From the IMG/VR virus record IMGVR_UViG_3300013132_000039, positions 1 through 64,000 of that record: a stretch of 64,000 nt of DNA; one strand, written 5' to 3'. This document shows, piece by piece, positions 1-64,000 of the stretch. The stretch's first letter is position 1. The number at the start of each line of letters is the position of its first letter. A program made the position numbers and the translations under genes. A model generated the notes under the pieces. It was not told the DNA's origin and did no database searches. It worked only from the letters and a program-made list of their open reading frames with translations. The stretch is from a virus.

Positions 1-363
1 AATTTAACCAACAATAGAAAATACATAGGCAAAAAATTAGCCAAGTTCGCCAAGACCACTGTTCGTGTAGTCAAATTAAAAAATGGTAACAAGCGAAAGA
101 AACGCATCAGAGGCAAGGTAGAAAGTGATTGGAAGGACTATTATGGATCCAACGATCAACTACAGGCAGACGTAGCACAGCTAGGCACAGATAAATTTCG
201 TAGAGACATACTTTATTTTTGTAAAACCAAGGCAGAGTGTAGTTATATTGAGGCAAGAGAGCAATTCTCCAGGCGTGTATTAGAATCAGACGACTACTAT
301 AACGGACACATTCAGGTCCGTGTTCATGGCTCACACATCAAAGGCAAACAATTAAACGGTTAA
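1..363 (+). CDS. SegE-like GIY-YIG endonuclease, C-terminal part
   Basis: The reading frame is open from base 1 to the TAA at 361-363 and has no start in the window, so the 5' part is missing. The 120 residues seen are basic and include WKDYYGSND, an ILYFCKTKAECSYIEAREQF stretch, and a YYNGHIQVRVHGSHIKG tail. I recall this pattern from the phage SegE-like family of putative GIY-YIG homing endonucleases; the GIY-YIG motif itself would lie upstream, so catalysis cannot be judged. A mobile or stand-alone nuclease at the edge of a structural cluster is common in T4-like phages. Family call is from memory of the pattern. Confidence 0.7.
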   Translation, partial: NLTNNRKYIGKKLAKFAKTTVRVVKLKNGNKRKKRIRGKVESDWKDYYGSNDQLQADVAQLGTDKFRRDILYFCKTKAECSYIEAREQFSRRVLESDDYYNGHIQVRVHGSHIKGKQLNG

Positions 364-797
364 AAGCTAGCGCAGGCTAATTTCGTGCGCCCTAGACCTG
401 GACAATCGTATCACAGGGATGGAATCTTGCCGCCGTAGCAAGAACTCAACCACTACCTCTCGGAGATGAAGACAGTTTAAGACCTACTGTTTGGTTGTTT
501 GAAAAGGATTAAAAGGCCAAAAGAAGGGTAATTCCCTAACGGACATATGCTTGATAGCATAGGTGTATGCTCCTGCCGTCGTGATAAAAACGCTGCTCGT
601 GGTACCGGACGACCGCCACTGTAACGCAGTAATGCTATGTGACTCGAGTACTCGGATAATGCGGAGTCGAATTTTGCCCTTAACGGGCAAAATGTGACTG
701 TCATATCTGGATAATATTAAATCACTTCGTGAAGAAATACGTTCGAGCGCAAGCGAAGAACAGTTGAACTACGTTCAACTCTAATAAATATACAACT
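364..797. other. non-coding block with several hairpins, possible structured RNA
   Basis: No convincing gene lies in these 434 bases; short frames on the minus strand have neither a ribosome site nor protein-like composition. The block looks richer in G and C than its neighbours. Perfect stem-loops are visible: 671-679 with 685-693 (9 bp, loop TTAAC), 762-769 with 773-780 (8 bp, loop TAC), shorter ones at 722-732 and 547-560, and a long-range pairing of 641-645 with 664-668. None is followed by a T-run, so these are not simple terminators. I do not recognise a known RNA family. The 3' end contains the late promoter of the next gene. Confidence 0.45.
784..790 (+). promoter_or_regulatory. late promoter (ATAAATA)
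   Basis: AATAAATA matches the T4 late (gp55-dependent) promoter consensus. It ends seven bases before the ATG at 798, and no Shine-Dalgarno sequence lies in the gap TACAACT, so the message of the next gene should begin at or next to its start codon. Confidence 0.7.
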
Positions 798-1766
798 ATG
801 AAAGTTTATGAAGTAACTTCTGAAGCAATTAAATTTAAAAATCCTTTTAAGAAAACTCCAGCACCTCCTAGGGTTGAACCGACTTTATCAAAGACTAATT
901 CTATTGGAGATATATCTGCTGCTAAGGATTGGTATAATAATTTAGGAAAAAATAAACCTCAGGTTGACAGTGGCATAAAAGATCAACGAGGTCGTCCTAT
1001 CATGCGTGATATGACTGATGACGAACTAGTTGATGCTTATAAAAAGAGCCCTGAATATCAAAAAACTCAACCTAATGCAAAGGACGCTACTCAAGCTGCT
1101 CCCACTGGTCAAATCAAAGGAACACCTAAAACAGCTAATGATTTGCCGAAAGATAGTTTTCTTCATAAATGGATGTTTGGTCCTATTACTAAATTTTTAG
1201 GTTATGTTGCTGGATCGTTATTATGGACAGCATTGTTAGCTTATGGTGTATTAAATGACTTTTTTAGATATAGCAATAGTGTAGGCGCTATAAAATCAAA
1301 TTCTAATTTATCAGATATTGATAAAGAGCGTGCCATATATCAAGCAAGAGGTCAGCTAGTTGCTAGTATTCCTGGATCTATAGCTTCGGCAGGTTTGGCA
1401 AGAGCAGTTCCGATGTTAATAGGATTTTTACTTATTGCCAAAGCTCCTCAGAGAGCTCAATCTGTATTACAATTAGTTAATTATTGGACAGGTCCTGGTG
1501 CCTATATCTTGCAACAAAGAATTGGAGAGAATACACAGGTGTACACAGACTTTTCACAAAAAGCCTTAGAATGGATATCTGAAAAACTTTGGATGGAAGA
1601 AGGCCAGGGAGAAAATTTTACCACACTAGGACATTTATTCTCTTTAAACTTTTTAGCTAATGTGGTTTTCTTAGCAGCAGAAGGAGAACCCATTGAAGTA
1701 TCGCTATGGGTTAAAGCGACAGGAGATCAAACTAAAGCTAAAACTGCTGGCCAACGCGGCGTTTAA
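798..1766 (+). CDS. unknown membrane-associated virion-type protein
   Basis: 322 residues. The N-terminal third (about 20-125) is Pro/Lys rich and probably disordered. It is followed by hydrophobic segments near residues 134-155 (LGYVAGSLLWTALLAYGV), 193-215 (including PMLIGFLLIAKAP) and 280-296 (LNFLANVVFLAAEG), likely membrane spans or membrane-active helices. The start MKVYEVTSEA resembles the capsid-targeting start of some T4 internal head proteins, but the cleavage triplet is poor. It has its own late promoter and converges with the hub gene, overlapping the end of the frameshift extension by four bases. It could be an ejected or baseplate protein; I do not recognise the family. Confidence 0.75.
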   Translation: MKVYEVTSEAIKFKNPFKKTPAPPRVEPTLSKTNSIGDISAAKDWYNNLGKNKPQVDSGIKDQRGRPIMRDMTDDELVDAYKKSPEYQKTQPNAKDATQAAPTGQIKGTPKTANDLPKDSFLHKWMFGPITKFLGYVAGSLLWTALLAYGVLNDFFRYSNSVGAIKSNSNLSDIDKERAIYQARGQLVASIPGSIASAGLARAVPMLIGFLLIAKAPQRAQSVLQLVNYWTGPGAYILQQRIGENTQVYTDFSQKALEWISEKLWMEEGQGENFTTLGHLFSLNFLANVVFLAAEGEPIEVSLWVKATGDQTKAKTAGQRGV

Positions 1767-1996
1767 ATTAGATTTAATCCAGTTTTCTTTGTAGCTTCTA
1801 TATTGTCTTTAATAATACCGTTGATGATTGCACGGTCTTCATATCCATAAACATGAAACAATTCTTGAGAAGTTACACCTCCTCGCATATACCAACTTAA
1901 TCTATAAATTTCATCTTTAATTTCTTTGGCTTCCAAATCTAATCTTTCAACTAGCTGTTTAGTTTGTTCTATATCTAGTTTTAGAAGCCTTACGCG
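1763..1996 (-). CDS. -1 frame extension of the gp26-like hub protein
   Basis: Directly after the gp26-like frame, the -1 frame stays open for 77 codons and ends with TAA at 1765-1763. It has no ATG in its first half; the first in-frame ATG (near 1886) would leave only about 41 residues. The product reads like real protein: an amphipathic helix (DIEQTKQLVERLDLEAKEIK), then EIYRLSWYMRGG, ELFHVYGYEDR, and the end ATKKTGLNLI. Separate small genes with a similar WYMRGG...TKKTG pattern follow the gp26 gene in related marine phages, as I recall. The simplest reading is translation by ribosomal slippage at 2002-1996, giving a 349-residue fusion. A stand-alone start at TTG (about 1937) is the alternative. 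Confidence 0.72.
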   Translation of the reverse strand, partial: RVRLLKLDIEQTKQLVERLDLEAKEIKDEIYRLSWYMRGGVTSQELFHVYGYEDRAIINGIIKDNIEATKKTGLNLI

Positions 1997-2811
1997 AAAA
2001 AATTACTTTGATCTAAAGTTAATTGTATTTTATCTTCGGTATTACAGTTTCCACATTTAACATCGTGTTTTGGCATCGACCAAGCATCTTTATTATCTTC
2101 TAATTTTTGTTTTATCAAACCGTAAATAGACCTTTCACAGTTTCTTAAAAAGTCTTCGATGAATTCTTTATTTGTCACTTGAATATCAGTCTGAATACTT
2201 TCGATTGTAGTTAAAAATAGTTGAAGTTGTAGTGTGCTAAGATCTTGGTAAATCTTATCTATCGTTCGTTGTCGCTCTTCATCTTTTAAATCAGTAGTTT
2301 GGTATAACATTTTTTGCAATTTAAAATTTTCTATAGCAAAATAGTTCATCTCTTCGTATTGCAAAGGGCGTATTTTTATCGATAAATTTTCATTGACCTG
2401 TATAGTATTAACATATTTCAAGTCTTTAAAATAGTCGATTACACCACTTAGGTCTACATCATAGTCGTTTTCAGTTCCACAATTTTTACAGGTATGACTT
2501 AGTGTAATGGTGTTACCGAAAGTAGAGATTCTTATAGCTACTAATAAAGTATCTAGATCAATACTGGGCATAAGCTTGGCATTTTTTATAGTAGGGCAAC
2601 AGCTTTCTATTACTTTGGCTGTAGCTTCTCCACTAAACAAGGCATCAGGTGTTTTACTAATAATCTCGTCCATACCTGTCATTGCAAACACAGGAACGTT
2701 TTCATAACTGCCATTTAACGATCCAGGCTCATAATACAGCCCTCGGCTAGGCAAGGTAATATAAATTTTTGGTTGCCTAAAAAATTTCATTAATGGATTG
2801 TTTTGATTCAT
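1990..2811 (-). CDS. gp26: baseplate hub subunit, gp26-like (tail assembly chaperone type)
   Basis: 273 residues. The start (FFRQPKIYITLPSRGLYY) and the central HTCKNCG and DVKCGNC pairs fit the T4 baseplate gp26 family (Pfam T4_baseplate). Cys108/Cys111 and Cys253/Cys256 probably form one zinc ribbon whose halves are far apart in sequence. In T4, gp26 helps to assemble the central hub of the baseplate. The start at 2811 is preceded by GGATGA and by a perfect minus-strand late promoter. The gene diverges from the large coiled-coil gene at 2870. The end carries a slip site; most ribosomes should stop at 1990, and a minority should continue into the extension. Confidence 0.85.
   Translation of the reverse strand: MNQNNPLMKFFRQPKIYITLPSRGLYYEPGSLNGSYENVPVFAMTGMDEIISKTPDALFSGEATAKVIESCCPTIKNAKLMPSIDLDTLLVAIRISTFGNTITLSHTCKNCGTENDYDVDLSGVIDYFKDLKYVNTIQVNENLSIKIRPLQYEEMNYFAIENFKLQKMLYQTTDLKDEERQRTIDKIYQDLSTLQLQLFLTTIESIQTDIQVTNKEFIEDFLRNCERSIYGLIKQKLEDNKDAWSMPKHDVKCGNCNTEDKIQLTLDQSNFFA
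1996..2002 (-). promoter_or_regulatory. -1 frameshift slip site T TTT TTC
   Basis: In the gp26-like frame the last codons are AAT TTT TTC GCG TAA. The heptamer T TTT TTC has the classic X XXY YYZ form in the correct phase and lies two codons before the stop. The -1 frame it leads into is the 77-codon coding extension. Phage P2 uses T TTT TTG for its tail chaperone pair E/E'. I see no strong stimulatory stem downstream. Confidence 0.7.
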
Positions 2812-2820
2812 ATTTCATCC

Positions 2821-2828
2821 GATAAATA
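2821..2828 (+). promoter_or_regulatory. late promoter GATAAATA for the 1216-residue protein
   Basis: GATAAATA lies 41 bases before the ATG at 2870; the leader has GGAAAA as a weak ribosome site. It is back to back with the minus-strand late promoter, so the two divergent genes are likely switched on together. Confidence 0.65.
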
Positions 2829-2837
2829 TAATATAGG

Positions 2838-2845
2838 TATTTATA
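2838..2845 (-). promoter_or_regulatory. late promoter TATAAATA for the gp26-like gene
   Basis: Read on the minus strand the bases are TATAAATAC, a perfect T4 late promoter, 26 bases before the ATG at 2811. The leader contains the GGATGA ribosome site. Confidence 0.8.
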
Positions 2846-2869
2846 TACGCAGTTTTTCCTGGAAAAAAT

Positions 2870-5800
2870 ATGTCTAAAGTCGTTGATGCTGATATAGAAG
2901 ATCTCGCCCGTGCTATTGCCAAGGCAATAGGTCGTAGCGGTGGAGGTGGACCAGCTGTTGACTACAGTAAAATTGGAGGGCCTGATCTAGCTTCTAAAAT
3001 AGAAGGCTCTATTACCAATCCTTTGATGGCTGGACTATCAAAAATTCCAGGAGCAGGTAATGAAGTTGTAGCCAGCTTAAAACAAAGCCAAAGCGCATTT
3101 ATGGATCTCAGCAAGGTGGGTGCTGGGTTCAGGGGAGATCTACTGGGTTTAAGTATTGCAGCAGCTAATAGTCGTATGACTATAAGCGAGTTTGCAGATG
3201 TTATAAAAAGAAACAGCGAATCATTGGTAGGTCTTGGGGGCAGCGTTACAAGGGGTGCTGAAGCATTTGCTACTCTTAGTAAAGAATTTCATGATAGTCC
3301 AGCAGCAGATAGCTTAAAATTATTAGGATATACCAGCAAAGATTTAAATGAAGTCCTAATGGTTCAAATGGGTTCGATGCGTTATACCCAAAAAATGGAC
3401 GAAGCTGGCAAGAAACAGGCTGTAGAATCTGCTACTAAGTTAGCAGAACAAATGGATGAAATGGCTCGATTAACTGGCAAGAGTCGAGAAGAACAAGCTG
3501 CTCAGATGAAAAAGGCTCAAGAAGATGCTCAAATAGAAGCTAAGATGAAACTTATAGGGCTTAAAGAAGGTCCTGAAGCAGAAGCTAAAGCTAGAGCATT
3601 GTTTACGCAACAGTACAATGAAGCCCAGTTGCGCGGCCAAGGTCAAATGTTTAAAGAAGTATTTGCTACCGGGCAGATAATGAGCAGAGAAGCTGCTACT
3701 CAAGCTGCGTTAAACAGTCAACAGGCAGCAGCAACAAGAGACAGTGCTCTTGCTACAGCTAAAGGTAATGAGTCGGCAGCATTAGCGGCCAATGAACGAG
3801 CAAGAAAAGCTGCTTATGACGACAGCAAAGATCCAGCAAAATTACAAATGATAGCACTGGGTTCAGCAGGAGGAGAAGCTAGTAAGGCGTTAGGCGATAA
3901 TATGATGGCTAATCGTGGAGTCACTGATGCTTTAAAACGATTAGAACTTGAATCCGGCGGAACAGCAACTAATTTTGCAGAGCTGAATAAACGATTAAAA
4001 GAAAATTTAGAACAAGAAAAAGCTGGCAAAGACAATAATAATAAACAGGTTAATGAAATAGCTAAAACAAATATATTATTTGAAGCTAGAATGAAAGATG
4101 CAGCAGCAGGTATGAATGAATATTTGCTAAAGCCATTATACAAGTTAGGTCCAGGAATAGATCAGTTTGCAAAATATCTACAAGACGCACAAAAAGATTT
4201 TGGAGGATCAGGCAAAGGTATACGACCTGCAATAGCAGAAACAGCATCTGGTAAGGGCAAGTCAGACGATTCTGCTGAAGGAATGTTCCTCGGCGCTCTA
4301 AGGAGTGCTAGTAAAGAGCTTAATGAAGCATCAAAAGCAGCAGGAATAGCAATAGGTGGCATAGCTAAAGAAATGGGAAATGTTGCCAAAACTAATTTTG
4401 AATCATTGGCTAAACTAGGTGAATGGTCAAAAGAATTTCGTAAAGATTTAGATGAAACTTTAGGAAAATGGAAAACAGATGCAGGCAAGCAAACTCCACC
4501 AACTCCTCCGGAAAAAACTGGTCCTACTATAAAAAGAAATACAGGCAGTATTGGAATGTCTGGTAAAATGTTCGAGGATTGGGGAGAAGGAACATTAGTA
4601 GAATTACACGGTATAGAAGGCGTACTTACTCAAGAGCAAATGATAAAATTAGCTAAAGGTATGGGCAGCGAAGGAGCTGCCAAAGCTTTTGGTGGTTTAA
4701 AAGGACAATTAGATAAAGTTAAGGATTCAGGACAGATTGACTTATCCAAGATCAGTAAGGACATTAGTACTTCAGTTTCAGGACAAACTGTTAAAACAGA
4801 ACCCAAAGTAGAAGTTAAACCTTCTACTGCACCTAGCAAAGTGGAAGTTATAAACTGGCCTAAAGAACTAGGAAAAATAGCTGAAGCAGCAACTACTAAA
4901 CCTTCGGAGCCAGCTAAAAAAGAAGAAGCTAAAGCAACTGAACCTAAACCAGCCACTCAGGCTAGTGTTAGAGCAGTTGACAATAAAATTGAAAATGAAC
5001 CTAAACCAGCCACTCAGGCCAGTGTTAGAGCAGTTGATAACGCTTTGGAAATTCCTAAACCAGATTGGAAATCAGCTGCTGGAGAGTTTGGCGAAGAAAT
5101 GAAACTACCTTTTGGTAGTATGATGGATGAATTCGGCAGCAATTTTGATAAGGTTATATCAGATGTAAATCAAAGCCTAGGTGATGTTAACATAGATCAA
5201 TTCTCAGTTAATTTAGAATCAATTAATAAAGACCTGATAGATGCATTACCTGTTATTGAAGTTAGTAAGCAGCAAGAGGAATTCAAGAGTAAGTTTACAG
5301 AAGATCAGAAGAAATTCATAGGTGATTTTCAAGGAATGAGTAAAGAGAACCAAGAATTTACAACATTTGCCTTGAAAAGACAACAAGACATTGATTCGGA
5401 GATTATACAAAAACATAATAATATTGTTAACGATTTACAAAAAGCAAAAAATGAACGCGAGCTTACTGAGGAAGAAGAACATCAACTTAGTGAAAGTCAA
5501 CTAATAGAAACAAGGTACAAAGAACAGGTTGCTCAACGTCAAGAGCAGCTTGATATGATAAAGAATATAGATAGTCTAGCCGATGAATTAGAACTAGAAA
5601 GACTTGATCAACAAGCACGTAAAGAACTAGAACTTATGAAAGGCGCTAATGAAGAACGTCTTGACGCTAATCATTTAGCAATGTTAGAAGCCAATCAAAT
5701 GTTTGATATGCTTCCAGACTACGTGACTGAAGCTAAAGATGCAATGATGCTAGAAATGAATGACATCAAAGGCGATATAGAAGATGTGATGTCAGGAATC

Positions 5801-6520
5801 GAGTTTGAACCGATAGAAATAAGTGATCTAGTATCAGAAAATGATACAGACTATATTTCATCTGCTATTAAAGATGCACTGCCTTTTGACGAAATGGGTG
5901 GTGTCGACGAAGCAACGAAACAACAAGAAGATATGAACTTGTTTGCTGACGATATGCGAGCAGGTATCACAGAAGTGTCTAATGATATACAGGACAATCT
6001 AGGATCTATGATCGATGATGCAGCATTTGCAGCAGGTCCTGGTGATGCTAGTGTGGCTGGTATGGATTTTGCATCAGGTCCCGGAGATGCCAGTGTGGCT
6101 GGTATAGATTATGCTGCTCCTGAACCAGTTAAACAAGCTCTCGATAGTACTAATCCATTTTTTAATGACAAAGGTGAAGTAGACTTAAACAGCATTAATC
6201 TGCCTGGAATGAAAAAATTCGGTGCGGATTTAAAATCACAGACTGCTGCTGCTGGTAAAAAAGACGAAAATCAGAGTGATGCTGAAACTGCTAGATTACA
6301 GAGACAAGCAGAGAAAAAAGAAACATCCAGTACAGAAACTAAAACTGAATCTAAAACAGCAGCGGCTACTACCAAAGACTCTACCTTAAATGATGTAGTC
6401 AAGCAGCTAAGTTCATTAAATAAATCTATAAGAGACTTAATTGACCAAAATGGTAAGCTACTAGGCGACCAAATTCGTGCAACTAAATCTAATAACAAAA
6501 ATAATTTTGTAGGCGCTTAA
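2870..6520 (+). CDS. large coiled-coil structural protein, candidate tape measure
   Basis: 1216 residues, rich in Ala, Lys, Glu and Gln, with long helical stretches (about 195-330 and 880-960). A motif near 565-590 (GTLVELHGIEGVLTQEQM) resembles the GTxxxxHGxEAV element found in many tail tape-measure proteins. The region 640-720 is low complexity with an in-frame 19-residue duplication; another 14-residue duplication lies near 1055-1083. The C-terminus has a short helix (VVKQLSSLNKSIRDLIDQNG). Its position beside a frameshifting hub/chaperone gene is the usual neighbourhood of a tape measure in tailed phages, although here the two genes diverge. T4's tape measure gp29 is about half as long. 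Function is an inference. Confidence 0.6.
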   Translation: MSKVVDADIEDLARAIAKAIGRSGGGGPAVDYSKIGGPDLASKIEGSITNPLMAGLSKIPGAGNEVVASLKQSQSAFMDLSKVGAGFRGDLLGLSIAAANSRMTISEFADVIKRNSESLVGLGGSVTRGAEAFATLSKEFHDSPAADSLKLLGYTSKDLNEVLMVQMGSMRYTQKMDEAGKKQAVESATKLAEQMDEMARLTGKSREEQAAQMKKAQEDAQIEAKMKLIGLKEGPEAEAKARALFTQQYNEAQLRGQGQMFKEVFATGQIMSREAATQAALNSQQAAATRDSALATAKGNESAALAANERARKAAYDDSKDPAKLQMIALGSAGGEASKALGDNMMANRGVTDALKRLELESGGTATNFAELNKRLKENLEQEKAGKDNNNKQVNEIAKTNILFEARMKDAAAGMNEYLLKPLYKLGPGIDQFAKYLQDAQKDFGGSGKGIRPAIAETASGKGKSDDSAEGMFLGALRSASKELNEASKAAGIAIGGIAKEMGNVAKTNFESLAKLGEWSKEFRKDLDETLGKWKTDAGKQTPPTPPEKTGPTIKRNTGSIGMSGKMFEDWGEGTLVELHGIEGVLTQEQMIKLAKGMGSEGAAKAFGGLKGQLDKVKDSGQIDLSKISKDISTSVSGQTVKTEPKVEVKPSTAPSKVEVINWPKELGKIAEAATTKPSEPAKKEEAKATEPKPATQASVRAVDNKIENEPKPATQASVRAVDNALEIPKPDWKSAAGEFGEEMKLPFGSMMDEFGSNFDKVISDVNQSLGDVNIDQFSVNLESINKDLIDALPVIEVSKQQEEFKSKFTEDQKKFIGDFQGMSKENQEFTTFALKRQQDIDSEIIQKHNNIVNDLQKAKNERELTEEEEHQLSESQLIETRYKEQVAQRQEQLDMIKNIDSLADELELERLDQQARKELELMKGANEERLDANHLAMLEANQMFDMLPDYVTEAKDAMMLEMNDIKGDIEDVMSGIEFEPIEISDLVSENDTDYISSAIKDALPFDEMGGVDEATKQQEDMNLFADDMRAGITEVSNDIQDNLGSMIDDAAFAAGPGDASVAGMDFASGPGDASVAGIDYAAPEPVKQALDSTNPFFNDKGEVDLNSINLPGMKKFGADLKSQTAAAGKKDENQSDAETARLQRQAEKKETSSTETKTESKTAAATTKDSTLNDVVKQLSSLNKSIRDLIDQNGKLLGDQIRATKSNNKNNFVGA
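4940..5045 (+). repeat. 57-base tandem in-frame duplication
   Basis: The segment starting at 4940 recurs at 4997 with a period of 57 bases (19 residues, EPKPATQASVRAVDN in both copies) and only a few silent or conservative changes, which points to a recent duplication in a linker of the coiled-coil protein. Confidence 0.85.
6035..6118 (+). repeat. 42-base tandem in-frame duplication
   Basis: Two 42-base units (6035-6076 and 6077-6118) encode GPGDASVAG followed by MDFAS and IDYAA. Differences are mostly at third positions. Confidence 0.8.
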
Positions 6521-6522
6521 TA

Positions 6523-8250
6523 ATGAGTTGGAAAAAATACTTTACCCCGGTGACTGTGGAAAATACTCCTGGAACATATAGTCCTTTAGGGTCAAATGCT
6601 GCCAAGCCTGGACCTGCTAGAGCCAACTATAGTAGCTATCTTCCGGATGTATATACTGGTGCGCCTAATAGAATTGATAGATATCTGCAATATGACACTA
6701 TGGATATGGACAGTGAAGTTAATGCTGCCCTAGATATTCTTGCAGAATTTTGTACACAACCTAGTGAAAATAATAATACACCTTTTAGATTAACATTTAA
6801 AACTCAGGCAACTGGAAGTGAAATACGAATTTTACGAGAATACCTACAACAATGGACTAAACTTAATAAATTCGATACTAGAGTATTTAGAATAATAAGA
6901 AATGTTTTTAAGTACGGAGATGGATTTTTTGTTAGAGATCCTGAAACAAAACAATGGTTTCATGTCGATCCTGGTAAAATTACAAAGATAATTGTAAATG
7001 AAAGTGAAGGTAAAAAACCTGAACAGTATGTGATTAGGGACTTAAATCCTAATTTTATGAACTTAGTGGTCACAACAATTAATCCTAATACAGTGAATAC
7101 TAATAATCGTGGCACAGCCTATGTAGCAGGTGGCGCTGCTGCCAGAGGACAAGCCAGTGCTTATCCAGTAAGTCCTGGAACAAGATTTCAAAACAATCAA
7201 AATGAAGTTGCAATTGAGGCAAAACACGTTGTACATCTTAGCCTTAGCGAAGGATTAGATAACAACTATCCATTTGGAAACAGTTTACTAGAACAGATTT
7301 TTAAAGTATATAAACAAAAAGAATTGTTAGAAGATGCTATTATTATCTATCGTGTTCAACGTGCTCCTGAACGACGTGTGTTTTATATCGATGTAGGAAA
7401 TATGCCTAGCCACTTAGCAATGAGTTTTGTGGAACGTGTTAAAAACGAAATAAATCAACGTCGTATTCCTAGTGTCACAGGCGGTGGAACAAATGTTGTA
7501 GACAGCGCATACAATCCATTAAGCATAGGCGAAGATTATTTTTTCCCACAAACAGCAGAAGGTAGAGGCAGTAAAGTAGATACATTAGCAGGAGGAACTA
7601 ATCTTGGTGAAATAGACGATCTAAAATATTTTACTAATAAATTATTTAGAGGACTAAGAATTCCTAGCAGCTACTTACCTACCGGAGCCGATGATAGCCA
7701 AGCTAGTTATAATGATGGAAGAGTTGGCACAGCTTATATCCAAGAGCTTAGGTTCAACAAATACTGTGAACGTTTACAAAACTTATTAGAAGAAATATTT
7801 GATCAAGAATTTAAATTATATCTTCACGATAAAGGGCTTAATATAGATTCAGCTTTGTTTGAATTGCAATTAAATCCGCCATTAAATTTTGCAGCCTATA
7901 GACAGAGTGAAATGGATGGACAACGTATTAATACCTTTAACACTGTACAAGCAGTTCCTTTTATTAGTAAACGCTTTGCACTTAAGAGATTTTTAGGATT
8001 AACTGACGAAGAGATAGCTGAAAACGAGCGCCAATGGGCTGAAGAAAATGGTAAATCAGAGCCAACTCCAACAGATCCAACTGGCGAAATGCGTAGTGCA
8101 GGCATTAGTCAAGCAGGCATAGAAAGTGATCTTAATGACCTGTCTGATGAAAATGCACCACCTGAGGTAGGTGCTGCTCCAGGGGAAATAGCTCCAGCAG
8201 GTGCTGCTCCAGCTGCTCCAACGGGTGCTCCTGCGGCTCCTACGGTATAA
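6523..8250 (+). CDS. gp20: portal vertex protein gp20
   Basis: 575 residues; matches the T4 portal family throughout: RIDRYLQYDTMDMDSEVNAA near 48-67, the EIRILREYLQQW segment, FKYGDGFFVRDP, and a central VQRAPERRVFYIDVGNMP stretch, followed by FRGLRIPSSYLPTG. The portal ring sits at one head vertex, nucleates prohead assembly and is the channel for DNA packaging and ejection. The last 40 residues are an Ala/Pro/Gly-rich tail (AAPAAPTGAPAAPT) not needed for the fold. The gene starts two bases after the preceding stop (TAATAATG), so translation is probably coupled. It begins the head module 20-(67)-21-22-23. Confidence 0.95.
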   Translation: MSWKKYFTPVTVENTPGTYSPLGSNAAKPGPARANYSSYLPDVYTGAPNRIDRYLQYDTMDMDSEVNAALDILAEFCTQPSENNNTPFRLTFKTQATGSEIRILREYLQQWTKLNKFDTRVFRIIRNVFKYGDGFFVRDPETKQWFHVDPGKITKIIVNESEGKKPEQYVIRDLNPNFMNLVVTTINPNTVNTNNRGTAYVAGGAAARGQASAYPVSPGTRFQNNQNEVAIEAKHVVHLSLSEGLDNNYPFGNSLLEQIFKVYKQKELLEDAIIIYRVQRAPERRVFYIDVGNMPSHLAMSFVERVKNEINQRRIPSVTGGGTNVVDSAYNPLSIGEDYFFPQTAEGRGSKVDTLAGGTNLGEIDDLKYFTNKLFRGLRIPSSYLPTGADDSQASYNDGRVGTAYIQELRFNKYCERLQNLLEEIFDQEFKLYLHDKGLNIDSALFELQLNPPLNFAAYRQSEMDGQRINTFNTVQAVPFISKRFALKRFLGLTDEEIAENERQWAEENGKSEPTPTDPTGEMRSAGISQAGIESDLNDLSDENAPPEVGAAPGEIAPAGAAPAAPTGAPAAPTV

Positions 8251-8253
8251 ATA
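8246..8253 (+). promoter_or_regulatory. late promoter TATAAATA overlapping the end of gp20
   Basis: A perfect TATAAATA includes the gp20 stop codon and ends five bases (TTTTT) before the ATG at 8259. No Shine-Dalgarno sequence fits in the gap. Confidence 0.75.
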
Positions 8254-8258
8254 TTTTT

Positions 8259-8498
8259 ATGATATTGCGTGAACTATTTTACAGAGATCAATCACAGCCA
8301 ATTGGGTTTGGCGATCTCGCCTACAATCCTAGTCGTGATACAGACGTTATGAAGCGCAGTGATACTCGTAAAACTAGACTAACACTAAAACAAATTAACG
8401 AACTGCGCAAAGCCAGCGAACAACATATATTAGAGCAAGAAAAAGATTTAGAATTTATTGAATCAATGTATAAACCACCTCCTGCACCTGCGGCATAA
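8259..8498 (+). CDS. small prohead core protein, gp67-like
   Basis: 79 residues: an N-terminal FGDLAYNPSRDTDV stretch, then a basic helix (KRSDTRKTRLTLKQINELRK) and an acidic helix, ending in PPPAPAA. Position between portal and protease and the small size match T4 gp67, a component of the prohead core that is degraded during maturation. The sequence link to T4 gp67 itself is weak, so the assignment rests mainly on gene order and on memory of similar genes in marine relatives. It has its own late promoter with an almost leaderless start. Confidence 0.65.
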   Translation: MILRELFYRDQSQPIGFGDLAYNPSRDTDVMKRSDTRKTRLTLKQINELRKASEQHILEQEKDLEFIESMYKPPPAPAA

Positions 8499-8518
8499 TT
8501 ATTCAAAAAGGACAATAT

Positions 8519-9097
8519 ATGCGTAGTTTTGTGCTAGGTAATGGAAAAAGCCGCCTTAATTTCGACTTCAATGAAATAAAAAGATTTGGTAAAATTTATG
8601 GCTGTAATGCTCTTTATAGAGAATTTGAGCCGGATTATCTTATCGCTGTAGATCCTAAAATGATCTTTGAAATAGAATCTAAAGGTTGGCAAAAAACACA
8701 TCAGGTGTGGACCAATCCAAATACAAAATATAAAAAATTTGAAGGATTTAATTATTTTAATCCTAGTCTCGGATGGAGTAGTGGACCGACCGCTTTAAAT
8801 TTTGCAGCCGGTCACGGTGCTAAAGAAATTTATATTTTTGGGTTTGATTATATCGGAATGCCAGACGGGCTTGTTAATAATATCTATGCAGATACAGAAA
8901 ATTATAAAAAATCACACGAGTCTGCAACTTATTATGGAAACTGGCGCAGACAAACTGAACAAACAATTAGAAACCATCCTAGCATAAAATTTTTTCGAGT
9001 TGTAGATAAAAATAATTTTTTTGATCCGGGCTTTGAATTAAAAAATTTTAAACATCTTAACATAGAAGATTTCAATCAATTAATAAAAACCTGGTAA
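8519..9097 (+). CDS. possible DUF115/MptE- or sialyltransferase-like enzyme
   Basis: 192 residues. It begins with FVLGNGKSR, then YGCNALYREFEPDYLIAVD, SSGPTALNFAAGHGAKEIYI and FGFDYIG. A Gly-Asn-Gly-x-Ser start followed by an Asn and a mid-protein IYIFGFDY strand is the layout of the DUF115/MptE-like and CST-type sialyltransferase folds, which use a nucleotide-linked donor. I cannot decide between them. It has a good ribosome site (AAGGACA) and sits between two prohead core genes, where no sugar enzyme belongs, so it looks like a cargo gene inserted in the head operon. It may modify a virion glycan or surface. Confidence 0.5.
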   Translation: MRSFVLGNGKSRLNFDFNEIKRFGKIYGCNALYREFEPDYLIAVDPKMIFEIESKGWQKTHQVWTNPNTKYKKFEGFNYFNPSLGWSSGPTALNFAAGHGAKEIYIFGFDYIGMPDGLVNNIYADTENYKKSHESATYYGNWRRQTEQTIRNHPSIKFFRVVDKNNFFDPGFELKNFKHLNIEDFNQLIKTW

Positions 9098-9175
9098 AAA
9101 TATACCATTTAGCACGGTTTATTGTAATCTTTTGTAAATAATAATGACAGCCTTGCAACCTATAGGAGATAAAAC

Positions 9176-10123
9176 ATGACTGATCGAAACAAATTCGAGC
9201 AGATGCTCGAACATCTTATTAATGATGAAAGTGACAAAGCCAAAGAGCTTTTCCATCAAATCGTAGTAGCTAAATCTCGTGAAATCTACGAAACAATTCT
9301 AGCTGAAGATTTTAATGAAGCTAAAGATGAAGACGAAGATGATGAGCAACAAGACGAGTCTAAAGATGACGACGAAGATAACGTTGATGAAGCTAAAGAC
9401 GAAGATGACGACGAAGAAATGGACGAGAGTTTTGGCTTTGCAGAAGGAGAGGACGAAGAAGCTGGCGATGATGTAGGCGGTGATGCCGGCGATGACATGA
9501 TTGGTGATCTTGAAGCCGATGATGATATGGGCGGTGAAGAAGATGATCTGGGTGGCGAAGGCGACCTAGAAGATCGTGTAGTTGACCTTGAAGATGCACT
9601 TGATGAATTAAAATCAGAATTTGAAGCTCTAATGTCCGGTGAAGAAGGCATGGATGATATGGGCGGTGAAGACGACATGGACATGGGCGGTGAAGACGAC
9701 ATGGGCATGGATATGGATTCTGAGGAAGATGATCTTAGTTTCGAAACAGACAACTTTATGCGTGAATACGTAGAGAAAGTAGGCGGCAAAGATTATACAA
9801 GTTATGGCAAAATGGGCGACAATGGTGCTAACACAAAAAGTATCGTAGCTGGTAAAAACGATATGGGTGGCACAGTTGCTAACCTTAAGGGTGGCACAGA
9901 AAGTGGTCCAGTAGAAGCCAACAAAGGACACCTAAAAGGAAGTAGTGTTTTCAAAGGAAATCCAAAAGAGGACAATATGGGAAACATTAATGTTCCAGGT
10001 GGAAATGCTGGAAAGACAGCATTTAAACATAAAGAGCCAACATATCCAAATGGCTTAGGAAAAGAGCAGGCTGACAAAAGCGCCGGTAGTTTAATGAACG
10101 GTGCTCCTAAGCGTGCCAAGTAA
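9176..10123 (+). CDS. very acidic prohead core-type protein
   Basis: 315 residues. After a helical start (1-45), residues 46-195 are dominated by Asp, Glu, Gly and Met with short repeats (MGGEDDM units near 160-180); the last 110 residues are Gly/Asn/Lys rich. ILAE near residues 41-44 fits the L-x-E site of the gp21 prohead protease. An acidic, repeat-bearing protein just before gp21 and gp22 fits a core component that is cut up at maturation, like T4 gp67/gp68, but the sequence is not clearly homologous. A ribosome site (TAGGAGA) precedes the start. Confidence 0.6.
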   Translation: MTDRNKFEQMLEHLINDESDKAKELFHQIVVAKSREIYETILAEDFNEAKDEDEDDEQQDESKDDDEDNVDEAKDEDDDEEMDESFGFAEGEDEEAGDDVGGDAGDDMIGDLEADDDMGGEEDDLGGEGDLEDRVVDLEDALDELKSEFEALMSGEEGMDDMGGEDDMDMGGEDDMGMDMDSEEDDLSFETDNFMREYVEKVGGKDYTSYGKMGDNGANTKSIVAGKNDMGGTVANLKGGTESGPVEANKGHLKGSSVFKGNPKEDNMGNINVPGGNAGKTAFKHKEPTYPNGLGKEQADKSAGSLMNGAPKRAK

Positions 10124-10133
10124 GGTAGAATAG

Positions 10134-10763
10134 ATGAACTATCTTCGTGAAAACCTGAGTTTCGACCAAGCTAAAATGGTCGTTGAGTCCGACGGTACTG
10201 ACAATGGAAAATCCTTGTATATGACAGGGATTTTCATTCAAGGTGACAAAAGGAATCAGAATCAGCGTGTTTATCCTGCGAAAGAAATCGCCAGGGCTGT
10301 CAAAACCCTGAACGATCAAATTGAAGGTGGATATTCAGTTCTTGGCGAAGTAGATCATCCAGATGACCTAAGAATTAACCTTGACCGCGTGTGCCATATG
10401 GTCACAAAAATGTGGATGGAAGGCGCAGACGGTTATGGAAAATTAAAAATCCTACCAACACCAATGGGCAACCTAGTGAAAACTATGTTAGAAAGCAGTG
10501 TGAAGTTAGGAGTAAGCAGTCGCGGATCCGGGAACGTTCGAGAGGACGGTTCCGGTGAAGTATCAGATTTCGAGATTATCACAATAGATGTGGTAGCTCA
10601 ACCAAGTGCTCCTGGAGCGTACCCTACACCAATATACGAACACCTTATGAATACTCGTAATGGTTATCGTAGCTTGCGTATAGCGCAAGAGGTCAAAGAC
10701 GATCCTAAGGCACAAAAATATCTCAAAGAGAGCCTATTATCAATAATAGGCAAGCTCCGATAA
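10134..10763 (+). CDS. gp21: prohead core protease gp21
   Basis: 209 residues of the T4 gp21 serine protease family (S77). The motif GEVDHP places the catalytic His at residue 75, and VKLGVSSRGSG the Ser at 128 or 129; the order His then Ser and their spacing match the family. The enzyme cuts scaffold and capsid proteins after L/I-x-E during prohead maturation and then digests itself. It lies between the acidic core protein and the scaffold, as in T4. The start follows the previous stop by ten bases. Confidence 0.92.
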   Translation: MNYLRENLSFDQAKMVVESDGTDNGKSLYMTGIFIQGDKRNQNQRVYPAKEIARAVKTLNDQIEGGYSVLGEVDHPDDLRINLDRVCHMVTKMWMEGADGYGKLKILPTPMGNLVKTMLESSVKLGVSSRGSGNVREDGSGEVSDFEIITIDVVAQPSAPGAYPTPIYEHLMNTRNGYRSLRIAQEVKDDPKAQKYLKESLLSIIGKLR

Positions 10764-10778
10764 AAATAGGAGAATCAC

Positions 10779-11870
10779 ATGTTGGATGCACTAAAACAAC
10801 TATTTGAGAATAATGTGATTTCTGAAGAGGTAAAAGCTGACATTGAGAAAGCTTGGGATACTCGTATTACCGAGGCCCGTACACAGCTAACTCAAGAACT
10901 ACGTGAAGAATTTGCACAACGCTACGAGCATGACAAACAGGTTATGGTAGAAGCGATTGATCGTATGCTCGGCGACCAGCTGAGAGATGAGATCAAGCAA
11001 TTTGTAGAAGATCGTGGTCAACTTGCTGAAGCTAAGGCAAGAGTTGTTGTTGAAGGTCGAAAGACTGCTAGACTAATGAAGGAATTCATTACAAGACAGC
11101 TTGCAGCTGAAGTTAAAGAGTTGCACGAAGATCAGGTACAGATGGCAGGCAAATTTAAAACTCTAGAAAAGTTTGTAGTAGAAGCTCTTGCACAAGAAAT
11201 AGCAGAATTTCATTTAGACAAGCAGGACTTAGCAAAAACTAAGGTAAAACTTGTTCGTGAAGGACGCGAAGCACTTGCTAAAATGAAAGAACAATTTGTA
11301 AAACGTGCAGCACAATTAGTAGAATCTACAGTTGAAAAAACCCTTACAAAGGAAATTGGTCAACTGAAAGAAGACATTGAAAGTGCTCGTCGTAATGACT
11401 TCGGTCGCAAATTGTTTGAAGCATTTTCAAGCGAATATCAGAACAGTTATCTTAACGAAAAATCAGAAACATCTCGTTTGCTCAAGGTCATAGACACAAA
11501 AGAATTAGAACTTGCCACTGCTAAAAACGCTGTAGCAGAAGCACGTCTGGTTATGGAAAGCAAAGTTAAAGAAGTAAAAATTCTTAAGGAAAGTCAAGAA
11601 CGTCAAGGTATTATGAATGAACTAATAGCTCCTCTTGCTCCACAGCAAAAGGCTATTATGAAGGAATTACTTGAAAGCGTACATACTACAAAACTACGTA
11701 ATAGTTTTGAAAAGTACTTGCCAAGCGTAATTGCTGGCGACGCTCCCCAGAAGAAAAAACAGGCACTAGTTGAGGCAAAAGAAGTTACAGGCAATAAAGA
11801 AACCAACAGCGTAAGTAGCAGCAAAGAAGACGCAAACATTGTTGACATACGTCGTCTTGCTGGAATTTAA
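10779..11870 (+). CDS. gp22: scaffold protein gp22
   Basis: 363 residues, nearly all alpha-helical and highly charged, with long coiled-coil segments (about 20-275), as expected for the major scaffolding protein of the T4 prohead core. It is placed between protease and capsid gene, as in T4, and has a strong ribosome site (AGGAG). The extreme C-terminus, DIRRLAGI, recurs in slightly altered form (RIRKLAGLI) at the end of the 519-residue protein at 58759, suggesting a shared docking tail. Confidence 0.9.
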   Translation: MLDALKQLFENNVISEEVKADIEKAWDTRITEARTQLTQELREEFAQRYEHDKQVMVEAIDRMLGDQLRDEIKQFVEDRGQLAEAKARVVVEGRKTARLMKEFITRQLAAEVKELHEDQVQMAGKFKTLEKFVVEALAQEIAEFHLDKQDLAKTKVKLVREGREALAKMKEQFVKRAAQLVESTVEKTLTKEIGQLKEDIESARRNDFGRKLFEAFSSEYQNSYLNEKSETSRLLKVIDTKELELATAKNAVAEARLVMESKVKEVKILKESQERQGIMNELIAPLAPQQKAIMKELLESVHTTKLRNSFEKYLPSVIAGDAPQKKKQALVEAKEVTGNKETNSVSSSKEDANIVDIRRLAGI

Positions 11871-11896
11871 GTTTAAGACAATTAGGAGATAATATA

Positions 11897-13066
11897 ATGT
11901 CAGAACTACTAACAGGCCGTTGGGCAGAGACTAAACAGGCTCTTTTAGAAGGCCTACAAGGCACTAAAAAAACAGTAATGGCAACTACACTCGAGAATAC
12001 TCGTAAGTATCTCGCAGAAAGTGCTAGTGCTGGTGCCACTTCTGCCGGCAACGTTGCAACATTAAATCGCGTGATCCTTCCAGTGATTCGTCGCGTTATG
12101 CCAACCGTTATTGCTAACGAGTTAGTTGGTGTACAACCAATGACTGGACCAGTTGGTCAAATCCATACACTACGTGTACGTTATGCTGATAGCTTTAACA
12201 GTACAAGTGGTACAGACGTAACAGCTGGTGAAGAGGCACTAAGCCCATTTAAGATTGCTGAAGGCTATTCTGGCGCTGCTAACGACAAAGCTGCTGTAAC
12301 TGCTGCTTTAGAAGGTGAAGCTGGTCGCAGAATGAGCATTCAAATCTTAAAGCAAACAGTTGAAGCGAAAACTCGTAAGTTAAGCGCTCGCTGGACATTT
12401 GAAGCTGCTCAAGATATGCAAGCTCAACACGGTATTGATGTTGAAGCTGAAATCATGGCTGCTCTAGCACAAGAAATTACTGCTGAAATCGATCGCGAAA
12501 TTCTAGCAAGTCTTAAGACACTAGCTGGTTCACAGAACCAGATCGCTTTTGATCAGGCTGCTGTAAGCGGTACAGCTACATTCGTTGGTGACGAGCACGC
12601 TGCTCTTGCAGTTGCTATCAACCGCGTAAGTAACACAATCGCTCAGCGTACACGTCGTGGCGCTGGTAACTGGGCTGTTGTAAGTCCTACAACATTAACA
12701 ATGTTGCAGAGTGCTACAACTAGTGCATTTGCTCGCACAACAGAAGGTACATTCGAAGCCCCAACAAACACCAAGTTTGCTGGTACACTTAACGGTGCAA
12801 TGAAAGTTTATGTTGATACATATGCTGCCAATGACACAGTGCTTGTTGGTTACAAAGGTTCAACAGAAAGTGATGCACCTGCATTCTACTGCCCATACAT
12901 TCCATTGATGAGCAGTGGTGTTGTTCTTGATCCTAGCACCTTTGAGCCAGTAGTTAGCTTTATGACACGTTATGGTTATGTTGAGCTAACAAATACTGCA
13001 AGCTCTCTAGGTAATGCTGCGGATTATCTTGGAACAGTAACAGTATCTAATCCAACATTCTTCTAA
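11897..13066 (+). CDS. gp23: major capsid protein gp23
   Basis: 389 residues. Typical gp23 motifs are present: VILPVIRRVMPTVIANELVGVQP near 63-85 (the N-arm of the HK97-type fold), HTLRVRYAD, and a C-terminal GYVELTN. The N-terminal 41 residues form the scaffold-contact peptide; YLAE at 38-41 followed by SASAG is a good gp21 cleavage site, so the mature protein should start at Ser42 (LLE at 16-18 is a second possible site). It is shorter than T4 gp23 (about 520), as in marine relatives, and no gp24 vertex gene is seen here. A strong AGGAG ribosome site precedes it; a terminator follows. Confidence 0.96.
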   Translation: MSELLTGRWAETKQALLEGLQGTKKTVMATTLENTRKYLAESASAGATSAGNVATLNRVILPVIRRVMPTVIANELVGVQPMTGPVGQIHTLRVRYADSFNSTSGTDVTAGEEALSPFKIAEGYSGAANDKAAVTAALEGEAGRRMSIQILKQTVEAKTRKLSARWTFEAAQDMQAQHGIDVEAEIMAALAQEITAEIDREILASLKTLAGSQNQIAFDQAAVSGTATFVGDEHAALAVAINRVSNTIAQRTRRGAGNWAVVSPTTLTMLQSATTSAFARTTEGTFEAPTNTKFAGTLNGAMKVYVDTYAANDTVLVGYKGSTESDAPAFYCPYIPLMSSGVVLDPSTFEPVVSFMTRYGYVELTNTASSLGNAADYLGTVTVSNPTFF

Positions 13067-13094
13067 TCAACAAAGAAGAAATAGTTTGATTACT

Positions 13095-13123
13095 AAGGGC
13101 GCCAAGTGCGCCCTTTGTTATTT
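13095..13123 (+). terminator. terminator after the capsid gene
   Basis: An 8 bp perfect stem (AAGGGCGC at 13095-13102 with GCGCCCTT at 13108-13115, loop CAAGT) is followed by a T-rich TGTTATTT tail. It separates the very strongly expressed gp23 from the next operon. Confidence 0.8.
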
Positions 13124-13125
13124 CT

Positions 13126-13133
13126 TATAAATA
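13126..13133 (+). promoter_or_regulatory. late promoter TATAAATA of the virion/fibre operon
   Basis: A perfect TATAAATA directly behind the capsid terminator. The roughly 55-base leader before 13194 contains a 6 bp hairpin (ATGCTTGCCAAGCAT) and an AAGGAG ribosome site. Confidence 0.8.
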
Positions 13134-13193
13134 CATTGTCGATATGACTTATGCTTGCCAAGCATAGACCTAGAACGTCAAGGAGAAAATAAA

Positions 13194-13556
13194 ATGGCAA
13201 ATAAAATAAGCAAAAAATATTTCGGTCCTACAGGTAACGCCTCTACTCCCCACTTACCAATCAGATTTAAAACAGGTGGATCTGTTTATGAAGGTTATAT
13301 TTTAAAACAAAAAGGTGCCCGTAGATTCAAATGTAGCAGTGATAACGGTGCTACCACAGCAATTTGTAGTCTTACTGATGCAGTAGTTCCAGCAAATAAC
13401 GGAGATGCTAGTCTAGTAGGAGTGGCAGCAGGAGGAACTTCTGTGCCTTTAAGAAAACTAGGCGGACGTAAAGCTCATGCATTTAATGGTAATAACTATA
13501 AATGGGTATTACAAGACGATTCAACAGAGACCTTAATAGTATTAACACAAATCTAA
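13194..13556 (+). CDS. small virion protein, unknown fold
   Basis: 120 residues starting MANKISKKYFGPTG; beta-rich, with GYILKQKGARRFKCS near 37-51 and VPLRKLGGRKAHAFNGNNYKW near 82-102. I have seen similar proteins after gp23 in marine T4-like phages, where they are listed as structural. I chose the ATG at 13194 because AAGGAG lies eight bases before it; an upstream in-frame start at 13155 has none. It is the first gene of the long operon and could be a head decoration or a small collar protein; the sequence does not say which. Confidence 0.7.
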   Translation: MANKISKKYFGPTGNASTPHLPIRFKTGGSVYEGYILKQKGARRFKCSSDNGATTAICSLTDAVVPANNGDASLVGVAAGGTSVPLRKLGGRKAHAFNGNNYKWVLQDDSTETLIVLTQI

Positions 13557-13557
13557 A

Positions 13558-14655
13558 ATGACCGTAAAAGTATTAAATGTAAGTGACGGCAACTATAAAG
13601 TAGTTGTAAAGCAATCTGGTGATATTGATTTAGATACTAGAGGTCCTACGTCTGTTGGGTTAGGTAAAGTTAACATATACGGTGACCTTTGGATCTATGG
13701 TAGCCAAACACAGGTAGAATCTACGCAGCTTTATGTTAGTGATCAAAAAATCACTATAGCAGATGGTAATAGCAATAGCACTCTACCAGGCGACGGCAAC
13801 GGCGGGTTTGATATTATACGTGGAAATGGAAATGCTAGCTTTTATTTTAATGAAAACATTAATCATCGTAACAGCGCCTATGCACTAATAAATGGTTCAT
13901 TTGAACTATTAATAGGCGGGAATAGAGCTGGACTTTATGTTAGTAGTATTCAAGTTGCTAATAACGATAACTTATATTTGATAAATCAAGGTACTGGTGT
14001 AGTAACTGTTCGAGGAACAAATAATTACGAAGAAAATATTTTAGACTACCCTGTCGGACATACAGCAGGCGGTCAATATGCTCCTGCTACAGGACAAATT
14101 ATTTTATATAACAATGATACAGCTAAGGATGCATTAGTTAATACACAAGGTTTGGCAGACTATGTAACATCTGCATTATACTATGCAAACTTTACTCATA
14201 TTACAAATGATGACACTGAAGTTAGAGTATTTGATGCTAGTAGCACTGATCCTTTAAGCCAAAACAATCCTAGCTATATTAACTTTAAAGTTGATGGGAC
14301 TCAGAGGGCTAAAATTGATTCTAATAATCTTAGCATTCCTGTAAGTACCGATTTTCTTCAAATTTCTAGTAGCGGAGCAAATGCTACTATTAGCGTAACT
14401 GGAGTAGCTAATCGAAATATTGAACTTGATCCTAGTGGAACTGGAAAAGTAAAAGTAAGTTCTGATTTAGAAACTACTGGAGTTTTACAACTAGATAATC
14501 AGGTTTCTACTCCTAGTACCAACAGTAATTATAATGTCCTTTATAGCAAATCTACACTAGGTATGGGCAAAACTGGTCTATACTTTGCTAACCCTACAGC
14601 AGGTGATGAGTTAGTAAGTAGACGTAGAGCCTTGGGATTTAGCATGATATTTTAA
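13558..14655 (+). CDS. fibre-like structural protein
   Basis: 365 residues, rich in Asn, Ser, Thr, Gly and beta strands. The block GDLWIYGSQTQVESTQLYVS (about 42-61) followed by DQKITIAD is the element with which many phage fibre proteins join shaft and head. The C-terminus ends in RRRALGFSMIF. Starts one base after the previous stop with no ribosome site, so it is translated by coupling. Probably a fibre or fibre connector. Confidence 0.65.
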   Translation: MTVKVLNVSDGNYKVVVKQSGDIDLDTRGPTSVGLGKVNIYGDLWIYGSQTQVESTQLYVSDQKITIADGNSNSTLPGDGNGGFDIIRGNGNASFYFNENINHRNSAYALINGSFELLIGGNRAGLYVSSIQVANNDNLYLINQGTGVVTVRGTNNYEENILDYPVGHTAGGQYAPATGQIILYNNDTAKDALVNTQGLADYVTSALYYANFTHITNDDTEVRVFDASSTDPLSQNNPSYINFKVDGTQRAKIDSNNLSIPVSTDFLQISSSGANATISVTGVANRNIELDPSGTGKVKVSSDLETTGVLQLDNQVSTPSTNSNYNVLYSKSTLGMGKTGLYFANPTAGDELVSRRRALGFSMIF

Positions 14656-14665
14656 GGACAAGAAA

Positions 14666-14992
14666 ATGGCAATTCGTAACGCAGCATTATTAACAGGAGG
14701 AACCACAATATTCACTTGTCCAGGTACACTTGTAACCGATGTACAAGAACACGCAGTTACCTGTTTAATATTTTGTAATGTTGATTCTAATGATGCTAAT
14801 TTAGATTTATCTGCATACAGTCAAGATACTGGAAATACAATGAAATTAGTTAATAGTTTAACCGTTCCAGCAGGCGAGACATTTACGTTTGATACAGAAA
14901 AGTTAGTATTAACTACAGGTGATTATTTAATAGCAACACCGTCTGCTAATAATAGACTAGTTGTAACAGTAAGTTCTATGCGAGTAGGTTAA
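14666..14992 (+). CDS. small beta-rich virion protein (paralogue set A)
   Basis: 108 residues: a short N-terminus, then a strand-rich core with CLIFCNVDSNDANLDLS near 33-49, PAGETFTFDTEKLVL, GDYLIATPS and a closing VVTVSSM. The layout, size and order of strands are the same as in the proteins at 15593 and 29497, so I take the three as diverged paralogues. A ribosome site (AAGGACA) precedes it; its stop overlaps the next start (TAATG). Its role is unknown, perhaps a capping or adaptor subunit for neighbouring fibres. Confidence 0.6.
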   Translation: MAIRNAALLTGGTTIFTCPGTLVTDVQEHAVTCLIFCNVDSNDANLDLSAYSQDTGNTMKLVNSLTVPAGETFTFDTEKLVLTTGDYLIATPSANNRLVVTVSSMRVG

Positions 14993-15534
14993 TGAAGTTT
15001 CTGAAAAAGAGTCAGCTTAATTTTAGAAATGTTAAAGATCAAAGTGTTAGTGTAGAAACTGATGGTCGAGTTACTATGGATGGTAAAATTAGTTTGCTTA
15101 TTCCTAAAGGGCAAACTGCCGACCGTCCAGTAACTTCTATAGAAGGAATGATACGTTATAACTCAGACTCAAATGAACTAGAAGCATATCAAGGAAATAG
15201 CTCTACAGGTAACGCAATTTGGCGTACGATAAAGTTTAAAGAACCGAGCACGCTATCATTCCAATCTTTTGTTTCTCATTCTGGTGGTGATATGTTTGGA
15301 CCTTTAAGCATAAACCCTTTTGACTTTAAAAAAGAAGGCTCTTCTTTGTCACTAACTGCTAGTGAAATCGCAGAAAGACTTTTAGTTATAGTTGAAAATG
15401 TCATACAGGTGGCCAATGTAAATTATGAAATATTGCAAGATCCTATAGGTTATGCAGCAGGTGCTTGGATACATTTTGGTAGTAGTGTTCCAACTACTAA
15501 AAACATTTACATAATAAACGGCCTAGACCGTTAA
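14992..15534 (+). CDS. structural protein with fibre-type repeat element
   Basis: 180 residues. RPVTSIEGMIRYNSDSNELE near 44-63 followed by GNAIWRTI is the G-x-x-RYN...FE-x-Y-x-G...W element found at the tips and joints of many phage tail fibres. No catalytic motif is seen. The start overlaps the previous stop by one base, so it is translationally coupled to the small beta-rich protein before it. Confidence 0.6.
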   Translation: MKFLKKSQLNFRNVKDQSVSVETDGRVTMDGKISLLIPKGQTADRPVTSIEGMIRYNSDSNELEAYQGNSSTGNAIWRTIKFKEPSTLSFQSFVSHSGGDMFGPLSINPFDFKKEGSSLSLTASEIAERLLVIVENVIQVANVNYEILQDPIGYAAGAWIHFGSSVPTTKNIYIINGLDR

Positions 15535-15558
15535 CTAAAAAGCTATTATTTTATTTTT

Positions 15559-15566
15559 AATAAATA
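15559..15566 (+). promoter_or_regulatory. late promoter AATAAATA
   Basis: AATAAATAC lies 27 bases before the ATG at 15593, with GGATGA as a ribosome site in the leader. The octamer is enclosed by an AAAAAGCT/AGCTTTTT inverted repeat (15537-15544 and 15574-15581), which may be chance. Confidence 0.7.
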
Positions 15567-15592
15567 CAAGACAAGCTTTTTTTGGATGAAAT

Positions 15593-15922
15593 ATGGCAAC
15601 CTTTTTTAGAACCAAAGTTGTTAAAGGCGTAGGCCTTACACCAGTCGACGTTGTGAACACGATTTCAAACAACAGATTTACAATTTTAGGTTGTAATGCA
15701 GCCAATGTCACAGATGATAATGTAATTGTAGATGTTAAAGTTGTTGATGCAAGCAGTACAGAGGCTTATTGGGTGAAGGGCATTGTTATACCTCCTTACA
15801 ATTCATTAAAAATAGTAACTAATGGTGAAAAACTTATACTAGCAGAAAATTGTGCTCTTAGACTAGTAAGTGATCAACCAGGCAGCGTAGATGTAGTAGT
15901 AAGCTATGCTGAAATTGTTTAA
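15593..15922 (+). CDS. small beta-rich virion protein (paralogue set A)
   Basis: 109 residues. Strand-rich, with RFTILGCNAANVTDDNVIVD near 28-47, IPPYNSLKIVTNGEKLILA and a closing VDVVVSYAEIV. Same size and strand order as the proteins at 14666 and 29497. It starts a new promoter unit. Function unknown. Confidence 0.6.
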   Translation: MATFFRTKVVKGVGLTPVDVVNTISNNRFTILGCNAANVTDDNVIVDVKVVDASSTEAYWVKGIVIPPYNSLKIVTNGEKLILAENCALRLVSDQPGSVDVVVSYAEIV

Positions 15923-15932
15923 AGGATAAACG

Positions 15933-16295
15933 ATGGCACAGAATAATTACTTATTTGGACTTGATGAAACTACATTACTAGGCGATGCGCCAAAATATTT
16001 TTATGGGCTAAGACGAACAAAAGAAGGTGATTTATATTTTGGAAAGTATAATACATTACAACCAGACGAACTTATTGTAGTAAACAATAACGGTCCAGCG
16101 GAAGAAGATTACAGCGAATTCGAATATGGTGTTGACTATGTTGATAACATAGATGAGAATCATAATATTGTATATGACAACTTGTATTTTAGTCAATATC
16201 GTTGGGACACAAGGTCTATGTATTATTACATAGACGAAAATGGTAGTTTTATTGCTAGAATTGCGCAAAAATATACCTACGAAGAAGAATTATAA
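15933..16295 (+). CDS. conserved small structural protein
   Basis: 120 residues, acidic and tyrosine-rich: PKYFYGLRRTKEGDLYFGK near 20-38, then FEYGVDYVDN, NLYFSQYRWDTR and YYIDENG. I recall this pattern as a conserved protein encoded in front of the giant fibre genes in marine T4-like phages; no enzyme motif. A ribosome site (AAAGGAT) precedes it. Perhaps a fibre adaptor, given the company. Confidence 0.65.
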   Translation: MAQNNYLFGLDETTLLGDAPKYFYGLRRTKEGDLYFGKYNTLQPDELIVVNNNGPAEEDYSEFEYGVDYVDNIDENHNIVYDNLYFSQYRWDTRSMYYYIDENGSFIARIAQKYTYEEEL

Positions 16296-16298
16296 ATA
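16291..16298 (+). promoter_or_regulatory. late promoter TATAAATA for the first giant fibre
   Basis: A perfect octamer overlaps the stop codon of the preceding gene; a 23-base leader with AGGAAA leads to the ATG at 16322. Confidence 0.75.
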
Positions 16299-16321
16299 TT
16301 GAATAAGTACAGGAAAACATA

Positions 16322-19300
16322 ATGGCTGAGTTTAAAATTAGTAGATTGCGCTTTAGATGGCGCGGAATATGGAATTCTAACACAGAGTACTTTTTAGATG
16401 ACATAGTATTCTATGGCGGTGGAAGTTGGACCTGTGTAAGAAGACACGTTTCTACTAATTTTTATGACGGACAAACTTTTCTAGCTGATTCCGCAGATAC
16501 CAGTCCAACACCTGCATTTGAAAGAATGACAGATGGTTTTACTTTTCTTGGAGATTGGCAAAGTTATCAAGATTATACAGCAGGATCTATTATTAATGCA
16601 GGAGGAACTCTGTATGTTTGCTTAACGGATCATGCAGGGACTCAATATTTTAATCAGTCAGAATCTAATTGGACTATATTTGCTATAGGAATAAGATTTA
16701 AAGGCGATTGGCAGATCAATACTAGGTACCAAAAAGGCGATGTTGTTCTTTACAATAGTAATCAGTACCGTTGTATATTAGAGCATACTAGTCCGTCAAT
16801 AGCACAAGGTATTATTGCTGGAAATAATGATGGCAATGATGATAGTACAGGAGAGACCTGGACTTTATTTTTAGAAAATTTTACTTATGCTGGTTCTCAT
16901 ACACCTATTACAAGGTATAGGCTTAATGATCTTGTAAAATACGGTGGAAGTATCTGGAGATGTACTAACGAACATACAAGTAGTTCAATTGTTAATCAAT
17001 TTGATTCTACAAAATTTACTTTGTATCTTTATGGAAATAACTTTCGAGGAGACTATGACCAAACTGCTTATTACGGTGTAGGAGATGTTGTTCGTTATAG
17101 TAGCTATCTTTATGTAGCTACTATTAATGTGTCTCCATTAGATCATAGTATTCCAGGAGTAAGTAGTTTGTTTCCTGATGGAAATCCAACCTGGCAAGTA
17201 CAATTACAAGGGTATAATTTTAAAGGTGATTTTAGCACATCCGGTACTTACAAAAAAGGTGATGTAGTTCTTAGGGGAGCAAACTTATTTGTAAGTTTAA
17301 CAGATACTAATCAGGATGGTAGCTCAATAGATTATTTAGATAATTCTAATTGGACTTTGCTTGTACCTAGCTCAACATTTAGAGGATCTTGGGACTATCC
17401 AGTTTCTTATGATTTAAATGACCTTGTAGTATATTTAGGAACTACTTATAAATCAAACATAGCTCATATAAGTGCTATTAACAGCTTCCCAGGTGACAAC
17501 GGTAGTGGATATAACTATTGGGATGTGTTTGTTCAAGGTGATGTTTATGCAGGATTAAAGAAGCCTGGAGACCTTTTAACCTATAATTTAAGCAGAGATG
17601 ATGTAGGAAACGATGGCAGCACAATTATAGGAGATTTAAGCTCTTATGGTCCTGCTAGGGTGAAGATTGGAGAACAAGATCAACTTTTAGTTATTGAAAA
17701 TGACGATGGTGATATTGGTTATAAAACCTGGGGGAACATTAATAGAGTATTTCATGTAAGAACTAATGGTGTTGATGATGATACAGATCCTAATAGAGGT
17801 ATAAATTATTTTAAACCTTTTAGAACAATTAGATATGCCTGCGAAAAAGCAGATGATGGCTGGACTGGAACCACTACAATTAAAGTTTCTACCGGAGATT
17901 ACTACGAAATTTTACCTATAATTATTCCTGCAAGAACTGCTGTTGTAGGTGAAGAATTAAGGTCAGCAAGAATTTTAGCTAATGAACCTATAGCTGCATT
18001 AGCCAATGATTATAGTTATACTATTGCTTGCCTGAATAGATTAGAATTTATTATGTCTGACTTACTTACTGGTACAACAATAATTAAATCTGTTGGCAAT
18101 ACAGTAAGTCAAAATGTATCAAATACTGGTGCATTAACTGTTAACATTAATAAAGTACTAAGTTTAATAACAGATGTTAAAACTTATATTAATTATAAAG
18201 TAGGCAATGTCGGATCTACTGTTGCTGTTTATGGAACTAACACTGCTACAACTTCAGTATCTGCCTTATCGGCTGCTGCTGCTCTTAGTGCAAATAAAGA
18301 CTTTTTAATTGCAGAAATAAATGCATTTATGACATCTTCTTATCCTAGCTATGTATTTGATCAAGACAGATGTGGAAGAGACACAAAACGTTATATTGAA
18401 GCTTTTATCTATGATGTTACCTATCCTGGTAATTATAAATCAGTCTTAGCTGCTAGGTATTATTCTAATGCAGTAAAAGGTTCTTATCTTGAAGATATGT
18501 TCTATGTAAGAGATGCCACTGGTATTAGAAACATGACTATGCTCGGATTAGAAGGCACCTTGCAAGCTAATATTGGTTTAGAACCTTATCAAAGACCAAG
18601 TGGCGGAAGTTATGTGAGTTTAGACCCAGGATGGGGACCGGATGATAACAGAACCTGGATTTTAACAAGAAGTTGTTATGTACAAAATTGTACTACATTT
18701 GGATATGCAGCTACAGGACAAAAAATTGATGGCGCCATACATAACGGCGGCAATAAATCTATTGTGAGCAATGACTTTACCCAGGTCATTAGTGATGGTG
18801 TAGGCTGTCATGTTCTGAATGGTGGAAGAGCAGAATTAGTTTCAGTGTTTACCTATTATTCGCAAATAGGAATGTTTTCAGAGGATGGAGGCATAATAAG
18901 AGCAACTAACGGAAACAGTTCTTATGGAAAATTTGGCGCGATTGCCGATGGAGGTGATCCGTTAGAAGTACCCCAGATTGGTAAGGTTAACACGCAAACT
19001 GAACAAGCTATTATTGCGTCAGCGTTTGCAGGTGAAGTAAATGATTATATTTTTATTTTAGAATTTCAAAATGCTGGACAAGAATATACAACTGCAAATT
19101 ATACATTTACTAGCTCAGGTACAGGAGCTACCGTTTTACAAGAAGAATTTAGAGATAACGGAGTCTTTGAAGCTCAGGTGCTGACCTCTGGAGCAGGACA
19201 CATAATACGAGGTAATAACGCCCAAATTGGAACGACAACTTCAATTACTCTGGCTAGTAACGATCCAAGTACAGAAGCAGAAATATTAGGATGTAGAATT

Positions 19301-21769
19301 GTAATTACATCAGGCGAAGGAACAGGACAATATGGATATATTACTAGCTATGATCCTATTAACAAATTAGCAACAATAAGTAAAGAATCAAGCGGAACTC
19401 CTGGTTGGGACCATGTTGTTCCAGGAACAATTATTAAAACACAGTTAACAACTTCAAGTCGTTATAGAATTGAGCCAAGAGTAGTATTTTCTGATCCAGG
19501 GTTCTCAGTAGCCTCTACTTTAAGTCAAAGTACAACTATTAAAGCTAATGCTATATACGGTGAAACAATTGAAACTTACACTAATAAATTAACTGATGTT
19601 GGACTAGCTACTTTTAATGTAACAAAAACCGGCAGATCTTACTCAGTGGCCTTAACCTTTGGCGGACTAGATTACGAAGAAAATGACATATTAACAATTA
19701 CTGGAGCTAATATTGGAGGAGAAGCTATTGAGCACGACATAACAATTACTGTAACAAGCATTGATACAGGAGGTGTTATAACTGGGTTTACCTATGAAGG
19801 AATTGGAACTAGCGGTAGATTTGTTATGAGCCCAGGTGCAAGCAGTGTAGCTAGCCATAGCTTAGATGGATTAGTATGGTATGACTCTCTACTACCCACA
19901 TCAGGATTTTGGAGAGCATTGGCCTACGGTATGAATAAGTTTGTAACTATTCTTTACGGTTCAAGTACCATGGCTTATTCTTCCGATGGGGTGAATTGGA
20001 CTCAAGGCAGTATGCCTTCTTCTAGAAATTGGGTAAGCTGTGCGTACGGCGATGGAGTGTTTTGTGCTATAGCAAATAACTTAGATACAGCAGCTACAAG
20101 TATAAACGGCATTGGGTGGGTAGCAACAACATTGCCTGACGTAGGTGATAGTGCAACAAATGAATGGGTAGCGATAACTTATGGAAAAGGAAAGTTTGTT
20201 GCTATAGCAAATAGTAGTAATGCTGTTGCTATAGGAACCTGGAACGGAACAACTATGTCCTGGCAAGGCGCCGTAATTGAAGTTCAAGATTCTAGTTTAC
20301 AAAACTGGGCTAGTATTGCTTACGGCAATGGTAAATTCGTTGCTGTTTCTACTACAGGATATGTAACTTATAGTTTTGATGGACTAAATTGGGAAACAAG
20401 CTCTAACGGAATGCCTCAAGACGATACTTTAGAAATGTATTGGGAACGTATTCGCTACGGACAAGGTGTGTTTTTTGCAACCTGCAAAAGTCCTCAACAA
20501 GATGTAACAGCATTTTGCGCAACTTCCTATGACGGTATAAGCTGGACTGGAAGAAGTTTAAATTCAGCACAAAATTGGGGTCCTGTTGCTTTTGGTAATC
20601 CTGATATTAGTTTAGGAGATTCAACTAAATCTAATAACAGAGGAGTATGGGTAGTAGGTACTACAACAGCCAGTAGATCTATTAATAGAATTTTAACAGG
20701 TGCAAGAGCTTTAGGTCGTGTAGTAGTAGAACAAGGTGTCACTAAAGTATTACTATGGGAACCAGGTTCAGGATATGCAATACCACCTACTATATCTTTA
20801 ACTGATCCAAATATTACTTCAAATGCAACATATAGAGTAAGAATAGCTGATAGTGTACTAGCACAACCTACATTCCTTACAAGAGGAAACGGATATCGAA
20901 CAAGCTCAACAACAGTAGCAGTTAGCGGTGATGGTTTCGCAGATATTCTTCCTGTAGGATCTTATATTACAGTAGACGGTCTAACAACTGTTCCAGGACC
21001 TGGAGCACAATTTTATATTGGCGGAAAATCAACTTATTACACTGCCGTAGTAACAGGTATTAATGTTAGTAATATAAATGGTAAGTACAGATCAACATTT
21101 AGAATAACACCAACTATCACCGTGGCAGATTATATTCAAGATGATATGGAAGTTATTGTAAAAGAATTATATAGTCAGGTTAGAATAACGGGACATGATT
21201 TCTTAGATGTTGGAACAGGAAATTTCTTACAAACAAATTATCCAAGTCTGTATGTAAATTATGACTATGACAGAATTCCTTCTAACGAAGTAGGACAGCT
21301 CAATGGAGGTCGTGTTTTTTATGTAAGCACTGACCAAGACGGTAACTTTAGAGCAGGCGATCTATTTGCAGTTGAGCAAGCAACAGGCATTGTTACAATT
21401 AGCGCTGACTTCTTTGACTTAGCAGGACTTACAGAACTAGCTTTAGGTGGAGTGGTCGTGGGTGGAACAGGAACTGTTATTAGAGAATTTAGTACAGATC
21501 CTAAATTTACAGCTAACTCTAATAATATTGTTCCGACTCAAAAAGCTATTATTTCTTACTTACAATCAAGATTAAACATCGGTGGAGAAGATCTGTTAAC
21601 TGCTAGCTTCATTGCTGGAACAGTAAAAGTAGGTCCTGCTGAAATAAGTAACTCAGCTAACTTAACAAATCAAATTCCAGTAATTGCAAATTTTTCAGGC
21701 CCAGGAAGCGCCATACAAGGTTCTATTTTAGCTCAAAGTATGTTTTACGCTTCTTTTAATGTTGGATAA
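16322..21769 (+). CDS. giant modular tail fibre/adhesin (first copy)
   Basis: 1815 residues. Seven repeats of about 50-70 residues (about 10-405) of the form F-x-G-x-W...Y-x-x-x-D-x-V-x-Y-G-x-x-Y-x-C...H-x-S resemble chitin/cellulose-binding modules (CBM5/12 type). From about 475 a pectin-lyase-like right-handed beta-helix follows (FHVRTNGVDDDTD, YFKPFRTIRYA, NCTTFGYAATGQ, FTQVISDGVGC). Residues about 1175-1450 hold five S-x-D/N-G-x-x-W Asp-box-like repeats, suggesting a propeller. The end (GHDFLDVGTGNF, VFYVSTDQDGNFRAG, VPTQKAIISYLQS) is shared with the next gene. Probably a virion adhesin that binds cell-surface sugar; no lyase active site can be shown. Confidence 0.8.
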   Translation: MAEFKISRLRFRWRGIWNSNTEYFLDDIVFYGGGSWTCVRRHVSTNFYDGQTFLADSADTSPTPAFERMTDGFTFLGDWQSYQDYTAGSIINAGGTLYVCLTDHAGTQYFNQSESNWTIFAIGIRFKGDWQINTRYQKGDVVLYNSNQYRCILEHTSPSIAQGIIAGNNDGNDDSTGETWTLFLENFTYAGSHTPITRYRLNDLVKYGGSIWRCTNEHTSSSIVNQFDSTKFTLYLYGNNFRGDYDQTAYYGVGDVVRYSSYLYVATINVSPLDHSIPGVSSLFPDGNPTWQVQLQGYNFKGDFSTSGTYKKGDVVLRGANLFVSLTDTNQDGSSIDYLDNSNWTLLVPSSTFRGSWDYPVSYDLNDLVVYLGTTYKSNIAHISAINSFPGDNGSGYNYWDVFVQGDVYAGLKKPGDLLTYNLSRDDVGNDGSTIIGDLSSYGPARVKIGEQDQLLVIENDDGDIGYKTWGNINRVFHVRTNGVDDDTDPNRGINYFKPFRTIRYACEKADDGWTGTTTIKVSTGDYYEILPIIIPARTAVVGEELRSARILANEPIAALANDYSYTIACLNRLEFIMSDLLTGTTIIKSVGNTVSQNVSNTGALTVNINKVLSLITDVKTYINYKVGNVGSTVAVYGTNTATTSVSALSAAAALSANKDFLIAEINAFMTSSYPSYVFDQDRCGRDTKRYIEAFIYDVTYPGNYKSVLAARYYSNAVKGSYLEDMFYVRDATGIRNMTMLGLEGTLQANIGLEPYQRPSGGSYVSLDPGWGPDDNRTWILTRSCYVQNCTTFGYAATGQKIDGAIHNGGNKSIVSNDFTQVISDGVGCHVLNGGRAELVSVFTYYSQIGMFSEDGGIIRATNGNSSYGKFGAIADGGDPLEVPQIGKVNTQTEQAIIASAFAGEVNDYIFILEFQNAGQEYTTANYTFTSSGTGATVLQEEFRDNGVFEAQVLTSGAGHIIRGNNAQIGTTTSITLASNDPSTEAEILGCRIVITSGEGTGQYGYITSYDPINKLATISKESSGTPGWDHVVPGTIIKTQLTTSSRYRIEPRVVFSDPGFSVASTLSQSTTIKANAIYGETIETYTNKLTDVGLATFNVTKTGRSYSVALTFGGLDYEENDILTITGANIGGEAIEHDITITVTSIDTGGVITGFTYEGIGTSGRFVMSPGASSVASHSLDGLVWYDSLLPTSGFWRALAYGMNKFVTILYGSSTMAYSSDGVNWTQGSMPSSRNWVSCAYGDGVFCAIANNLDTAATSINGIGWVATTLPDVGDSATNEWVAITYGKGKFVAIANSSNAVAIGTWNGTTMSWQGAVIEVQDSSLQNWASIAYGNGKFVAVSTTGYVTYSFDGLNWETSSNGMPQDDTLEMYWERIRYGQGVFFATCKSPQQDVTAFCATSYDGISWTGRSLNSAQNWGPVAFGNPDISLGDSTKSNNRGVWVVGTTTASRSINRILTGARALGRVVVEQGVTKVLLWEPGSGYAIPPTISLTDPNITSNATYRVRIADSVLAQPTFLTRGNGYRTSSTTVAVSGDGFADILPVGSYITVDGLTTVPGPGAQFYIGGKSTYYTAVVTGINVSNINGKYRSTFRITPTITVADYIQDDMEVIVKELYSQVRITGHDFLDVGTGNFLQTNYPSLYVNYDYDRIPSNEVGQLNGGRVFYVSTDQDGNFRAGDLFAVEQATGIVTISADFFDLAGLTELALGGVVVGGTGTVIREFSTDPKFTANSNNIVPTQKAIISYLQSRLNIGGEDLLTASFIAGTVKVGPAEISNSANLTNQIPVIANFSGPGSAIQGSILAQSMFYASFNVG
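16340..17560 (+). repeat. seven sugar-binding-like protein repeats, first giant fibre
   Basis: Seven degenerate in-frame repeats with W/Y, D-x-V, YGG and C-x-x-x-H positions conserved. Bases are diverged, so the array is old and visible only in protein. Confidence 0.7.
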
Positions 21770-21771
21770 AA

Positions 21772-21779
21772 AATAAATA
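21772..21779 (+). promoter_or_regulatory. late promoter AATAAATA for the second giant fibre
   Basis: AATAAATAT just after the stop of the first giant fibre; a 26-base leader carries CGGAG before the ATG at 21806. Confidence 0.75.
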
Positions 21780-21805
21780 TTATAAAATAGAATCTCGGAG
21801 TTAAT

Positions 21806-24800
21806 ATGGCAGAGTTTAAACTTGGTAGACTAAAATTTGTTTGGAAAGGTACCTGGACAACAGCTACAGCGTATGTAAAAGACGACGTTGTAAGATATGG
21901 TAATAGTACCTATATTTGCACCATAGGGCATACCTCTGCTGCAAGCATTAATACAGACATTAATGTTTCTCCAAGCAGATGGAATAAAATGAGTGAAGGA
22001 CAAACCTGGAGAGGGGATTGGACGACATCTACAGTTTATTATGCAGGTGAAATTGTAAAATATGGCGGAAACTTATACACCTGTTTTAACGGTCATACTA
22101 GTGCAGCCACAGCTTCTCTTGGACTGGAGCAAAATACCGCTGACTGGTCCGTATATCTATCGGGCATTGATTATAAAGGTGACTGGTCAACAAGCACACG
22201 TTATAAATTAAATGATGTTGTTCAGTATGGAGCTACAAGTTATATTTGCCTAACATACCATACCAGTGCAGCTACAGCAACACTAGGATTAGAACAAGAT
22301 CAATCTAAATGGGATGTTTATACTACTAGCGTAGACTATAAAGGTACCTGGGCAGCAACAACTAGATATAAAGCCAATGATATTGTAAAATACGGGGCCG
22401 GTTTATGGATTTGTATTGCAGCACATAGCTCAGGATCAAATTTTGGAGCTGATACAGCTTATTGGGAACAATTTGTAGAAGGTTTTGAATACGAATCAGA
22501 CTGGTCGAATTCCACTGTTTATCAGCCAGGTGATGTTGTTAGATATGGTGGTAATCAATATATAGCTAAAACTGTTCATAGTGCTAGTAACCCTATAACA
22601 GGAACATCTAATTGGGACTTATTCAGCGAAAATTTTAAATTTCAATCAACTTGGAGCATTACAACTTCATATAAAATTGGAGAAATAATTAAAGTTGGTG
22701 GAAATTTATTTATTGCCAATACTGATGCACCAAGCGTTCAAACAACCTTACAAAGTACAAGTAGTGTAACAAATTATTTTCAAGCAGTTAGCACTACTGG
22801 CATGGAAGCCGGTATGGTAATTCGTTTTACAGGATCTGCTTTTGGTAATGTTAATATCAGTGGAACATATTATGTTAAGCAGGTAATAAATGCTACACAG
22901 TTTACAATTAGCACAACTCCTGGAGGAACAACATTCGCTCCAACAACTGCTAGTAGCTTATCAAATACAGTTACCTTTAGCCCTAAGCCACCTAATGCTA
23001 CTTACTGGACTGCCTTAAGTGAAGGCCTTAACTGGAGAGGAACCTGGGCTGATGATACAGAGTATGCTCAAAATGATCTTGTTCGATATGGAGCTAACAC
23101 TTATATTTGTAAACTAGCACATAGGTCAGAAGGAGATGACGGGTCTACAGTGGGTGCAACTGGCGGCGGACAGGTGTTAAGCAGACCTGATCAAGACGCA
23201 ACTTCTACATATTGGGATCTGTTTAATGTAGGAACAGAAACCAGTGTAATGACCACTAAAGGCGATATGGTTTATTATGGCACTTCTGGTCCTGTTAGAT
23301 TACCAGTAGGAACAGAAGGTCAGGTTTTACGTGTCTCATCAAGCTCAACACCAGAATGGGTAAGCTGGGGACAAACAGATAATGTTTATTATGTGGCAAC
23401 GAACGGACAAGACTTACCATTTCCAACATATGGCGGAACTATTGATAAACCTTGGAAAACAGTAAGATACGCAGCACAGCAAATCGAACGCGGCTGTATG
23501 AATCCTAATGCCAAACGTTTGTTAGAAATGAATAGAATTTTTATCCAAAAAGAAGTATGTGAGTGGATAGAATATCAAGTAACAAACAATATTAGTCCGT
23601 TTACAACTGGATTTACTTTTGCAAGAGATAGATGTGAACGAGACATTGGATGGGTGATAGACGGGTTGGTATACGACATTACACACGGAGGTAATGTTCG
23701 TAGCAGAGGAGCAGCACTAGCCTATGTAAATGCTCTTTACCCTGGAGAAAATGGAACTTACACAAGACTAGCAGCTGAAAGGTTGCAAGATATAGCTTGC
23801 TATGATTACATGATTACTTTAATACAAAAAGTATTAACCAATCAAGCTCCTACTGTTAATTACCAAGTAACAAATGGAGATAATTCTACAGCTATTGTCA
23901 GTCAGTATATTGACACTACCTACACAGCAGAAACAGGTGTCTATAGTAACATTGTAAGTTTGGTTGGCATTATTAATACTGCATTACTTGATCAATCTAC
24001 TGCTAATATTACTGAAAGAAATCCTGCTAATAATACTATCAATGTAAGAACAGGTGAATACTACGAAACACTTCCTATCATAGTTCCAGAAAGTACAGTA
24101 GTAATTGGAGATGAGTTAAGGTCGACTAGAGTAAGTCCAGCAGGCAGTCTAATAAATTTAAGTGATGTTTCTTATACTCTTAATACAATGAGTAGGCTTA
24201 GAACTGTAGTAGGACAAATTGTTCAAGGAACTAATGTTACAGAAAGTTCTGGAAATACCGCTACTCAAAGCAGTTCTTGGCCATTAGCTCCTGCTTCTAC
24301 TGCTGTAGAAGTAGAAAAGTTAGTAGGCGTTATGCAACATAAGATTGACACTATTGCTAATACAGCTCATATGAGAAGTTATACATTACCTTATCTTTAT
24401 AATAGTGTTAGTTATTTGCAAGGCTACGGAGATGCAAGACAACTTATTATAGAAAATAAAGAATTTATCAAAGAGGAAATTGCTAAATTCACAGATGTAA
24501 ATTACCCAAGTGTGAAATATTCAAGGACAAAGTGTAAAAGAGATGTTGGATATATTGTAGATGCCTTAGTATATGACCTTACATATACCGGAAATACTCA
24601 AAGCTTAAATGCTGGATTAGCCTATTTCGATGGTCCAGGAAGCACTTTGTTAATTGACTCCACAGAATTAGCTGCAACAATTGCTGCATATACACGTCTA
24701 AAAACTGTATTACAACAGGTAGTTCAAAACATTGCAGTAACAGCAAGCACAGGAAATGCTAAAGTGCAATTTAGAGATAGCACTAATTTTCCTAATGGCG

Positions 24801-27800
24801 GAAATACAACAGGATTTATAGGTAATTGTATCGATATAATTACAGGAATCCTAACAGCTAATTCTACTACTGGTCGTCCAAACTTTACAGTAATAAGCAT
24901 TACAGGAAATAATACCTTTAATACAGCAGCAGCTCACGGGCTTGCAGCAGGTGATTTAGTTATTCCTAGAACCACAGCTAATGGTGTTACAGCTGACACA
25001 CGATACTATGTTTTAACAACAACAACAACGTCATTTACTGTGGCACTTTCATATGGCGGGTCTGGTGTAGGAGCTTTAACTAATGGAACAGGATTAACAA
25101 TTGTTTTTGATTGGGAAGATCGTCCAGTAATTAACAATAATAATGTTCTTAGTGCAGGACTAACTACAGCATATACAGCATTAAGTGCTGCTGTAGGAAC
25201 AATAGTTACCAATATGAGCAATTATATAACTGGTAAGTATCCAAGTCTAACTTATAACACTGCCAAATGTAATCGCGATGTAAGAATTATTTTAGATGCA
25301 GTAGGATATGATTTTCAATTTAATACAAATGTACAAACTGTAGCTGCCGCATATTCATATCTAAGAAGCAGTGCAAGTGATGTGTTTAGCTTAGGACAAA
25401 AAACCGCTACAAGAGATGCATTCCAATACGTTAAAGGACAAGCTAAATCGAATGTCGCTGGGGATTCTACTGCACAAAGCAGAATAGAAACACTAATGAA
25501 TACGCTAGACGAAATTGTATTTGGTGCTACTACAGAGGGATTAACCTGCGGTCAAAGCGATCCTAATTTTGATTATGCTATATTACAGTTAGAAAGAAAT
25601 AGAGATTATATTGTAAGTGAAATTACTGCCTATATGGATAGTACTTATAGCGTAACAGTTAGTTCTTATAGCTCATCAACTGGATTGTTTACCTTAGGAG
25701 GTAACGGATCTTGGTTAAAGCGTAATGCGGCTATTAAATTTACAGGAACTGCTTTCTCCGGAGTTACAACAAATACAACTTATTATGTTTATAGTGTTGT
25801 GAATAATAATAATGAGTTTGCTATAGCGACAACAAGAGATGCGACAGCACCATTAACAGGTTCATTGACAACAGGATCTGGTTCGATGACACTAAAGTTA
25901 GTGTTTAATACAACACTTTGTTTAAGAGATGTTAATGAAATGCTTGATGCATTGAAATTCGATCTTCGTTACACTGGCAATTATAAATCTATTTTAGCAG
26001 CGAGATACTATGCTAATGCTGTACGAGGTAGTGCAGAAGAAGATATGTATTATCTAAGAAACGAAACAGGTCTCAGAAATCAAACTATGTTTGGACTAAA
26101 TGGAGATTTGCTAGCACCTAACGCATACGGAACAAGCCGTGTAAGTGCAGGAGCATATGCTAGCTTAGATCCTGGAGCTGGACCACACGATTATCATTCT
26201 TGGATCATAAGCAGAAGTCCTTATATTCAAAACTGTACAACATTTGGTTATGCAGCTATTGGTCAAAAGATTGATGGAGCTTTACATAACGGCGGCAATG
26301 ATAGTATGGTATCTAATGACTTTACTCAGGTTATTAGTGACGGTATAGGATGCTGGGTAACAAATAATGCTAGAGCAGAACTTGTTAGTGTGTTTACCTA
26401 CTATTCACACGTTGGATATTTGTCTGAAAATGGCGGAAGAATTAGAGGAACAAATGGTAACAATAGTTACGGAGACTTTGGTTCTGTAGCTGAAGGGTTT
26501 GACGCAACAGAAACAGCTATAACAGCCGTAGTTGATAATAGAAAATTTACAGCAGATGTTGGATCGGTCCTTACAGATGGTATCAATCAACTGTGGCAAT
26601 ATGAATTTACTAATGCAGGCACAGATTATACATATGCAACATGGTCAATAGGTGGTGCAGGCGCTGGTATAGCAGTAGAGCAAGATGAATTTAGAGACGA
26701 TGGTGTCTTCCAAGTTCGACTATTAGATAACGTGGATGATAGCACAAATGCTCCTGAAGTTGCAGGGAATTTTGGCGGATTTGGATATTTAAGTAATGCA
26801 AATACTGCTCAAGGTGGTACTACAACTAATATAACAATAGCCGCAACAGATTCAGAAGTTAGTAGTGCTTATGTAGGAATGAAAATATTATTAACAGCTG
26901 GATCAGGAGCAGGACAATATGGTATTATTAGTGTTTATAGCTCAGGATTAAAGTTAGCGACAATAATAAAAGAAAGTACTGGAACATCAGGTTGGGATCA
27001 TGTTGTACCTGGGACTACTATAGTAGCACCAGATGCATCAACTACCTATGTTATAGAACCAGCATTGTCATTTACATCTCCTACATTTAGCTCAACAGCT
27101 AGAACTTTAGCTACTAGTTTAACTTATGTTACAGTAGACTGGGCTCCAACAACTGCGTATTATAGTGCAGTAGCGGCTACTGGAGGCAGTGGCGCTGGAG
27201 CAACTTTTAATGTAATTAGAAGAGGTCCTAAATACCTAGTTGTTATTCAGCAAAGTGCAGGTTCAAATTATGCTATAGGAAACACACTTACTATTGCTGG
27301 CACAAACTTAGGAGGCGCTAGTCCTGCTAACAATTTAACTATAACTGTTACCAGCGTAAATACTAGTTCCGGAGCAATCACTCAATTTGAATTCAATGGA
27401 ACTGGACAGGGTGGGTATTTTGTAGCGTTAGCTTCAGGAACGCAAAATCTTAATACTAGCTTAGATGGTATAACCTGGGCAAGCCCCGGTGCAACAGCTT
27501 TACCTAGTGCTAGCAATTGGTCAACAGCAGTAAGTGGAGATATTACAGTATCTGAGACAGCTGGTTCATTTGTAAATGGAAGATTGTATCAAATTATTAG
27601 TGTTGGAAATACTATATGGACAAACATTGGTGCAGCTAATAGCTTGGTAGGAACTTATTTTGTTTATAATAATTACTCAGGCGCAGGATATACTGGAAGT
27701 ACTGGAACAGCTAAACCTATAGCTACAAGTTTAGTAGCAGTATCTGATAGCACAACAGTAAATGCTTACAGCTTAAACGGTGGACAAACCTGGACAGCAG

Positions 27801-29482
27801 GTGGTGCATTACCCGCAGCTTTTGCTTCTGGTAATGCAGGAACATATGTTGCTTATGGACTACAAAGTGGTAATGGAAGATGGGTAGTTATTCGTAATGG
27901 TATAACTGGATCAGGATTCAGCACTAATGGTGGTATCACTTGGACTTCAGGAGGAGCTCTTCCTTCAGCAGCAGCTTGGACTGGTTTAGCCTATGGTAAA
28001 GGTAAATTTGTGGCTGTTTCATCAGGCGGAAATAGTGCTGCCTATTCTACAGATGGTGGTGCAACCTGGACTGCTGCAACATTACCTAGCTCAAGTAATT
28101 GGATAAGCGTAGCTTATGGTAATAACAGATTTGTTGCTGTTTCTGCAACAACTGGAACAGCAGCAGCCTACAGCCTAGATGGTATAACCTGGGTGGCAAG
28201 TACACTGCCTGCCAGCGCTACTTGGACAAGTATAAATTACGGGCAAGGAGTATTCTTAGCAGTAAGCCAAAGTACTCAAGCAGCTTCAAGTGAGGATGGA
28301 GTATTGTGGACATCCAGAACAATGAGCACCGCAGCTAATGGATTTAGTGGTAGTGCTTTCGGAAATCCAAATAAAACTGGAGTTTGGGTAAGTGTACAAA
28401 GAAGTACTGCTGGAACTGTTGCTAGTAGCAGCAATCTTGGAGCAACAACAAAAGCAAGAGCTTATGTAGCTAATAAGAAGATATATGCTGTTCGTATAAC
28501 AGAACCTGGTTCTGGATACGCAAGTGCTCCAACAATGACAATTACTGATCCTAATAACACTTATGAAGCTCCGTTTACAGTAAGAATAGGTAAAGGCGCA
28601 CTAGCTAATCCAAGCTTTAGAAATAGAGGTACTGCTTATGCTTCTGCTACAGCTCAAGTAGATACTGGAGATGGTTACGGAGATAACTTCCAATCTGGTG
28701 CATATGTTGCTGTAAAAAGATTAACAGCAGTGCCAGCAGCAGGCGCAAACGTTGTACTATCAAGCCAGCCAAACTTTGTCTACAAGCTTGTTCAGGTATT
28801 AAGCCAAAGTGGTTCAGAATCTGGATCAATTGGGGCATTTTTACAAATAAGTCCAGACTTATCCTTATATAATGCTCCTAATCATGAAGTTGCTGTAACT
28901 ACTAGAATACGCTATAGTCAGGTTCGATTAACAGGACACGATTTCTTAGATATTGGAACTGGTAACTTTGATGAAACTAATTATCCAGGAGGAATACCGG
29001 ACAACACTCCAAGTCAAGCTAAAGAAACAGTGGATAATAATGGCGGTCGTGTATTTTATACTAGTACTGACCAAGATGGTAATTTTAGGGTTGGGGAGCT
29101 ATTTACAATTGAACAAAGCACTGGTATTGCTACATTAAATGCTGATGCGTTTAATATTGCAGGACTAGCAGAACTTACACTTGGATCAGTTACACTTGGT
29201 GGTAGCAGTGCAACTATTGTTGAATTTAGTACAGATCCATTCTTTACTGCTAACAGTGATCAAATTGTACCAACACAACGAGCAATTAGAACATATATTG
29301 CTTCGCAAATTGGTGGCGGTGGTGCGTCATTAAATGTAAATAGTGTAGTAGCTGGATTTATTGAAATTTCGAACAACCAGATAACAACTACTTCTGGGGC
29401 ACCAATTCAGATGAAGGCTAATTTTAACTTTTCAGCTGGTGTAACAGGATACCCATTAGCTTGGAATTACTTTTTATTATAA
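21806..29482 (+). CDS. giant modular tail fibre/adhesin (second copy)
   Basis: 2558 residues; a longer paralogue of the gene before it with the same order of parts. Residues about 10-415 hold seven CBM5/12-like repeats (for example YKGDWSTSTRYKLNDVVQYG). A long middle part contains beta-helix segments (NVRTGEYYETLPIIVPE, NCTTFGYAAIGQKIDGALHN) and repeated RCERDIG/KCKRDVG...VYDLTY blocks near 610, 910, 1150 and 1370. Six Asp-box-like motifs (SLDGITW, STNGGITW, STDGGATW and others) lie at about 1885-2190. The C-terminal 250 residues match the first copy. Likely the largest adhesin of the virion; length alone would span a large part of the particle. Confidence 0.8.
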   Translation: MAEFKLGRLKFVWKGTWTTATAYVKDDVVRYGNSTYICTIGHTSAASINTDINVSPSRWNKMSEGQTWRGDWTTSTVYYAGEIVKYGGNLYTCFNGHTSAATASLGLEQNTADWSVYLSGIDYKGDWSTSTRYKLNDVVQYGATSYICLTYHTSAATATLGLEQDQSKWDVYTTSVDYKGTWAATTRYKANDIVKYGAGLWICIAAHSSGSNFGADTAYWEQFVEGFEYESDWSNSTVYQPGDVVRYGGNQYIAKTVHSASNPITGTSNWDLFSENFKFQSTWSITTSYKIGEIIKVGGNLFIANTDAPSVQTTLQSTSSVTNYFQAVSTTGMEAGMVIRFTGSAFGNVNISGTYYVKQVINATQFTISTTPGGTTFAPTTASSLSNTVTFSPKPPNATYWTALSEGLNWRGTWADDTEYAQNDLVRYGANTYICKLAHRSEGDDGSTVGATGGGQVLSRPDQDATSTYWDLFNVGTETSVMTTKGDMVYYGTSGPVRLPVGTEGQVLRVSSSSTPEWVSWGQTDNVYYVATNGQDLPFPTYGGTIDKPWKTVRYAAQQIERGCMNPNAKRLLEMNRIFIQKEVCEWIEYQVTNNISPFTTGFTFARDRCERDIGWVIDGLVYDITHGGNVRSRGAALAYVNALYPGENGTYTRLAAERLQDIACYDYMITLIQKVLTNQAPTVNYQVTNGDNSTAIVSQYIDTTYTAETGVYSNIVSLVGIINTALLDQSTANITERNPANNTINVRTGEYYETLPIIVPESTVVIGDELRSTRVSPAGSLINLSDVSYTLNTMSRLRTVVGQIVQGTNVTESSGNTATQSSSWPLAPASTAVEVEKLVGVMQHKIDTIANTAHMRSYTLPYLYNSVSYLQGYGDARQLIIENKEFIKEEIAKFTDVNYPSVKYSRTKCKRDVGYIVDALVYDLTYTGNTQSLNAGLAYFDGPGSTLLIDSTELAATIAAYTRLKTVLQQVVQNIAVTASTGNAKVQFRDSTNFPNGGNTTGFIGNCIDIITGILTANSTTGRPNFTVISITGNNTFNTAAAHGLAAGDLVIPRTTANGVTADTRYYVLTTTTTSFTVALSYGGSGVGALTNGTGLTIVFDWEDRPVINNNNVLSAGLTTAYTALSAAVGTIVTNMSNYITGKYPSLTYNTAKCNRDVRIILDAVGYDFQFNTNVQTVAAAYSYLRSSASDVFSLGQKTATRDAFQYVKGQAKSNVAGDSTAQSRIETLMNTLDEIVFGATTEGLTCGQSDPNFDYAILQLERNRDYIVSEITAYMDSTYSVTVSSYSSSTGLFTLGGNGSWLKRNAAIKFTGTAFSGVTTNTTYYVYSVVNNNNEFAIATTRDATAPLTGSLTTGSGSMTLKLVFNTTLCLRDVNEMLDALKFDLRYTGNYKSILAARYYANAVRGSAEEDMYYLRNETGLRNQTMFGLNGDLLAPNAYGTSRVSAGAYASLDPGAGPHDYHSWIISRSPYIQNCTTFGYAAIGQKIDGALHNGGNDSMVSNDFTQVISDGIGCWVTNNARAELVSVFTYYSHVGYLSENGGRIRGTNGNNSYGDFGSVAEGFDATETAITAVVDNRKFTADVGSVLTDGINQLWQYEFTNAGTDYTYATWSIGGAGAGIAVEQDEFRDDGVFQVRLLDNVDDSTNAPEVAGNFGGFGYLSNANTAQGGTTTNITIAATDSEVSSAYVGMKILLTAGSGAGQYGIISVYSSGLKLATIIKESTGTSGWDHVVPGTTIVAPDASTTYVIEPALSFTSPTFSSTARTLATSLTYVTVDWAPTTAYYSAVAATGGSGAGATFNVIRRGPKYLVVIQQSAGSNYAIGNTLTIAGTNLGGASPANNLTITVTSVNTSSGAITQFEFNGTGQGGYFVALASGTQNLNTSLDGITWASPGATALPSASNWSTAVSGDITVSETAGSFVNGRLYQIISVGNTIWTNIGAANSLVGTYFVYNNYSGAGYTGSTGTAKPIATSLVAVSDSTTVNAYSLNGGQTWTAGGALPAAFASGNAGTYVAYGLQSGNGRWVVIRNGITGSGFSTNGGITWTSGGALPSAAAWTGLAYGKGKFVAVSSGGNSAAYSTDGGATWTAATLPSSSNWISVAYGNNRFVAVSATTGTAAAYSLDGITWVASTLPASATWTSINYGQGVFLAVSQSTQAASSEDGVLWTSRTMSTAANGFSGSAFGNPNKTGVWVSVQRSTAGTVASSSNLGATTKARAYVANKKIYAVRITEPGSGYASAPTMTITDPNNTYEAPFTVRIGKGALANPSFRNRGTAYASATAQVDTGDGYGDNFQSGAYVAVKRLTAVPAAGANVVLSSQPNFVYKLVQVLSQSGSESGSIGAFLQISPDLSLYNAPNHEVAVTTRIRYSQVRLTGHDFLDIGTGNFDETNYPGGIPDNTPSQAKETVDNNGGRVFYTSTDQDGNFRVGELFTIEQSTGIATLNADAFNIAGLAELTLGSVTLGGSSATIVEFSTDPFFTANSDQIVPTQRAIRTYIASQIGGGGASLNVNSVVAGFIEISNNQITTTSGAPIQMKANFNFSAGVTGYPLAWNYFLL
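21830..23230 (+). repeat. seven sugar-binding-like protein repeats, second giant fibre
   Basis: Seven in-frame repeats of the W...Y...D-x-V-x-YG-x-x-Y-x-C-x-x-x-H type. One 70-residue insert (around residues 310-395) separates units six and seven. Confidence 0.7.
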
Positions 29483-29496
29483 TGGAGAATTAAAAC

Positions 29497-29814
29497 ATGG
29501 CAACAGGAAGACTAGGAGCTTCAGATTTATCAGCTACTACTAATACTACTGTATATCAGTGCCCTGCAAGTAATTTTGCAGTAGTTACTTTATCAGTGTG
29601 TAATAGGACAGCAAGCACTATTACTTGTAGAGTAGCATTATCTACAAGTGCAAGCCCTGCACTTGCAGACTATTTAGAATACGGTGTAAGCATTTTAGCA
29701 AATGGTGTATTAGAAAGAACAGGTATTGTAATGGCAGCTAATCAATACTTAATTGTATATTCTAGTGCAAGCAGTGTTAGTGCAGTTGTATTTGGAATTG
29801 AAACAGCGACCTAA
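29497..29814 (+). CDS. small beta-rich virion protein (paralogue set A)
   Basis: 105 residues: FAVVTLSVCNRTASTITCRV near 28-47, LEYGVSILANGVLERTGIVM and QYLIVYSSASSVSAVVFG. It shares size, strand order and the cysteine-bearing second strand with the proteins at 14666 and 15593. GGAG lies about eleven bases before its start. Function unknown. Confidence 0.6.
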   Translation: MATGRLGASDLSATTNTTVYQCPASNFAVVTLSVCNRTASTITCRVALSTSASPALADYLEYGVSILANGVLERTGIVMAANQYLIVYSSASSVSAVVFGIETAT

Positions 29815-29819
29815 TTAAT

Positions 29820-31289
29820 ATGACAAGAAGAATATCATCAGGGTACGGGTTCGCATCAGGCGGATTAGGACAAATTCAAGTTATACAAAATACTCTTAGT
29901 ACGTCGGCTGGGGATATTACATTATCCCCTACTTCAGGTGGAATTTTGGACTCAAAGGATATTGTCAGAATTAATAATGCTACAAATTCTACTAGCACTT
30001 CAACTGGTGCTATAAGAGTAAGTGGTCCATTAACAGTAACAGGTTCAGTTAATGTTGGCGGATACATAACTACAACAGCTTGGAATAATGGACCCATAGG
30101 CAGCGTTACACCAGCAGCAGCACGATTTACTACAGTTACAGCTTCAGGCTTGACAACTATAGGCGAAGCAGCTGAAGTATCCTTACCATTAACAGCGGCT
30201 ACCGGTGTTGTGGTACATGATTACACTGTTGCAAATACATTTGTGCATAGCTCAATCAGTGCTAATTTTACAGCTAATTTTACTAATGTTCCTACTACAG
30301 CTAACAGGACTTATACTTTTACACTAGTTCTTAATCAAGGTGCTGTACCATACTATGCCAGCTCGATAGCTATAAATGGATCAGTCCAACCAGTAAATTG
30401 GCAAGGCGGACAATTTAAAGCAAACAATATTGACATTCAATTAATTAGTTTAGTAAGGGCTAATGGTGTATGGACTGTTATTTCAACAATACAAAACCAT
30501 AGCTTACTTTTAGACGGCAGTAGTAGCTCAAGGGCTGCACCTAATGCAAATTACCTATTTAATGCAGGCATTACAACAAGTAATGTTTATTGGATTAATT
30601 TACCTCAGCTAGGACCTACTCAGGTTTATTGTGATATGTCCACTGACGGCGGTCGCTGGATGATGATGGGATACTTAGGTAGTATTGTTGGGGTAGGAAA
30701 CGTACAACAAGCAGTATTTTCTACGTTTGGTACTTTAGCAGCCACAAGAGCTAGCAATCAAACGTCTTTTTGTAGATTAGATATAGCTAAAGCATATCCA
30801 GGAACAGACGGTGGTAATACACAGTTAATGTGGAGACGAACCAGTAATGCAAATATTATAGTAATACACTCTTTAGATGCATTATATGATAGAATGGCTA
30901 CTAATCCAGCAACAAGTAGTCCATTATTAAATTTTACCGATGATCCTAACGGACAAGGCATTGGGAATCCAATTAAAGTTTTTAAAATGTCAAACACTGG
31001 GCCAGCTAACTTAAAGTTGAACGGAGGTGCTAGATATGAAAATGGACCTTCTTATCCAGGATTAGCTTGGAATGGGCCTTATAATGATAATACAGACAGT
31101 ACAGGATCATTTACTAGTTATCTAAATCCCAGAAGCATTCTACAATGGGAAACCGGCGGAGTTGAAAATAATACTCAATGGTTTAGAGGAAGTTCGTTGA
31201 CACTTTCAGCTTCAACAGGTAATTTTGGAAATCAAGCTATGCGAGATGTAGAAATTTATTTTAGATATAATCCGTTAGGAAATTTATAA
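29820..31289 (+). CDS. tail fibre with fibrinogen-like C-terminal domain (1 of 3)
   Basis: 489 residues. The N-terminal 200 residues (RISSGYGFASGGLGQIQV, an ITLSP stretch, TGAIRVSGPLTVTGSV) form the attachment and shaft region shared with the next two genes. From about 245 the sequence YWINLPQLGPTQVYCDMSTD followed by GGRWMMMG matches the opening of fibrinogen C-terminal lectin domains (GxYWI...VYCDM-x-x-x-GGGW). The rest is aromatic, Gly/Asn rich and ends RYNPLG. Fibrinogen-related domains bind acetylated sugars in animal proteins; here it would be a receptor-binding tip. Stop and next start are one base apart. Confidence 0.7.
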   Translation: MTRRISSGYGFASGGLGQIQVIQNTLSTSAGDITLSPTSGGILDSKDIVRINNATNSTSTSTGAIRVSGPLTVTGSVNVGGYITTTAWNNGPIGSVTPAAARFTTVTASGLTTIGEAAEVSLPLTAATGVVVHDYTVANTFVHSSISANFTANFTNVPTTANRTYTFTLVLNQGAVPYYASSIAINGSVQPVNWQGGQFKANNIDIQLISLVRANGVWTVISTIQNHSLLLDGSSSSRAAPNANYLFNAGITTSNVYWINLPQLGPTQVYCDMSTDGGRWMMMGYLGSIVGVGNVQQAVFSTFGTLAATRASNQTSFCRLDIAKAYPGTDGGNTQLMWRRTSNANIIVIHSLDALYDRMATNPATSSPLLNFTDDPNGQGIGNPIKVFKMSNTGPANLKLNGGARYENGPSYPGLAWNGPYNDNTDSTGSFTSYLNPRSILQWETGGVENNTQWFRGSSLTLSASTGNFGNQAMRDVEIYFRYNPLGNL

Positions 31290-31290
31290 T

Positions 31291-32652
31291 ATGCCAAGAA
31301 AGATTTCACAAGGTACGGCTGTTACAGGAGCAAGTGGTGGAGCTGGAACACTATTAGTAACAGGGACCAATGTAAGTACACAGGATGTAAACGGTGACAT
31401 AACGTTTAGTCCTGCTAATACTTTAATTGTTCCTTCAAGATTCGTTGTTAGTAATACAACACCAAGCACAACAACAGCTACAGGAGCAATAACCACAACT
31501 GGTGGCGTGGGTGTAGCAGGTGCAATTAGTATAACTGGTGCATTAAATAGCACTGGAGGTCTTAGTAATGCTCCTGTAGGAAATGTAAATCCAAGCACAG
31601 GTGTGTTTACAGACTTAACAGTAACTTCTATGACTTACGAAGAAACTAGTGAAGTTCTTGTTCCGTTGTCAGGAGCAACTGGTGTTGTAGTTCATAATTT
31701 TGCATTAGGTATGAATTTTTCACATACAGGTATTGCAGCAAACTTTACGGCTAATTTTACTAATATGCCTACTACTGACAATAGAAAGTATGAATTAACA
31801 TTATATTTGACTCAGGGCGCGACCGGGTATCTTGCTACAGCAGTACAAATAGATGGAGCAAGTGTAAATATCTACTGGGCAGGTGGAACATTTCCTACTG
31901 TAGGATCTAGTAGTTTTGATACTCAAAGCTTTACATTAATTAGATCCGGTGGTGCTTGGACCGTCTTTTCATCCTTAAATGTAAACGGACAAAATTATCC
32001 AGGAAGTAGCCAAACAAATCCGGCACCTAATGGGTATTGGATAGCAAACAATATTAGACAACCTTTTAGCCTAACTTCAGGAACGTTCTGGATTAAAAGT
32101 GCTAAAATGCCCAATGCTCTACAAATGTATGTAGACTTAAACTACGAAAGTGGCGGCTATGACTTTTATAATATATCAGCAGGTACAGCGATAACCAAGT
32201 ACGGTGAACAGCATAGTGGTTGTGCTTTGGGATTAGATCTTGTTTACCCTAGAAGTGTACTCCATTGGCGTGCAATGACAGATTATGTTAGAAATATTAT
32301 AGGCAGTGCAAACAATGACTATTTCCAAACTGCATATGTAGTTTATAGGAACACTTCAACTACTGGCGGAACTGTCAACGGAAATTATAGTACCTATATT
32401 ATGAGAAATCCTAGATTTTATGCTTCAGGAGCTCCTGATTGGAAAACTGGAGATGGTGGCAGATGGTGGTTAAGAGATAGCACATTTACTGATCCTAGCG
32501 GAGACTATTCAGAACGTAATTTTCTAGGTATCGGAGCAGCTGGATATACTCATCCAAATCCTTACACAGGACAAGATATTCAACTTAATGATAATACAGC
32601 AGGTTATAGTACAGGTACTAGGTACTTAGTAAGCACTAATGCTAAACCTTAA
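31291..32652 (+). CDS. tail fibre with fibrinogen-like C-terminal domain (2 of 3, diverged)
   Basis: 453 residues. N-terminus KISQGTAVTGASGGAGTLLV and TGAITTTGGVGVAGAISITG aligns with its two neighbours; the middle VVVHNFALGMNFSHTGIAAN is almost the same as in the first copy. The tip region begins FWIKSAKMPNALQMYVDLNY, where the VYCDM cysteine and the GGGW tryptophan are changed, so the fibrinogen-like fold is less certain here. A probable paralogue whose tip has been replaced or has diverged to fit another receptor. Confidence 0.65.
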   Translation: MPRKISQGTAVTGASGGAGTLLVTGTNVSTQDVNGDITFSPANTLIVPSRFVVSNTTPSTTTATGAITTTGGVGVAGAISITGALNSTGGLSNAPVGNVNPSTGVFTDLTVTSMTYEETSEVLVPLSGATGVVVHNFALGMNFSHTGIAANFTANFTNMPTTDNRKYELTLYLTQGATGYLATAVQIDGASVNIYWAGGTFPTVGSSSFDTQSFTLIRSGGAWTVFSSLNVNGQNYPGSSQTNPAPNGYWIANNIRQPFSLTSGTFWIKSAKMPNALQMYVDLNYESGGYDFYNISAGTAITKYGEQHSGCALGLDLVYPRSVLHWRAMTDYVRNIIGSANNDYFQTAYVVYRNTSTTGGTVNGNYSTYIMRNPRFYASGAPDWKTGDGGRWWLRDSTFTDPSGDYSERNFLGIGAAGYTHPNPYTGQDIQLNDNTAGYSTGTRYLVSTNAKP

Positions 32653-32663
32653 TGGAGTAAAAA

Positions 32664-34355
32664 GTGGCAAGAACAACTAGATCAGGTGTAGCAGGCAGCG
32701 CAGCAAGTGGATTGGGTGGATTATCAGTTCAAGATACAACAATTACTACATTGACTTCCGGCGAAAATATAACATTAAATGCTCCAGGAACTGGAGTTAC
32801 TATTTCTACAACACCTTTGGTGGCTAGTAATACTACAGGAGCTATAACAGGTCTTACAGCTACATTGGCTACAGGTACAGCGATTGTAACTATCACAGGT
32901 GTAGGACAAACAACAAATGGTCTTTTAGTAGGACAATCTCTTACAGTTACAGCAGGAACTGGATTATTTGGCGTAGGAGCAACAATATCTAGTATAGATA
33001 GTTTAACTCAGTTTACAATGAGTGCCAATCATAATACATCAGGAGCTGTAACATTTAGTCAAACTGCTGCTCCAGGATTAGGAGTAGTAGGTGGTGTAGG
33101 TATTGCACAGGATTTATTTGCTGGTGGAACCTTAACTGTATTAGGTGGATTCAGTGCTCCTATCGGAATTTCTCCTGCGGTATCAAGTACAGGTGCTTTT
33201 ACTAGCTTACAAAGTACTGGATTGCAGCTAGTTACAAGTTCAGTCGACGCTGTCGCAGTAAAAACTAATGCTACTTTAACAGTGAACCATGATTTTAACG
33301 AAAGTAATATTTGGTATCATTATAACATAACTAGCGATTTTACTCTTAATCTTATTAATGTGCCTACTACTAATGATAGAGTGTTGGCTGTTAGCGTAGT
33401 TCTTGTTCAAGGAGCCACAGGTCGTGCTGTTACAGGGTTTCAAATAGATGGAGTTGCACAGACCTTAAGATACCCAGGATACATAGCTATTAGCGGTACA
33501 GCTAGTAGGACTGAAGTACAAACGTTTGTACTCCAACGCTCAAGTAATGCATGGACAGTACGAACCTATATGAGTACTTATGGAGAAGCTATAGGATCAA
33601 GTCCGTTAAATCCTGCTTCTAGTGCAGACGCGATTAAAACTGCCAATGCTAGCGCAACCAGTGGACTATATTGGATTAAAGGATCAACTTGGACTTATCC
33701 AGCTTTATGCTATTGCGAAATGACACTACACGGAGGCGGATGGGTTTATTTGATGCAACGCCTTTGTACAAATGATCAAGGACTACCGTCTACTTATTTG
33801 ACTGCTCCAGCTGCTGGATTGCCAAATCACGCTAGCTCTGATTTTTACGGAACAAGAGATCTGTTAAATAACTCTTTAACAGTGCAGGCTATGTGGAATG
33901 GTATTGTTGGAGCAGCAGGTTCAGGAAAAATATTTGCAAGAGAAATGCAGATAGTTGGCGGAACTTATGATGAAGCACAAAGATATGTTTCTTCGGTTGA
34001 TGCTGGAGCTATAGATTGGACAGCTTTTCAAAGATTTTTTGCAGGTAATTTTGTAAATGGAACATTTACCTCAACAAATTTATCTGTTTGGTATAATAAT
34101 GGAAATAACGTAGCATTAAACAAACGAGGATTTAGTTATAGTGCTCCTTACCTGGCCACAATAAATTCAGGAGCTACTAACGATACTGATTTATGGTTTT
34201 GTAACGGAGCAGACGGTGACAGTGCTACAGGTGCTAATTGGAGCTTTGCCCTACAAAAAGGCGGCGCTGCTCCTCCTGCAACAGCAACAACAGCTAATGG
34301 TGGAAATCGACACAGTGGAAGATCAAGATGGGCAATAATAGCTATAAAAGCATAA
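32664..34355 (+). CDS. tail fibre with fibrinogen-like C-terminal domain (3 of 3)
   Basis: 563 residues with a GTG start, chosen because GGAG lies eight bases upstream and no ATG fits. N-terminus RSGVAGSAASGLGGLSV and GVVGGVGIAQDLFAGGTLTV matches the paralogues. Residues about 335-365, GLYWIKGSTWTYPALCYCEM followed by TLHGGGWVYLMQR, are the clearest fibrinogen-type opening of the three. The end GGNRHSGRSRWAIIAIK resembles the closing part of such domains. Likely a receptor-binding fibre. Confidence 0.7.
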   Translation: MARTTRSGVAGSAASGLGGLSVQDTTITTLTSGENITLNAPGTGVTISTTPLVASNTTGAITGLTATLATGTAIVTITGVGQTTNGLLVGQSLTVTAGTGLFGVGATISSIDSLTQFTMSANHNTSGAVTFSQTAAPGLGVVGGVGIAQDLFAGGTLTVLGGFSAPIGISPAVSSTGAFTSLQSTGLQLVTSSVDAVAVKTNATLTVNHDFNESNIWYHYNITSDFTLNLINVPTTNDRVLAVSVVLVQGATGRAVTGFQIDGVAQTLRYPGYIAISGTASRTEVQTFVLQRSSNAWTVRTYMSTYGEAIGSSPLNPASSADAIKTANASATSGLYWIKGSTWTYPALCYCEMTLHGGGWVYLMQRLCTNDQGLPSTYLTAPAAGLPNHASSDFYGTRDLLNNSLTVQAMWNGIVGAAGSGKIFAREMQIVGGTYDEAQRYVSSVDAGAIDWTAFQRFFAGNFVNGTFTSTNLSVWYNNGNNVALNKRGFSYSAPYLATINSGATNDTDLWFCNGADGDSATGANWSFALQKGGAAPPATATTANGGNRHSGRSRWAIIAIKA

Positions 34356-34364
34356 GGAGAAAAA

Positions 34365-35564
34365 ATGGGTTTTTTTAATAAAGCATCACAAAGTTCAGCA
34401 GGAAAATATTACGAAAAGCCATCTCCAGGATTCACTGCACCAGATACTGCACAAATATCCGGTGCTAATAACGGGGCTAGTGTTAGTGTAGGAACATTTA
34501 CTCCCTTAACAGACCCGTTTGGAAGAGGAAGAACAACCTGGTCATTTAATGGAGATCTTCCTCCAGGATGGACTTTTAATAGTGTAAATGGTCAGATCAC
34601 TATGCAAAGTATTTTAGGTGGGTTGAATGCTGAATTTGTCGTTTATAGATTTAGTGTAACAGCAAGCGAAATCGTTCCAAATTATAATCAAACTAGAACA
34701 GTTACAAGAAAATATAGTATTAGTTTAACAACTGCTTGGATTAATAGACAGATTATAACACAGGTTTATATGGCGGGAGGTTACCAAAATGGTGTAGTTT
34801 GGTCAAATGTTAATAGAACCACTGCTGCCACCGACACTACTGTAAATTTAGGCGACGGAACTATTAATAACTTTCATTATAAATCAGGCGCCTGCGGATA
34901 TACTAAACTGTATATTTGGAATAATACCACCACTGCATTTAATATGAGAACTGAAGTGAGATCAAATTCAGGGCAAAGTGTTGCTTCAGCTAATAGTGGA
35001 ACTGCCTTTGAGCCAAATAGAGAATACGCTTGGTGTAACGGTGAAGGAGCAGGCCAGGTTAGAAAATGGACTTTTAGTACAGAAACTGTAGCCAACTTAG
35101 GCAATGGATGGAATGATCACGCTGCCAGTATTTCAGGGGAATTCCGCGGAATTTTTTGGGGAAATAGCGCCCAAACAGCGAGAACAATATTTGCCACAGA
35201 TGCGTGGGCTTATATGGGACATAGTGCTGGAGCTCACGGGCAACAAAAAGGCCTAATGGCAAAAACAGGATTTGGGTATGGTGGAAATCAAGGAAACTAT
35301 AACGGCGGATATCAATTTAGAAAAACTAATATTGAAACAGAAACTGGAGCGGGCACATTTAGTAAACTTCATGGAAACTACGGTGAAGAGAACTTTGGTA
35401 TGGCACAAACAGCAGGATACTTATTAGGGCAATATAATGGAGCACAAAACAATGCTTCTTTTAAATATACATATGCTACTGATAGTGGATTTACTGGCGG
35501 TGCAACATTAGAACCAAAAGGACACGGAGGATGCAGTTCAGGACACTGTGGCTGGAGGGATTAA
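34365..35564 (+). CDS. fibre-tip protein with Ig-like domain and Gly/His/Cys tail
   Basis: 399 residues. Residues about 45-125 (TTWSFNGDLPPGWTFNSVNG) look like a putative Ig/cadherin-like module. From about 135 (VYMAGGYQNGVVWSNVNRTT) comes a Gly/Asn/Tyr/His-rich domain with many short strands. The protein ends GHGGCSSGHCGWRD, with two Cys and two His in 14 residues, suitable for metal binding. Strong ribosome site (AAGGAGAAAAA). Last of the fibre genes; plausible distal adhesin. Confidence 0.65.
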   Translation: MGFFNKASQSSAGKYYEKPSPGFTAPDTAQISGANNGASVSVGTFTPLTDPFGRGRTTWSFNGDLPPGWTFNSVNGQITMQSILGGLNAEFVVYRFSVTASEIVPNYNQTRTVTRKYSISLTTAWINRQIITQVYMAGGYQNGVVWSNVNRTTAATDTTVNLGDGTINNFHYKSGACGYTKLYIWNNTTTAFNMRTEVRSNSGQSVASANSGTAFEPNREYAWCNGEGAGQVRKWTFSTETVANLGNGWNDHAASISGEFRGIFWGNSAQTARTIFATDAWAYMGHSAGAHGQQKGLMAKTGFGYGGNQGNYNGGYQFRKTNIETETGAGTFSKLHGNYGEENFGMAQTAGYLLGQYNGAQNNASFKYTYATDSGFTGGATLEPKGHGGCSSGHCGWRD

Positions 35565-35593
35565 TAAGATAATTAACTTTTTAAGAGAATACA

Positions 35594-36442
35594 ATGACAA
35601 ACTTAGTTAATTTTCCAATAAATCTTTTTGACAAATATGATGAGTTTACTCCTCACGACTCATCAACTACTCATAATAGATTGCTATCTTCAGAGCAAAA
35701 AGCTATTGTAGAAAAGGCAATGAACATTACATTTGTTAATCCTAAATTTAAAATGGAGCATTTTGTTACAAGTGGACAGATTACTCCATACAGTGCATTA
35801 AAACAATGGGTCTTAGAGCTTAAGGGACACGAAGAAACTACTGAAAACTACGAGCACACAATTCGAAAGTTAGACTTAGAAATAGAAGTTTTAGAATTAA
35901 GATCAAAACGCTCAGACGATGAGATAGAAAAGAGACTGATAGAAATAGAATTATTAGAAAAAAGTAAACAAAATAAACAAAACAAAAGAAGACTAAAACA
36001 ACTATACATTGAAAGAGAGCAATTTGTAGAGCTTATTCAAGAATTCTTAGAAAAGCCAGAAAGTAAGACCCCAGATGGCAGAAGTTTATTAGACATCTTT
36101 GAAACACCGGAAGAAGAAGAATATGAAAAACAATATTGGTCAGTGAGGTTGGCCAGACAGGCAGCAATGGATATAAGTTCTTACGGTAAAATTAGTCACG
36201 GTAACTTAGATGCGATTTGCCAATTGCCTCCTGAAATGCAAAATCAAACCTTAGCATTAGCTCACGAGGTAAGTTTAAAAATAGAATCGGCAAATGATTA
36301 TATTAGAAATGAAACACATAAACATTTGTTAGCCAATGACAAAGAATATAAAGATAATACCAGCAGCAATAACAAATCTACACCAAAAATTTCGCTGACT
36401 GAATACAAGGAAGGAAATATTAACGATGTTTATCGTAGTTGA
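35594..36442 (+). CDS. coiled-coil protein of unknown function
   Basis: 282 residues. Residues 30-85 hold a helical domain (NPKFKMEHFVTSGQITPYSA), 86-165 a highly charged coiled coil (TIRKLDLEIEVLELRSKRSD onwards), and the C-terminus is polar. No family recognised. It follows the fibre genes and overlaps the next gene by 17 bases, so it belongs to the operon that continues into the oxygenase genes. Possible roles are a fibre-folding chaperone or an adaptor that brings substrate to the oxygenases; both are guesses. Confidence 0.65.
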   Translation: MTNLVNFPINLFDKYDEFTPHDSSTTHNRLLSSEQKAIVEKAMNITFVNPKFKMEHFVTSGQITPYSALKQWVLELKGHEETTENYEHTIRKLDLEIEVLELRSKRSDDEIEKRLIEIELLEKSKQNKQNKRRLKQLYIEREQFVELIQEFLEKPESKTPDGRSLLDIFETPEEEEYEKQYWSVRLARQAAMDISSYGKISHGNLDAICQLPPEMQNQTLALAHEVSLKIESANDYIRNETHKHLLANDKEYKDNTSSNNKSTPKISLTEYKEGNINDVYRS

Positions 36443-36980
36443 AAGTTATGCCTCTAATGATCCAAGAGTAGTTCCAGAAATGGAATATATTGATCATTAT
36501 AATGATTGGCTGTTTGATGTTGTGTATATACGACCAGAAAACGTTACTAAAGTTCCTTTAAACCAAATGAACTATGAAGAAGTACCTGAAGCAGTTGCTC
36601 GCGCAGCCAAGTTTAGTAAGGCAGACCCTAATTTTCGTTGTAGCTTTGAAGAAAATGGTCCAGAATTGAGTGAAATTCCGAATCAGACGTTAGATGAACA
36701 CGCTACAAAATATAAAAAATATTATAATCTTACTGAGCAAGATAAATCATTGTTAGTTGAATATTATAAAATTCAGATGAGATTATATATTAATTTTCAT
36801 TATAGATTTTTATCTCCAGAGATTGTAATGCGAAACGTACAATTTAGGCAAAACCTTGTCACCGAAATAAACAGTTTAAGTTCTGTTGAGGAATGTAGAA
36901 GTATTTTACATACAAAATTTGACTGCCATACAGCACATACAGCTAATAGTGGACCATCTAAATTAGATTTACACAGATAA
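36426..36980 (+). CDS. hypothetical protein before the oxygenase run
   Basis: 184 residues, acidic N-terminal half (VVESYASNDPRVVPEMEYID) and a helical C-terminal half (LYINFHYRFLSPEIVMRNVQ) ending in a His-rich tail. No motif recognised. It overlaps the previous gene and the next gene starts two bases after its stop, so translation is coupled on both sides. It may be a partner or a substrate of the following enzymes. Confidence 0.6.
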   Translation: MFIVVESYASNDPRVVPEMEYIDHYNDWLFDVVYIRPENVTKVPLNQMNYEEVPEAVARAAKFSKADPNFRCSFEENGPELSEIPNQTLDEHATKYKKYYNLTEQDKSLLVEYYKIQMRLYINFHYRFLSPEIVMRNVQFRQNLVTEINSLSSVEECRSILHTKFDCHTAHTANSGPSKLDLHR

Positions 36981-36981
36981 A

Positions 36982-37587
36982 TTGATTTTTTTAAAAGACT
37001 ATATAGAAATTGATCAGTTTTTATCTAAGGATGATCAACACAAACTATTACATCATTTAATACATCCTAGTTTTCCCTGGGCAATGAGCCTAGATGCTGT
37101 TTACGGATCAGACGGCATAACTTATAATGAAAACTCAACTATAGGATTTTATCATACTTTACTTTATCAAGGTGAACCTTGCTCATCGGAGCTATCTAAA
37201 CTTTCCTGGGTGGCAGATAAACTTTATCATACTGATTTTAAATTTTTTACTGTAGATAAACTTTTAAGATTTAGAATAGGATTTTTCACAAAACATTTTA
37301 CTACAAAAGCACACAGTCCTCATATTGATTCAGAAATTGATCATTGGACCTGTGTTTATTATGTTAATCAGTGTGACGGAGATACTGTTGTATATCAAGA
37401 CCAATTTCCACAATTACAGCAGAATTATGTTAAAGATTATAAATTTACTGAAAGATACCGTTGTAAACCTAAAATGGGAAAGCTTGTTACATTTGATGGA
37501 AAGTACTATCATAGCAGCAGTTACCCTACTATCAATCCTTTTAGGTTAGCTATCACTTTTAATTTTACTGTTAAGAAAAATACTTAA
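36982..37587 (+). CDS. 2OG-Fe(II) oxygenase 1
   Basis: 201 residues. HSPHIDSEIDHW gives the iron ligands H114-x-D116, FDGKYYHSSS the distal H177, and R188 (NPFRLAITFNF) the 2-oxoglutarate contact: the full H-x-D...H...R set of the double-stranded beta-helix (prolyl-hydroxylase-like) fold. The substrate is unknown. The start is a TTG one base after the previous stop; a stop codon just upstream and the absence of ATG leave no other choice. First of eight tightly packed genes. Confidence 0.82.
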   Translation: MIFLKDYIEIDQFLSKDDQHKLLHHLIHPSFPWAMSLDAVYGSDGITYNENSTIGFYHTLLYQGEPCSSELSKLSWVADKLYHTDFKFFTVDKLLRFRIGFFTKHFTTKAHSPHIDSEIDHWTCVYYVNQCDGDTVVYQDQFPQLQQNYVKDYKFTERYRCKPKMGKLVTFDGKYYHSSSYPTINPFRLAITFNFTVKKNT

Positions 37588-37610
37588 ATAAAATCACTAC
37601 AGAGACTAAA

Positions 37611-38216
37611 ATGTTTGATGATTTTATTGGTGTGTTTGACAATGTTCTAGATAACGACAGCTGTCATAAAATAATTGAATACTATGAAAATTTAAAATCC
37701 TTAAATTTAGTGTATTCTCGTCAATCGTTAAAGGATGGCTTAGCACATTATAAAAACGACGAGACTGCATTTTTGCTTCAGTATGACACTATCACAACAA
37801 TGAAAAAAAATCCTGTACTACAAGATTTTTTAAAAGAGTTTTGGAAATGTTACGAAATTTATGCAGAAGAATATAGTTTATTGTTTGAAAGTGGTTTACA
37901 CGGAATCAACAGTATAAGGTTACAAAAAACTAGACCTGGTCAAGGATTTCATATGTGGCATTATGAATCCAGTGAATATATAACAGCAAACAGAGTTATA
38001 GCTTGGACCTTATACTTAAACACAGTAGTAGAAGGTGGCGAAACAGAATTTTTGTACTACAAAAAACGTATAACTGCTAAACAAGGAAGATTGATTATTT
38101 GGCCAGCAGGTTTTACTCATACTCACAGAGGCAACTCTCCACTTTCAAATGACAAGTATATAATTACAGGTTGGTTAGAATTTATAGGCGGAAATAATGA
38201 CAAGAAAAATTTTTAG
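37611..38216 (+). CDS. 2OG-Fe(II) oxygenase 2
   Basis: 201 residues. FHMWHYES (H117, E119), WTLYLN, EGGETEF, then GRLIIWPAGFTHTHRGN (H170 or H172) and a closing YIITGWLEF are the usual elements of a 2OG-Fe(II) hydroxylase family common in marine phages. The carboxylate ligand is Glu (H-x-E) in place of the usual Asp, seen in some family members. Ribosome site is weak (AGAGA). Its end overlaps the next gene by 20 bases. Confidence 0.8.
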   Translation: MFDDFIGVFDNVLDNDSCHKIIEYYENLKSLNLVYSRQSLKDGLAHYKNDETAFLLQYDTITTMKKNPVLQDFLKEFWKCYEIYAEEYSLLFESGLHGINSIRLQKTRPGQGFHMWHYESSEYITANRVIAWTLYLNTVVEGGETEFLYYKKRITAKQGRLIIWPAGFTHTHRGNSPLSNDKYIITGWLEFIGGNNDKKNF

Positions 38217-39885
38217 TGTACCCCTAAATCCAAAATTGGATCCACAAGAATACTTTGACTTTATGAACTTTTGTCAAGATTATAAAGACTGGATAGCTGA
38301 TATTTACGTAACATTACGTATACCACCATTTAACCAAGATGCAATGGGGGATGTTATTATATTAGAAGAAGCGAAACTAAGCCTAATAGAAGCTGCTCTT
38401 AACCTTCACAATTCTACAGACATTCCACTAAGTGCAACTTTCAATAATATTCAAGTACCTCCTACTCAAAAAAATCTAGATATTTTTATTAAAAATTACC
38501 AAAAACTTTATTCTTTAGGAATCAAAACACTTGTAGTTCCGCATACTCATTGGGTGGCTACAGGTCAAATACAAGCAGCTTTTCCCGGAGTTTATATAAA
38601 AAATACTATTCTACGTGATGTTCATACTGCTCAAGAAATAGTTAATTTAGCCAAATACGGGTTTGATTATATCAACCTTGATCGAGACCTAATGCGGGAT
38701 AAAGAAAAATTATTAGAAATTAAACGAGCCAAAGAGTTTGTAAAAAAAGAATACGGTAAAGATATCGCAATTAGTTTATTAGCTAACGAAGGATGTGTAG
38801 GACAGTGTCCTATGATGGTTGAACATTTCGAATATAATAATAATAGAACAGAAACACAGCCGCAATACTTTTTTGATCCTATTAGCAGAACAACCTGTCC
38901 TAAGTGGGATGTTGAAGATCCTGCTATAGCTTTAAAAACAGCTAATTTTAGCCCCTGGAAAGCAGACTGGGATTACTACTTAGATGAGCTAGGCATTGAT
39001 GTTTTTAAGATGCACGGACGTGAAGATAAAGGTCGTTTGCAAGAAACAATGACACTAATTTCTAGATATGTAAACCAAGAAACATTTGTAGATCCAGGTT
39101 TTGAACAATGGTGCCAAGAAACTAACATAGTAGGTAAACCTATAGAGCTTTGGCGTGAAAAAATTAAAACCTGCAGATTTGAATGTTGGGAATGCCAATA
39201 TTGCGATAAAATACACGAAAAAAAATCTGATTTAGATTATACACCGTTAGTTAAACATGTAGCTCAATCTATTGCTGATTCAGGAGTACCTAAAATTTTT
39301 GTTGATGTTCCCGGTCTAACAAGCCCTCGTGTGCAAACTTTAATAAATCATCTAGCTTCAGGAGTAGGCACTTATATGGAAGTAGGTTCATATTTAGGAG
39401 CAACAGCAATAGCAGCTTTAAAAAATAATAATATAAAAGCAGCCTTTATAGATAATTGGAAGCAGGTACCTCAACCTAAAAAAGAAGGGTTTAAGGTAGC
39501 GGATATTAGTAGTAAAGAAATTTTTGCCAATAATATAAAACCGTATGTAGAAAATTCATTTGTAACTATACTAGATAACGATCTTTTTGAAGTTCCTATA
39601 TGGGAATTCAATCAAGCAGTACAATTTCTGTTTTATGACGGGCTTCACGACAAAGAAACTACTAAAAAAGCTGTAATGTTTTATTATTCTGCATTAGCTG
39701 AAGAATCTATTTTAGTTATGGACGATGCTAATTGGGCAGGAGTAGTAGAAGGAACTAGAGAAGCGTTAGCAGAGCTAGGAGCACAGGTTACTTATGAACG
39801 TCTACTTCTTAATGATGAAGAAAATTTAGAAGAATGGTGGAATGGACTACTTATTTGTGTTATAAGGAAAAATAATGTTAATTAA
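38197..39885 (+). CDS. U32-like domain fused to a class I methyltransferase
   Basis: 562 residues. Part one (1-340) has a TIM-barrel-like order of strands (IKTLVVPHTHW, FDYINLDRDLM, ISLLANEGC) and clustered Cys residues: C200, C204, C234, C326, C330, C333, C336. This recalls U32 proteins such as UbiU/UbiV and TrhP, which hold an iron-sulfur cluster and hydroxylate without free oxygen; the match is tentative. Part two (350-560) has YMEVGSYLGATA (motif I, about 393-404), FLFYDGLHDKETT and ILVMDDANW, as in Methyltransf_24 SAM enzymes. Overlaps both neighbours, hence one operon. Substrate unknown. Confidence 0.65.
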   Translation: MTRKIFSVPLNPKLDPQEYFDFMNFCQDYKDWIADIYVTLRIPPFNQDAMGDVIILEEAKLSLIEAALNLHNSTDIPLSATFNNIQVPPTQKNLDIFIKNYQKLYSLGIKTLVVPHTHWVATGQIQAAFPGVYIKNTILRDVHTAQEIVNLAKYGFDYINLDRDLMRDKEKLLEIKRAKEFVKKEYGKDIAISLLANEGCVGQCPMMVEHFEYNNNRTETQPQYFFDPISRTTCPKWDVEDPAIALKTANFSPWKADWDYYLDELGIDVFKMHGREDKGRLQETMTLISRYVNQETFVDPGFEQWCQETNIVGKPIELWREKIKTCRFECWECQYCDKIHEKKSDLDYTPLVKHVAQSIADSGVPKIFVDVPGLTSPRVQTLINHLASGVGTYMEVGSYLGATAIAALKNNNIKAAFIDNWKQVPQPKKEGFKVADISSKEIFANNIKPYVENSFVTILDNDLFEVPIWEFNQAVQFLFYDGLHDKETTKKAVMFYYSALAEESILVMDDANWAGVVEGTREALAELGAQVTYERLLLNDEENLEEWWNGLLICVIRKNNVN

Positions 39886-41386
39886 CAAAGTTAAAAAAAT
39901 AATTATTTTTGGTGGCGGAACAAGTGGCTGGTTAACCGCAGCATATCTTATAAAAAATTTAACTATTCCTTGCGAAATATTATTGATTGAAAGTACGGTA
40001 ATGGGTCCAATCGGAGTAGGAGAAGGAACTCAACCAGCTACAGCTAGATTTTTATATGATTGCGGCATAGATCCTTTAACCTGGATGAAACCTAGTCAGG
40101 CGAGTTTTAAATTAGGTGTTGAATTTGTTGGATGGACTAAAGACAATTACTTTGTAGATAATGACTTTATAGAAAATACGTTAATAGCTCCTAATCTCTT
40201 TACTACAGATTATTTTATTTCTCAAGACAAGAATGCATTTTATGATTGGCTACCTGCTTATCAAATGGCTAAGGAGAATAAAAGTCCTAAACTGGCAGGT
40301 ATGGATACTAATTATGCACAATCTGGACAGCGTAACTGGGGGGCGGTTCATTTTAATGCATTACAAATTGTAGAAAGTATCAAGAATATTATAGGAAATA
40401 AAATAGAATATGCAGATACTAAAATTGTTAATATAGAAAAAAATCAAGACGGCATTACCGGACTAGTTGATGAAAATGGTATTCGTTTTACAGGTGACCT
40501 GTATCTTGACTGTTCTGGATTTAAGGCTAGATTAATAAATGAAACTTTAGGTGTAGAATTTGAATCTATTACAGATATTCTACCTAATGATAAAGCCGTG
40601 GTGATGCCTACGCAATACAACGATCCTCAAAAAGAATGTTTCCCGTATACTCGTTCAACTGCAATGAATTCGGGTTGGAAATTTACTATTCCTATTTTTA
40701 CTCGAGTAGGTAATGGATACGTTTATAGCAGTAAGTTTATTAGTCAAGAAGATGCAGAGAAAGAATTGCGTGAATCACTAAATGAATATGAAAGCAAAGC
40801 TAATCATTTAGATATGAGATGCGGAATAAACAAAGTTATAGCACATAAAAATGTATGTGCTATAGGATTAAGTGCTGGATTTGTTGAGCCACTAGAGGCT
40901 ACCGGAATTACTTTTACCACCAAGGCAGTAGAAATGGTATGTCAGGCTCTTAACACTACACACGGTATCTGGAGCAATCCTATAAAAAATGAAATTAATA
41001 AAATTTATACTGAGATGTTTTGGGAAATAGTTGCATTTGTTTGGGCACATTATCATTTTAGTTCTAAAAATGATACTGCTTATTGGCAAACAATCAGGTG
41101 TCAGTCTGAAGATATGATTCCAAAAAAAGTTTCTAATATCGTTGAAAAATTTTACCCTTTACCAGGAAGACATTTTTTCCTTAATCCTTCTTCAAGCTTC
41201 CATATTGGTCATTGGTTTAGTGTGTTAAATGCTGGAGATGCATACAAAAATAGTGACTTTAAAATAGACGGAGAAGTCAGAAAGTACGCTGAGTATTTTA
41301 TAAAAAATAACCAACATAGAGTAAATTTGGTTAAAGAAATATTCCCTAATCACTATGACTTTTTAGCAGAATGGTATAATGCATAG
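39875..41386 (+). CDS. flavin-dependent tryptophan-halogenase-like enzyme
   Basis: 503 residues. FGGGTSGWLTA (12-22) is the FAD-binding Gly motif of the family, GVGEGTQP (47-54) the substrate-channel loop, FKLGVEF has Lys79, the residue that in PrnA forms the active halogenating lysine, GWKFTIP (267-273) replaces the W-x-W-x-I-P signature with a Phe at the second Trp, and AGFVEPLEATGI has Glu338, the partner glutamate. So the catalytic pair is intact. Such enzymes chlorinate or brominate indoles using FADH2, oxygen and halide; a flavin reductase would come from the host. Substrate may be free or peptide-bound tryptophan or another aromatic. Confidence 0.88.
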   Translation: MLINKVKKIIIFGGGTSGWLTAAYLIKNLTIPCEILLIESTVMGPIGVGEGTQPATARFLYDCGIDPLTWMKPSQASFKLGVEFVGWTKDNYFVDNDFIENTLIAPNLFTTDYFISQDKNAFYDWLPAYQMAKENKSPKLAGMDTNYAQSGQRNWGAVHFNALQIVESIKNIIGNKIEYADTKIVNIEKNQDGITGLVDENGIRFTGDLYLDCSGFKARLINETLGVEFESITDILPNDKAVVMPTQYNDPQKECFPYTRSTAMNSGWKFTIPIFTRVGNGYVYSSKFISQEDAEKELRESLNEYESKANHLDMRCGINKVIAHKNVCAIGLSAGFVEPLEATGITFTTKAVEMVCQALNTTHGIWSNPIKNEINKIYTEMFWEIVAFVWAHYHFSSKNDTAYWQTIRCQSEDMIPKKVSNIVEKFYPLPGRHFFLNPSSSFHIGHWFSVLNAGDAYKNSDFKIDGEVRKYAEYFIKNNQHRVNLVKEIFPNHYDFLAEWYNA

Positions 41387-41954
41387 ACAAACAACATTAT
41401 TTAGAGCCGATCTATTTCATAAAGGAAATATAGGAACCACTGAACAAAGAACTGAACTCATTAAAGAACTTAAGGCCGCTAGTTCTAGTGTGGAAGAAAT
41501 AGATATGTCCAATCCGGGTTGTAAACGAATCTATAAGCCTTGCAAAAATATAGAATGGCTTTATAAAGAAATAGATCAATTACTATCATCTGCTATTGAC
41601 TTTTATCAAAAAGAAGATATAATATTTAAATCACACTCAAAGGAGAGAAAAAAAACTGACTATTGGGCTAATATAAATTCTCCTGGAAGTAGAAATGTAT
41701 TTCACAGTCATAAAGAAAATACCTTTTCTTTAGTTTATTATTTGCAAGCAGATGGAACTGGCGCTTTAAGATTTGTTAATAGTTCTAATATATTAGGTGA
41801 TTGTAATTCTATGTCTCCATTCTCGAGAGATTTTGAAGTCCATCCAAAAGAAGGGGATTTGTTTTTATGGCCGAGCTGGGTCCCGCACGAAGTAGAAACA
41901 AATCAATCTAATATAGAAAGAATTAACTTGGTTTTTAATATAACTTTACACTAA
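41379..41954 (+). CDS. 2OG-Fe(II) oxygenase 3 (TIGR02466 type)
   Basis: 191 residues. WANINSPGSRNVFHSHKEN (H109-x-H111), FSLVYYL, HPKEGDLFLWPSWVPHEVE (H170) and ERINLVFNI (R181) match the putative 2OG-Fe(II) oxygenase group in which the second ligand position is His. Start and stop overlap both neighbours (ATGCATAG and TAATG), so it is translated in step with the halogenase. Confidence 0.8.
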   Translation: MHRQTTLFRADLFHKGNIGTTEQRTELIKELKAASSSVEEIDMSNPGCKRIYKPCKNIEWLYKEIDQLLSSAIDFYQKEDIIFKSHSKERKKTDYWANINSPGSRNVFHSHKENTFSLVYYLQADGTGALRFVNSSNILGDCNSMSPFSRDFEVHPKEGDLFLWPSWVPHEVETNQSNIERINLVFNITLH

Positions 41955-42694
41955 TGAAAAAAATTACATTTTTCTCAATTACGCCTGGACTTAAAGAATT
42001 ATTTCCAGTTATTCCTGCACAACAATATAAACCTAAATGGGTAAGTAAAGCTAGAGAATCTTTTAAGGAAGAATTAAAAAATTATGAAGGCGATAAATTT
42101 TCACACATTTATAGATGTCCTGGAATTTTTGATTTGATGAAGTATGGATATATACTTACTTTACCGTTTGACTTAACTATAGAAACTAATGGGGATAAAG
42201 AAACAGTATCATACATACTACCATCAACTGATTTAAAATTATTAATGGGTACAGAACCTTTATCTGCCCATATGGATAATAAAATTGTAGGATTTTTTCC
42301 TCCTAAGCCCTGGTCTATTAAAACTATTATTAAAATAACAACTCCTTGGTATATAATTGCTCCAAAAAATTTAAAGTTTTTAATTATACCTATTCCATAT
42401 TCGGACAACTATGAATTTGAAATGGCTCCGGGTATTTTAGATCCAGGACTTAGCAGCGAAATTAATTTCCAGTTACATTGGAATGTTGTTATAGGCAAAA
42501 GAACAATAAAAGCAGGAACTCCTATTTGTCAAATTATTCCTATAAGTGAGGAAAAATATGAACTAGAAGTTCGTGATGCAACTGAAAAAGATTTAAAGTG
42601 GATTAGGATGAAACGATACTTTTATGGGTTTAGCTTTAACTTTAATAAAAATATCTTTAAAAAAATGTACGAAAAATGGTTTAATCTAAAATGA
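41954..42694 (+). CDS. DUF6065-like protein
   Basis: 246 residues. RCPGIFDLMKYGYILTLPFD near 53-73, then FPPKPWSIKTIIKITTPWYI, IIPIPYSD, GILDPG, INFQLHWN and IKAGTPICQIIP. I associate this order of motifs with the unknown family DUF6065, whose members often sit beside hydroxylase-like genes. No catalytic residue set can be named. Mostly beta strands, C-terminus basic. Starts on the last base of the previous stop and overlaps the next gene, so it is a full member of the run. Confidence 0.55.
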   Translation: MKKITFFSITPGLKELFPVIPAQQYKPKWVSKARESFKEELKNYEGDKFSHIYRCPGIFDLMKYGYILTLPFDLTIETNGDKETVSYILPSTDLKLLMGTEPLSAHMDNKIVGFFPPKPWSIKTIIKITTPWYIIAPKNLKFLIIPIPYSDNYEFEMAPGILDPGLSSEINFQLHWNVVIGKRTIKAGTPICQIIPISEEKYELEVRDATEKDLKWIRMKRYFYGFSFNFNKNIFKKMYEKWFNLK

Positions 42695-43221
42695 GAATTG
42701 ATAGATTTATCACTCCTACTTGGCTAGGACATATAGAAATAACAGATAAGACCATAGACAGCTATAGGAAATGGGCAGATTTTGAAAAAACATTGGATCC
42801 TTTAGGAGCTACACTTTCAACTACTGTGAAAGGATGGCAATATATTTTTCATCAAAATGACAAAGATCCTATTTGGTTGCAAGATTTAAGATCTGAAATT
42901 ACAAAAATTAAAGAAGAAGTAAATTGGAGTAGGGTAAAAACTATATGGGCTATCGATTACGAGCCAGGAGGATATCAAGACCCTCATTTTCATAATGTTG
43001 GGGTAGTCCAGCTTGTTTCTGTTATTATAAACTTATTAGGAACTGCTCAACTCATACTACAAGACCCTAGACCGATAGCGCAAGCTCAAGGAGAAGATTT
43101 CGCTAGTATTATAGATTTATCTCCAGGAGATTGGTGTGCCTTTCCATCATACATTATACATAACTCTAGGCCCTGTGAAAAACATCGTAGCATACTAGTT
43201 ATAGATGCTTTTTTAGGATAG
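42691..43221 (+). CDS. 2OG-Fe(II) oxygenase 4 (probable)
   Basis: 176 residues. WAIDYEPGGYQDPHFHNVG gives H99-x-H101; LSPGDWCAFPSYIIHNSRPC gives H157; HRSILVIDAF gives R166. Spacing and the surrounding strands fit a double-stranded beta-helix oxygenase. It lacks the Asp of the classic triad, as does the TIGR02466-type protein two genes before. Overlaps the previous stop (ATGA). Confidence 0.7.
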   Translation: MRIDRFITPTWLGHIEITDKTIDSYRKWADFEKTLDPLGATLSTTVKGWQYIFHQNDKDPIWLQDLRSEITKIKEEVNWSRVKTIWAIDYEPGGYQDPHFHNVGVVQLVSVIINLLGTAQLILQDPRPIAQAQGEDFASIIDLSPGDWCAFPSYIIHNSRPCEKHRSILVIDAFLG

Positions 43222-43224
43222 GAA

Positions 43225-43773
43225 ATGAAATACAGTTACTATCATATTCCAAAATTTCATTCAATTTCAGAATGCAAAGCAATTTATAATCATTGTTTAG
43301 AAAATATTAACCATTCAATTGAAGATTTTCCTGCTGTAGATGTTGTAAAAACAAGTAAAGTAAAATACTGTTACTTCGGCAACGTAAAAGATGCATTAGA
43401 TAAAATTAAACATATTACTATAGATATTAATAGGCAATTTTTTGGATTCGACCTTTATGAAAAATCTAACTTCGACACAGCTAATCTGAATGAGTACTCA
43501 GATACCAACCAAGGAGAATATGGATGGCATTCAGATGGACACTTGGATGGTATTTGGGATTCTAAATTAACAGTAATCTTAAATCTTTCTCAAGACGAAT
43601 ATGAAGGAGGAGATTTCGAGATTTTTTTAAATAAGCCTATAAAAATTAATGAATTTAAAGAATCGGGTTCATTATTAATCTTTCCTTCATTCCTACATCA
43701 CAGAGTAACACCAGTCACTAAGGGTCACCGCATTACACTATCTCAATGGTTTTTAGGACCTGCACTTAGATAA
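43225..43773 (+). CDS. 2OG-Fe(II) oxygenase 5 (PKHD type)
   Basis: 182 residues. GEYGWHSDGHLDG (H102-x-D104), LTVILNLSQDEYEGGDFEIF, GSLLIFPSFLHHRVTPV (H158 or H159) and GHRITLSQWFLGP (R169) show a complete PKHD-type hydroxylase; the EGGDFE strand and R169 are hallmark features. The most certain of the five. Ribosome site AGGA at four bases. It ends the run and overlaps the convergent minus-strand gene by eight bases. Confidence 0.9.
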   Translation: MKYSYYHIPKFHSISECKAIYNHCLENINHSIEDFPAVDVVKTSKVKYCYFGNVKDALDKIKHITIDINRQFFGFDLYEKSNFDTANLNEYSDTNQGEYGWHSDGHLDGIWDSKLTVILNLSQDEYEGGDFEIFLNKPIKINEFKESGSLLIFPSFLHHRVTPVTKGHRITLSQWFLGPALR

Positions 43774-44035
43774 GATGTTTTGATTCTTCTATCTTTTCAG
43801 AAATTTTTTGTCGTATTTTAATTATATTATTTCTTGTTTCAACTGTGGCAGTAGGAATCCTATGGCTTATAACTACCTCATTATGTTGTATATCAATTTT
43901 TTTAACTTCATTAAGCAAGGCATTTAATAAAGCATAAAGTTCTTCTTTAACTTTATCATTGTTAATTTTATTAATCTTATTTTTAAAATTAATATATTCT
44001 TCTTGAAATTCTTTACTCTTTTCTAGATTAAACAT
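43766..44035 (-). CDS. small helical hypothetical protein
   Basis: 89 residues, almost all helical and charged (KSKEFQEEYINFKNKINKIN; VKEELYALLNALLNEVKKID). No family recognised. It follows the Nudix gene by eight bases on the minus strand and overlaps the end of the oxygenase operon tail to tail. Confidence 0.6.
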   Translation of the reverse strand: MFNLEKSKEFQEEYINFKNKINKINNDKVKEELYALLNALLNEVKKIDIQHNEVVISHRIPTATVETRNNIIKIRQKISEKIEESKHLI

Positions 44036-44043
44036 TTATATTC

Positions 44044-44502
44044 CTACATTATTTCGATTAAATCAACTATAGTATTAATTTTGTTCTGTATAATTTTATT
44101 TTTCAAACTTAAGTCTAATGCTTTATGAACGGGCTTAGGAAAATAGTTTAGATTAAACCACCCCCATCCTAGGTGTTCTTCGCTAAGTTTAGGAACAAAT
44201 TCGTCTTCAACTATACAAAAATACGTACTAAAATTAAACAGATTGTCATTGCTTACAAACTTTTCTAAAGGTATTATTTTACTAATGTTCGGTAGAAAAC
44301 TTAATTCTTCTTCTATTTCACGTTGTAAACCCTGCCAGGCTGTTTCTCCTTGCAGATGCGTACCTCCAACAAGCCCCCAGGTTCCGTTATGCTTTCCATT
44401 AGACTTTTGTAATAATAAAACTCGTTGAGTAGCTCTTGAACATATTATTGCGCCCGAACATATTATTTTTTTAGAGTTGTATTCTCCACTGCCCTCTATC
44501 AT
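44044..44502 (-). CDS. Nudix hydrolase
   Basis: 152 residues from the ATG at 44502 (GGTGAAT ribosome site just before); a start at 44538 would add 12 residues but has only a weak site. The Nudix box is complete: G, five residues, E (GTHLQGE), seven residues, REIEEEL, followed by hydrophobic residues. Such enzymes cleave nucleoside diphosphates linked to another group, such as oxidised nucleotides, NADH or nucleotide sugars; the box alone does not tell which. The gene overlaps the end of gp15 by about 32 bases. Confidence 0.85.
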   Translation of the reverse strand: MIEGSGEYNSKKIICSGAIICSRATQRVLLLQKSNGKHNGTWGLVGGTHLQGETAWQGLQREIEEELSFLPNISKIIPLEKFVSNDNLFNFSTYFCIVEDEFVPKLSEEHLGWGWFNLNYFPKPVHKALDLSLKNKIIQNKINTIVDLIEIM

Positions 44503-46120
44503 ATTCACCTTCAAAGCTTTTTGTCCAAGACACGCCATCCCACTTGTACTGTGTGCCTGTATAGTAATTAGTTTGATAGATTATGGAGTCGGTTCGAGTT
44601 TGAGCGCTAAAAATCATACGCCATTCTGTGCCATTCCAAGATATAATATCATTAGAATATGCTATTGTATCATCCCCAGAGCTGGATTTCCAAGCATCCG
44701 GACCATCTTCATTAAAATTAAGAATATAAGTTATAGTACTTCCTTTAGGAATAACAGTGCTAGTTTTAATATGGCATTTTCCTGATACGTTATCTAATAG
44801 ATGAGAAGTAAGTACTCCATTAACAAATAGTTTACTAGAGTTTATAACATCAAAATCTTCTCCTGTATTAATAATTTTAGACGATCTAAGACTAATAAAA
44901 GTTTCTCTAGCACCACCCCCTAGATTTTCAACTAACAAATATCTTACTCCTGCACTGATAGGTTGATCAAAATGTTCTCCGTTGGGTCTTTTAGGATTAA
45001 ATGTTTGCGGATTAACTATTGCATCAAAGGTACCTCGACCTGTACTATTATCATATCCTAAATCTATGTTTTGAATATTACCCTGATCATCTATATAGTT
45101 ATTACTATGGGCAGTATCTGGATCCCATATAACGCTTAATAATCCAGGATCCAAAGGATTCAAAGCTAAAGTTCCTACTACTATAGTTCCATCTTTTTGT
45201 ATTAAAAAAATCTTACTTAGGCCTGATCTAAAATCTCCAGGTATCTGCTCTAGTAAAATACTCCAAGCCAAATTATCTTTTTCACCTTTGGCTTTACTAA
45301 ACATACGTATACCCTCAGGAGTAACTAATATTTCAAAATTACCCACAGTAGTAGTGGAAGTAAACTCGTAATCAGTCAGACCAAGTCCATAAGCTTCAGT
45401 GTCGGTACCAAGCCCTTCTACATAGTCACCTATTCCTCCTGTGGTTCCCGTATAAATGTTATTAATAATACTTGTAACTACACCTAATTTTTTAATCTTA
45501 ATCGGAGGAGTTAACCAGGTAGGTGTTTTTAATGTTATAGAAGCAATATCAATAGAGCTATTTGTTCCTACTGGAACAGCTCTTGAACTAAAGTTCACAT
45601 CTTCTAACTCTACAACACTTAAACTTGTCCAATCAATATAATTATCTGTAGTTTGTATCTCAAGACTAGGGTTAAACAAAACTAAAATTTGTTCAAGTAT
45701 TTGTAATTTTTGTTCAGTGTTAGATGTCCATATGTCAACTTTCACTGTAAGATCAAACGGTGTAGGCATTAACCTTTCTACTGTAAAATTTTTACCTTGT
45801 TCACTTGTATAAAAATCATTACCTCCACTGTCAGATTCAATAGCTCGCTCTCTAATTTGCATTTTACTAATAAATGTAGGCTCTTGAATTCGTTGACGAT
45901 TAAGTTCGTATTCTGTAATGTATACTGCTATTCTAGGTACACTAGGTATAGAATTTTCACTATTCTGATTAATAATATGGGCTACTTGTCTATCAGGGTC
46001 ACCGTACATTACAGGAACTCTTACCAATGTTCCGTCACCGTATCGTACTACAAAATTACTCAAAAGACGAACAATCTGAGTGACATATCGTCTTATTTGA
46101 CCGTCGTAAAAAAATTGCAT
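44471..46120 (-). CDS. gp15: tail sheath stabiliser/completion protein gp15
   Basis: 549 residues. The first 210 match T4 gp15: FFYDGQIRRYVTQIVRLLSN, LVRVPVMYGDP, SVPRIAVYITEYELNR, PTPFDLTVKVDIWTSNTEQK and ITLKTPTWLTPP. gp15 forms the ring that caps the tail tube and sheath and joins them to the neck. T4 gp15 has about 270 residues; the extra 300 here are beta-rich and end in two WNG/WDG-x-x-W units (near 500 and 530), probably exposed on the collar. It overlaps the gp14 stop by one base. Confidence 0.87.
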   Translation of the reverse strand: MQFFYDGQIRRYVTQIVRLLSNFVVRYGDGTLVRVPVMYGDPDRQVAHIINQNSENSIPSVPRIAVYITEYELNRQRIQEPTFISKMQIRERAIESDSGGNDFYTSEQGKNFTVERLMPTPFDLTVKVDIWTSNTEQKLQILEQILVLFNPSLEIQTTDNYIDWTSLSVVELEDVNFSSRAVPVGTNSSIDIASITLKTPTWLTPPIKIKKLGVVTSIINNIYTGTTGGIGDYVEGLGTDTEAYGLGLTDYEFTSTTTVGNFEILVTPEGIRMFSKAKGEKDNLAWSILLEQIPGDFRSGLSKIFLIQKDGTIVVGTLALNPLDPGLLSVIWDPDTAHSNNYIDDQGNIQNIDLGYDNSTGRGTFDAIVNPQTFNPKRPNGEHFDQPISAGVRYLLVENLGGGARETFISLRSSKIINTGEDFDVINSSKLFVNGVLTSHLLDNVSGKCHIKTSTVIPKGSTITYILNFNEDGPDAWKSSSGDDTIAYSNDIISWNGTEWRMIFSAQTRTDSIIYQTNYYTGTQYKWDGVSWTKSFEGEYDRGQWRIQL

Positions 46121-47415
46121 TATAAATCTGCCTTAGGTTTGAGTGCTTTACTTATTGGTTGACGTTCATCTACCATATCGCCGTCGATATTAGAAACTTT
46201 TGTATTATTAATAAAGCTAGTTTTCAATGTGCTTCTTGTGTCAGTATTAGTTAGAGTATGTCTAACATTATCCTCACGCTTTACCCAACGTTTACCCGAG
46301 TACCTAAACAGTCTATTTGGGCGATAATCAGTTCTTAAAAAGTAATCTCCTTCTACTGCGCCTTGTGGGAACCCAGTTCCGAATCCAAACTGCACACCGT
46401 TGTCTGGTACACCGTCGCCTAACAAGTATCCGTGATATCCGGTTCGTAACGGCCTTTCCATTATTCTACTTGCATCTAACGTTGTCATACTAACATCAAT
46501 ATCAGTTTCATCTGCTGTTTTAAGAGCAGGATTCCCTTCATCATCGACAGCCAAAGTAAATAGTTGTCTTGTTTCATATCCGCTTTTAGGAGCGTTAGCT
46601 TCTGCTTCTGCTATAATTGCATCATTAATTTCTAAAGCTTTATTTTGAGTACTAACTGTTTCCTGGATAGTAGTGCCTGTATATAAAGAGAAGTAGGTGC
46701 TTTCAGGTGGTTCATGCCCGGACACAGTGGATAATACTGTATAAAGATTGCCTTGGTACCTAATTATTTGCCCTGCTGTATAAGTTGTACTACTATCATA
46801 ATCTCCTACAAAATTAGCATCTTTATTTGTGGGAGATTTTAGAATATCTGTAAACTGTTGACTATCGGTAATTTTCTTTAATTTTAATCTATATAAATGG
46901 GGATACCATGTTCGGCTAAAACCTTCGCTGGCTCTTCCTACATCTTCTATAACATAGAACCTAGGTAAACTAGTATCAAAATCATTTAATGCAAATTCAT
47001 CACGCAAATGTGGCAATTCCACCACGTCGCCGCTTAAAGGTTTACGACCGATTAATTTTATTGTATCATTAATATGAACAGTAATTGTTAAAGTATCATT
47101 ATCAAGCCAAAGACCGAATTGGCTTAAGTTAAAATCTATATCTGCTACGTTATAAATGCCTCTAAGGGTATAAATGCTTGGATCATATTTTCTATCTCTA
47201 TTTTCTAAAAATAGTAAATCCTGTATGTTTGTTACGCTTTGATTAGCATAATGAGGGCGTTCCGGAGTAGCTTCTCCTTCTGCTGTGTTCAGCGGTCCTA
47301 TATATTTGTGAAAATAAAGATCTGTTCCTCCAACCTGGAACATTTCACTTATGTTTCTATCAAGGAATTTATAATCGTTGCCCTTTTCTGGACGGTAAAG
47401 TGATAAACGTGGCAT
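46120..47415 (-). CDS. gp14: neck protein gp14 with an inserted sugar-binding-like module
   Basis: 431 residues from the ATG at 47415; an ATG at 47421 would add two residues, and both follow a late promoter without a ribosome site. GGTDLYFHKYIGP, IQDLLFLENRDRKYD and LRGIYNVADIDFNLSQFGLW followed by the GDVVELPH turn identify the T4 neck protein gp14, which with gp13 closes the filled head for tail joining. T4 gp14 has about 256 residues. Residues about 202-246 (GDYDSSTTYTAGQIIRYQGN) look like one unit of the fibre's CBM5/12-like repeats. Divergent from gp13. Confidence 0.85.
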   Translation of the reverse strand: MPRLSLYRPEKGNDYKFLDRNISEMFQVGGTDLYFHKYIGPLNTAEGEATPERPHYANQSVTNIQDLLFLENRDRKYDPSIYTLRGIYNVADIDFNLSQFGLWLDNDTLTITVHINDTIKLIGRKPLSGDVVELPHLRDEFALNDFDTSLPRFYVIEDVGRASEGFSRTWYPHLYRLKLKKITDSQQFTDILKSPTNKDANFVGDYDSSTTYTAGQIIRYQGNLYTVLSTVSGHEPPESTYFSLYTGTTIQETVSTQNKALEINDAIIAEAEANAPKSGYETRQLFTLAVDDEGNPALKTADETDIDVSMTTLDASRIMERPLRTGYHGYLLGDGVPDNGVQFGFGTGFPQGAVEGDYFLRTDYRPNRLFRYSGKRWVKREDNVRHTLTNTDTRSTLKTSFINNTKVSNIDGDMVDERQPISKALKPKADL

Positions 47416-47422
47416 AGTCATA

Positions 47423-47430
47423 TATTTATG
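47423..47430 (-). promoter_or_regulatory. late promoter CATAAATA for gp14/gp15
   Basis: On the minus strand CATAAATA ends seven bases before the ATG at 47415 (TATGACT between). This is the same geometry as the promoter at 784-790. Confidence 0.7.
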
Positions 47431-47452
47431 GTAAATATTAATGGAGAATAGT

Positions 47453-48214
47453 ATGAACGACAATCCACAAGAAGAACGACAAAAAGTCTATGATTATTGC
47501 CGCACCATGCTGGGTGATGGCATGATTGATGTTGAATTAGATCCTGCTCATTACGAAACTGCTCTTAATCGCACGTTAAACAAGTACAGACAACGTAGTA
47601 GTCACAGTGTAGAAGAAAGCTATTGCTTTTTAACTCTTGAAAAAGATAAAAATGATTACAAGTTAAGTGAAGAAATAATCAATGTACAAAGTGCATTTCG
47701 TAGAACATTAGGGTCCAGAACAGGCGGCGGCACAGGAACAAATTTTGAACCTTTTAATTTAGCTTATACAAATACATATTTACTAAACAGCACAATGTTA
47801 GGAGGTATAGCAACATATTTTATGTTTGCCAGCTATCAGGAACTAATAGGTAAAATGTTTGGATCATATATTGAATTCCAGTGGATACAGCATAGCAGAA
47901 CTTTTAGAATTTTACAACGTCCATTTGCAGATGCTGAAGTATTAATGCTTCGTGTTCAAAACTATAAACCCGATTTTATTATTTTAAATGACTTATATGC
48001 TAAACAATGGATATTAGATTATACCTTGGCTAATTGTAAAATTATCTTAGGTGAAGCACGTAGTAAGTTTGCAAACATCGCCGGGCCTCAGGGTGGTGGA
48101 CAGCTAAATGGTGGAGATCTTAAAACTCAAGGTACAGCGGAAATAGAAAAATTAGAAAAAGAACTGTTTGACCTTATCCCCGGCGGAACCGGATATACTT
48201 TTATTATAGGTTAA
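47453..48214 (+). CDS. gp13: neck protein gp13
   Basis: 253 residues from the ATG at 47453, chosen for GGAG eight bases upstream. VYDYCRTMLGDGMIDVELDP at the start, ALNRTLNKYRQRSSHSVEES, then RILQRPFADAEVLMLRVQNY and QWILDYTLANCKIILGEARS are characteristic of T4-like gp13, the head-to-tail connector that works with gp14. Length is close to that of T4 gp13 (about 309). It diverges from gp14 by only 37 bases. Confidence 0.87.
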   Translation: MNDNPQEERQKVYDYCRTMLGDGMIDVELDPAHYETALNRTLNKYRQRSSHSVEESYCFLTLEKDKNDYKLSEEIINVQSAFRRTLGSRTGGGTGTNFEPFNLAYTNTYLLNSTMLGGIATYFMFASYQELIGKMFGSYIEFQWIQHSRTFRILQRPFADAEVLMLRVQNYKPDFIILNDLYAKQWILDYTLANCKIILGEARSKFANIAGPQGGGQLNGGDLKTQGTAEIEKLEKELFDLIPGGTGYTFIIG

Positions 48215-48216
48215 TT

Positions 48217-48573
48217 ATGAAAATTTTTGAGATCTTAACTGAAAAAGCAGAAAAAAAATTAGGCAAAAATATTAAACAATCTGGAAGTCACGCCAAACAA
48301 TATCATGATATAGACCAATACTATGGTATGTATAGATTCGGTATACAGATGGCGGGTGCTCCTGATAAACCTATAAACAAAGAAGGCCCAGCTAAAGATG
48401 TACCTGCTGTTTGGATGTATAGCAAAGGTGAGGAAGATATTGTTAATGCCGCACAACGAAACCAAGGTATTAGTGGAAAAACTTTAGTAGGCAAAGGACC
48501 TAGCGAAGAATTAAAAGTGGTTAATAAAAATAGCATAGTAGCCAAGCCAAAACCTAACAAATATGGTGTCTAA
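48217..48573 (+). CDS. hypothetical protein with capsid-targeting-like start
   Basis: 118 residues. The start MKIFEILTEKAEKK resembles MKTYQEFIAEA, the capsid-targeting sequence of T4 internal protein IPIII, with a possible L-T-E protease site after residue 9, though Lys at the next position is not ideal. The rest is basic and polar (QYYGMYRFGIQMAG, VPAVWMYSKGEEDIVNAAQR). Basic, packaged internal proteins of this size exist in T4. Starts three bases after gp13. Confidence 0.6.
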   Translation: MKIFEILTEKAEKKLGKNIKQSGSHAKQYHDIDQYYGMYRFGIQMAGAPDKPINKEGPAKDVPAVWMYSKGEEDIVNAAQRNQGISGKTLVGKGPSEELKVVNKNSIVAKPKPNKYGV

Positions 48574-48626
48574 ATATTGACATCTTAATCTAAATTTAAT
48601 AAAATATAGTATCGGTAGGAGATACT

Positions 48627-49325
48627 ATGATAGTAGGATTCGTTGGATTTATTGGGTCAGGCAAAGATACAGCAGCAGATTATCTTGTTAACTTTCATGG
48701 ATTTAGAAGAGATAGTTTTGCAAATACACTAAAAGATGCAGTAGCAGCAGTGTTTGGTTGGGATAGAACGCTATTAGAAGGACGAACAGCTGAAAGTAGA
48801 GAATGGCGAGATCAAGTCGACTTTTGGTGGTCTAATCGATTAGGTAGACAAATTACTCCTCGCTGGGTCTTACAATACTGGGGTACCGAAGTTCTAAGAA
48901 CTAATTTTCACGATGATATTTGGATTGCAAGTCTTGAAAATAAATTGCGAAAAACAAAAGATAATATTGTTATTAGCGATGTCAGATTTCCTAACGAAAT
49001 TGAAGCAATACACAATGCTAAAGGGCTAGTAGTTAGAGTGAAACGCGGCCCTGACCCTGATTGGTACAATGATGCACTCAATATGAACAAAGGCCCAACA
49101 AATATGAGTTGGGCTATAAGCAAACAACGTATGAGTGAGTTAAAAATTCATGCAAGCGAAACAAGTTGGGTTGGCGGCGATATAGACTATACAATCACTA
49201 ACGACTCGACTATAGATGAATTATTTCAGCAACTTAGAAATCTGGTAGAAGATCACCTTGACGCCATTGATGCCCTTCAATATGCAAAACCCTCTGACAG
49301 TTCGCACATATTGTCTTTAGGTTAA
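48627..49325 (+). CDS. deoxynucleoside monophosphate kinase, T4 gp1-like
   Basis: 232 residues. GFIGSGKDTAADY (7-19) is a P-loop; DNIVISDVRFPNEIEAI near 112-129 and VRVKRGPDP are conserved in the T4 gp1 family of dNMP kinases, which phosphorylate dGMP, dTMP and (in T4) hydroxymethyl-dCMP for DNA synthesis. A strong ribosome site (TAGGAG) precedes it. The last 30 codons are overlapped on the other strand by the HNH gene. An early-type enzyme placed among late structural genes. Confidence 0.85.
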   Translation: MIVGFVGFIGSGKDTAADYLVNFHGFRRDSFANTLKDAVAAVFGWDRTLLEGRTAESREWRDQVDFWWSNRLGRQITPRWVLQYWGTEVLRTNFHDDIWIASLENKLRKTKDNIVISDVRFPNEIEAIHNAKGLVVRVKRGPDPDWYNDALNMNKGPTNMSWAISKQRMSELKIHASETSWVGGDIDYTITNDSTIDELFQQLRNLVEDHLDAIDALQYAKPSDSSHILSLG

Positions 49326-49575
49326 CTGAACGAGTATTATTTAAATTACCGTCAATGTGATAAACATTGAATTGCTCTTTATACTTACTCTTAAAGCCAC
49401 ACTTATCGCATAAGGATTTTACACGATATCCATCTTGGTACCATTTAGGATATCCTTTGCCTACTCCACCGTACCTAATACAGATTTCACATTTTTTCCT
49501 ATAAAAAATTTTACCATTCTTGTGATAGTTTACAGCAGCAGGTCTTAGTTTACAAATACATAAAGGACGTGACAT
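49234..49575 (-). CDS. HNH-type endonuclease
   Basis: 113 residues. Two zinc-knuckle pairs at the start (C6/C8, C29/C32), then C56/C59 and C90/C93 around a compact HNH core (VYHIDGNLNNTRSVNLKTIC, His73, Asp75). Stand-alone HNH nucleases of this kind are mobile in T4-like phages. Its 3' end overlaps the end of the kinase gene by 92 bases on the opposite strand. A late-promoter-like CTAAATA lies four bases before its ATG. Confidence 0.75.
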   Translation of the reverse strand: MSRPLCICKLRPAAVNYHKNGKIFYRKKCEICIRYGGVGKGYPKWYQDGYRVKSLCDKCGFKSKYKEQFNVYHIDGNLNNTRSVNLKTICANCQRVLHIEGHQWRQGDLLPDF

Positions 49576-49642
49576 ATTGTATTTAGTTGCCCTTTTTGGT
49601 CCCTTTTCTTAGGGTAATAACTGTTTATTTTTGGAAAAATCC

Positions 49643-49650
49643 AATAAATA
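49643..49650 (+). promoter_or_regulatory. late promoter AATAAATA for sheath and tube
   Basis: AATAAATAA 33 bases before the ATG at 49683, with a strong TTAGGAGA ribosome site in the leader; proper for a highly expressed gene. Confidence 0.75.
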
Positions 49651-49682
49651 ATATTAGAACAGAAACCTTAGGAGAATCCAAG

Positions 49683-52600
49683 ATGGCATTAAGTTCACCA
49701 GGCGTAGAAGTCAAAGTTATTGACGAATCATTTTATACACCAGCTGAGCCTGGCACCGTTCCTCTGATCGTTGTTGCCACAGCTGAAAACAAAACCAACG
49801 GCAGCGGCTCTGGAATCGCCCCAGGCACACTTAAAGCCAATGCTGGAGACATTTATCTTATTACTAGTCAAAGAGATCTTGCAGATACCTTTGGCGATCC
49901 TATCTTCAAAACAGATTCAAGCGGCAATCCAGTTCATGCTGGAGAGCAAAACGAATATGGTTTACAAGCTGCATATAGCTACTTAGGTGTAAGCAATCGT
50001 GCATATGTTGTTCGTGCTGATGTAGACTTAGGTCAACTTGATGCACTGGCAGATGAGCCAACAAGTGATTCCGCAGGTGGAACACATTGGTTAGATACCG
50101 CAACTAGCACTTGGGGAATATTTGAGTGGAATGGAGCTGCTGTTACAACAACAGGCGGGCAGACATTTACTAACAAAAAGCCCTTAATTATTACTGAATC
50201 TAGTAAAGTTAATCCTGTAAACGGATTTCCAAAGAATTCGGTTGGAGCTATCGGTGACTACGCGGTAGTGAGTGTTGATACAGACACAACTACTGGATCA
50301 TTAACAACTATACACGGTAATAGTTATGAAAATGCTATCTATTATAAAAAATCATCAGGTTGGGTACAGGTCGGATCAACAAGCTGGATTAACAGCAGTT
50401 TATCGTTACAAATAAGCCCACATACTGATATACCACTATGGAAAACAAATGAAAGTAATGCGGCTACCGGAAGCGTTTGGATTAAAACAACATCACCAAA
50501 TGCAGGAGTTAGCCTTAAGGTAAAACGTTGGAACTCCAGCACATTATTATGGGACAGATTAAGTTGTCCAGTATATGATAATGGGCATAGTGCAGTTTAC
50601 GGGTTAGATCCAACTGGTGGCGGAAAAAATATTCTTACTGGATCTTTGTATGCTCAAACAAATCATACAGAAGACAGTCAAAAATTAGTTAATTTTAAAC
50701 TTTATATTCGTGGCGCTTTTGGTTCTACTGTAGTAACAAGTAATAAAATTTTAGCAACAACATTTGTAGATGGCACTAGCTATACTTTCCAAATGCGTGA
50801 AAGTCTGCTAGATGGTACATTAGATACAGCGAAAACTATTACATTTACTGCTGCAACTACAACTGGCGACGATTCTACAGAGGCACCTACAGATGCTGAA
50901 TCATTAGCCAGTGCAATTAGTGCTGCTGGATTTAATTTTGTTCAAGCAGAAGTTGACTCTCAAAACAGATTAGTAATAAAGCATATCGGCGGAGGTGAAA
51001 TGCGCTTTGATAATGGCGGCGGCACTAGCCCATTACCATTAATATTTGCTGTATATCAGTATGAGCCTGGTTCAAATAACAATTCAAGAACACGCTTCTT
51101 ACAAGATGCTCCAGATGCAACAAATGAATATATTGCCAGCAATTGGGAACCATTAGTATATGCCTCATCATCAACAGCACCAGCTAGAATCCCACTAGAT
51201 GGTCAGCTATGGTATAGCAGTATTATTGATGAAGTTGACATTATGGTACATAATGGTACAACCTGGAAGGGATATCAAAATGTTTATCCAAACGCCAGCG
51301 CTCCTTTCGTTGCTGCTAGCGCACCTGAAACAAAAGCAGACGGTGTAACAGCATTGGAAAACGGAGATATTTGGATTGATAGTAGTGATTTAGAAAAATT
51401 TCCACAAATTTATTTTTACAATGCTGCATTGACAAATAGACCTGTAGTAAAACGATGGGTTCAACGTGATACCACTGATCAAAGTACAGAAAATGGTGTA
51501 TTATTTGCTGATGCACGTTGGACAGAAGCTGGTGACGATGCTGGTGCAGAAGCAAGCTCAATAACTGATTTGCTTGTGAGTGACTTTTTAGACCCAGATG
51601 CTCCAGATCCTGCACTATATCCAAAAGGTATGCTGCTATGGAATCTACGTCGTAGCGGGTTTAATGTAAAACAATTTAAGCGTGATTATATTGATACAAC
51701 AGCTGGTAATCCACGTGATAATGATAGCTCAATGGCTGATTACTATCCACATCGTTGGGTAACAGTATCAAGCAATCAAGACGATGGTAGTGGTAGCTTT
51801 GGTCATAAGGCACAAAGAAAGTACATTGTAAAACAATTACAAGCAGTAGTTAATAACAATGACGAACTAAGAGATGAAGAACGTAGAGTGTTTAACTTAT
51901 TAGCCTGTCCAGGGTATCCTGAGCTAATTGGAGAGCTTATTTCATTAAACTATGATAGAGCTTTAACAGGATTTGTTGTTGGTGATAGCCCTGCTAGACT
52001 AACACCAGACGCTACATCTTTATTAAAATGGGCAAGTAACGAAAATGTTGCAAATGAAGACAACGACCTTGGTGCTGCAAGCTACGACGAGTATATGGCT
52101 ATGTTTTATCCTTGGGGCTTCACTAGCGACAACTTCGGTAATAATATTGTAGTACCTCCAAGCCATATGATGCTAAGAACTATAGCATTAAATGACCAGG
52201 TAGCTTATCCTTGGTTTGCTCCAGCTGGTGTTCGTAGAGGTGGTATAACAAATTCAACAGCAGTAGGCTACATTACAAATGAAGGTGAATTTAGAAGTGT
52301 AGCTCTTAATACTGGACAACGTGATACACTATATGAGCAAAAAGTTAATCCTATTACATTTTTAACTGGAACAGGATTAGTTAACTATGGACAGAAAACA
52401 AGAGCAAAAGCAGCAAGTGCTCTAGATCGTATAAATGTTGCACGTTTAGTAGTATACCTACGCAGACAACTAAGTTTATTAGCTAAACCTTACATTTTCG
52501 AGCCAAACGATAAGATAACAAGAGATCAAATTAAGGCAGCAGCAGAAGCCTTACTACTAGAATTAGTAGGACAACGAGCTCTATATGATTATCTAGTTGT

Positions 52601-52745
52601 TTGTGATGATTCAAACAACACACCAAGTAGAATTGATCGTAATGAATTATGGTTAGATATTGCTATCGAACCAGTTAAAGCAGTAGAATTTATCTACATT
52701 CCATTACGTATTAAGAACACTGGCGAAATTGCAAGCTTAGGCTAA
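49683..52745 (+). CDS. gp18: tail sheath protein gp18
   Basis: 1020 residues from the ATG at 49683 (AGGAG upstream; the frame is open further but without a site). The start (SSPGVEVKVIDESFYTPAEP, VPLIVVATAENKT) and end (LLAKPYIFEPNDKITRDQIK, AIEPVKAVEFIYIPLRIK) are those of the T4 sheath, which forms the contractile outer tail tube. T4 gp18 has 659 residues, so about 360 are added, mainly between about 130 and 640 in beta-rich stretches with W-x-x-NG units; these should face outward. Followed directly by the tube gene, as in T4. Confidence 0.94.
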   Translation: MALSSPGVEVKVIDESFYTPAEPGTVPLIVVATAENKTNGSGSGIAPGTLKANAGDIYLITSQRDLADTFGDPIFKTDSSGNPVHAGEQNEYGLQAAYSYLGVSNRAYVVRADVDLGQLDALADEPTSDSAGGTHWLDTATSTWGIFEWNGAAVTTTGGQTFTNKKPLIITESSKVNPVNGFPKNSVGAIGDYAVVSVDTDTTTGSLTTIHGNSYENAIYYKKSSGWVQVGSTSWINSSLSLQISPHTDIPLWKTNESNAATGSVWIKTTSPNAGVSLKVKRWNSSTLLWDRLSCPVYDNGHSAVYGLDPTGGGKNILTGSLYAQTNHTEDSQKLVNFKLYIRGAFGSTVVTSNKILATTFVDGTSYTFQMRESLLDGTLDTAKTITFTAATTTGDDSTEAPTDAESLASAISAAGFNFVQAEVDSQNRLVIKHIGGGEMRFDNGGGTSPLPLIFAVYQYEPGSNNNSRTRFLQDAPDATNEYIASNWEPLVYASSSTAPARIPLDGQLWYSSIIDEVDIMVHNGTTWKGYQNVYPNASAPFVAASAPETKADGVTALENGDIWIDSSDLEKFPQIYFYNAALTNRPVVKRWVQRDTTDQSTENGVLFADARWTEAGDDAGAEASSITDLLVSDFLDPDAPDPALYPKGMLLWNLRRSGFNVKQFKRDYIDTTAGNPRDNDSSMADYYPHRWVTVSSNQDDGSGSFGHKAQRKYIVKQLQAVVNNNDELRDEERRVFNLLACPGYPELIGELISLNYDRALTGFVVGDSPARLTPDATSLLKWASNENVANEDNDLGAASYDEYMAMFYPWGFTSDNFGNNIVVPPSHMMLRTIALNDQVAYPWFAPAGVRRGGITNSTAVGYITNEGEFRSVALNTGQRDTLYEQKVNPITFLTGTGLVNYGQKTRAKAASALDRINVARLVVYLRRQLSLLAKPYIFEPNDKITRDQIKAAAEALLLELVGQRALYDYLVVCDDSNNTPSRIDRNELWLDIAIEPVKAVEFIYIPLRIKNTGEIASLG

Positions 52746-52759
52746 TTTAGGAGAAAATA

Positions 52760-53401
52760 ATGGCAATCGCTTCATTGAAAAATTTTACAGTTCCACTAGC
52801 ATCTCAATCTGTCGCTACTAATGCTGGCCTATTAATGCCTAAACTGAAATATAGGTTTAGAGTAATATTTCTAAATTTTGGCGCAGGTGGCGGAGCAGTC
52901 GCGGAACTTACAAAACAGGTTGTTGATGCAACCAGACCAAACGTTCAGTTCACAAACGTTCCTATTGAAGTTTATAACAGTAAAGTAAACATTGCTGGTA
53001 AGCACACCTGGCAAACTTTAACTATTAACCTTAGAGACGACGCTACAGGTAATATTAGCAAGTTAGTTGGTGAGCAGCTTCAAAAGCAATTTGACTTTTT
53101 AGAGCAAAGTTCTGCTGTAGCAGCACAAGATTATAAATTCCAAACCAATATTGAAATATTAGATGGCGGTAACGGTGCTGATAATAATACTACTTTAGAA
53201 ACCTGGGAATGTTATGGTTGTTACTTAGAACAAGTTAACTATCAACAATTAGCATATTCTGACAGCAACCCAGTTACTATTTCTTTAACTATCAGACCTG
53301 ATAACTGTTTACAAACAGCTGGTGGCAACTATCCAGGCGTTGGAGCTAAGATAGCTAGATTAGCTGGTACATTGGCAAGCGGACAAACTGTAGGAGGTTA
53401 A
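52760..53401 (+). CDS. gp19: tail tube protein gp19
   Basis: 213 residues of the T4 gp19 tube family: KLKYRFRVIFLNFG near 28-41, VDATRPNVQFTNVPIEVYNS, and NLRDDATGNISKLVG. It polymerises on the baseplate to make the inner tube through which DNA passes. A strong TTAGGAG ribosome site; the gene ends at a strong terminator. Confidence 0.92.
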   Translation: MAIASLKNFTVPLASQSVATNAGLLMPKLKYRFRVIFLNFGAGGGAVAELTKQVVDATRPNVQFTNVPIEVYNSKVNIAGKHTWQTLTINLRDDATGNISKLVGEQLQKQFDFLEQSSAVAAQDYKFQTNIEILDGGNGADNNTTLETWECYGCYLEQVNYQQLAYSDSNPVTISLTIRPDNCLQTAGGNYPGVGAKIARLAGTLASGQTVGG

Positions 53402-53412
53402 AGTTTTAATTC

Positions 53413-53443
53413 ACAAAAAAACACCCTCAAGGTGTTTTTTTGT
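53413..53443. terminator. strong terminator after the tube gene, both strands
   Basis: A perfect 13 bp stem (53413-53425 with 53431-53443, loop CTCAA) contains seven A's on the left arm and seven T's on the right, so it can work in both directions. It closes the sheath/tube unit. Confidence 0.9.
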
Positions 53444-53475
53444 AGAGGTTCATTAACTGCGTATATTATATTTCT

Positions 53476-53483
53476 AATAAATA
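53476..53483 (+). promoter_or_regulatory. late promoter AATAAATA
   Basis: AATAAATA ends five bases (TTTAT) before the ATG at 53489; no ribosome site in the gap. Confidence 0.7.
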
Positions 53484-53488
53484 TTTAT

Positions 53489-54577
53489 ATGACAAGTAAA
53501 AGTAATAGTTGGTTCATTAATAATTTAACCAGTCCTAAGGGTCAGGTAGCTGACTTTCAACACGCAGCAAGGTTGTTTGTTGATGATGATCTTAGACTTG
53601 CTCCTAAGCTAAAATTTCAATTTCACGTCAGTTTTAGTGTTAACCCATCTGCTCTTAAAAGTTTAAATTTTAATTATAGGCATCAGGAAGAGTTCAATAT
53701 GTTAGTAAAAACTGTTGAACTTCCAAAATTTCAAGTACAGGTTGACACCTTAAACCAGTATAATAGAAGAAAAGTTACACAGGTTAAGCTAGATTACCAA
53801 CCAGTAGTAATAACCTTTCATGAAGATAATAGTAATGTTGTAAGGACATTATGGGATAGCTATTATAGCTACTATTATGCTGATAATGATGCATCAAAAA
53901 TTAAGGCAAACTATATTAGATCATCTATGTTAGGACCTAGTTTTATTAGAACTCCATATGGATTTGATAACGGAAGTACTGTGCCATTTTTTAATAATAT
54001 TACAATCTATCTAATGGCGAGACATAGGTATAATTCAGTACAATTAATTAATCCTGTAATTACTGCTTTTACTCATGATACTGCAAATTACGCTGAATCA
54101 AGTCCTATACAGAATTCGATGACTTTAGCATACGAAGCAGTTAACTATGATGAAGGAAATGTTTCAAAAGGTAATCCACCGGGATTCGCTTCTAGTCACT
54201 ATGATCACACTCCTAGTCCGCTAAGTTTAGCAGGCGGTGGTACTGCTACAGTTTTTGGGCCAGGAGGAGTACTAGCAGGTGCTTCAACTATATTCGGTGA
54301 CCTAGCATCAGGAAAAACATTTGATAATCCAGCAAATTTTTTAACCACTGCAATACAAACTATTAATACATATCAAAATGCAAAAAGTTTAACAAAAGCA
54401 GGAGTTAAAAATGAATTACAAAATATTGCTGTGAAAGGAATAACTGCCGGTGCACGAGAATTAAATACTCCTAATTCCCCTTATAATAGACAGTTTCCTG
54501 TAAATGATACCGGTAATCAACAAGATACAACAAAAGGAACACCATATGGAGGATCGACCCAGGGAGGTGGCCCATGA
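53489..54577 (+). CDS. tail-tube-fold protein, possible tube initiator (gp54-like)
   Basis: 362 residues from the ATG at 53489; an upstream start at 53432 would lie inside the terminator. LKFQFHVSFSVNPS, FNMLVKTVELPKFQVQVDTL, QVKLDYQPVVITFHEDNSNV and NNITIYLMARHRYNSVQLIN show the tube-like order of strands shared by gp19 and the tube initiator gp54, with a poorly structured Gly/Pro/Gln-rich C-terminus. Name uncertain: gp54-like is my best guess; a second tube or hub protein is possible. Stop overlaps the next start. Confidence 0.6.
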   Translation: MTSKSNSWFINNLTSPKGQVADFQHAARLFVDDDLRLAPKLKFQFHVSFSVNPSALKSLNFNYRHQEEFNMLVKTVELPKFQVQVDTLNQYNRRKVTQVKLDYQPVVITFHEDNSNVVRTLWDSYYSYYYADNDASKIKANYIRSSMLGPSFIRTPYGFDNGSTVPFFNNITIYLMARHRYNSVQLINPVITAFTHDTANYAESSPIQNSMTLAYEAVNYDEGNVSKGNPPGFASSHYDHTPSPLSLAGGGTATVFGPGGVLAGASTIFGDLASGKTFDNPANFLTTAIQTINTYQNAKSLTKAGVKNELQNIAVKGITAGARELNTPNSPYNRQFPVNDTGNQQDTTKGTPYGGSTQGGGP

Positions 54578-54948
54578 TAGATAAACAAAATTTTCCTAGC
54601 AATTCTCCTCCTGATAGCTCAGCTAAGGTTAAGTCTTTTTTTGATCGCTATTTTTTACATCAAATAACATTTCCTAGTAATCAAATAGATGCTGTTGTGG
54701 GACATTTTATTAAACGTGGGTTCGATGAAATTGCTGCCAAAAGTACAGCTATAGTATTACTTACACAAAGTAGACTAGAAAATGTAAATGTTTTTCAATT
54801 ACTAGATACATTAAAAGGTGTGTCAGACCAAGAACTTAGCCTTGTAGTAGCAGAAATTTTAAACGTTTATAGAGAAAAAACTAGCAGTTTAGGCTTTAAA
54901 AGCACTACGTTAACTGAAAATTACGAGAGCAGAAATATTCGTCAATGA
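54574..54948 (+). CDS. conserved virion-associated hypothetical protein
   Basis: 124 residues, helical: FFDRYFLHQITFPSNQIDAV near 22-41, RGFDEIAAKSTAIVLLTQSR, then VNVFQLLDTLKGVSDQELSL. I recall similar proteins beside tail and head-completion genes in marine T4-like phages; no known activity. Overlaps both neighbours by four bases. Confidence 0.65.
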   Translation: MIDKQNFPSNSPPDSSAKVKSFFDRYFLHQITFPSNQIDAVVGHFIKRGFDEIAAKSTAIVLLTQSRLENVNVFQLLDTLKGVSDQELSLVVAEILNVYREKTSSLGFKSTTLTENYESRNIRQ

Positions 54949-55376
54949 AACGAAACTACGCTCAAGGAAAATATAACATATCTAATCCTGACAAATACGT
55001 GGGCAATCGCCAACCTACATATAGATCAAGCTGGGAATGGAACTTTATGAGGTTCTGCGACAGCAATCCTAACATATTAAAATGGGCCAGTGAAGCAATT
55101 AAAATTCCATATAAAGATCCTTTTACAGGACGACAAACAATTTATGTGCCTGATTTTTTTATACAATATGTAGATAAAAACAGTAAAGTTCATACCGAAC
55201 TTATTGAAGTTAAGCCTGCAAGTCAAACACTAAAAGAGCACGTAGGTAAAAGTAAACATAATCAAGTACAATATGCTAAAAATCAATATAAATGGCGTGC
55301 TGCTTATGAATGGTGCGGTAAACAAGGAATAAAATTTCGAATCTTAACCGAAAATGATTTGTTCACCAATAGATAA
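54945..55376 (+). CDS. gp4: head completion protein gp4
   Basis: 143 residues. KYVGNRQPTYRSSWEWNFMR near 17-36 (Glu31 in the nuclease pattern), YVPDFFIQYVDKNSKVHTEL and IEVKPASQ are the E...PDF...E-x-K layout of a restriction-type nuclease fold, conserved in T4 gp4. gp4 trims or protects DNA at the portal when the filled head is closed. Size close to T4 gp4 (150). Confidence 0.88.
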   Translation: MKRNYAQGKYNISNPDKYVGNRQPTYRSSWEWNFMRFCDSNPNILKWASEAIKIPYKDPFTGRQTIYVPDFFIQYVDKNSKVHTELIEVKPASQTLKEHVGKSKHNQVQYAKNQYKWRAAYEWCGKQGIKFRILTENDLFTNR

Positions 55377-55379
55377 GTA
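55372..55379 (+). promoter_or_regulatory. weak late-promoter-like GATAAGTA
   Basis: One mismatch (G for A) to GATAAATA; overlaps the gp4 stop and ends five bases before the ATG at 55385, the same spacing as the stronger sites in this window. Confidence 0.4.
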
Positions 55380-55384
55380 TTTGT

Positions 55385-55855
55385 ATGAAAAAACTTGAAG
55401 AAATACTTAATTTACCTGAAAGCAAAAAAACTATTAAAAAAGCTGAGAGAGAAGAAATTAAAACAGCGAATCAACCTATGCTACGGGACATAGGAGAGTT
55501 TGATAAAATAAGTGCTGCTCTACCACAGGTTAAAGGGTTAGGCGATATGAGCGATAGTGAATTTGATTCATTAGCTCAACGTGCTACCGATGCTTTTGAT
55601 GATCTTATGGATCTTGGAATGAATGTAGAAGCTAGATACAGTGGTCGTGTATTTGAAGTAGCTAGTACAATGTTAAAAAATGCTATTGATGCTAAAGCAG
55701 CAAAAATAGATAAAAAGTTAAAAATGATTGAATTACAAATAAAGAAAGAAAAGTTAGACAAAGAAACTTCTAATGAAGGAATCGATGTAAGTGGCACTGG
55801 AGTTATTGTGACAGATCGCAATAGCCTAATTGAAAAACTTAAGAATATGAAATAA
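55385..55855 (+). CDS. gp16: terminase small subunit gp16 (probable)
   Basis: 156 residues: a charged N-terminus, then DLMDLGMNVEARYSGRVFEV near 76-95, MLKNAIDAKAAKIDKKLKMI near 100-119 (the oligomer-forming coiled coil), and the C-terminal TDRNSLIEKLK. The layout and its place shortly before gp17 fit gp16, the ring that recognises DNA and regulates packaging. T4 gp16 has 164 residues. No Shine-Dalgarno sequence; coupled to a weak promoter-like site. Confidence 0.75.
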   Translation: MKKLEEILNLPESKKTIKKAEREEIKTANQPMLRDIGEFDKISAALPQVKGLGDMSDSEFDSLAQRATDAFDDLMDLGMNVEARYSGRVFEVASTMLKNAIDAKAAKIDKKLKMIELQIKKEKLDKETSNEGIDVSGTGVIVTDRNSLIEKLKNMK

Positions 55856-55858
55856 ATA
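55851..55858 (+). promoter_or_regulatory. late promoter AATAAATA
   Basis: Overlaps the gp16 stop; 18 bases before the ATG at 55877, with AGGAT as ribosome site. Confidence 0.65.
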
Positions 55859-55876
55859 TATTATTAGGATCACGGT

Positions 55877-56491
55877 ATGAAATCGTTTAAAGAATACTTA
55901 GTTGAAAGTCAAGAAGAAAAAATCTACAGCTTTAAGTTAAAAGTTGCAGGTGAGCTGCCTGATAATTTTGAAGATGTTGTAGAAACTTGTCTAAAAAAAT
56001 ATGAATGTTGCAAATTTTCAAAGTCAAAAACAGTCCCTATCCAAGAAACATTACCTGACTTTCCTGATCTTAAAAATTTAGAAGTTAGCGTGTTTGATGT
56101 TGATTGCAAGTATCCTACAACAAGCACAGTTTTAACAAGCTATATTGCAGAACATACAGGTGTGCCTGTTAGCTTTGTAAAAGTAAGAAGTCTACGGGAA
56201 GAAGAAGCAGCAGAGGTTAAAGAAAATCCAGAAACAAGTGGCGGAAAAGCTCTTATTGGCCAATGTGACTTTCCTAAAGAAAACCATCAAAGTTTAGTAG
56301 GTGAAAAACACGTTTCTGCTTTCCTAAAAGAACTTGCTAAAGAACGTAAAAAGAACGAGCCACAGCAATACAAAGGTGTAAATGACCAGTTACTAGCTAA
56401 AAAGGCTCATAGAGAAAAAGCCAATGAAATGGCAAAACCAGGACCAGCAAAAAGTGCCCTTAAGGGTCTAACTGGCAGATTCTCTAATTAA
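55877..56491 (+). CDS. possible packaged head protein with capsid-targeting start
   Basis: 204 residues. MKSFKEYLVESQEEK is close to the T4 capsid-targeting sequence MKTYQEFIAEA; L-V-E at 8-10 followed by Ser is a good gp21 site (compare L-A-E before Ser in gp23 of this phage). Then a small alpha/beta domain (YSFKLKVAGELPDNFEDVVE) with several Cys (near 40, 47, 48, 77), and a basic tail (KAHREKANEMAKPGPAKSAL). Unknown function; could be an internal head protein injected with DNA. Confidence 0.6.
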   Translation: MKSFKEYLVESQEEKIYSFKLKVAGELPDNFEDVVETCLKKYECCKFSKSKTVPIQETLPDFPDLKNLEVSVFDVDCKYPTTSTVLTSYIAEHTGVPVSFVKVRSLREEEAAEVKENPETSGGKALIGQCDFPKENHQSLVGEKHVSAFLKELAKERKKNEPQQYKGVNDQLLAKKAHREKANEMAKPGPAKSALKGLTGRFSN

Positions 56492-56501
56492 GGACATCAA
56501 A

Positions 56502-57095
56502 ATGAATTTTCAAGAACTTTATAAAAAAATATATGAATTAGATAATCCTGTCGTAGAAGAACCCAATGAAGGCAACGCTTATGGACAGGCAGTTCAAAAC
56601 ACTCCTCCCGGTGAAGAAATTAAAATTAATGGCAAGGGGACAGGAGACATTAAACGAGAAGAAACTTTATCAAATGAGTGTGGACCAGAGATGGGGCCTG
56701 GTCCATCTACTCAACAGGATAATGTTAGTATGAATGTTAATATGAGTGGTAGTGGTTCAGGCGGTATTAGAGATTTAATTAATATCCTTAAAAACATTGA
56801 AGGAGAACACGGTGGTGGCAGTGATGACCTAGGCGATTTGATCGGAAAAATGGACCACCCACATGACGATGAACACGGTGATATGGGGGCTAAAAAAGGT
56901 GTAGTAATAGGTGATGACCAGCCAGTTGACGAATTCGCCAATGAGCCTTCAGAACAAAATCTTCCATTGCCTATGGCCGGAAATGATTTGCATAAGCCAC
57001 ACGGAAATTATCCAGCAACACAACCTGGAGATAATCCTATGGCAGTTGCGAGAATACGCGAAAATTTAGAAAACTTATATAAAAAATATCAATAA
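56502..57095 (+). CDS. acidic hypothetical protein before the terminase
   Basis: 197 residues. Start MNFQELYKKIYELD, then low-complexity acidic and Gly-rich sequence (MNVNMSGSGSGGIRDLINIL near 80-100, DHPHDDEHGDMG near 128-140) and a helical end (VARIRENLENLYKKYQ). No family named; similar acidic proteins occur next to gp17 in related phages, as I recall. Its stop is followed by a terminator. Confidence 0.6.
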   Translation: MNFQELYKKIYELDNPVVEEPNEGNAYGQAVQNTPPGEEIKINGKGTGDIKREETLSNECGPEMGPGPSTQQDNVSMNVNMSGSGSGGIRDLINILKNIEGEHGGGSDDLGDLIGKMDHPHDDEHGDMGAKKGVVIGDDQPVDEFANEPSEQNLPLPMAGNDLHKPHGNYPATQPGDNPMAVARIRENLENLYKKYQ

Positions 57096-57115
57096 TCCTT
57101 GTAACCAAAACTTCT

Positions 57116-57142
57116 AAATAGGCTCATAGAGCCTATTTTTTT
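57116..57142 (+). terminator. terminator before gp17
   Basis: A perfect 10 bp stem (AAATAGGCTC with GAGCCTATTT, loop ATA) followed by T's up to 57142. The gp17 promoter begins at the next base. Confidence 0.85.
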
Positions 57143-57150
57143 CTTAAATA
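57143..57150 (+). promoter_or_regulatory. late-promoter-like CTTAAATA for gp17
   Basis: One mismatch to the consensus; ends four bases (CATT) before the ATG at 57155 and starts right after the terminator T-run. No ribosome site. Confidence 0.5.
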
Positions 57151-57154
57151 CATT

Positions 57155-58747
57155 ATGGCTGGAAAAAGTTTAGACGGTGTCTTAATTAAAAAGGCACATA
57201 AGCAAACATCATTCACTAATGATCAGGTAGAAGACCTTGTTAAGTGTAGTGCCGATAATGGCTATCATTATTTTTGTGATAATTTCTTTTACATACAACA
57301 TCCTGTAAGAGGTAAGCTTTTATTTGCACCTTTTACTTACCAAACACGTTTATTAGATGCATATCATTTTCATAGATTTAATGTAAACTTATTACCACGA
57401 CAAATGGGTAAAACTACCTGTGCCGCAGGATATCTGCTTTGGTATGCAATGTTTCATCCTGATCAAACTATTTTAATTTCAGCACACAAATATACAGGGT
57501 CGCAGGAAATTATGCAGCGTATTCGATATGGCTATGAATTGTGTCCCGACCATATACGATGTGGTGTAACAAACTATAACAAAGGTAGCATAGAATTTGA
57601 CAACGGCAGTCGTATTGTAAGCACAACTACTACTGAAAACACAGGACGAGGTATGAGTATTAGTTTACTCTACTGTGACGAGTTTGCTTTTGTGCCACCT
57701 AATATTGCTGCTGAATTTTGGACCTCAATAAGTCCTACACTAGCAACTGGTGGTAAATGTATTATTACTAGCACACCTAACAGTGACGAAGATACATTTG
57801 CTATGATATGGAAGGAAGCTAACAAGAAATTTGATGAGTATGGTAATGAACGTGAAGTAGGTATTAATGGCTTTTATCCCTTTACCTGTCAATGGGATGA
57901 ACACCCTGACAGAGACGATGCTTGGGCTACAGAAGAACGGGGGCGCATTGGAGAAGAACGTTTTCGTCGTGAATATAACTGCGAATTCTTAATCTATGAT
58001 GAAACACTTATCAATAGTATTCATTTAGCCGGAATGGAAGGAAAAGCACCTATTTTAAATATGGGACAAATACGATGGTATAAAACTCCTAGTAAAGAAT
58101 TCAGTTATGCTATTGCACTAGATCCTAGCTTAGGAACAGGTGGAAATAATGCTGCTATAGAGATATTTGAATTACCTAGCTTCACACAGGTCGGAGAATG
58201 GCAGCACAACCTTACTCAAATAAGCCAGCAAGTAAAAATTATGAGAGATATTTTACGCTACATCTCAGAATGTATCGGTGAAGATAACAATAATAATATC
58301 TATTGGAGTATAGAAAATAATAACATAGGTGAAGCAGGACTAATATGTATAAGAGACTTAGGTGAAGAAACTTTTCCAGGGCTTTTTATCAGTGAACCAA
58401 TAAGAAAGGGGCACGTTAGAAAATTCCGAAAAGGATTTAATACAACTCACAAAACTAAAATTAGTGCTTGTGCCAGATTAAAGTACCTAATAGAATCTAA
58501 TAAACTCACTGTTAATAGCAAGCCTCTTGTTTCAGAGTTAAAAACTTTTGTGGCAAGTGGAATTACCTATAAGGCCAAGCTAGAAGAGCAAGATGACTTA
58601 GTAAGTGCCTGTTTACTTATTGTAAGAATGACTCAAATTTTAGCAGATTGGGATAGCAAAATATTTGATGCTTTCAGCACAAATGAAGCCTGGAATGAAG
58701 AAGAATATGAACCCCCTATGCCTATTTTCATTTCAACAGCCCTTTGA
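57155..58747 (+). CDS. gp17: terminase large subunit gp17
   Basis: 530 residues. LLPRQMGKTTCAA holds the Walker A loop (81-88), SLLYCDEFAFV the Walker B D175 and catalytic E176, and STPNSDED the coupling motif; the nuclease domain begins at YAIALDPSLGTGG with D323. gp17 is the motor that pumps DNA into the prohead and cuts the concatemer. T4 gp17 has 610 residues; the missing part is the N-terminal extension. Confidence 0.95.
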   Translation: MAGKSLDGVLIKKAHKQTSFTNDQVEDLVKCSADNGYHYFCDNFFYIQHPVRGKLLFAPFTYQTRLLDAYHFHRFNVNLLPRQMGKTTCAAGYLLWYAMFHPDQTILISAHKYTGSQEIMQRIRYGYELCPDHIRCGVTNYNKGSIEFDNGSRIVSTTTTENTGRGMSISLLYCDEFAFVPPNIAAEFWTSISPTLATGGKCIITSTPNSDEDTFAMIWKEANKKFDEYGNEREVGINGFYPFTCQWDEHPDRDDAWATEERGRIGEERFRREYNCEFLIYDETLINSIHLAGMEGKAPILNMGQIRWYKTPSKEFSYAIALDPSLGTGGNNAAIEIFELPSFTQVGEWQHNLTQISQQVKIMRDILRYISECIGEDNNNNIYWSIENNNIGEAGLICIRDLGEETFPGLFISEPIRKGHVRKFRKGFNTTHKTKISACARLKYLIESNKLTVNSKPLVSELKTFVASGITYKAKLEEQDDLVSACLLIVRMTQILADWDSKIFDAFSTNEAWNEEEYEPPMPIFISTAL

Positions 58748-58753
58748 TAAATA
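58746..58753 (+). promoter_or_regulatory. late promoter GATAAATA
   Basis: GATAAATA overlaps the gp17 stop codon (TGA) and ends five bases (TAGTT) before the ATG at 58759; no ribosome site. Confidence 0.7.
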
Positions 58754-58758
58754 TAGTT

Positions 58759-60318
58759 ATGGAAAAAAACCTAGAAAATATTGCTATGGAACTTTTTGGA
58801 AAATTACGAACTCAATTTCCAAGCATCAAATTACGAGATAAAGATGAAGATCCTACTGATAGAGCAAAAGATGCTAGGTTTTTTGAATTTAACTATGTAA
58901 AAAATAATATAGACCTAGGCACAATTACAGTAAGTATAGACGATAACCCAGGTGAAGAAAGCGACGGCTTAGTAGTAATGTATAGTCAAGATATAGTTGC
59001 TAATCAACCTGAGCCTATTAAACATAGATGGTTTCGTTTTTTAGAAAGCTTAAGTGATTTTGCAAGTAGACATTTTATGGAATATAACATTAGAGATATA
59101 ACAAAAAGCAATTTAGATTCTAGACAGCAGTTATATTTGGCCAATAATCGCGGAGATGGCGCAATGAGTGAAAGTAAAAAATTATGGGGAACTTCCAGGA
59201 CCAGTTTTCAGGAAATGGGAGAAGCAAAACTAATAGTAAAACATAGCAAACCTGTTAACTATGACATTCCAGCTGGTCGTGCTATGCATATTGAAAGCAT
59301 CTTTGTTGAAAGCTCTGAAGGAGAACGCTTCAAATATCCATTTAAACATTTAAACGGAGCAAGAGCTTTAGCTGTTCACGTAGCTCACGGCGGAACTAGC
59401 TATGATCCAATTGGCCAACACATAATCGGATTAAGTGAAGAATTATCTAAACTTAGAATGTTTAAAGGCTATGTAGACCGTAATGAAATGGTTAGTGAAG
59501 CAATGGGCAATATACAAGGTAAAGTCTTAGAGCGCATTGATCAGGTCAAAAAAGAAATCCACAGTCTACAAAGTAAAAACTATTATCAATCATTTGCAGA
59601 AAGTTTTACTGCCAATGACAAGGTAGAGATCCCAGAAGATATTGTTAATGATTGGGTAGACAGATTAACTATTAGAAGCTTCAATGAAGAACTTAAAAAT
59701 GTATTTCCATACATTTATAAACTAGTAGGAGAAGATTCGGGACCAGTCAAAGAGCTAACACCAGAAGATCTAATTAATGGTAATAGCACACAGGACCCTG
59801 TAAATGAAATTGAATCTGAGCTTAAAGAACTTAGTGACTTTGAAGCATATATGCATGAACTGGCAATGACCGAAGCGGAAAAAGATGATCCACCGTTTGA
59901 CCCAGATCCGCCTAAGGAAAAGAAAGATGCTGGGGATAACGCAGAGCACGGCGGGCATAGTCGTGCCAAACACCTAGCCAAGGCAGCTATGGAAAAAGCC
60001 AAAAAAGCAGGAGCTAAAAAAGAAACTATTATCAATTTAGGCGGTCAAGATATGACACTTGGCGAAGCAGCCGCTATGGTTGGCATTGATGCAGATGAAT
60101 TCTTTACAGAAAGCAAAGGTGCTCAAGAAGTAGTAGAATTTATTAAGTCAATGTATGACGAAAATACCGGACAGTTCCCTAAAGGTGAAGAAGGTGTTAA
60201 GATTGCAGTAGAAAAAGAATTCGGTGAAGACGCAGGCCAAATTGCAGAACGGGTGATGGCTGAGTTAAATCAAGTGTTTGAAAGTAATAGAATTAGGAAA
60301 TTAGCTGGTTTGATTTAA
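58759..60318 (+). CDS. large conserved head-type protein of unknown function
   Basis: 519 residues from the ATG at 58759 (a TTG at 58744 lies inside the promoter). N-terminal alpha/beta domain (FEFNYVKNNIDLGTITVSID; WFRFLESLSDFASRHFMEYN), a central conserved domain (YDIPAGRAMHIESIFVESSE; YPFKHLNGARALAVHVAHGG), a Pro/Asp-rich linker near 380-400, and a C-terminal alpha-helical part. It ends RIRKLAGLI, like the scaffold's DIRRLAGI. Late promoter and place after gp17 suggest a virion or prohead role. Confidence 0.65.
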   Translation: MEKNLENIAMELFGKLRTQFPSIKLRDKDEDPTDRAKDARFFEFNYVKNNIDLGTITVSIDDNPGEESDGLVVMYSQDIVANQPEPIKHRWFRFLESLSDFASRHFMEYNIRDITKSNLDSRQQLYLANNRGDGAMSESKKLWGTSRTSFQEMGEAKLIVKHSKPVNYDIPAGRAMHIESIFVESSEGERFKYPFKHLNGARALAVHVAHGGTSYDPIGQHIIGLSEELSKLRMFKGYVDRNEMVSEAMGNIQGKVLERIDQVKKEIHSLQSKNYYQSFAESFTANDKVEIPEDIVNDWVDRLTIRSFNEELKNVFPYIYKLVGEDSGPVKELTPEDLINGNSTQDPVNEIESELKELSDFEAYMHELAMTEAEKDDPPFDPDPPKEKKDAGDNAEHGGHSRAKHLAKAAMEKAKKAGAKKETIINLGGQDMTLGEAAAMVGIDADEFFTESKGAQEVVEFIKSMYDENTGQFPKGEEGVKIAVEKEFGEDAGQIAERVMAELNQVFESNRIRKLAGLI

Positions 60319-60355
60319 TCAAGTTTCGGCAATCTTTGAGGTTGCAAGACTAAAT

Positions 60356-60388
60356 AAAAACGCATACAATAACAAGTATGCGTTTTTT
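60356..60388 (+). terminator. terminator before gp32
   Basis: A 12 bp stem (60356-60367 with 60376-60387, loop AATAACAA) ends in TTTTTT. A second hairpin (GTTTAAC/GTTAAAC, 60389-60406) follows at once. It closes the late unit. Confidence 0.88.
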
Positions 60389-60446
60389 GTTTAACTGGTG
60401 TTAAACAATATAGGCAAATATAGAGGCTAACAATAGGAGAAAAATT

Positions 60447-61430
60447 ATGGCATCTTTAGCAGAAATTCGCGCGAAATTAAAAGAACAAGAAGCCCGCTCA
60501 AATGGAGAGGGTAATAGGTCAGGCGGTGATAATTCGATTTATCCCTTCTGGAACTTAAAGGAAGGTAGTGAGTCAACAGTCCGTTTTCTTCCTGACGGAG
60601 ATACCAATAACACATTTTTCTGGGTAGAACGTGCAATGATTAAATTGCCATTTCCTGGAATTAAAGATTCTACAGAAAATAAACCAGTAGTAGTAAATGT
60701 TCCTTGTATGGAGATGTATGGAGAAACCTGCCCAATTCTTAGCGAAGTGCGTGGTTGGTTTAAAGACCCTAGTTTAGAAGATATGGGTCGTAAATATTGG
60801 AAAAAACGTAGTTATATTTTCCAAGGCTTTGTAGTTGAAGATGGATTAAAAGAAGAAAGCCGTCCTGAAAATCCAATTCGTAGACTTATTATTGGCCCTC
60901 AAATTTTCCAGCTTATCCGTGGAGCATTACTTGACCCAGAAATGGATGACTTACCTACTGATGCAGTAAATGGCGTTGACTTCAAGCTGATCAAGACCAG
61001 TAAAGGTGGTTATGCAGATTATAGCACTAGCAAATGGAGCCGCCGTAGTCGTCCATTAGGAGACAGTGAGACACAGGCATTATCTGCACACGGTCTTTTT
61101 AATCTCAAAGATTATCTACCAAAGAAACCCGGAAATGTTGAGGTACAGGTAATTAAAGAAATGTTTGAAGCTAGTGTTGACGGTGAACCTTTTGATATGG
61201 AACGCTGGAGTCAATACTTTAAACCAGCCGGTATGAGCTCCGCTACCGGTGATCCGGCTGCTCGCCCAGCCAAAGCTTCTGCACCGGCTGAAGAAGAGTA
61301 CGACGATGAACCAGTTGTAGCTAAGGCTGCTCCTGCTCCTAAAGCAGAAGATTCAAAAGCGACTGCTAATGCTGGTGGTAGCAAGGCTGAAGATATTCTT
61401 GCTATGATTCGCAATCGTAAACAACAATAA
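60447..61430 (+). CDS. gp32: single-stranded DNA-binding protein gp32
   Basis: 327 residues. The N-terminal basic arm LAEIRAKLKEQEAR (self-assembly), the OB-fold core with SIYPFWNLKEGSESTVRFLP near 30-49 and KYWKKRSYIFQGFVVEDG near 130-147, and a low-complexity acidic tail (EEEYDDEPVV) ending in an extra helix. gp32 coats ssDNA in replication, recombination and repair. Only two core cysteines (C87, C95) are seen near the usual zinc site; T4 uses one His and three Cys, so zinc may be absent or held differently. Strong ribosome site TAGGAG. Confidence 0.92.
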   Translation: MASLAEIRAKLKEQEARSNGEGNRSGGDNSIYPFWNLKEGSESTVRFLPDGDTNNTFFWVERAMIKLPFPGIKDSTENKPVVVNVPCMEMYGETCPILSEVRGWFKDPSLEDMGRKYWKKRSYIFQGFVVEDGLKEESRPENPIRRLIIGPQIFQLIRGALLDPEMDDLPTDAVNGVDFKLIKTSKGGYADYSTSKWSRRSRPLGDSETQALSAHGLFNLKDYLPKKPGNVEVQVIKEMFEASVDGEPFDMERWSQYFKPAGMSSATGDPAARPAKASAPAEEEYDDEPVVAKAAPAPKAEDSKATANAGGSKAEDILAMIRNRKQQ

Positions 61431-61437
61431 TAACAAT

Positions 61438-61458
61438 GCTCGGGTTAACAGCCCGAGC
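61438..61458 (+). terminator. hairpin after gp32, possible attenuator
   Basis: GCTCGGG pairs with CCCGAGC (7 bp, loop of seven). The tail CTTCTTC is not a true T-run, so it may only reduce read-through from gp32 into the uvsX unit or protect the gp32 message end. Confidence 0.5.
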
Positions 61459-61477
61459 CTTCTTCACGGAGAATATA

Positions 61478-61690
61478 ATGGCAAAATTAGTAAAAATTAA
61501 TGAAAGTTTTAGTTTAAATTACAGTAGTCGCGAAGCAGACACAGGGGATACTGTAATGGATTGTAATATCAATTTTGACAATCCCAAAGATGACTCTACT
61601 ATAATTCATAGATTAAACACTTGGCTATCAGCAATTGGCAGAACTGACATTGTTGTAGAACCAAAAGAGTATCCTAAAGGAATAAAGTAA
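61478..61690 (+). CDS. small hypothetical protein before uvsX
   Basis: 70 residues from the ATG at 61478, chosen for GGAG seven bases upstream; an upstream start at 61436 lies inside the hairpin. VKINESFSLNYSSREADTGD and IIHRLNTWLSAIGRTDIVVE: one small alpha/beta domain. I recall similar small genes between gp32 and uvsX in related phages; function unknown. Stop and uvsX start share a base. Confidence 0.65.
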   Translation: MAKLVKINESFSLNYSSREADTGDTVMDCNINFDNPKDDSTIIHRLNTWLSAIGRTDIVVEPKEYPKGIK

Positions 61691-62748
61691 TGGCAACAAA
61701 ACCTTTTGATTTAAGTAAATTTCGTAAGACATTAACCAAGAGTATCGATGGTCTTGGTGTAGGATTTAACGATCCTACTGATTGGGTAAGCACAGGCAAC
61801 TACGCCCTAAACTATTTGATTAGCGGCGACTTTAATAAAGGTATCCCATTGGGTAAAGTTACTGTGTTTGCCGGTGAAAGTGGTGCTGGTAAAAGCTACA
61901 TCTGCTCAGGCAATATTATTCGACACGCACAAGAACAAGGCATCTATGTTGTATTGATTGACAGTGAAAACGCACTAGATCAATCGTGGCTAACTGCCTT
62001 AGGTGTTGATACCAACGAGAACAAACTCCTCAAACTCAATATGGCTATGATTGATGACGTAGCTAAAACTATTAACGAGTTTATGAAAGAGTTTAAGGCA
62101 CTAAGCGAAACTGATAAGCCTAAAGTACTATTTGTTATAGATAGTCTAGGTATGCTATTAACCCCAACCGACGTTAATCAGTTTGAAGCAGGAGACCTTA
62201 AAGGTGATATGGGCCGTAAGCCCAAGGCACTGACTGCACTTGTTCGTAATTGTGTCAATATGTTTGGTAGTCATAATGTAGGGTTAGTTGCTACTAATCA
62301 TACATATGCTAGCCAGGATATGTTTGACCCTGATGATAAGATTAGTGGCGGACAAGGCTTTATCTATGCCAGCTCAATTGTAGTTGCTATGCGCAAATTA
62401 AAACTTAAAGTTGATGGGGATGGCAATAAAACTAGCCAGGTTCACGGTATTCGTGCTGCCTGTAAGATTATGAAAACACGATATGCCAAGCCTTTTGAAA
62501 CTATGGAAGTTGAGATTCCTTACAAAACAGGCATGAATCCTTGTAGTGGGCTAGTAGATTTATTTGAAAAAGAAGGACTATTAGTTCAGCAAGGGAACAG
62601 ACTCAAGTTTGTTGACAGTTCAGGTAATGAACACTTATACTACCGAAAAGAGTGGAAAGAAGATAAATTACATATGATAATGAACGACTTTCATTATCAT
62701 AAAAAAACTATAACTGAACAAACTGAGGAGCCTGTAGCAAATGAATGA
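61690..62748 (+). CDS. uvsX: recombinase UvsX (RecA-like)
   Basis: 352 residues. GESGAGKS (62-69) is the Walker A loop; VLFVIDSLGMLLTP near 145-158 holds Walker B; NHTYASQDMFDPDDKISGGQ covers the DNA-binding loop region. UvsX forms filaments on ssDNA, loaded by UvsY against gp32, and starts recombination-dependent replication. Directly coupled to the gene before and overlapping the one after by eight bases. Confidence 0.94.
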   Translation: MATKPFDLSKFRKTLTKSIDGLGVGFNDPTDWVSTGNYALNYLISGDFNKGIPLGKVTVFAGESGAGKSYICSGNIIRHAQEQGIYVVLIDSENALDQSWLTALGVDTNENKLLKLNMAMIDDVAKTINEFMKEFKALSETDKPKVLFVIDSLGMLLTPTDVNQFEAGDLKGDMGRKPKALTALVRNCVNMFGSHNVGLVATNHTYASQDMFDPDDKISGGQGFIYASSIVVAMRKLKLKVDGDGNKTSQVHGIRAACKIMKTRYAKPFETMEVEIPYKTGMNPCSGLVDLFEKEGLLVQQGNRLKFVDSSGNEHLYYRKEWKEDKLHMIMNDFHYHKKTITEQTEEPVANE

Positions 62749-62989
62749 AAATCAAATCGCCGATATCTGGATGCTGTTTAAAGAGTATGTAGATAAAAAA
62801 GTGCTTGAGGCTGTAGCTGAAAGATATATCGACTTATTAGCTGACCACGGAATTTCAGATAAAATTTTGGAATCAGCTACTGGAATTGACGATGACTTAG
62901 ATACTGCTATAGAATATTATCTAGATCAAGGCGAGGATGAAGAAGAGGACTACGAAGAAGATAACTGGGACTACGAAGACGACGAATGA
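62741..62989 (+). CDS. small acidic-tailed hypothetical protein
   Basis: 82 residues: a helical first part (WMLFKEYVDKKVLEAVAERY), then GISDKILESATGIDDDLDTA, and a C-terminus of almost only Asp/Glu/Tyr/Trp (EDEEEDYEEDNWDYEDDE). Acidic tails like this mimic DNA or bind ssDNA-binding partners; gp32 in this phage has an acidic tail too. It lies between uvsX and uvsY with overlaps on both sides, so a recombination accessory role is likely but unproven. Confidence 0.65.
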   Translation: MNENQIADIWMLFKEYVDKKVLEAVAERYIDLLADHGISDKILESATGIDDDLDTAIEYYLDQGEDEEEDYEEDNWDYEDDE

Positions 62990-63441
62990 ATTGGTACACA
63001 AAAATATCCAAGGATATTAGTCACATTCCTGATGCCGTGGCATATTACGAATCTGAATTACAAGCAGCACGACAAGATAGTCGTATAACGGGTAATATAG
63101 AAAAAGCTGCTGCCAATATGCCAGGCATCGTAGAACAGCGATTTGGGCAACTTCAAGAGATTGAAGCAATACTTGAATATTTAAATATAGAATTACGTCG
63201 CTTAAAAAGTAGATTTTTTCGAAAATACCTTGAAAACTATCAACGTGCTTTGAGTAGCCGAGACTGTGAAAAGTTTGTAGACGGAGAAGATGACGTCATC
63301 GATTTCGAAAAAATTATCAATGAATTCGCTTTAATACGAAACAAATGGTTAGGTGTAACTAAAGCACTTGATCAAAAACAATGGATGATTACTAACATTG
63401 TTAAACTCAGAGTTGCCGGTATGGAGGATGCAACTTTGTAA
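62986..63441 (+). CDS. uvsY: recombination mediator UvsY
   Basis: 151 residues. IPDAVAYYESELQAARQDSR near 15-34, LEYLNIELRRLKSRFFRKYL, and the C-terminal QWMITNIVKLRVAGMEDATL fit the UvsY family. UvsY loads UvsX on gp32-coated ssDNA. T4 UvsY has 137 residues. Start overlaps the previous stop by four bases, making a uvsX-acidic protein-uvsY unit. Confidence 0.9.
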   Translation: MNWYTKISKDISHIPDAVAYYESELQAARQDSRITGNIEKAAANMPGIVEQRFGQLQEIEAILEYLNIELRRLKSRFFRKYLENYQRALSSRDCEKFVDGEDDVIDFEKIINEFALIRNKWLGVTKALDQKQWMITNIVKLRVAGMEDATL

Positions 63442-63444
63442 ATA
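63437..63444 (+). promoter_or_regulatory. late-promoter-like TGTAAATA
   Basis: One central mismatch; overlaps the uvsY stop and ends five bases before the ATG at 63450, with no ribosome site, as at the stronger sites. Confidence 0.4.
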
Positions 63445-63449
63445 CAACC

Positions 63450-63782
63450 ATGAATACGGTCGATAGGCAATGGGGGTATTGGAGAAGCTTAAGTGACTCC
63501 AAAACTTATAAAGTTAAAGAACTAGTGATAAATCCTAATTCAAAATTAAGCTTTCAAAAGCATAATCTAAGAGATGAGCATTGGTACGTCCTTCAAGGAC
63601 AATGTTCAATTCTCACGGAATTTGGAAAAGTTCAAAATACTGTTAGTAAACATAGAAATGATTCCTACCTAATAGGTAAAAACGTTTGGCATCAAGCTAT
63701 TAATAATACAGATAACTATTGCCATATATTAGTAGTTCAATTCGGTGACAGATGCGAAGAAGAGGACATTGAGCAAAGATGA
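63450..63782 (+). CDS. cupin, mannose-6-phosphate isomerase type II-like
   Basis: 110 residues. WGYWRSLSDSKTYKVKELVI at the start, then NSKLSFQKHNLRDEHWYVLQ near 28-47 (cupin motif with His37, His43), and NVWHQAINNTDN near 86-97 (third metal His). The single cupin resembles the C-terminal domain of GDP-mannose pyrophosphorylase/phosphomannose isomerase. It may isomerise a sugar phosphate. Overlaps the next gene (ATGA). Confidence 0.75.
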   Translation: MNTVDRQWGYWRSLSDSKTYKVKELVINPNSKLSFQKHNLRDEHWYVLQGQCSILTEFGKVQNTVSKHRNDSYLIGKNVWHQAINNTDNYCHILVVQFGDRCEEEDIEQR

Positions 63783-64000
63783 TAAAACTTTTTATTGGGT
63801 ATGATCAAAGAGAAATAGTTGCTTACCATGTCTGTGCTAACAGTATTATCAGGCAAGCTACTAACCCGTTATCTATTAGTCCTTTGGCATTAAATTTACT
63901 CAAAGACTATAAAGAACTACACACTGATGGTAGTAATAACTTTATCTATAGTAGATTTTTAGTTCCATACTTAATGAGTTATAAAGGTTGGGCTATTTTT
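63779..64000 (+). CDS. glycosyltransferase-like protein, N-terminal part
   Basis: The first 74 residues are in the window; the gene runs off the end. KLFIGYDQREIVAYHVCANS followed by NNFIYSRFLVPYLMSYKGWA is the start of GT-A glycosyltransferase-like proteins often seen in phages and near GT8. Coupled to the cupin by a four-base overlap, suggesting a sugar-building or transfer unit. Confidence 0.72.
   Translation, partial: MIKLFIGYDQREIVAYHVCANSIIRQATNPLSISPLALNLLKDYKELHTDGSNNFIYSRFLVPYLMSYKGWAIF

Follow-up and report, generated by a model that had tools for sequence, protein, structure and literature searches.

The window analysed here, 64,000 nucleotides long (positions 1 to 64,000 of IMG/VR virus record IMGVR_UViG_3300013132_000039), covers the structural region of a T4-like myovirus within a virus record of 76.6 kb. 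Large fibre genes of cyanophage style (16322-29482) precede three smaller ones, after which comes the fibre gene that we term FIB. Past FIB lie two unknown genes, the eight genes of an enzyme unit (36982-43773) and, on the opposite strand, neck and tail genes (Table 1). A first reading made from the letters alone (the sequence-only reading) had described the unit as eight genes packed with overlaps or very short gaps, and the coordinates confirm this: the eight ORFs, all on the plus strand, are spaced in order by +23, −20, −11, −8, −1, −4, and +3 bases, leaving gaps of only 23 and 3 bases. The unit begins 1 base after the end of the preceding ORF and its 3′ end overlaps a convergent minus-strand ORF. 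Because the same genes recur in the same order across dozens of contigs, the eight-gene array does not reflect chance. The late-promoter motifs TATAAATA and CTAAATA are rarer than chance and none is positioned to drive the enzyme unit, while sigma-70-like sites occur at chance level only. As the promoter motifs gave no support, it is the overlaps that point to coexpression of the unit. Phage isolates gave no nucleotide match spanning 30-50 kb. The same virus record, which may be a fragment, contains no psbA/psbD family member, and therefore a cyanobacterial host is not indicated.

Table 1. Predicted products of FIB, its two partner genes and the eight genes of the enzyme unit
Feature	Coordinates	Strand	Supporting evidence
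FIB, fibre protein, T4-GC 351 homologue ("sericin 1 precursor-like")	34365..35564	+	PHROG 1417 (5.6e-40)
Core partner, charged, coiled-coil-like, T4-GC 353	35594..36442	+	PHROG 1409 (6.2e-35); P-HM2 annotation
Core partner, remote homologue of T4-GC 352	36426..36980	+	hhalign 97.4% probability, E 3e-11
Predicted 2OG-Fe(II) oxygenase 1, TTG start	36982..37587	+	PHROG 274 1.7e-32; Oxy_3 24.4 bits (cut-off 27); HID..H..R
Predicted 2OG-Fe(II) oxygenase 2	37611..38216	+	PHROG 61 4.2e-46; Pfam 1.9e-9; HYE..H..K
U32-MT, core enzyme, T4-GC 354	38197..39885	+	PHROG 1458 4.9e-160; Methyltransf_24
Predicted flavin-dependent halogenase	39875..41386	+	Trp_halogenase (PF04820) E 1e-91
Predicted 2OG-Fe(II) oxygenase 3, Oxy_5/TIGR02466 type	41379..41954	+	PHROG 81 1.8e-29; Pfam over cut-off; HSH..H..R
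PHROG 7084 protein, dUTPase/dCTP-deaminase-like in predicted fold, close partner of phage halogenases	41954..42694	+	
Predicted 2OG-Fe(II) oxygenase 4	42691..43221	+	PHROG 81 1.8e-9 (weakest match); Pfam 19.6 bits (cut-off 27); HFH..H..R
Predicted 2OG-Fe(II) oxygenase 5, PKHD-hydroxylase-like	43225..43773	+	PHROG 61 1.3e-22; Pfam 1.5e-13; HSD..H..R

Five genes of the unit are predicted to encode 2OG-Fe(II)-type oxygenases, in agreement with the sequence-only reading. Those at 37611, 41379 and 43225 exceed the Pfam cut-off; those at 36982 and 42691 fall below it and harbor the key residues, and the PHROG matches are firm for all five. The translations, read directly, show the metal motif as H-x-D/E in the products of 36982, 37611 and 43225 and as H-x-H in those of 41379 and 42691, and the basic residue that binds 2OG is a lysine rather than an arginine in the product of 37611. 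Among relatives, an oxygenase of the 41379 kind is the one most often retained beside the halogenase.

The gene at 39875 had been read as an intact flavin halogenase, a prediction that its key residues bear out: the cofactor motif GxGxxG (GGGTSGW), the catalytic lysine (FKLG) and the glutamate box (FVEPLEATG) are all present. It aligns over near full length with solved enzymes, including tryptophan 5-halogenase (2wet; 3.6e-65) and VirX1 (6qgm; 6.7e-49). The WxWxIP box reads WKFTIP, with the second tryptophan replaced by phenylalanine; relatives in its clade mostly have WRWTIP, WRFTIP or WMFTIP. In the halogenase tree the window enzyme falls within a 48-member clade of halogenases whose genes adjoin U32-MT (SH-aLRT 100). 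It belongs to the same superfamily as VirX1 from Syn10 (PDB 6qgm), but to a different clade as judged via the syn9 counterpart of VirX1; an assignment as VirX1-type was rejected, as the tree separates it from the syn9, S-RIM44 and P-TIM40 halogenases. The label "DUF6065-like" once attached to the gene at 41954 had to be dropped, since no Pfam DUF of that name was found in 16 members of its family, PHROG 7084. An AF2 model of this protein (pLDDT 82) resembles dUTPases in its predicted fold only: the top five Foldseek matches are all dUTPase/DCD structures, with weak scores (E 6e-4 to 1e-3, TM-score by query length 0.31-0.42), and a search of the same 16 members for Pfam dUTPase gave no match, the best value being 0.078 in one member.

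U32-MT combines a Cys-rich, TIM-barrel-like domain (residues about 1-340) with a class I O-methyltransferase domain (about 370-560). The methyltransferase half of the fusion proposed by the sequence-only reading is secure in sequence terms, scoring 30.8 bits against a cut-off of 26.3 for Methyltransf_24; Foldseek matches it to 5x7f, 3tfw and 3duw at E about 1e-6, and its likeness is to COG4122-type O-methyltransferases (3ntv, 3duw, 6jcl), the class to which TrmR belongs. The U32-like half fared less well. Pfam U32 (PF01136) has no match at E<1 in any of 18 U32-MT relatives, a PDB sequence search did not find a U32 identity, and hhalign to E. coli TrhP/RlhA/UbiU/UbiV returns 109 collinear columns at E 0.0025 with a probability of only 12%, such that the barrel appears only remotely U32-like. 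The barrel contains seven invariant cysteines, four of them arranged as C-x3-C-x2-C-x2-C, which suggests an iron-sulphur site, and the barrel probably holds such a cluster. In the AlphaFold model (pLDDT 74) the methyltransferase comes after an alpha/beta barrel, and the Cys-rich regions are poorly modelled. The architecture recalls the combination of TrhP/RlhA/UbiUV with TrmR, that is, a barrel plus O-methyltransferase logic of hydroxylation followed by O-methylation. It differs in that Pfam U32 is unmatched, the two parts are fused in one protein, and the gene is linked to a fibre rather than to tRNA genes.

Relatives of U32-MT were fetched from IMG/VR, where more than 560 exist. Every U32-MT locus with 4.5 kb or more upstream (63/63) has FIB, a 35594-type gene and a 36426/GC352-type gene and, reciprocally, U32-MT occurs in every FIB contig that extends 4 kb or more downstream (38/38); the two counts share many contigs and represent opposite directions of one test rather than independent samples. 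Linkage in relatives had been set beforehand as the test of the sequence-only reading, and the homologues are indeed not scattered. In isolates, tblastn hits to U32-MT came from 123 records and hits to FIB from 121 (77/38/8 and 77/38/6 when split by name), most of them near-copies (S-RIM2, S-RIM12). P-HM2, which tblastn overlooked, has T4-GC 351-352-353-354 in a row, with FIB both annotated and matched by profile. Since 36426 and T4-GC 352 are remote homologues, the core corresponds to the T4-GC 351-354 set of Syn19 and P-HM2. S-RIM14 retains FIB and U32-MT though they lie about 8 kb apart, and in loci L091 and L095 the enzymes have the reverse orientation to FIB but still lie adjacent to it. 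In every other phage where FIB could be traced, it is accompanied by one or more of the unit's enzymes. The linkage of U32-MT to one fibre gene and two unknown genes is newly recognised here, and its exceptionless nature across contigs of sufficient length, together with the S-RIM14 and L091/L095 cases, is hard to explain by a mere insertion hotspot.

The halogenase, its PHROG 7084 partner and the oxygenases form a second, variable layer within the same operon. The core of FIB, the two partner genes and U32-MT occurs without a halogenase, and 17 loci have no oxygenase at all. A halogenase lies downstream of U32-MT in 71 loci; in 54 of them the two genes are directly adjacent (overlapping in 47 of these 54), in 17 they are one gene apart, and in 61 PHROG 7084 is at most three genes from the halogenase. 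In isolates, all 14 records with PHROG 7084 have an adjacent halogenase. Extra halogenases of other clades are found in several loci (L009, L011, L054-L057, L062, L065, L077, L084), and in many relatives more fibre-like genes lie beyond the enzymes. Gene content, order, linkage and the intactness of the catalytic residues are established from sequence. The proposal of a pathway repeatedly modifying one target survives only in part, as the number and order of enzymes vary between relatives, which does not support a single linear route.

FIB has a variable N terminus, and its C-terminal domain and last 15 residues, ending KGHGGCSSGHCGWRD, are conserved; G386, G389, S391 and S392 are present in 96-100% of 106 rows. 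This pattern is the reverse of that in most receptor-binding proteins. In five of the eight long FIBs a Gly_rich_2 domain is fused at the N terminus. A tryptophan or phenylalanine lies within the last six FIB residues in 65/65 halogenase loci compared with 6/22 loci without halogenase, the tail in halogenase loci being mostly WRD-like, with Phe instead of Trp in nine. On the U32-MT tree, however, halogenase presence is a single clade (one change), and the association of tail and halogenase is therefore effectively one event. The C-terminal Trp was rejected as a proven halogenation site on account of this single clade, the Phe variants and the WRD tails of L090, L091 and L095, which have no halogenase on the contig.

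Several known phage clusters resemble parts of the locus. Phage halogenases and cyanophage 2OG oxygenases have been known since at least 2010 (PMC2984593, PMC3037559). In syn9 gp41-gp54, as in the window, a halogenase stands beside PHROG 7084, with several 2OG-type oxygenases in succession, behind fibre/adhesin genes; this run encodes a pair of halogenases, the PHROG 7084 protein and no fewer than seven proteins of 2OG/JmjC type, and 8/10 of the oxygenase-type genes bear 2OG, cupin or JmjC Pfam signatures, some under the cut-off. S-RIM44 and P-TIM40 have clusters like that of syn9, and Syn10, which encodes VirX1, has one in a similar place with PHROG 7084 adjoining VirX1. All four clusters differ from the window in having tandem halogenases of other clades and Gly_rich_2 adhesins, and neither FIB nor U32-MT was found in them. 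Thus, the view that so many oxygenases in one unit are unusual is wrong for cyanophages, given the syn9 run and the nine, ten and 24 2OG oxygenases in the S-SZBM1, S-CREM1 and S-SCSM1 genomes, respectively (PMC9146016, PMC9964418). The roles proposed earlier are DNA repair, nitrogen signalling or antibiotic synthesis (PMC3037559, PMC2984593, PMC9146016). VirX1, the characterised viral halogenase from Syn10, accepts many small aromatics and prefers iodide in vitro, with no natural substrate given (PMC8407142). The virion proteome of S-SZBM1 has no long tail-fibre protein reported (PMC9146016). The T4-GC 351-354 block of Syn19, P-HM2, S-H25 and others keeps FIB, the two partner genes and U32-MT together as in the window, but has no halogenase in the block and few or no oxygenases; of four such genomes searched whole, three lack a halogenase and S-RIM14 has one elsewhere. 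These genes are annotated as "sericin-like" or "hypothetical", and we found no function proposed for them in the literature, nor did our literature search find a proposal of the fibre as target or a natural substrate.

Collectively, we propose that the three genes and eight genes of 34365-43773 may constitute a fibre-maturation cassette that modifies the fibre tip, with FIB as the putative substrate, a reading to which we give roughly an even chance. U32-MT and the two small partner proteins would be the fixed core serving FIB. Within the conserved C-terminal domain, either that of FIB or that of a neighbouring fibre, the Cys-rich barrel would hydroxylate one residue, and the methyltransferase domain would cap the newly made hydroxyl. 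The halogenase with PHROG 7084 and the 2OG oxygenases would form an exchangeable layer responsible for halogen and hydroxyl additions at that same fibre tip, and the added groups may tune its stability or receptor binding. We infer from the linkage an enzyme–substrate relation, and likewise the order of the steps, the residues and the benefit. The unit could alternatively move as one fibre-exchange block, which would also give co-inheritance. Where the sequence-only reading had named a fibre protein, a small peptide or a host surface molecule, the fibre is now the best supported of the three by the reciprocal FIB/U32-MT co-occurrence and by other halogenase lineages that lie behind unrelated glycine-rich adhesins. 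The latter, in syn9, S-RIM44, P-TIM40, S-WAM1 and P-RSM6, belong to clades that the tree separates, and the Gly_rich_2 association is a more independent clue to the substrate than the FIB tail.

The substrate of the enzymes might instead be a small molecule or peptide of the host, as part of auxiliary metabolism or to yield an antibiotic-like product, with the fibre side serving as an insertion hotspot of T4-like marine phages. The account in PMC2984593, citing Millard et al. 2009, describes the structural module of cyanomyoviruses as containing a hypervariable region, and the region behind cyanophage fibres does take metabolic genes, namely petE and gnd in S-RIM14 and, read by eye, haem-oxygenase- and bilin-reductase-like ORFs in locus L012. 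A halogenase has been proposed to serve antibiotic protection (PMC2984593, PMC9964418), the breadth of VirX1 toward small aromatics (PMC8407142) would suit such a role, and some halogenases are located away from fibre genes (S-B64, HTVC008M, S-H38, CP21). We nonetheless judge this alternative unlikely, as it leaves unexplained the exceptionless reciprocal link of U32-MT to one fibre family, the overlapping reading frames, the fibre-like genes past the enzymes and the separate halogenase lineages behind adhesins.

The target could also be a receptor or envelope glycan of the host, modified, for instance, to prevent superinfection or promote release; the unit would then be tied to the fibre through a shared receptor, and such fibre–receptor pairing predicts the same co-inheritance. 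Many small molecules are substrates of class I O-methyltransferases, and hydroxylation and methylation of sugars are common on bacterial surfaces. But no glycosyltransferase, export or membrane protein was recognised in the unit among its ORFs, Pfam or PHROG matches, and flavin halogenases act on electron-rich aromatics, which to our knowledge envelope glycans do not contain, rendering this reading quite improbable. Least credible, and in our view very improbable, is modification of nucleic acid, with U32-MT as a TrhP+TrmR-like fusion (making first 5-hydroxyuridine and next 5-methoxyuridine at the tRNA wobble position) and with the oxygenases and the dUTPase-like protein acting on bases: the collinear barrel alignment, the COG4122-like, TrmR-class methyltransferase domain and the predicted fold of PHROG 7084 point this way, but all three resemblances are weak (hhalign 12%; dUTPase TM-scores 0.3-0.4), no nucleotide-pool or DNA-modification gene was recognised in the unit, and neither the exceptionless fibre-gene link nor the halogenase partnership is predicted.

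Returning to fibre-tip modification, its broader form is that phages possess a dedicated RiPP-like system which matures the tips of their own receptor-binding fibres, with U32-MT as obligate core and the halogenase and 2OG oxygenases as exchangeable parts, a generalisation that we offer tentatively and rate as somewhat short of an even prospect. The FIB link names a concrete candidate substrate and a peptide to inspect in culturable phages (Syn19, S-RIM2, P-SSM4, Syn10). If the proposal is true, VirX1-like phage halogenases would gain their missing natural substrate and halogenated virion proteins would be common in aquatic phages. Phage fibres would then bear post-translational chemistry familiar chiefly from peptide natural products, and the prediction of host range from sequence would be affected.

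The phage halogenase gene adjoins the gene for the PHROG 7084 protein in all 14 cyanophage isolate records that carry the latter, and does so in most of the contigs as well. A small ORF of about 110–180 aa recurs in the cassette region of 46 IMG/VR loci with the halogenase, often after PHROG 7084 in these relatives, and is absent from the window.

Proteins with 2OG-Fe(II) oxygenase signatures bear several unexpected public labels, as seen for PHROG 274 (“DNA endonuclease V”), PHROG 1644/DUF6445 (“minor coat protein”) and, likewise, matches to PHROG 3531 (“ferrochelatase”). The use of these labels on oxygenase-type proteins looks like widespread misannotation.

Features in and around the cassette (window coordinates unless stated)
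Feature	Position	Strand	Remark
Fibre protein	29820-31289		Weak C-terminal fibrinogen-C-like match, below Pfam cut-off
Fibre protein	32664-34355		Weak C-terminal fibrinogen-C-like match, below Pfam cut-off
Oxygenase-type protein	36982-37587	+	Odd public label
PHROG 7084 protein	41954-42694	+	Predicted dUTPase-like fold
NUDIX hydrolase gene	44044-44538	-	Between cassette and tail genes
Tail-sheath-stabiliser-like and head-completion-like genes	44471-47463		Orientation opposite to fibre genes
Oxygenase-type proteins	14585-20676 of L001 (cyanophage syn9)		Odd public labels

Beyond the cassette, the tail-sheath-stabiliser-like and head-completion-like genes have long additional C-terminal parts, one of which weakly matches fibre families. 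Behind the cassette in the relatives there are, as judged by eye, haem-oxygenase-like and bilin-reductase-like ORFs in locus L012 and outer-membrane-receptor-like ORFs in loci L067 and L079, which suggests that the cassette is distributed over phages of differing host groups.
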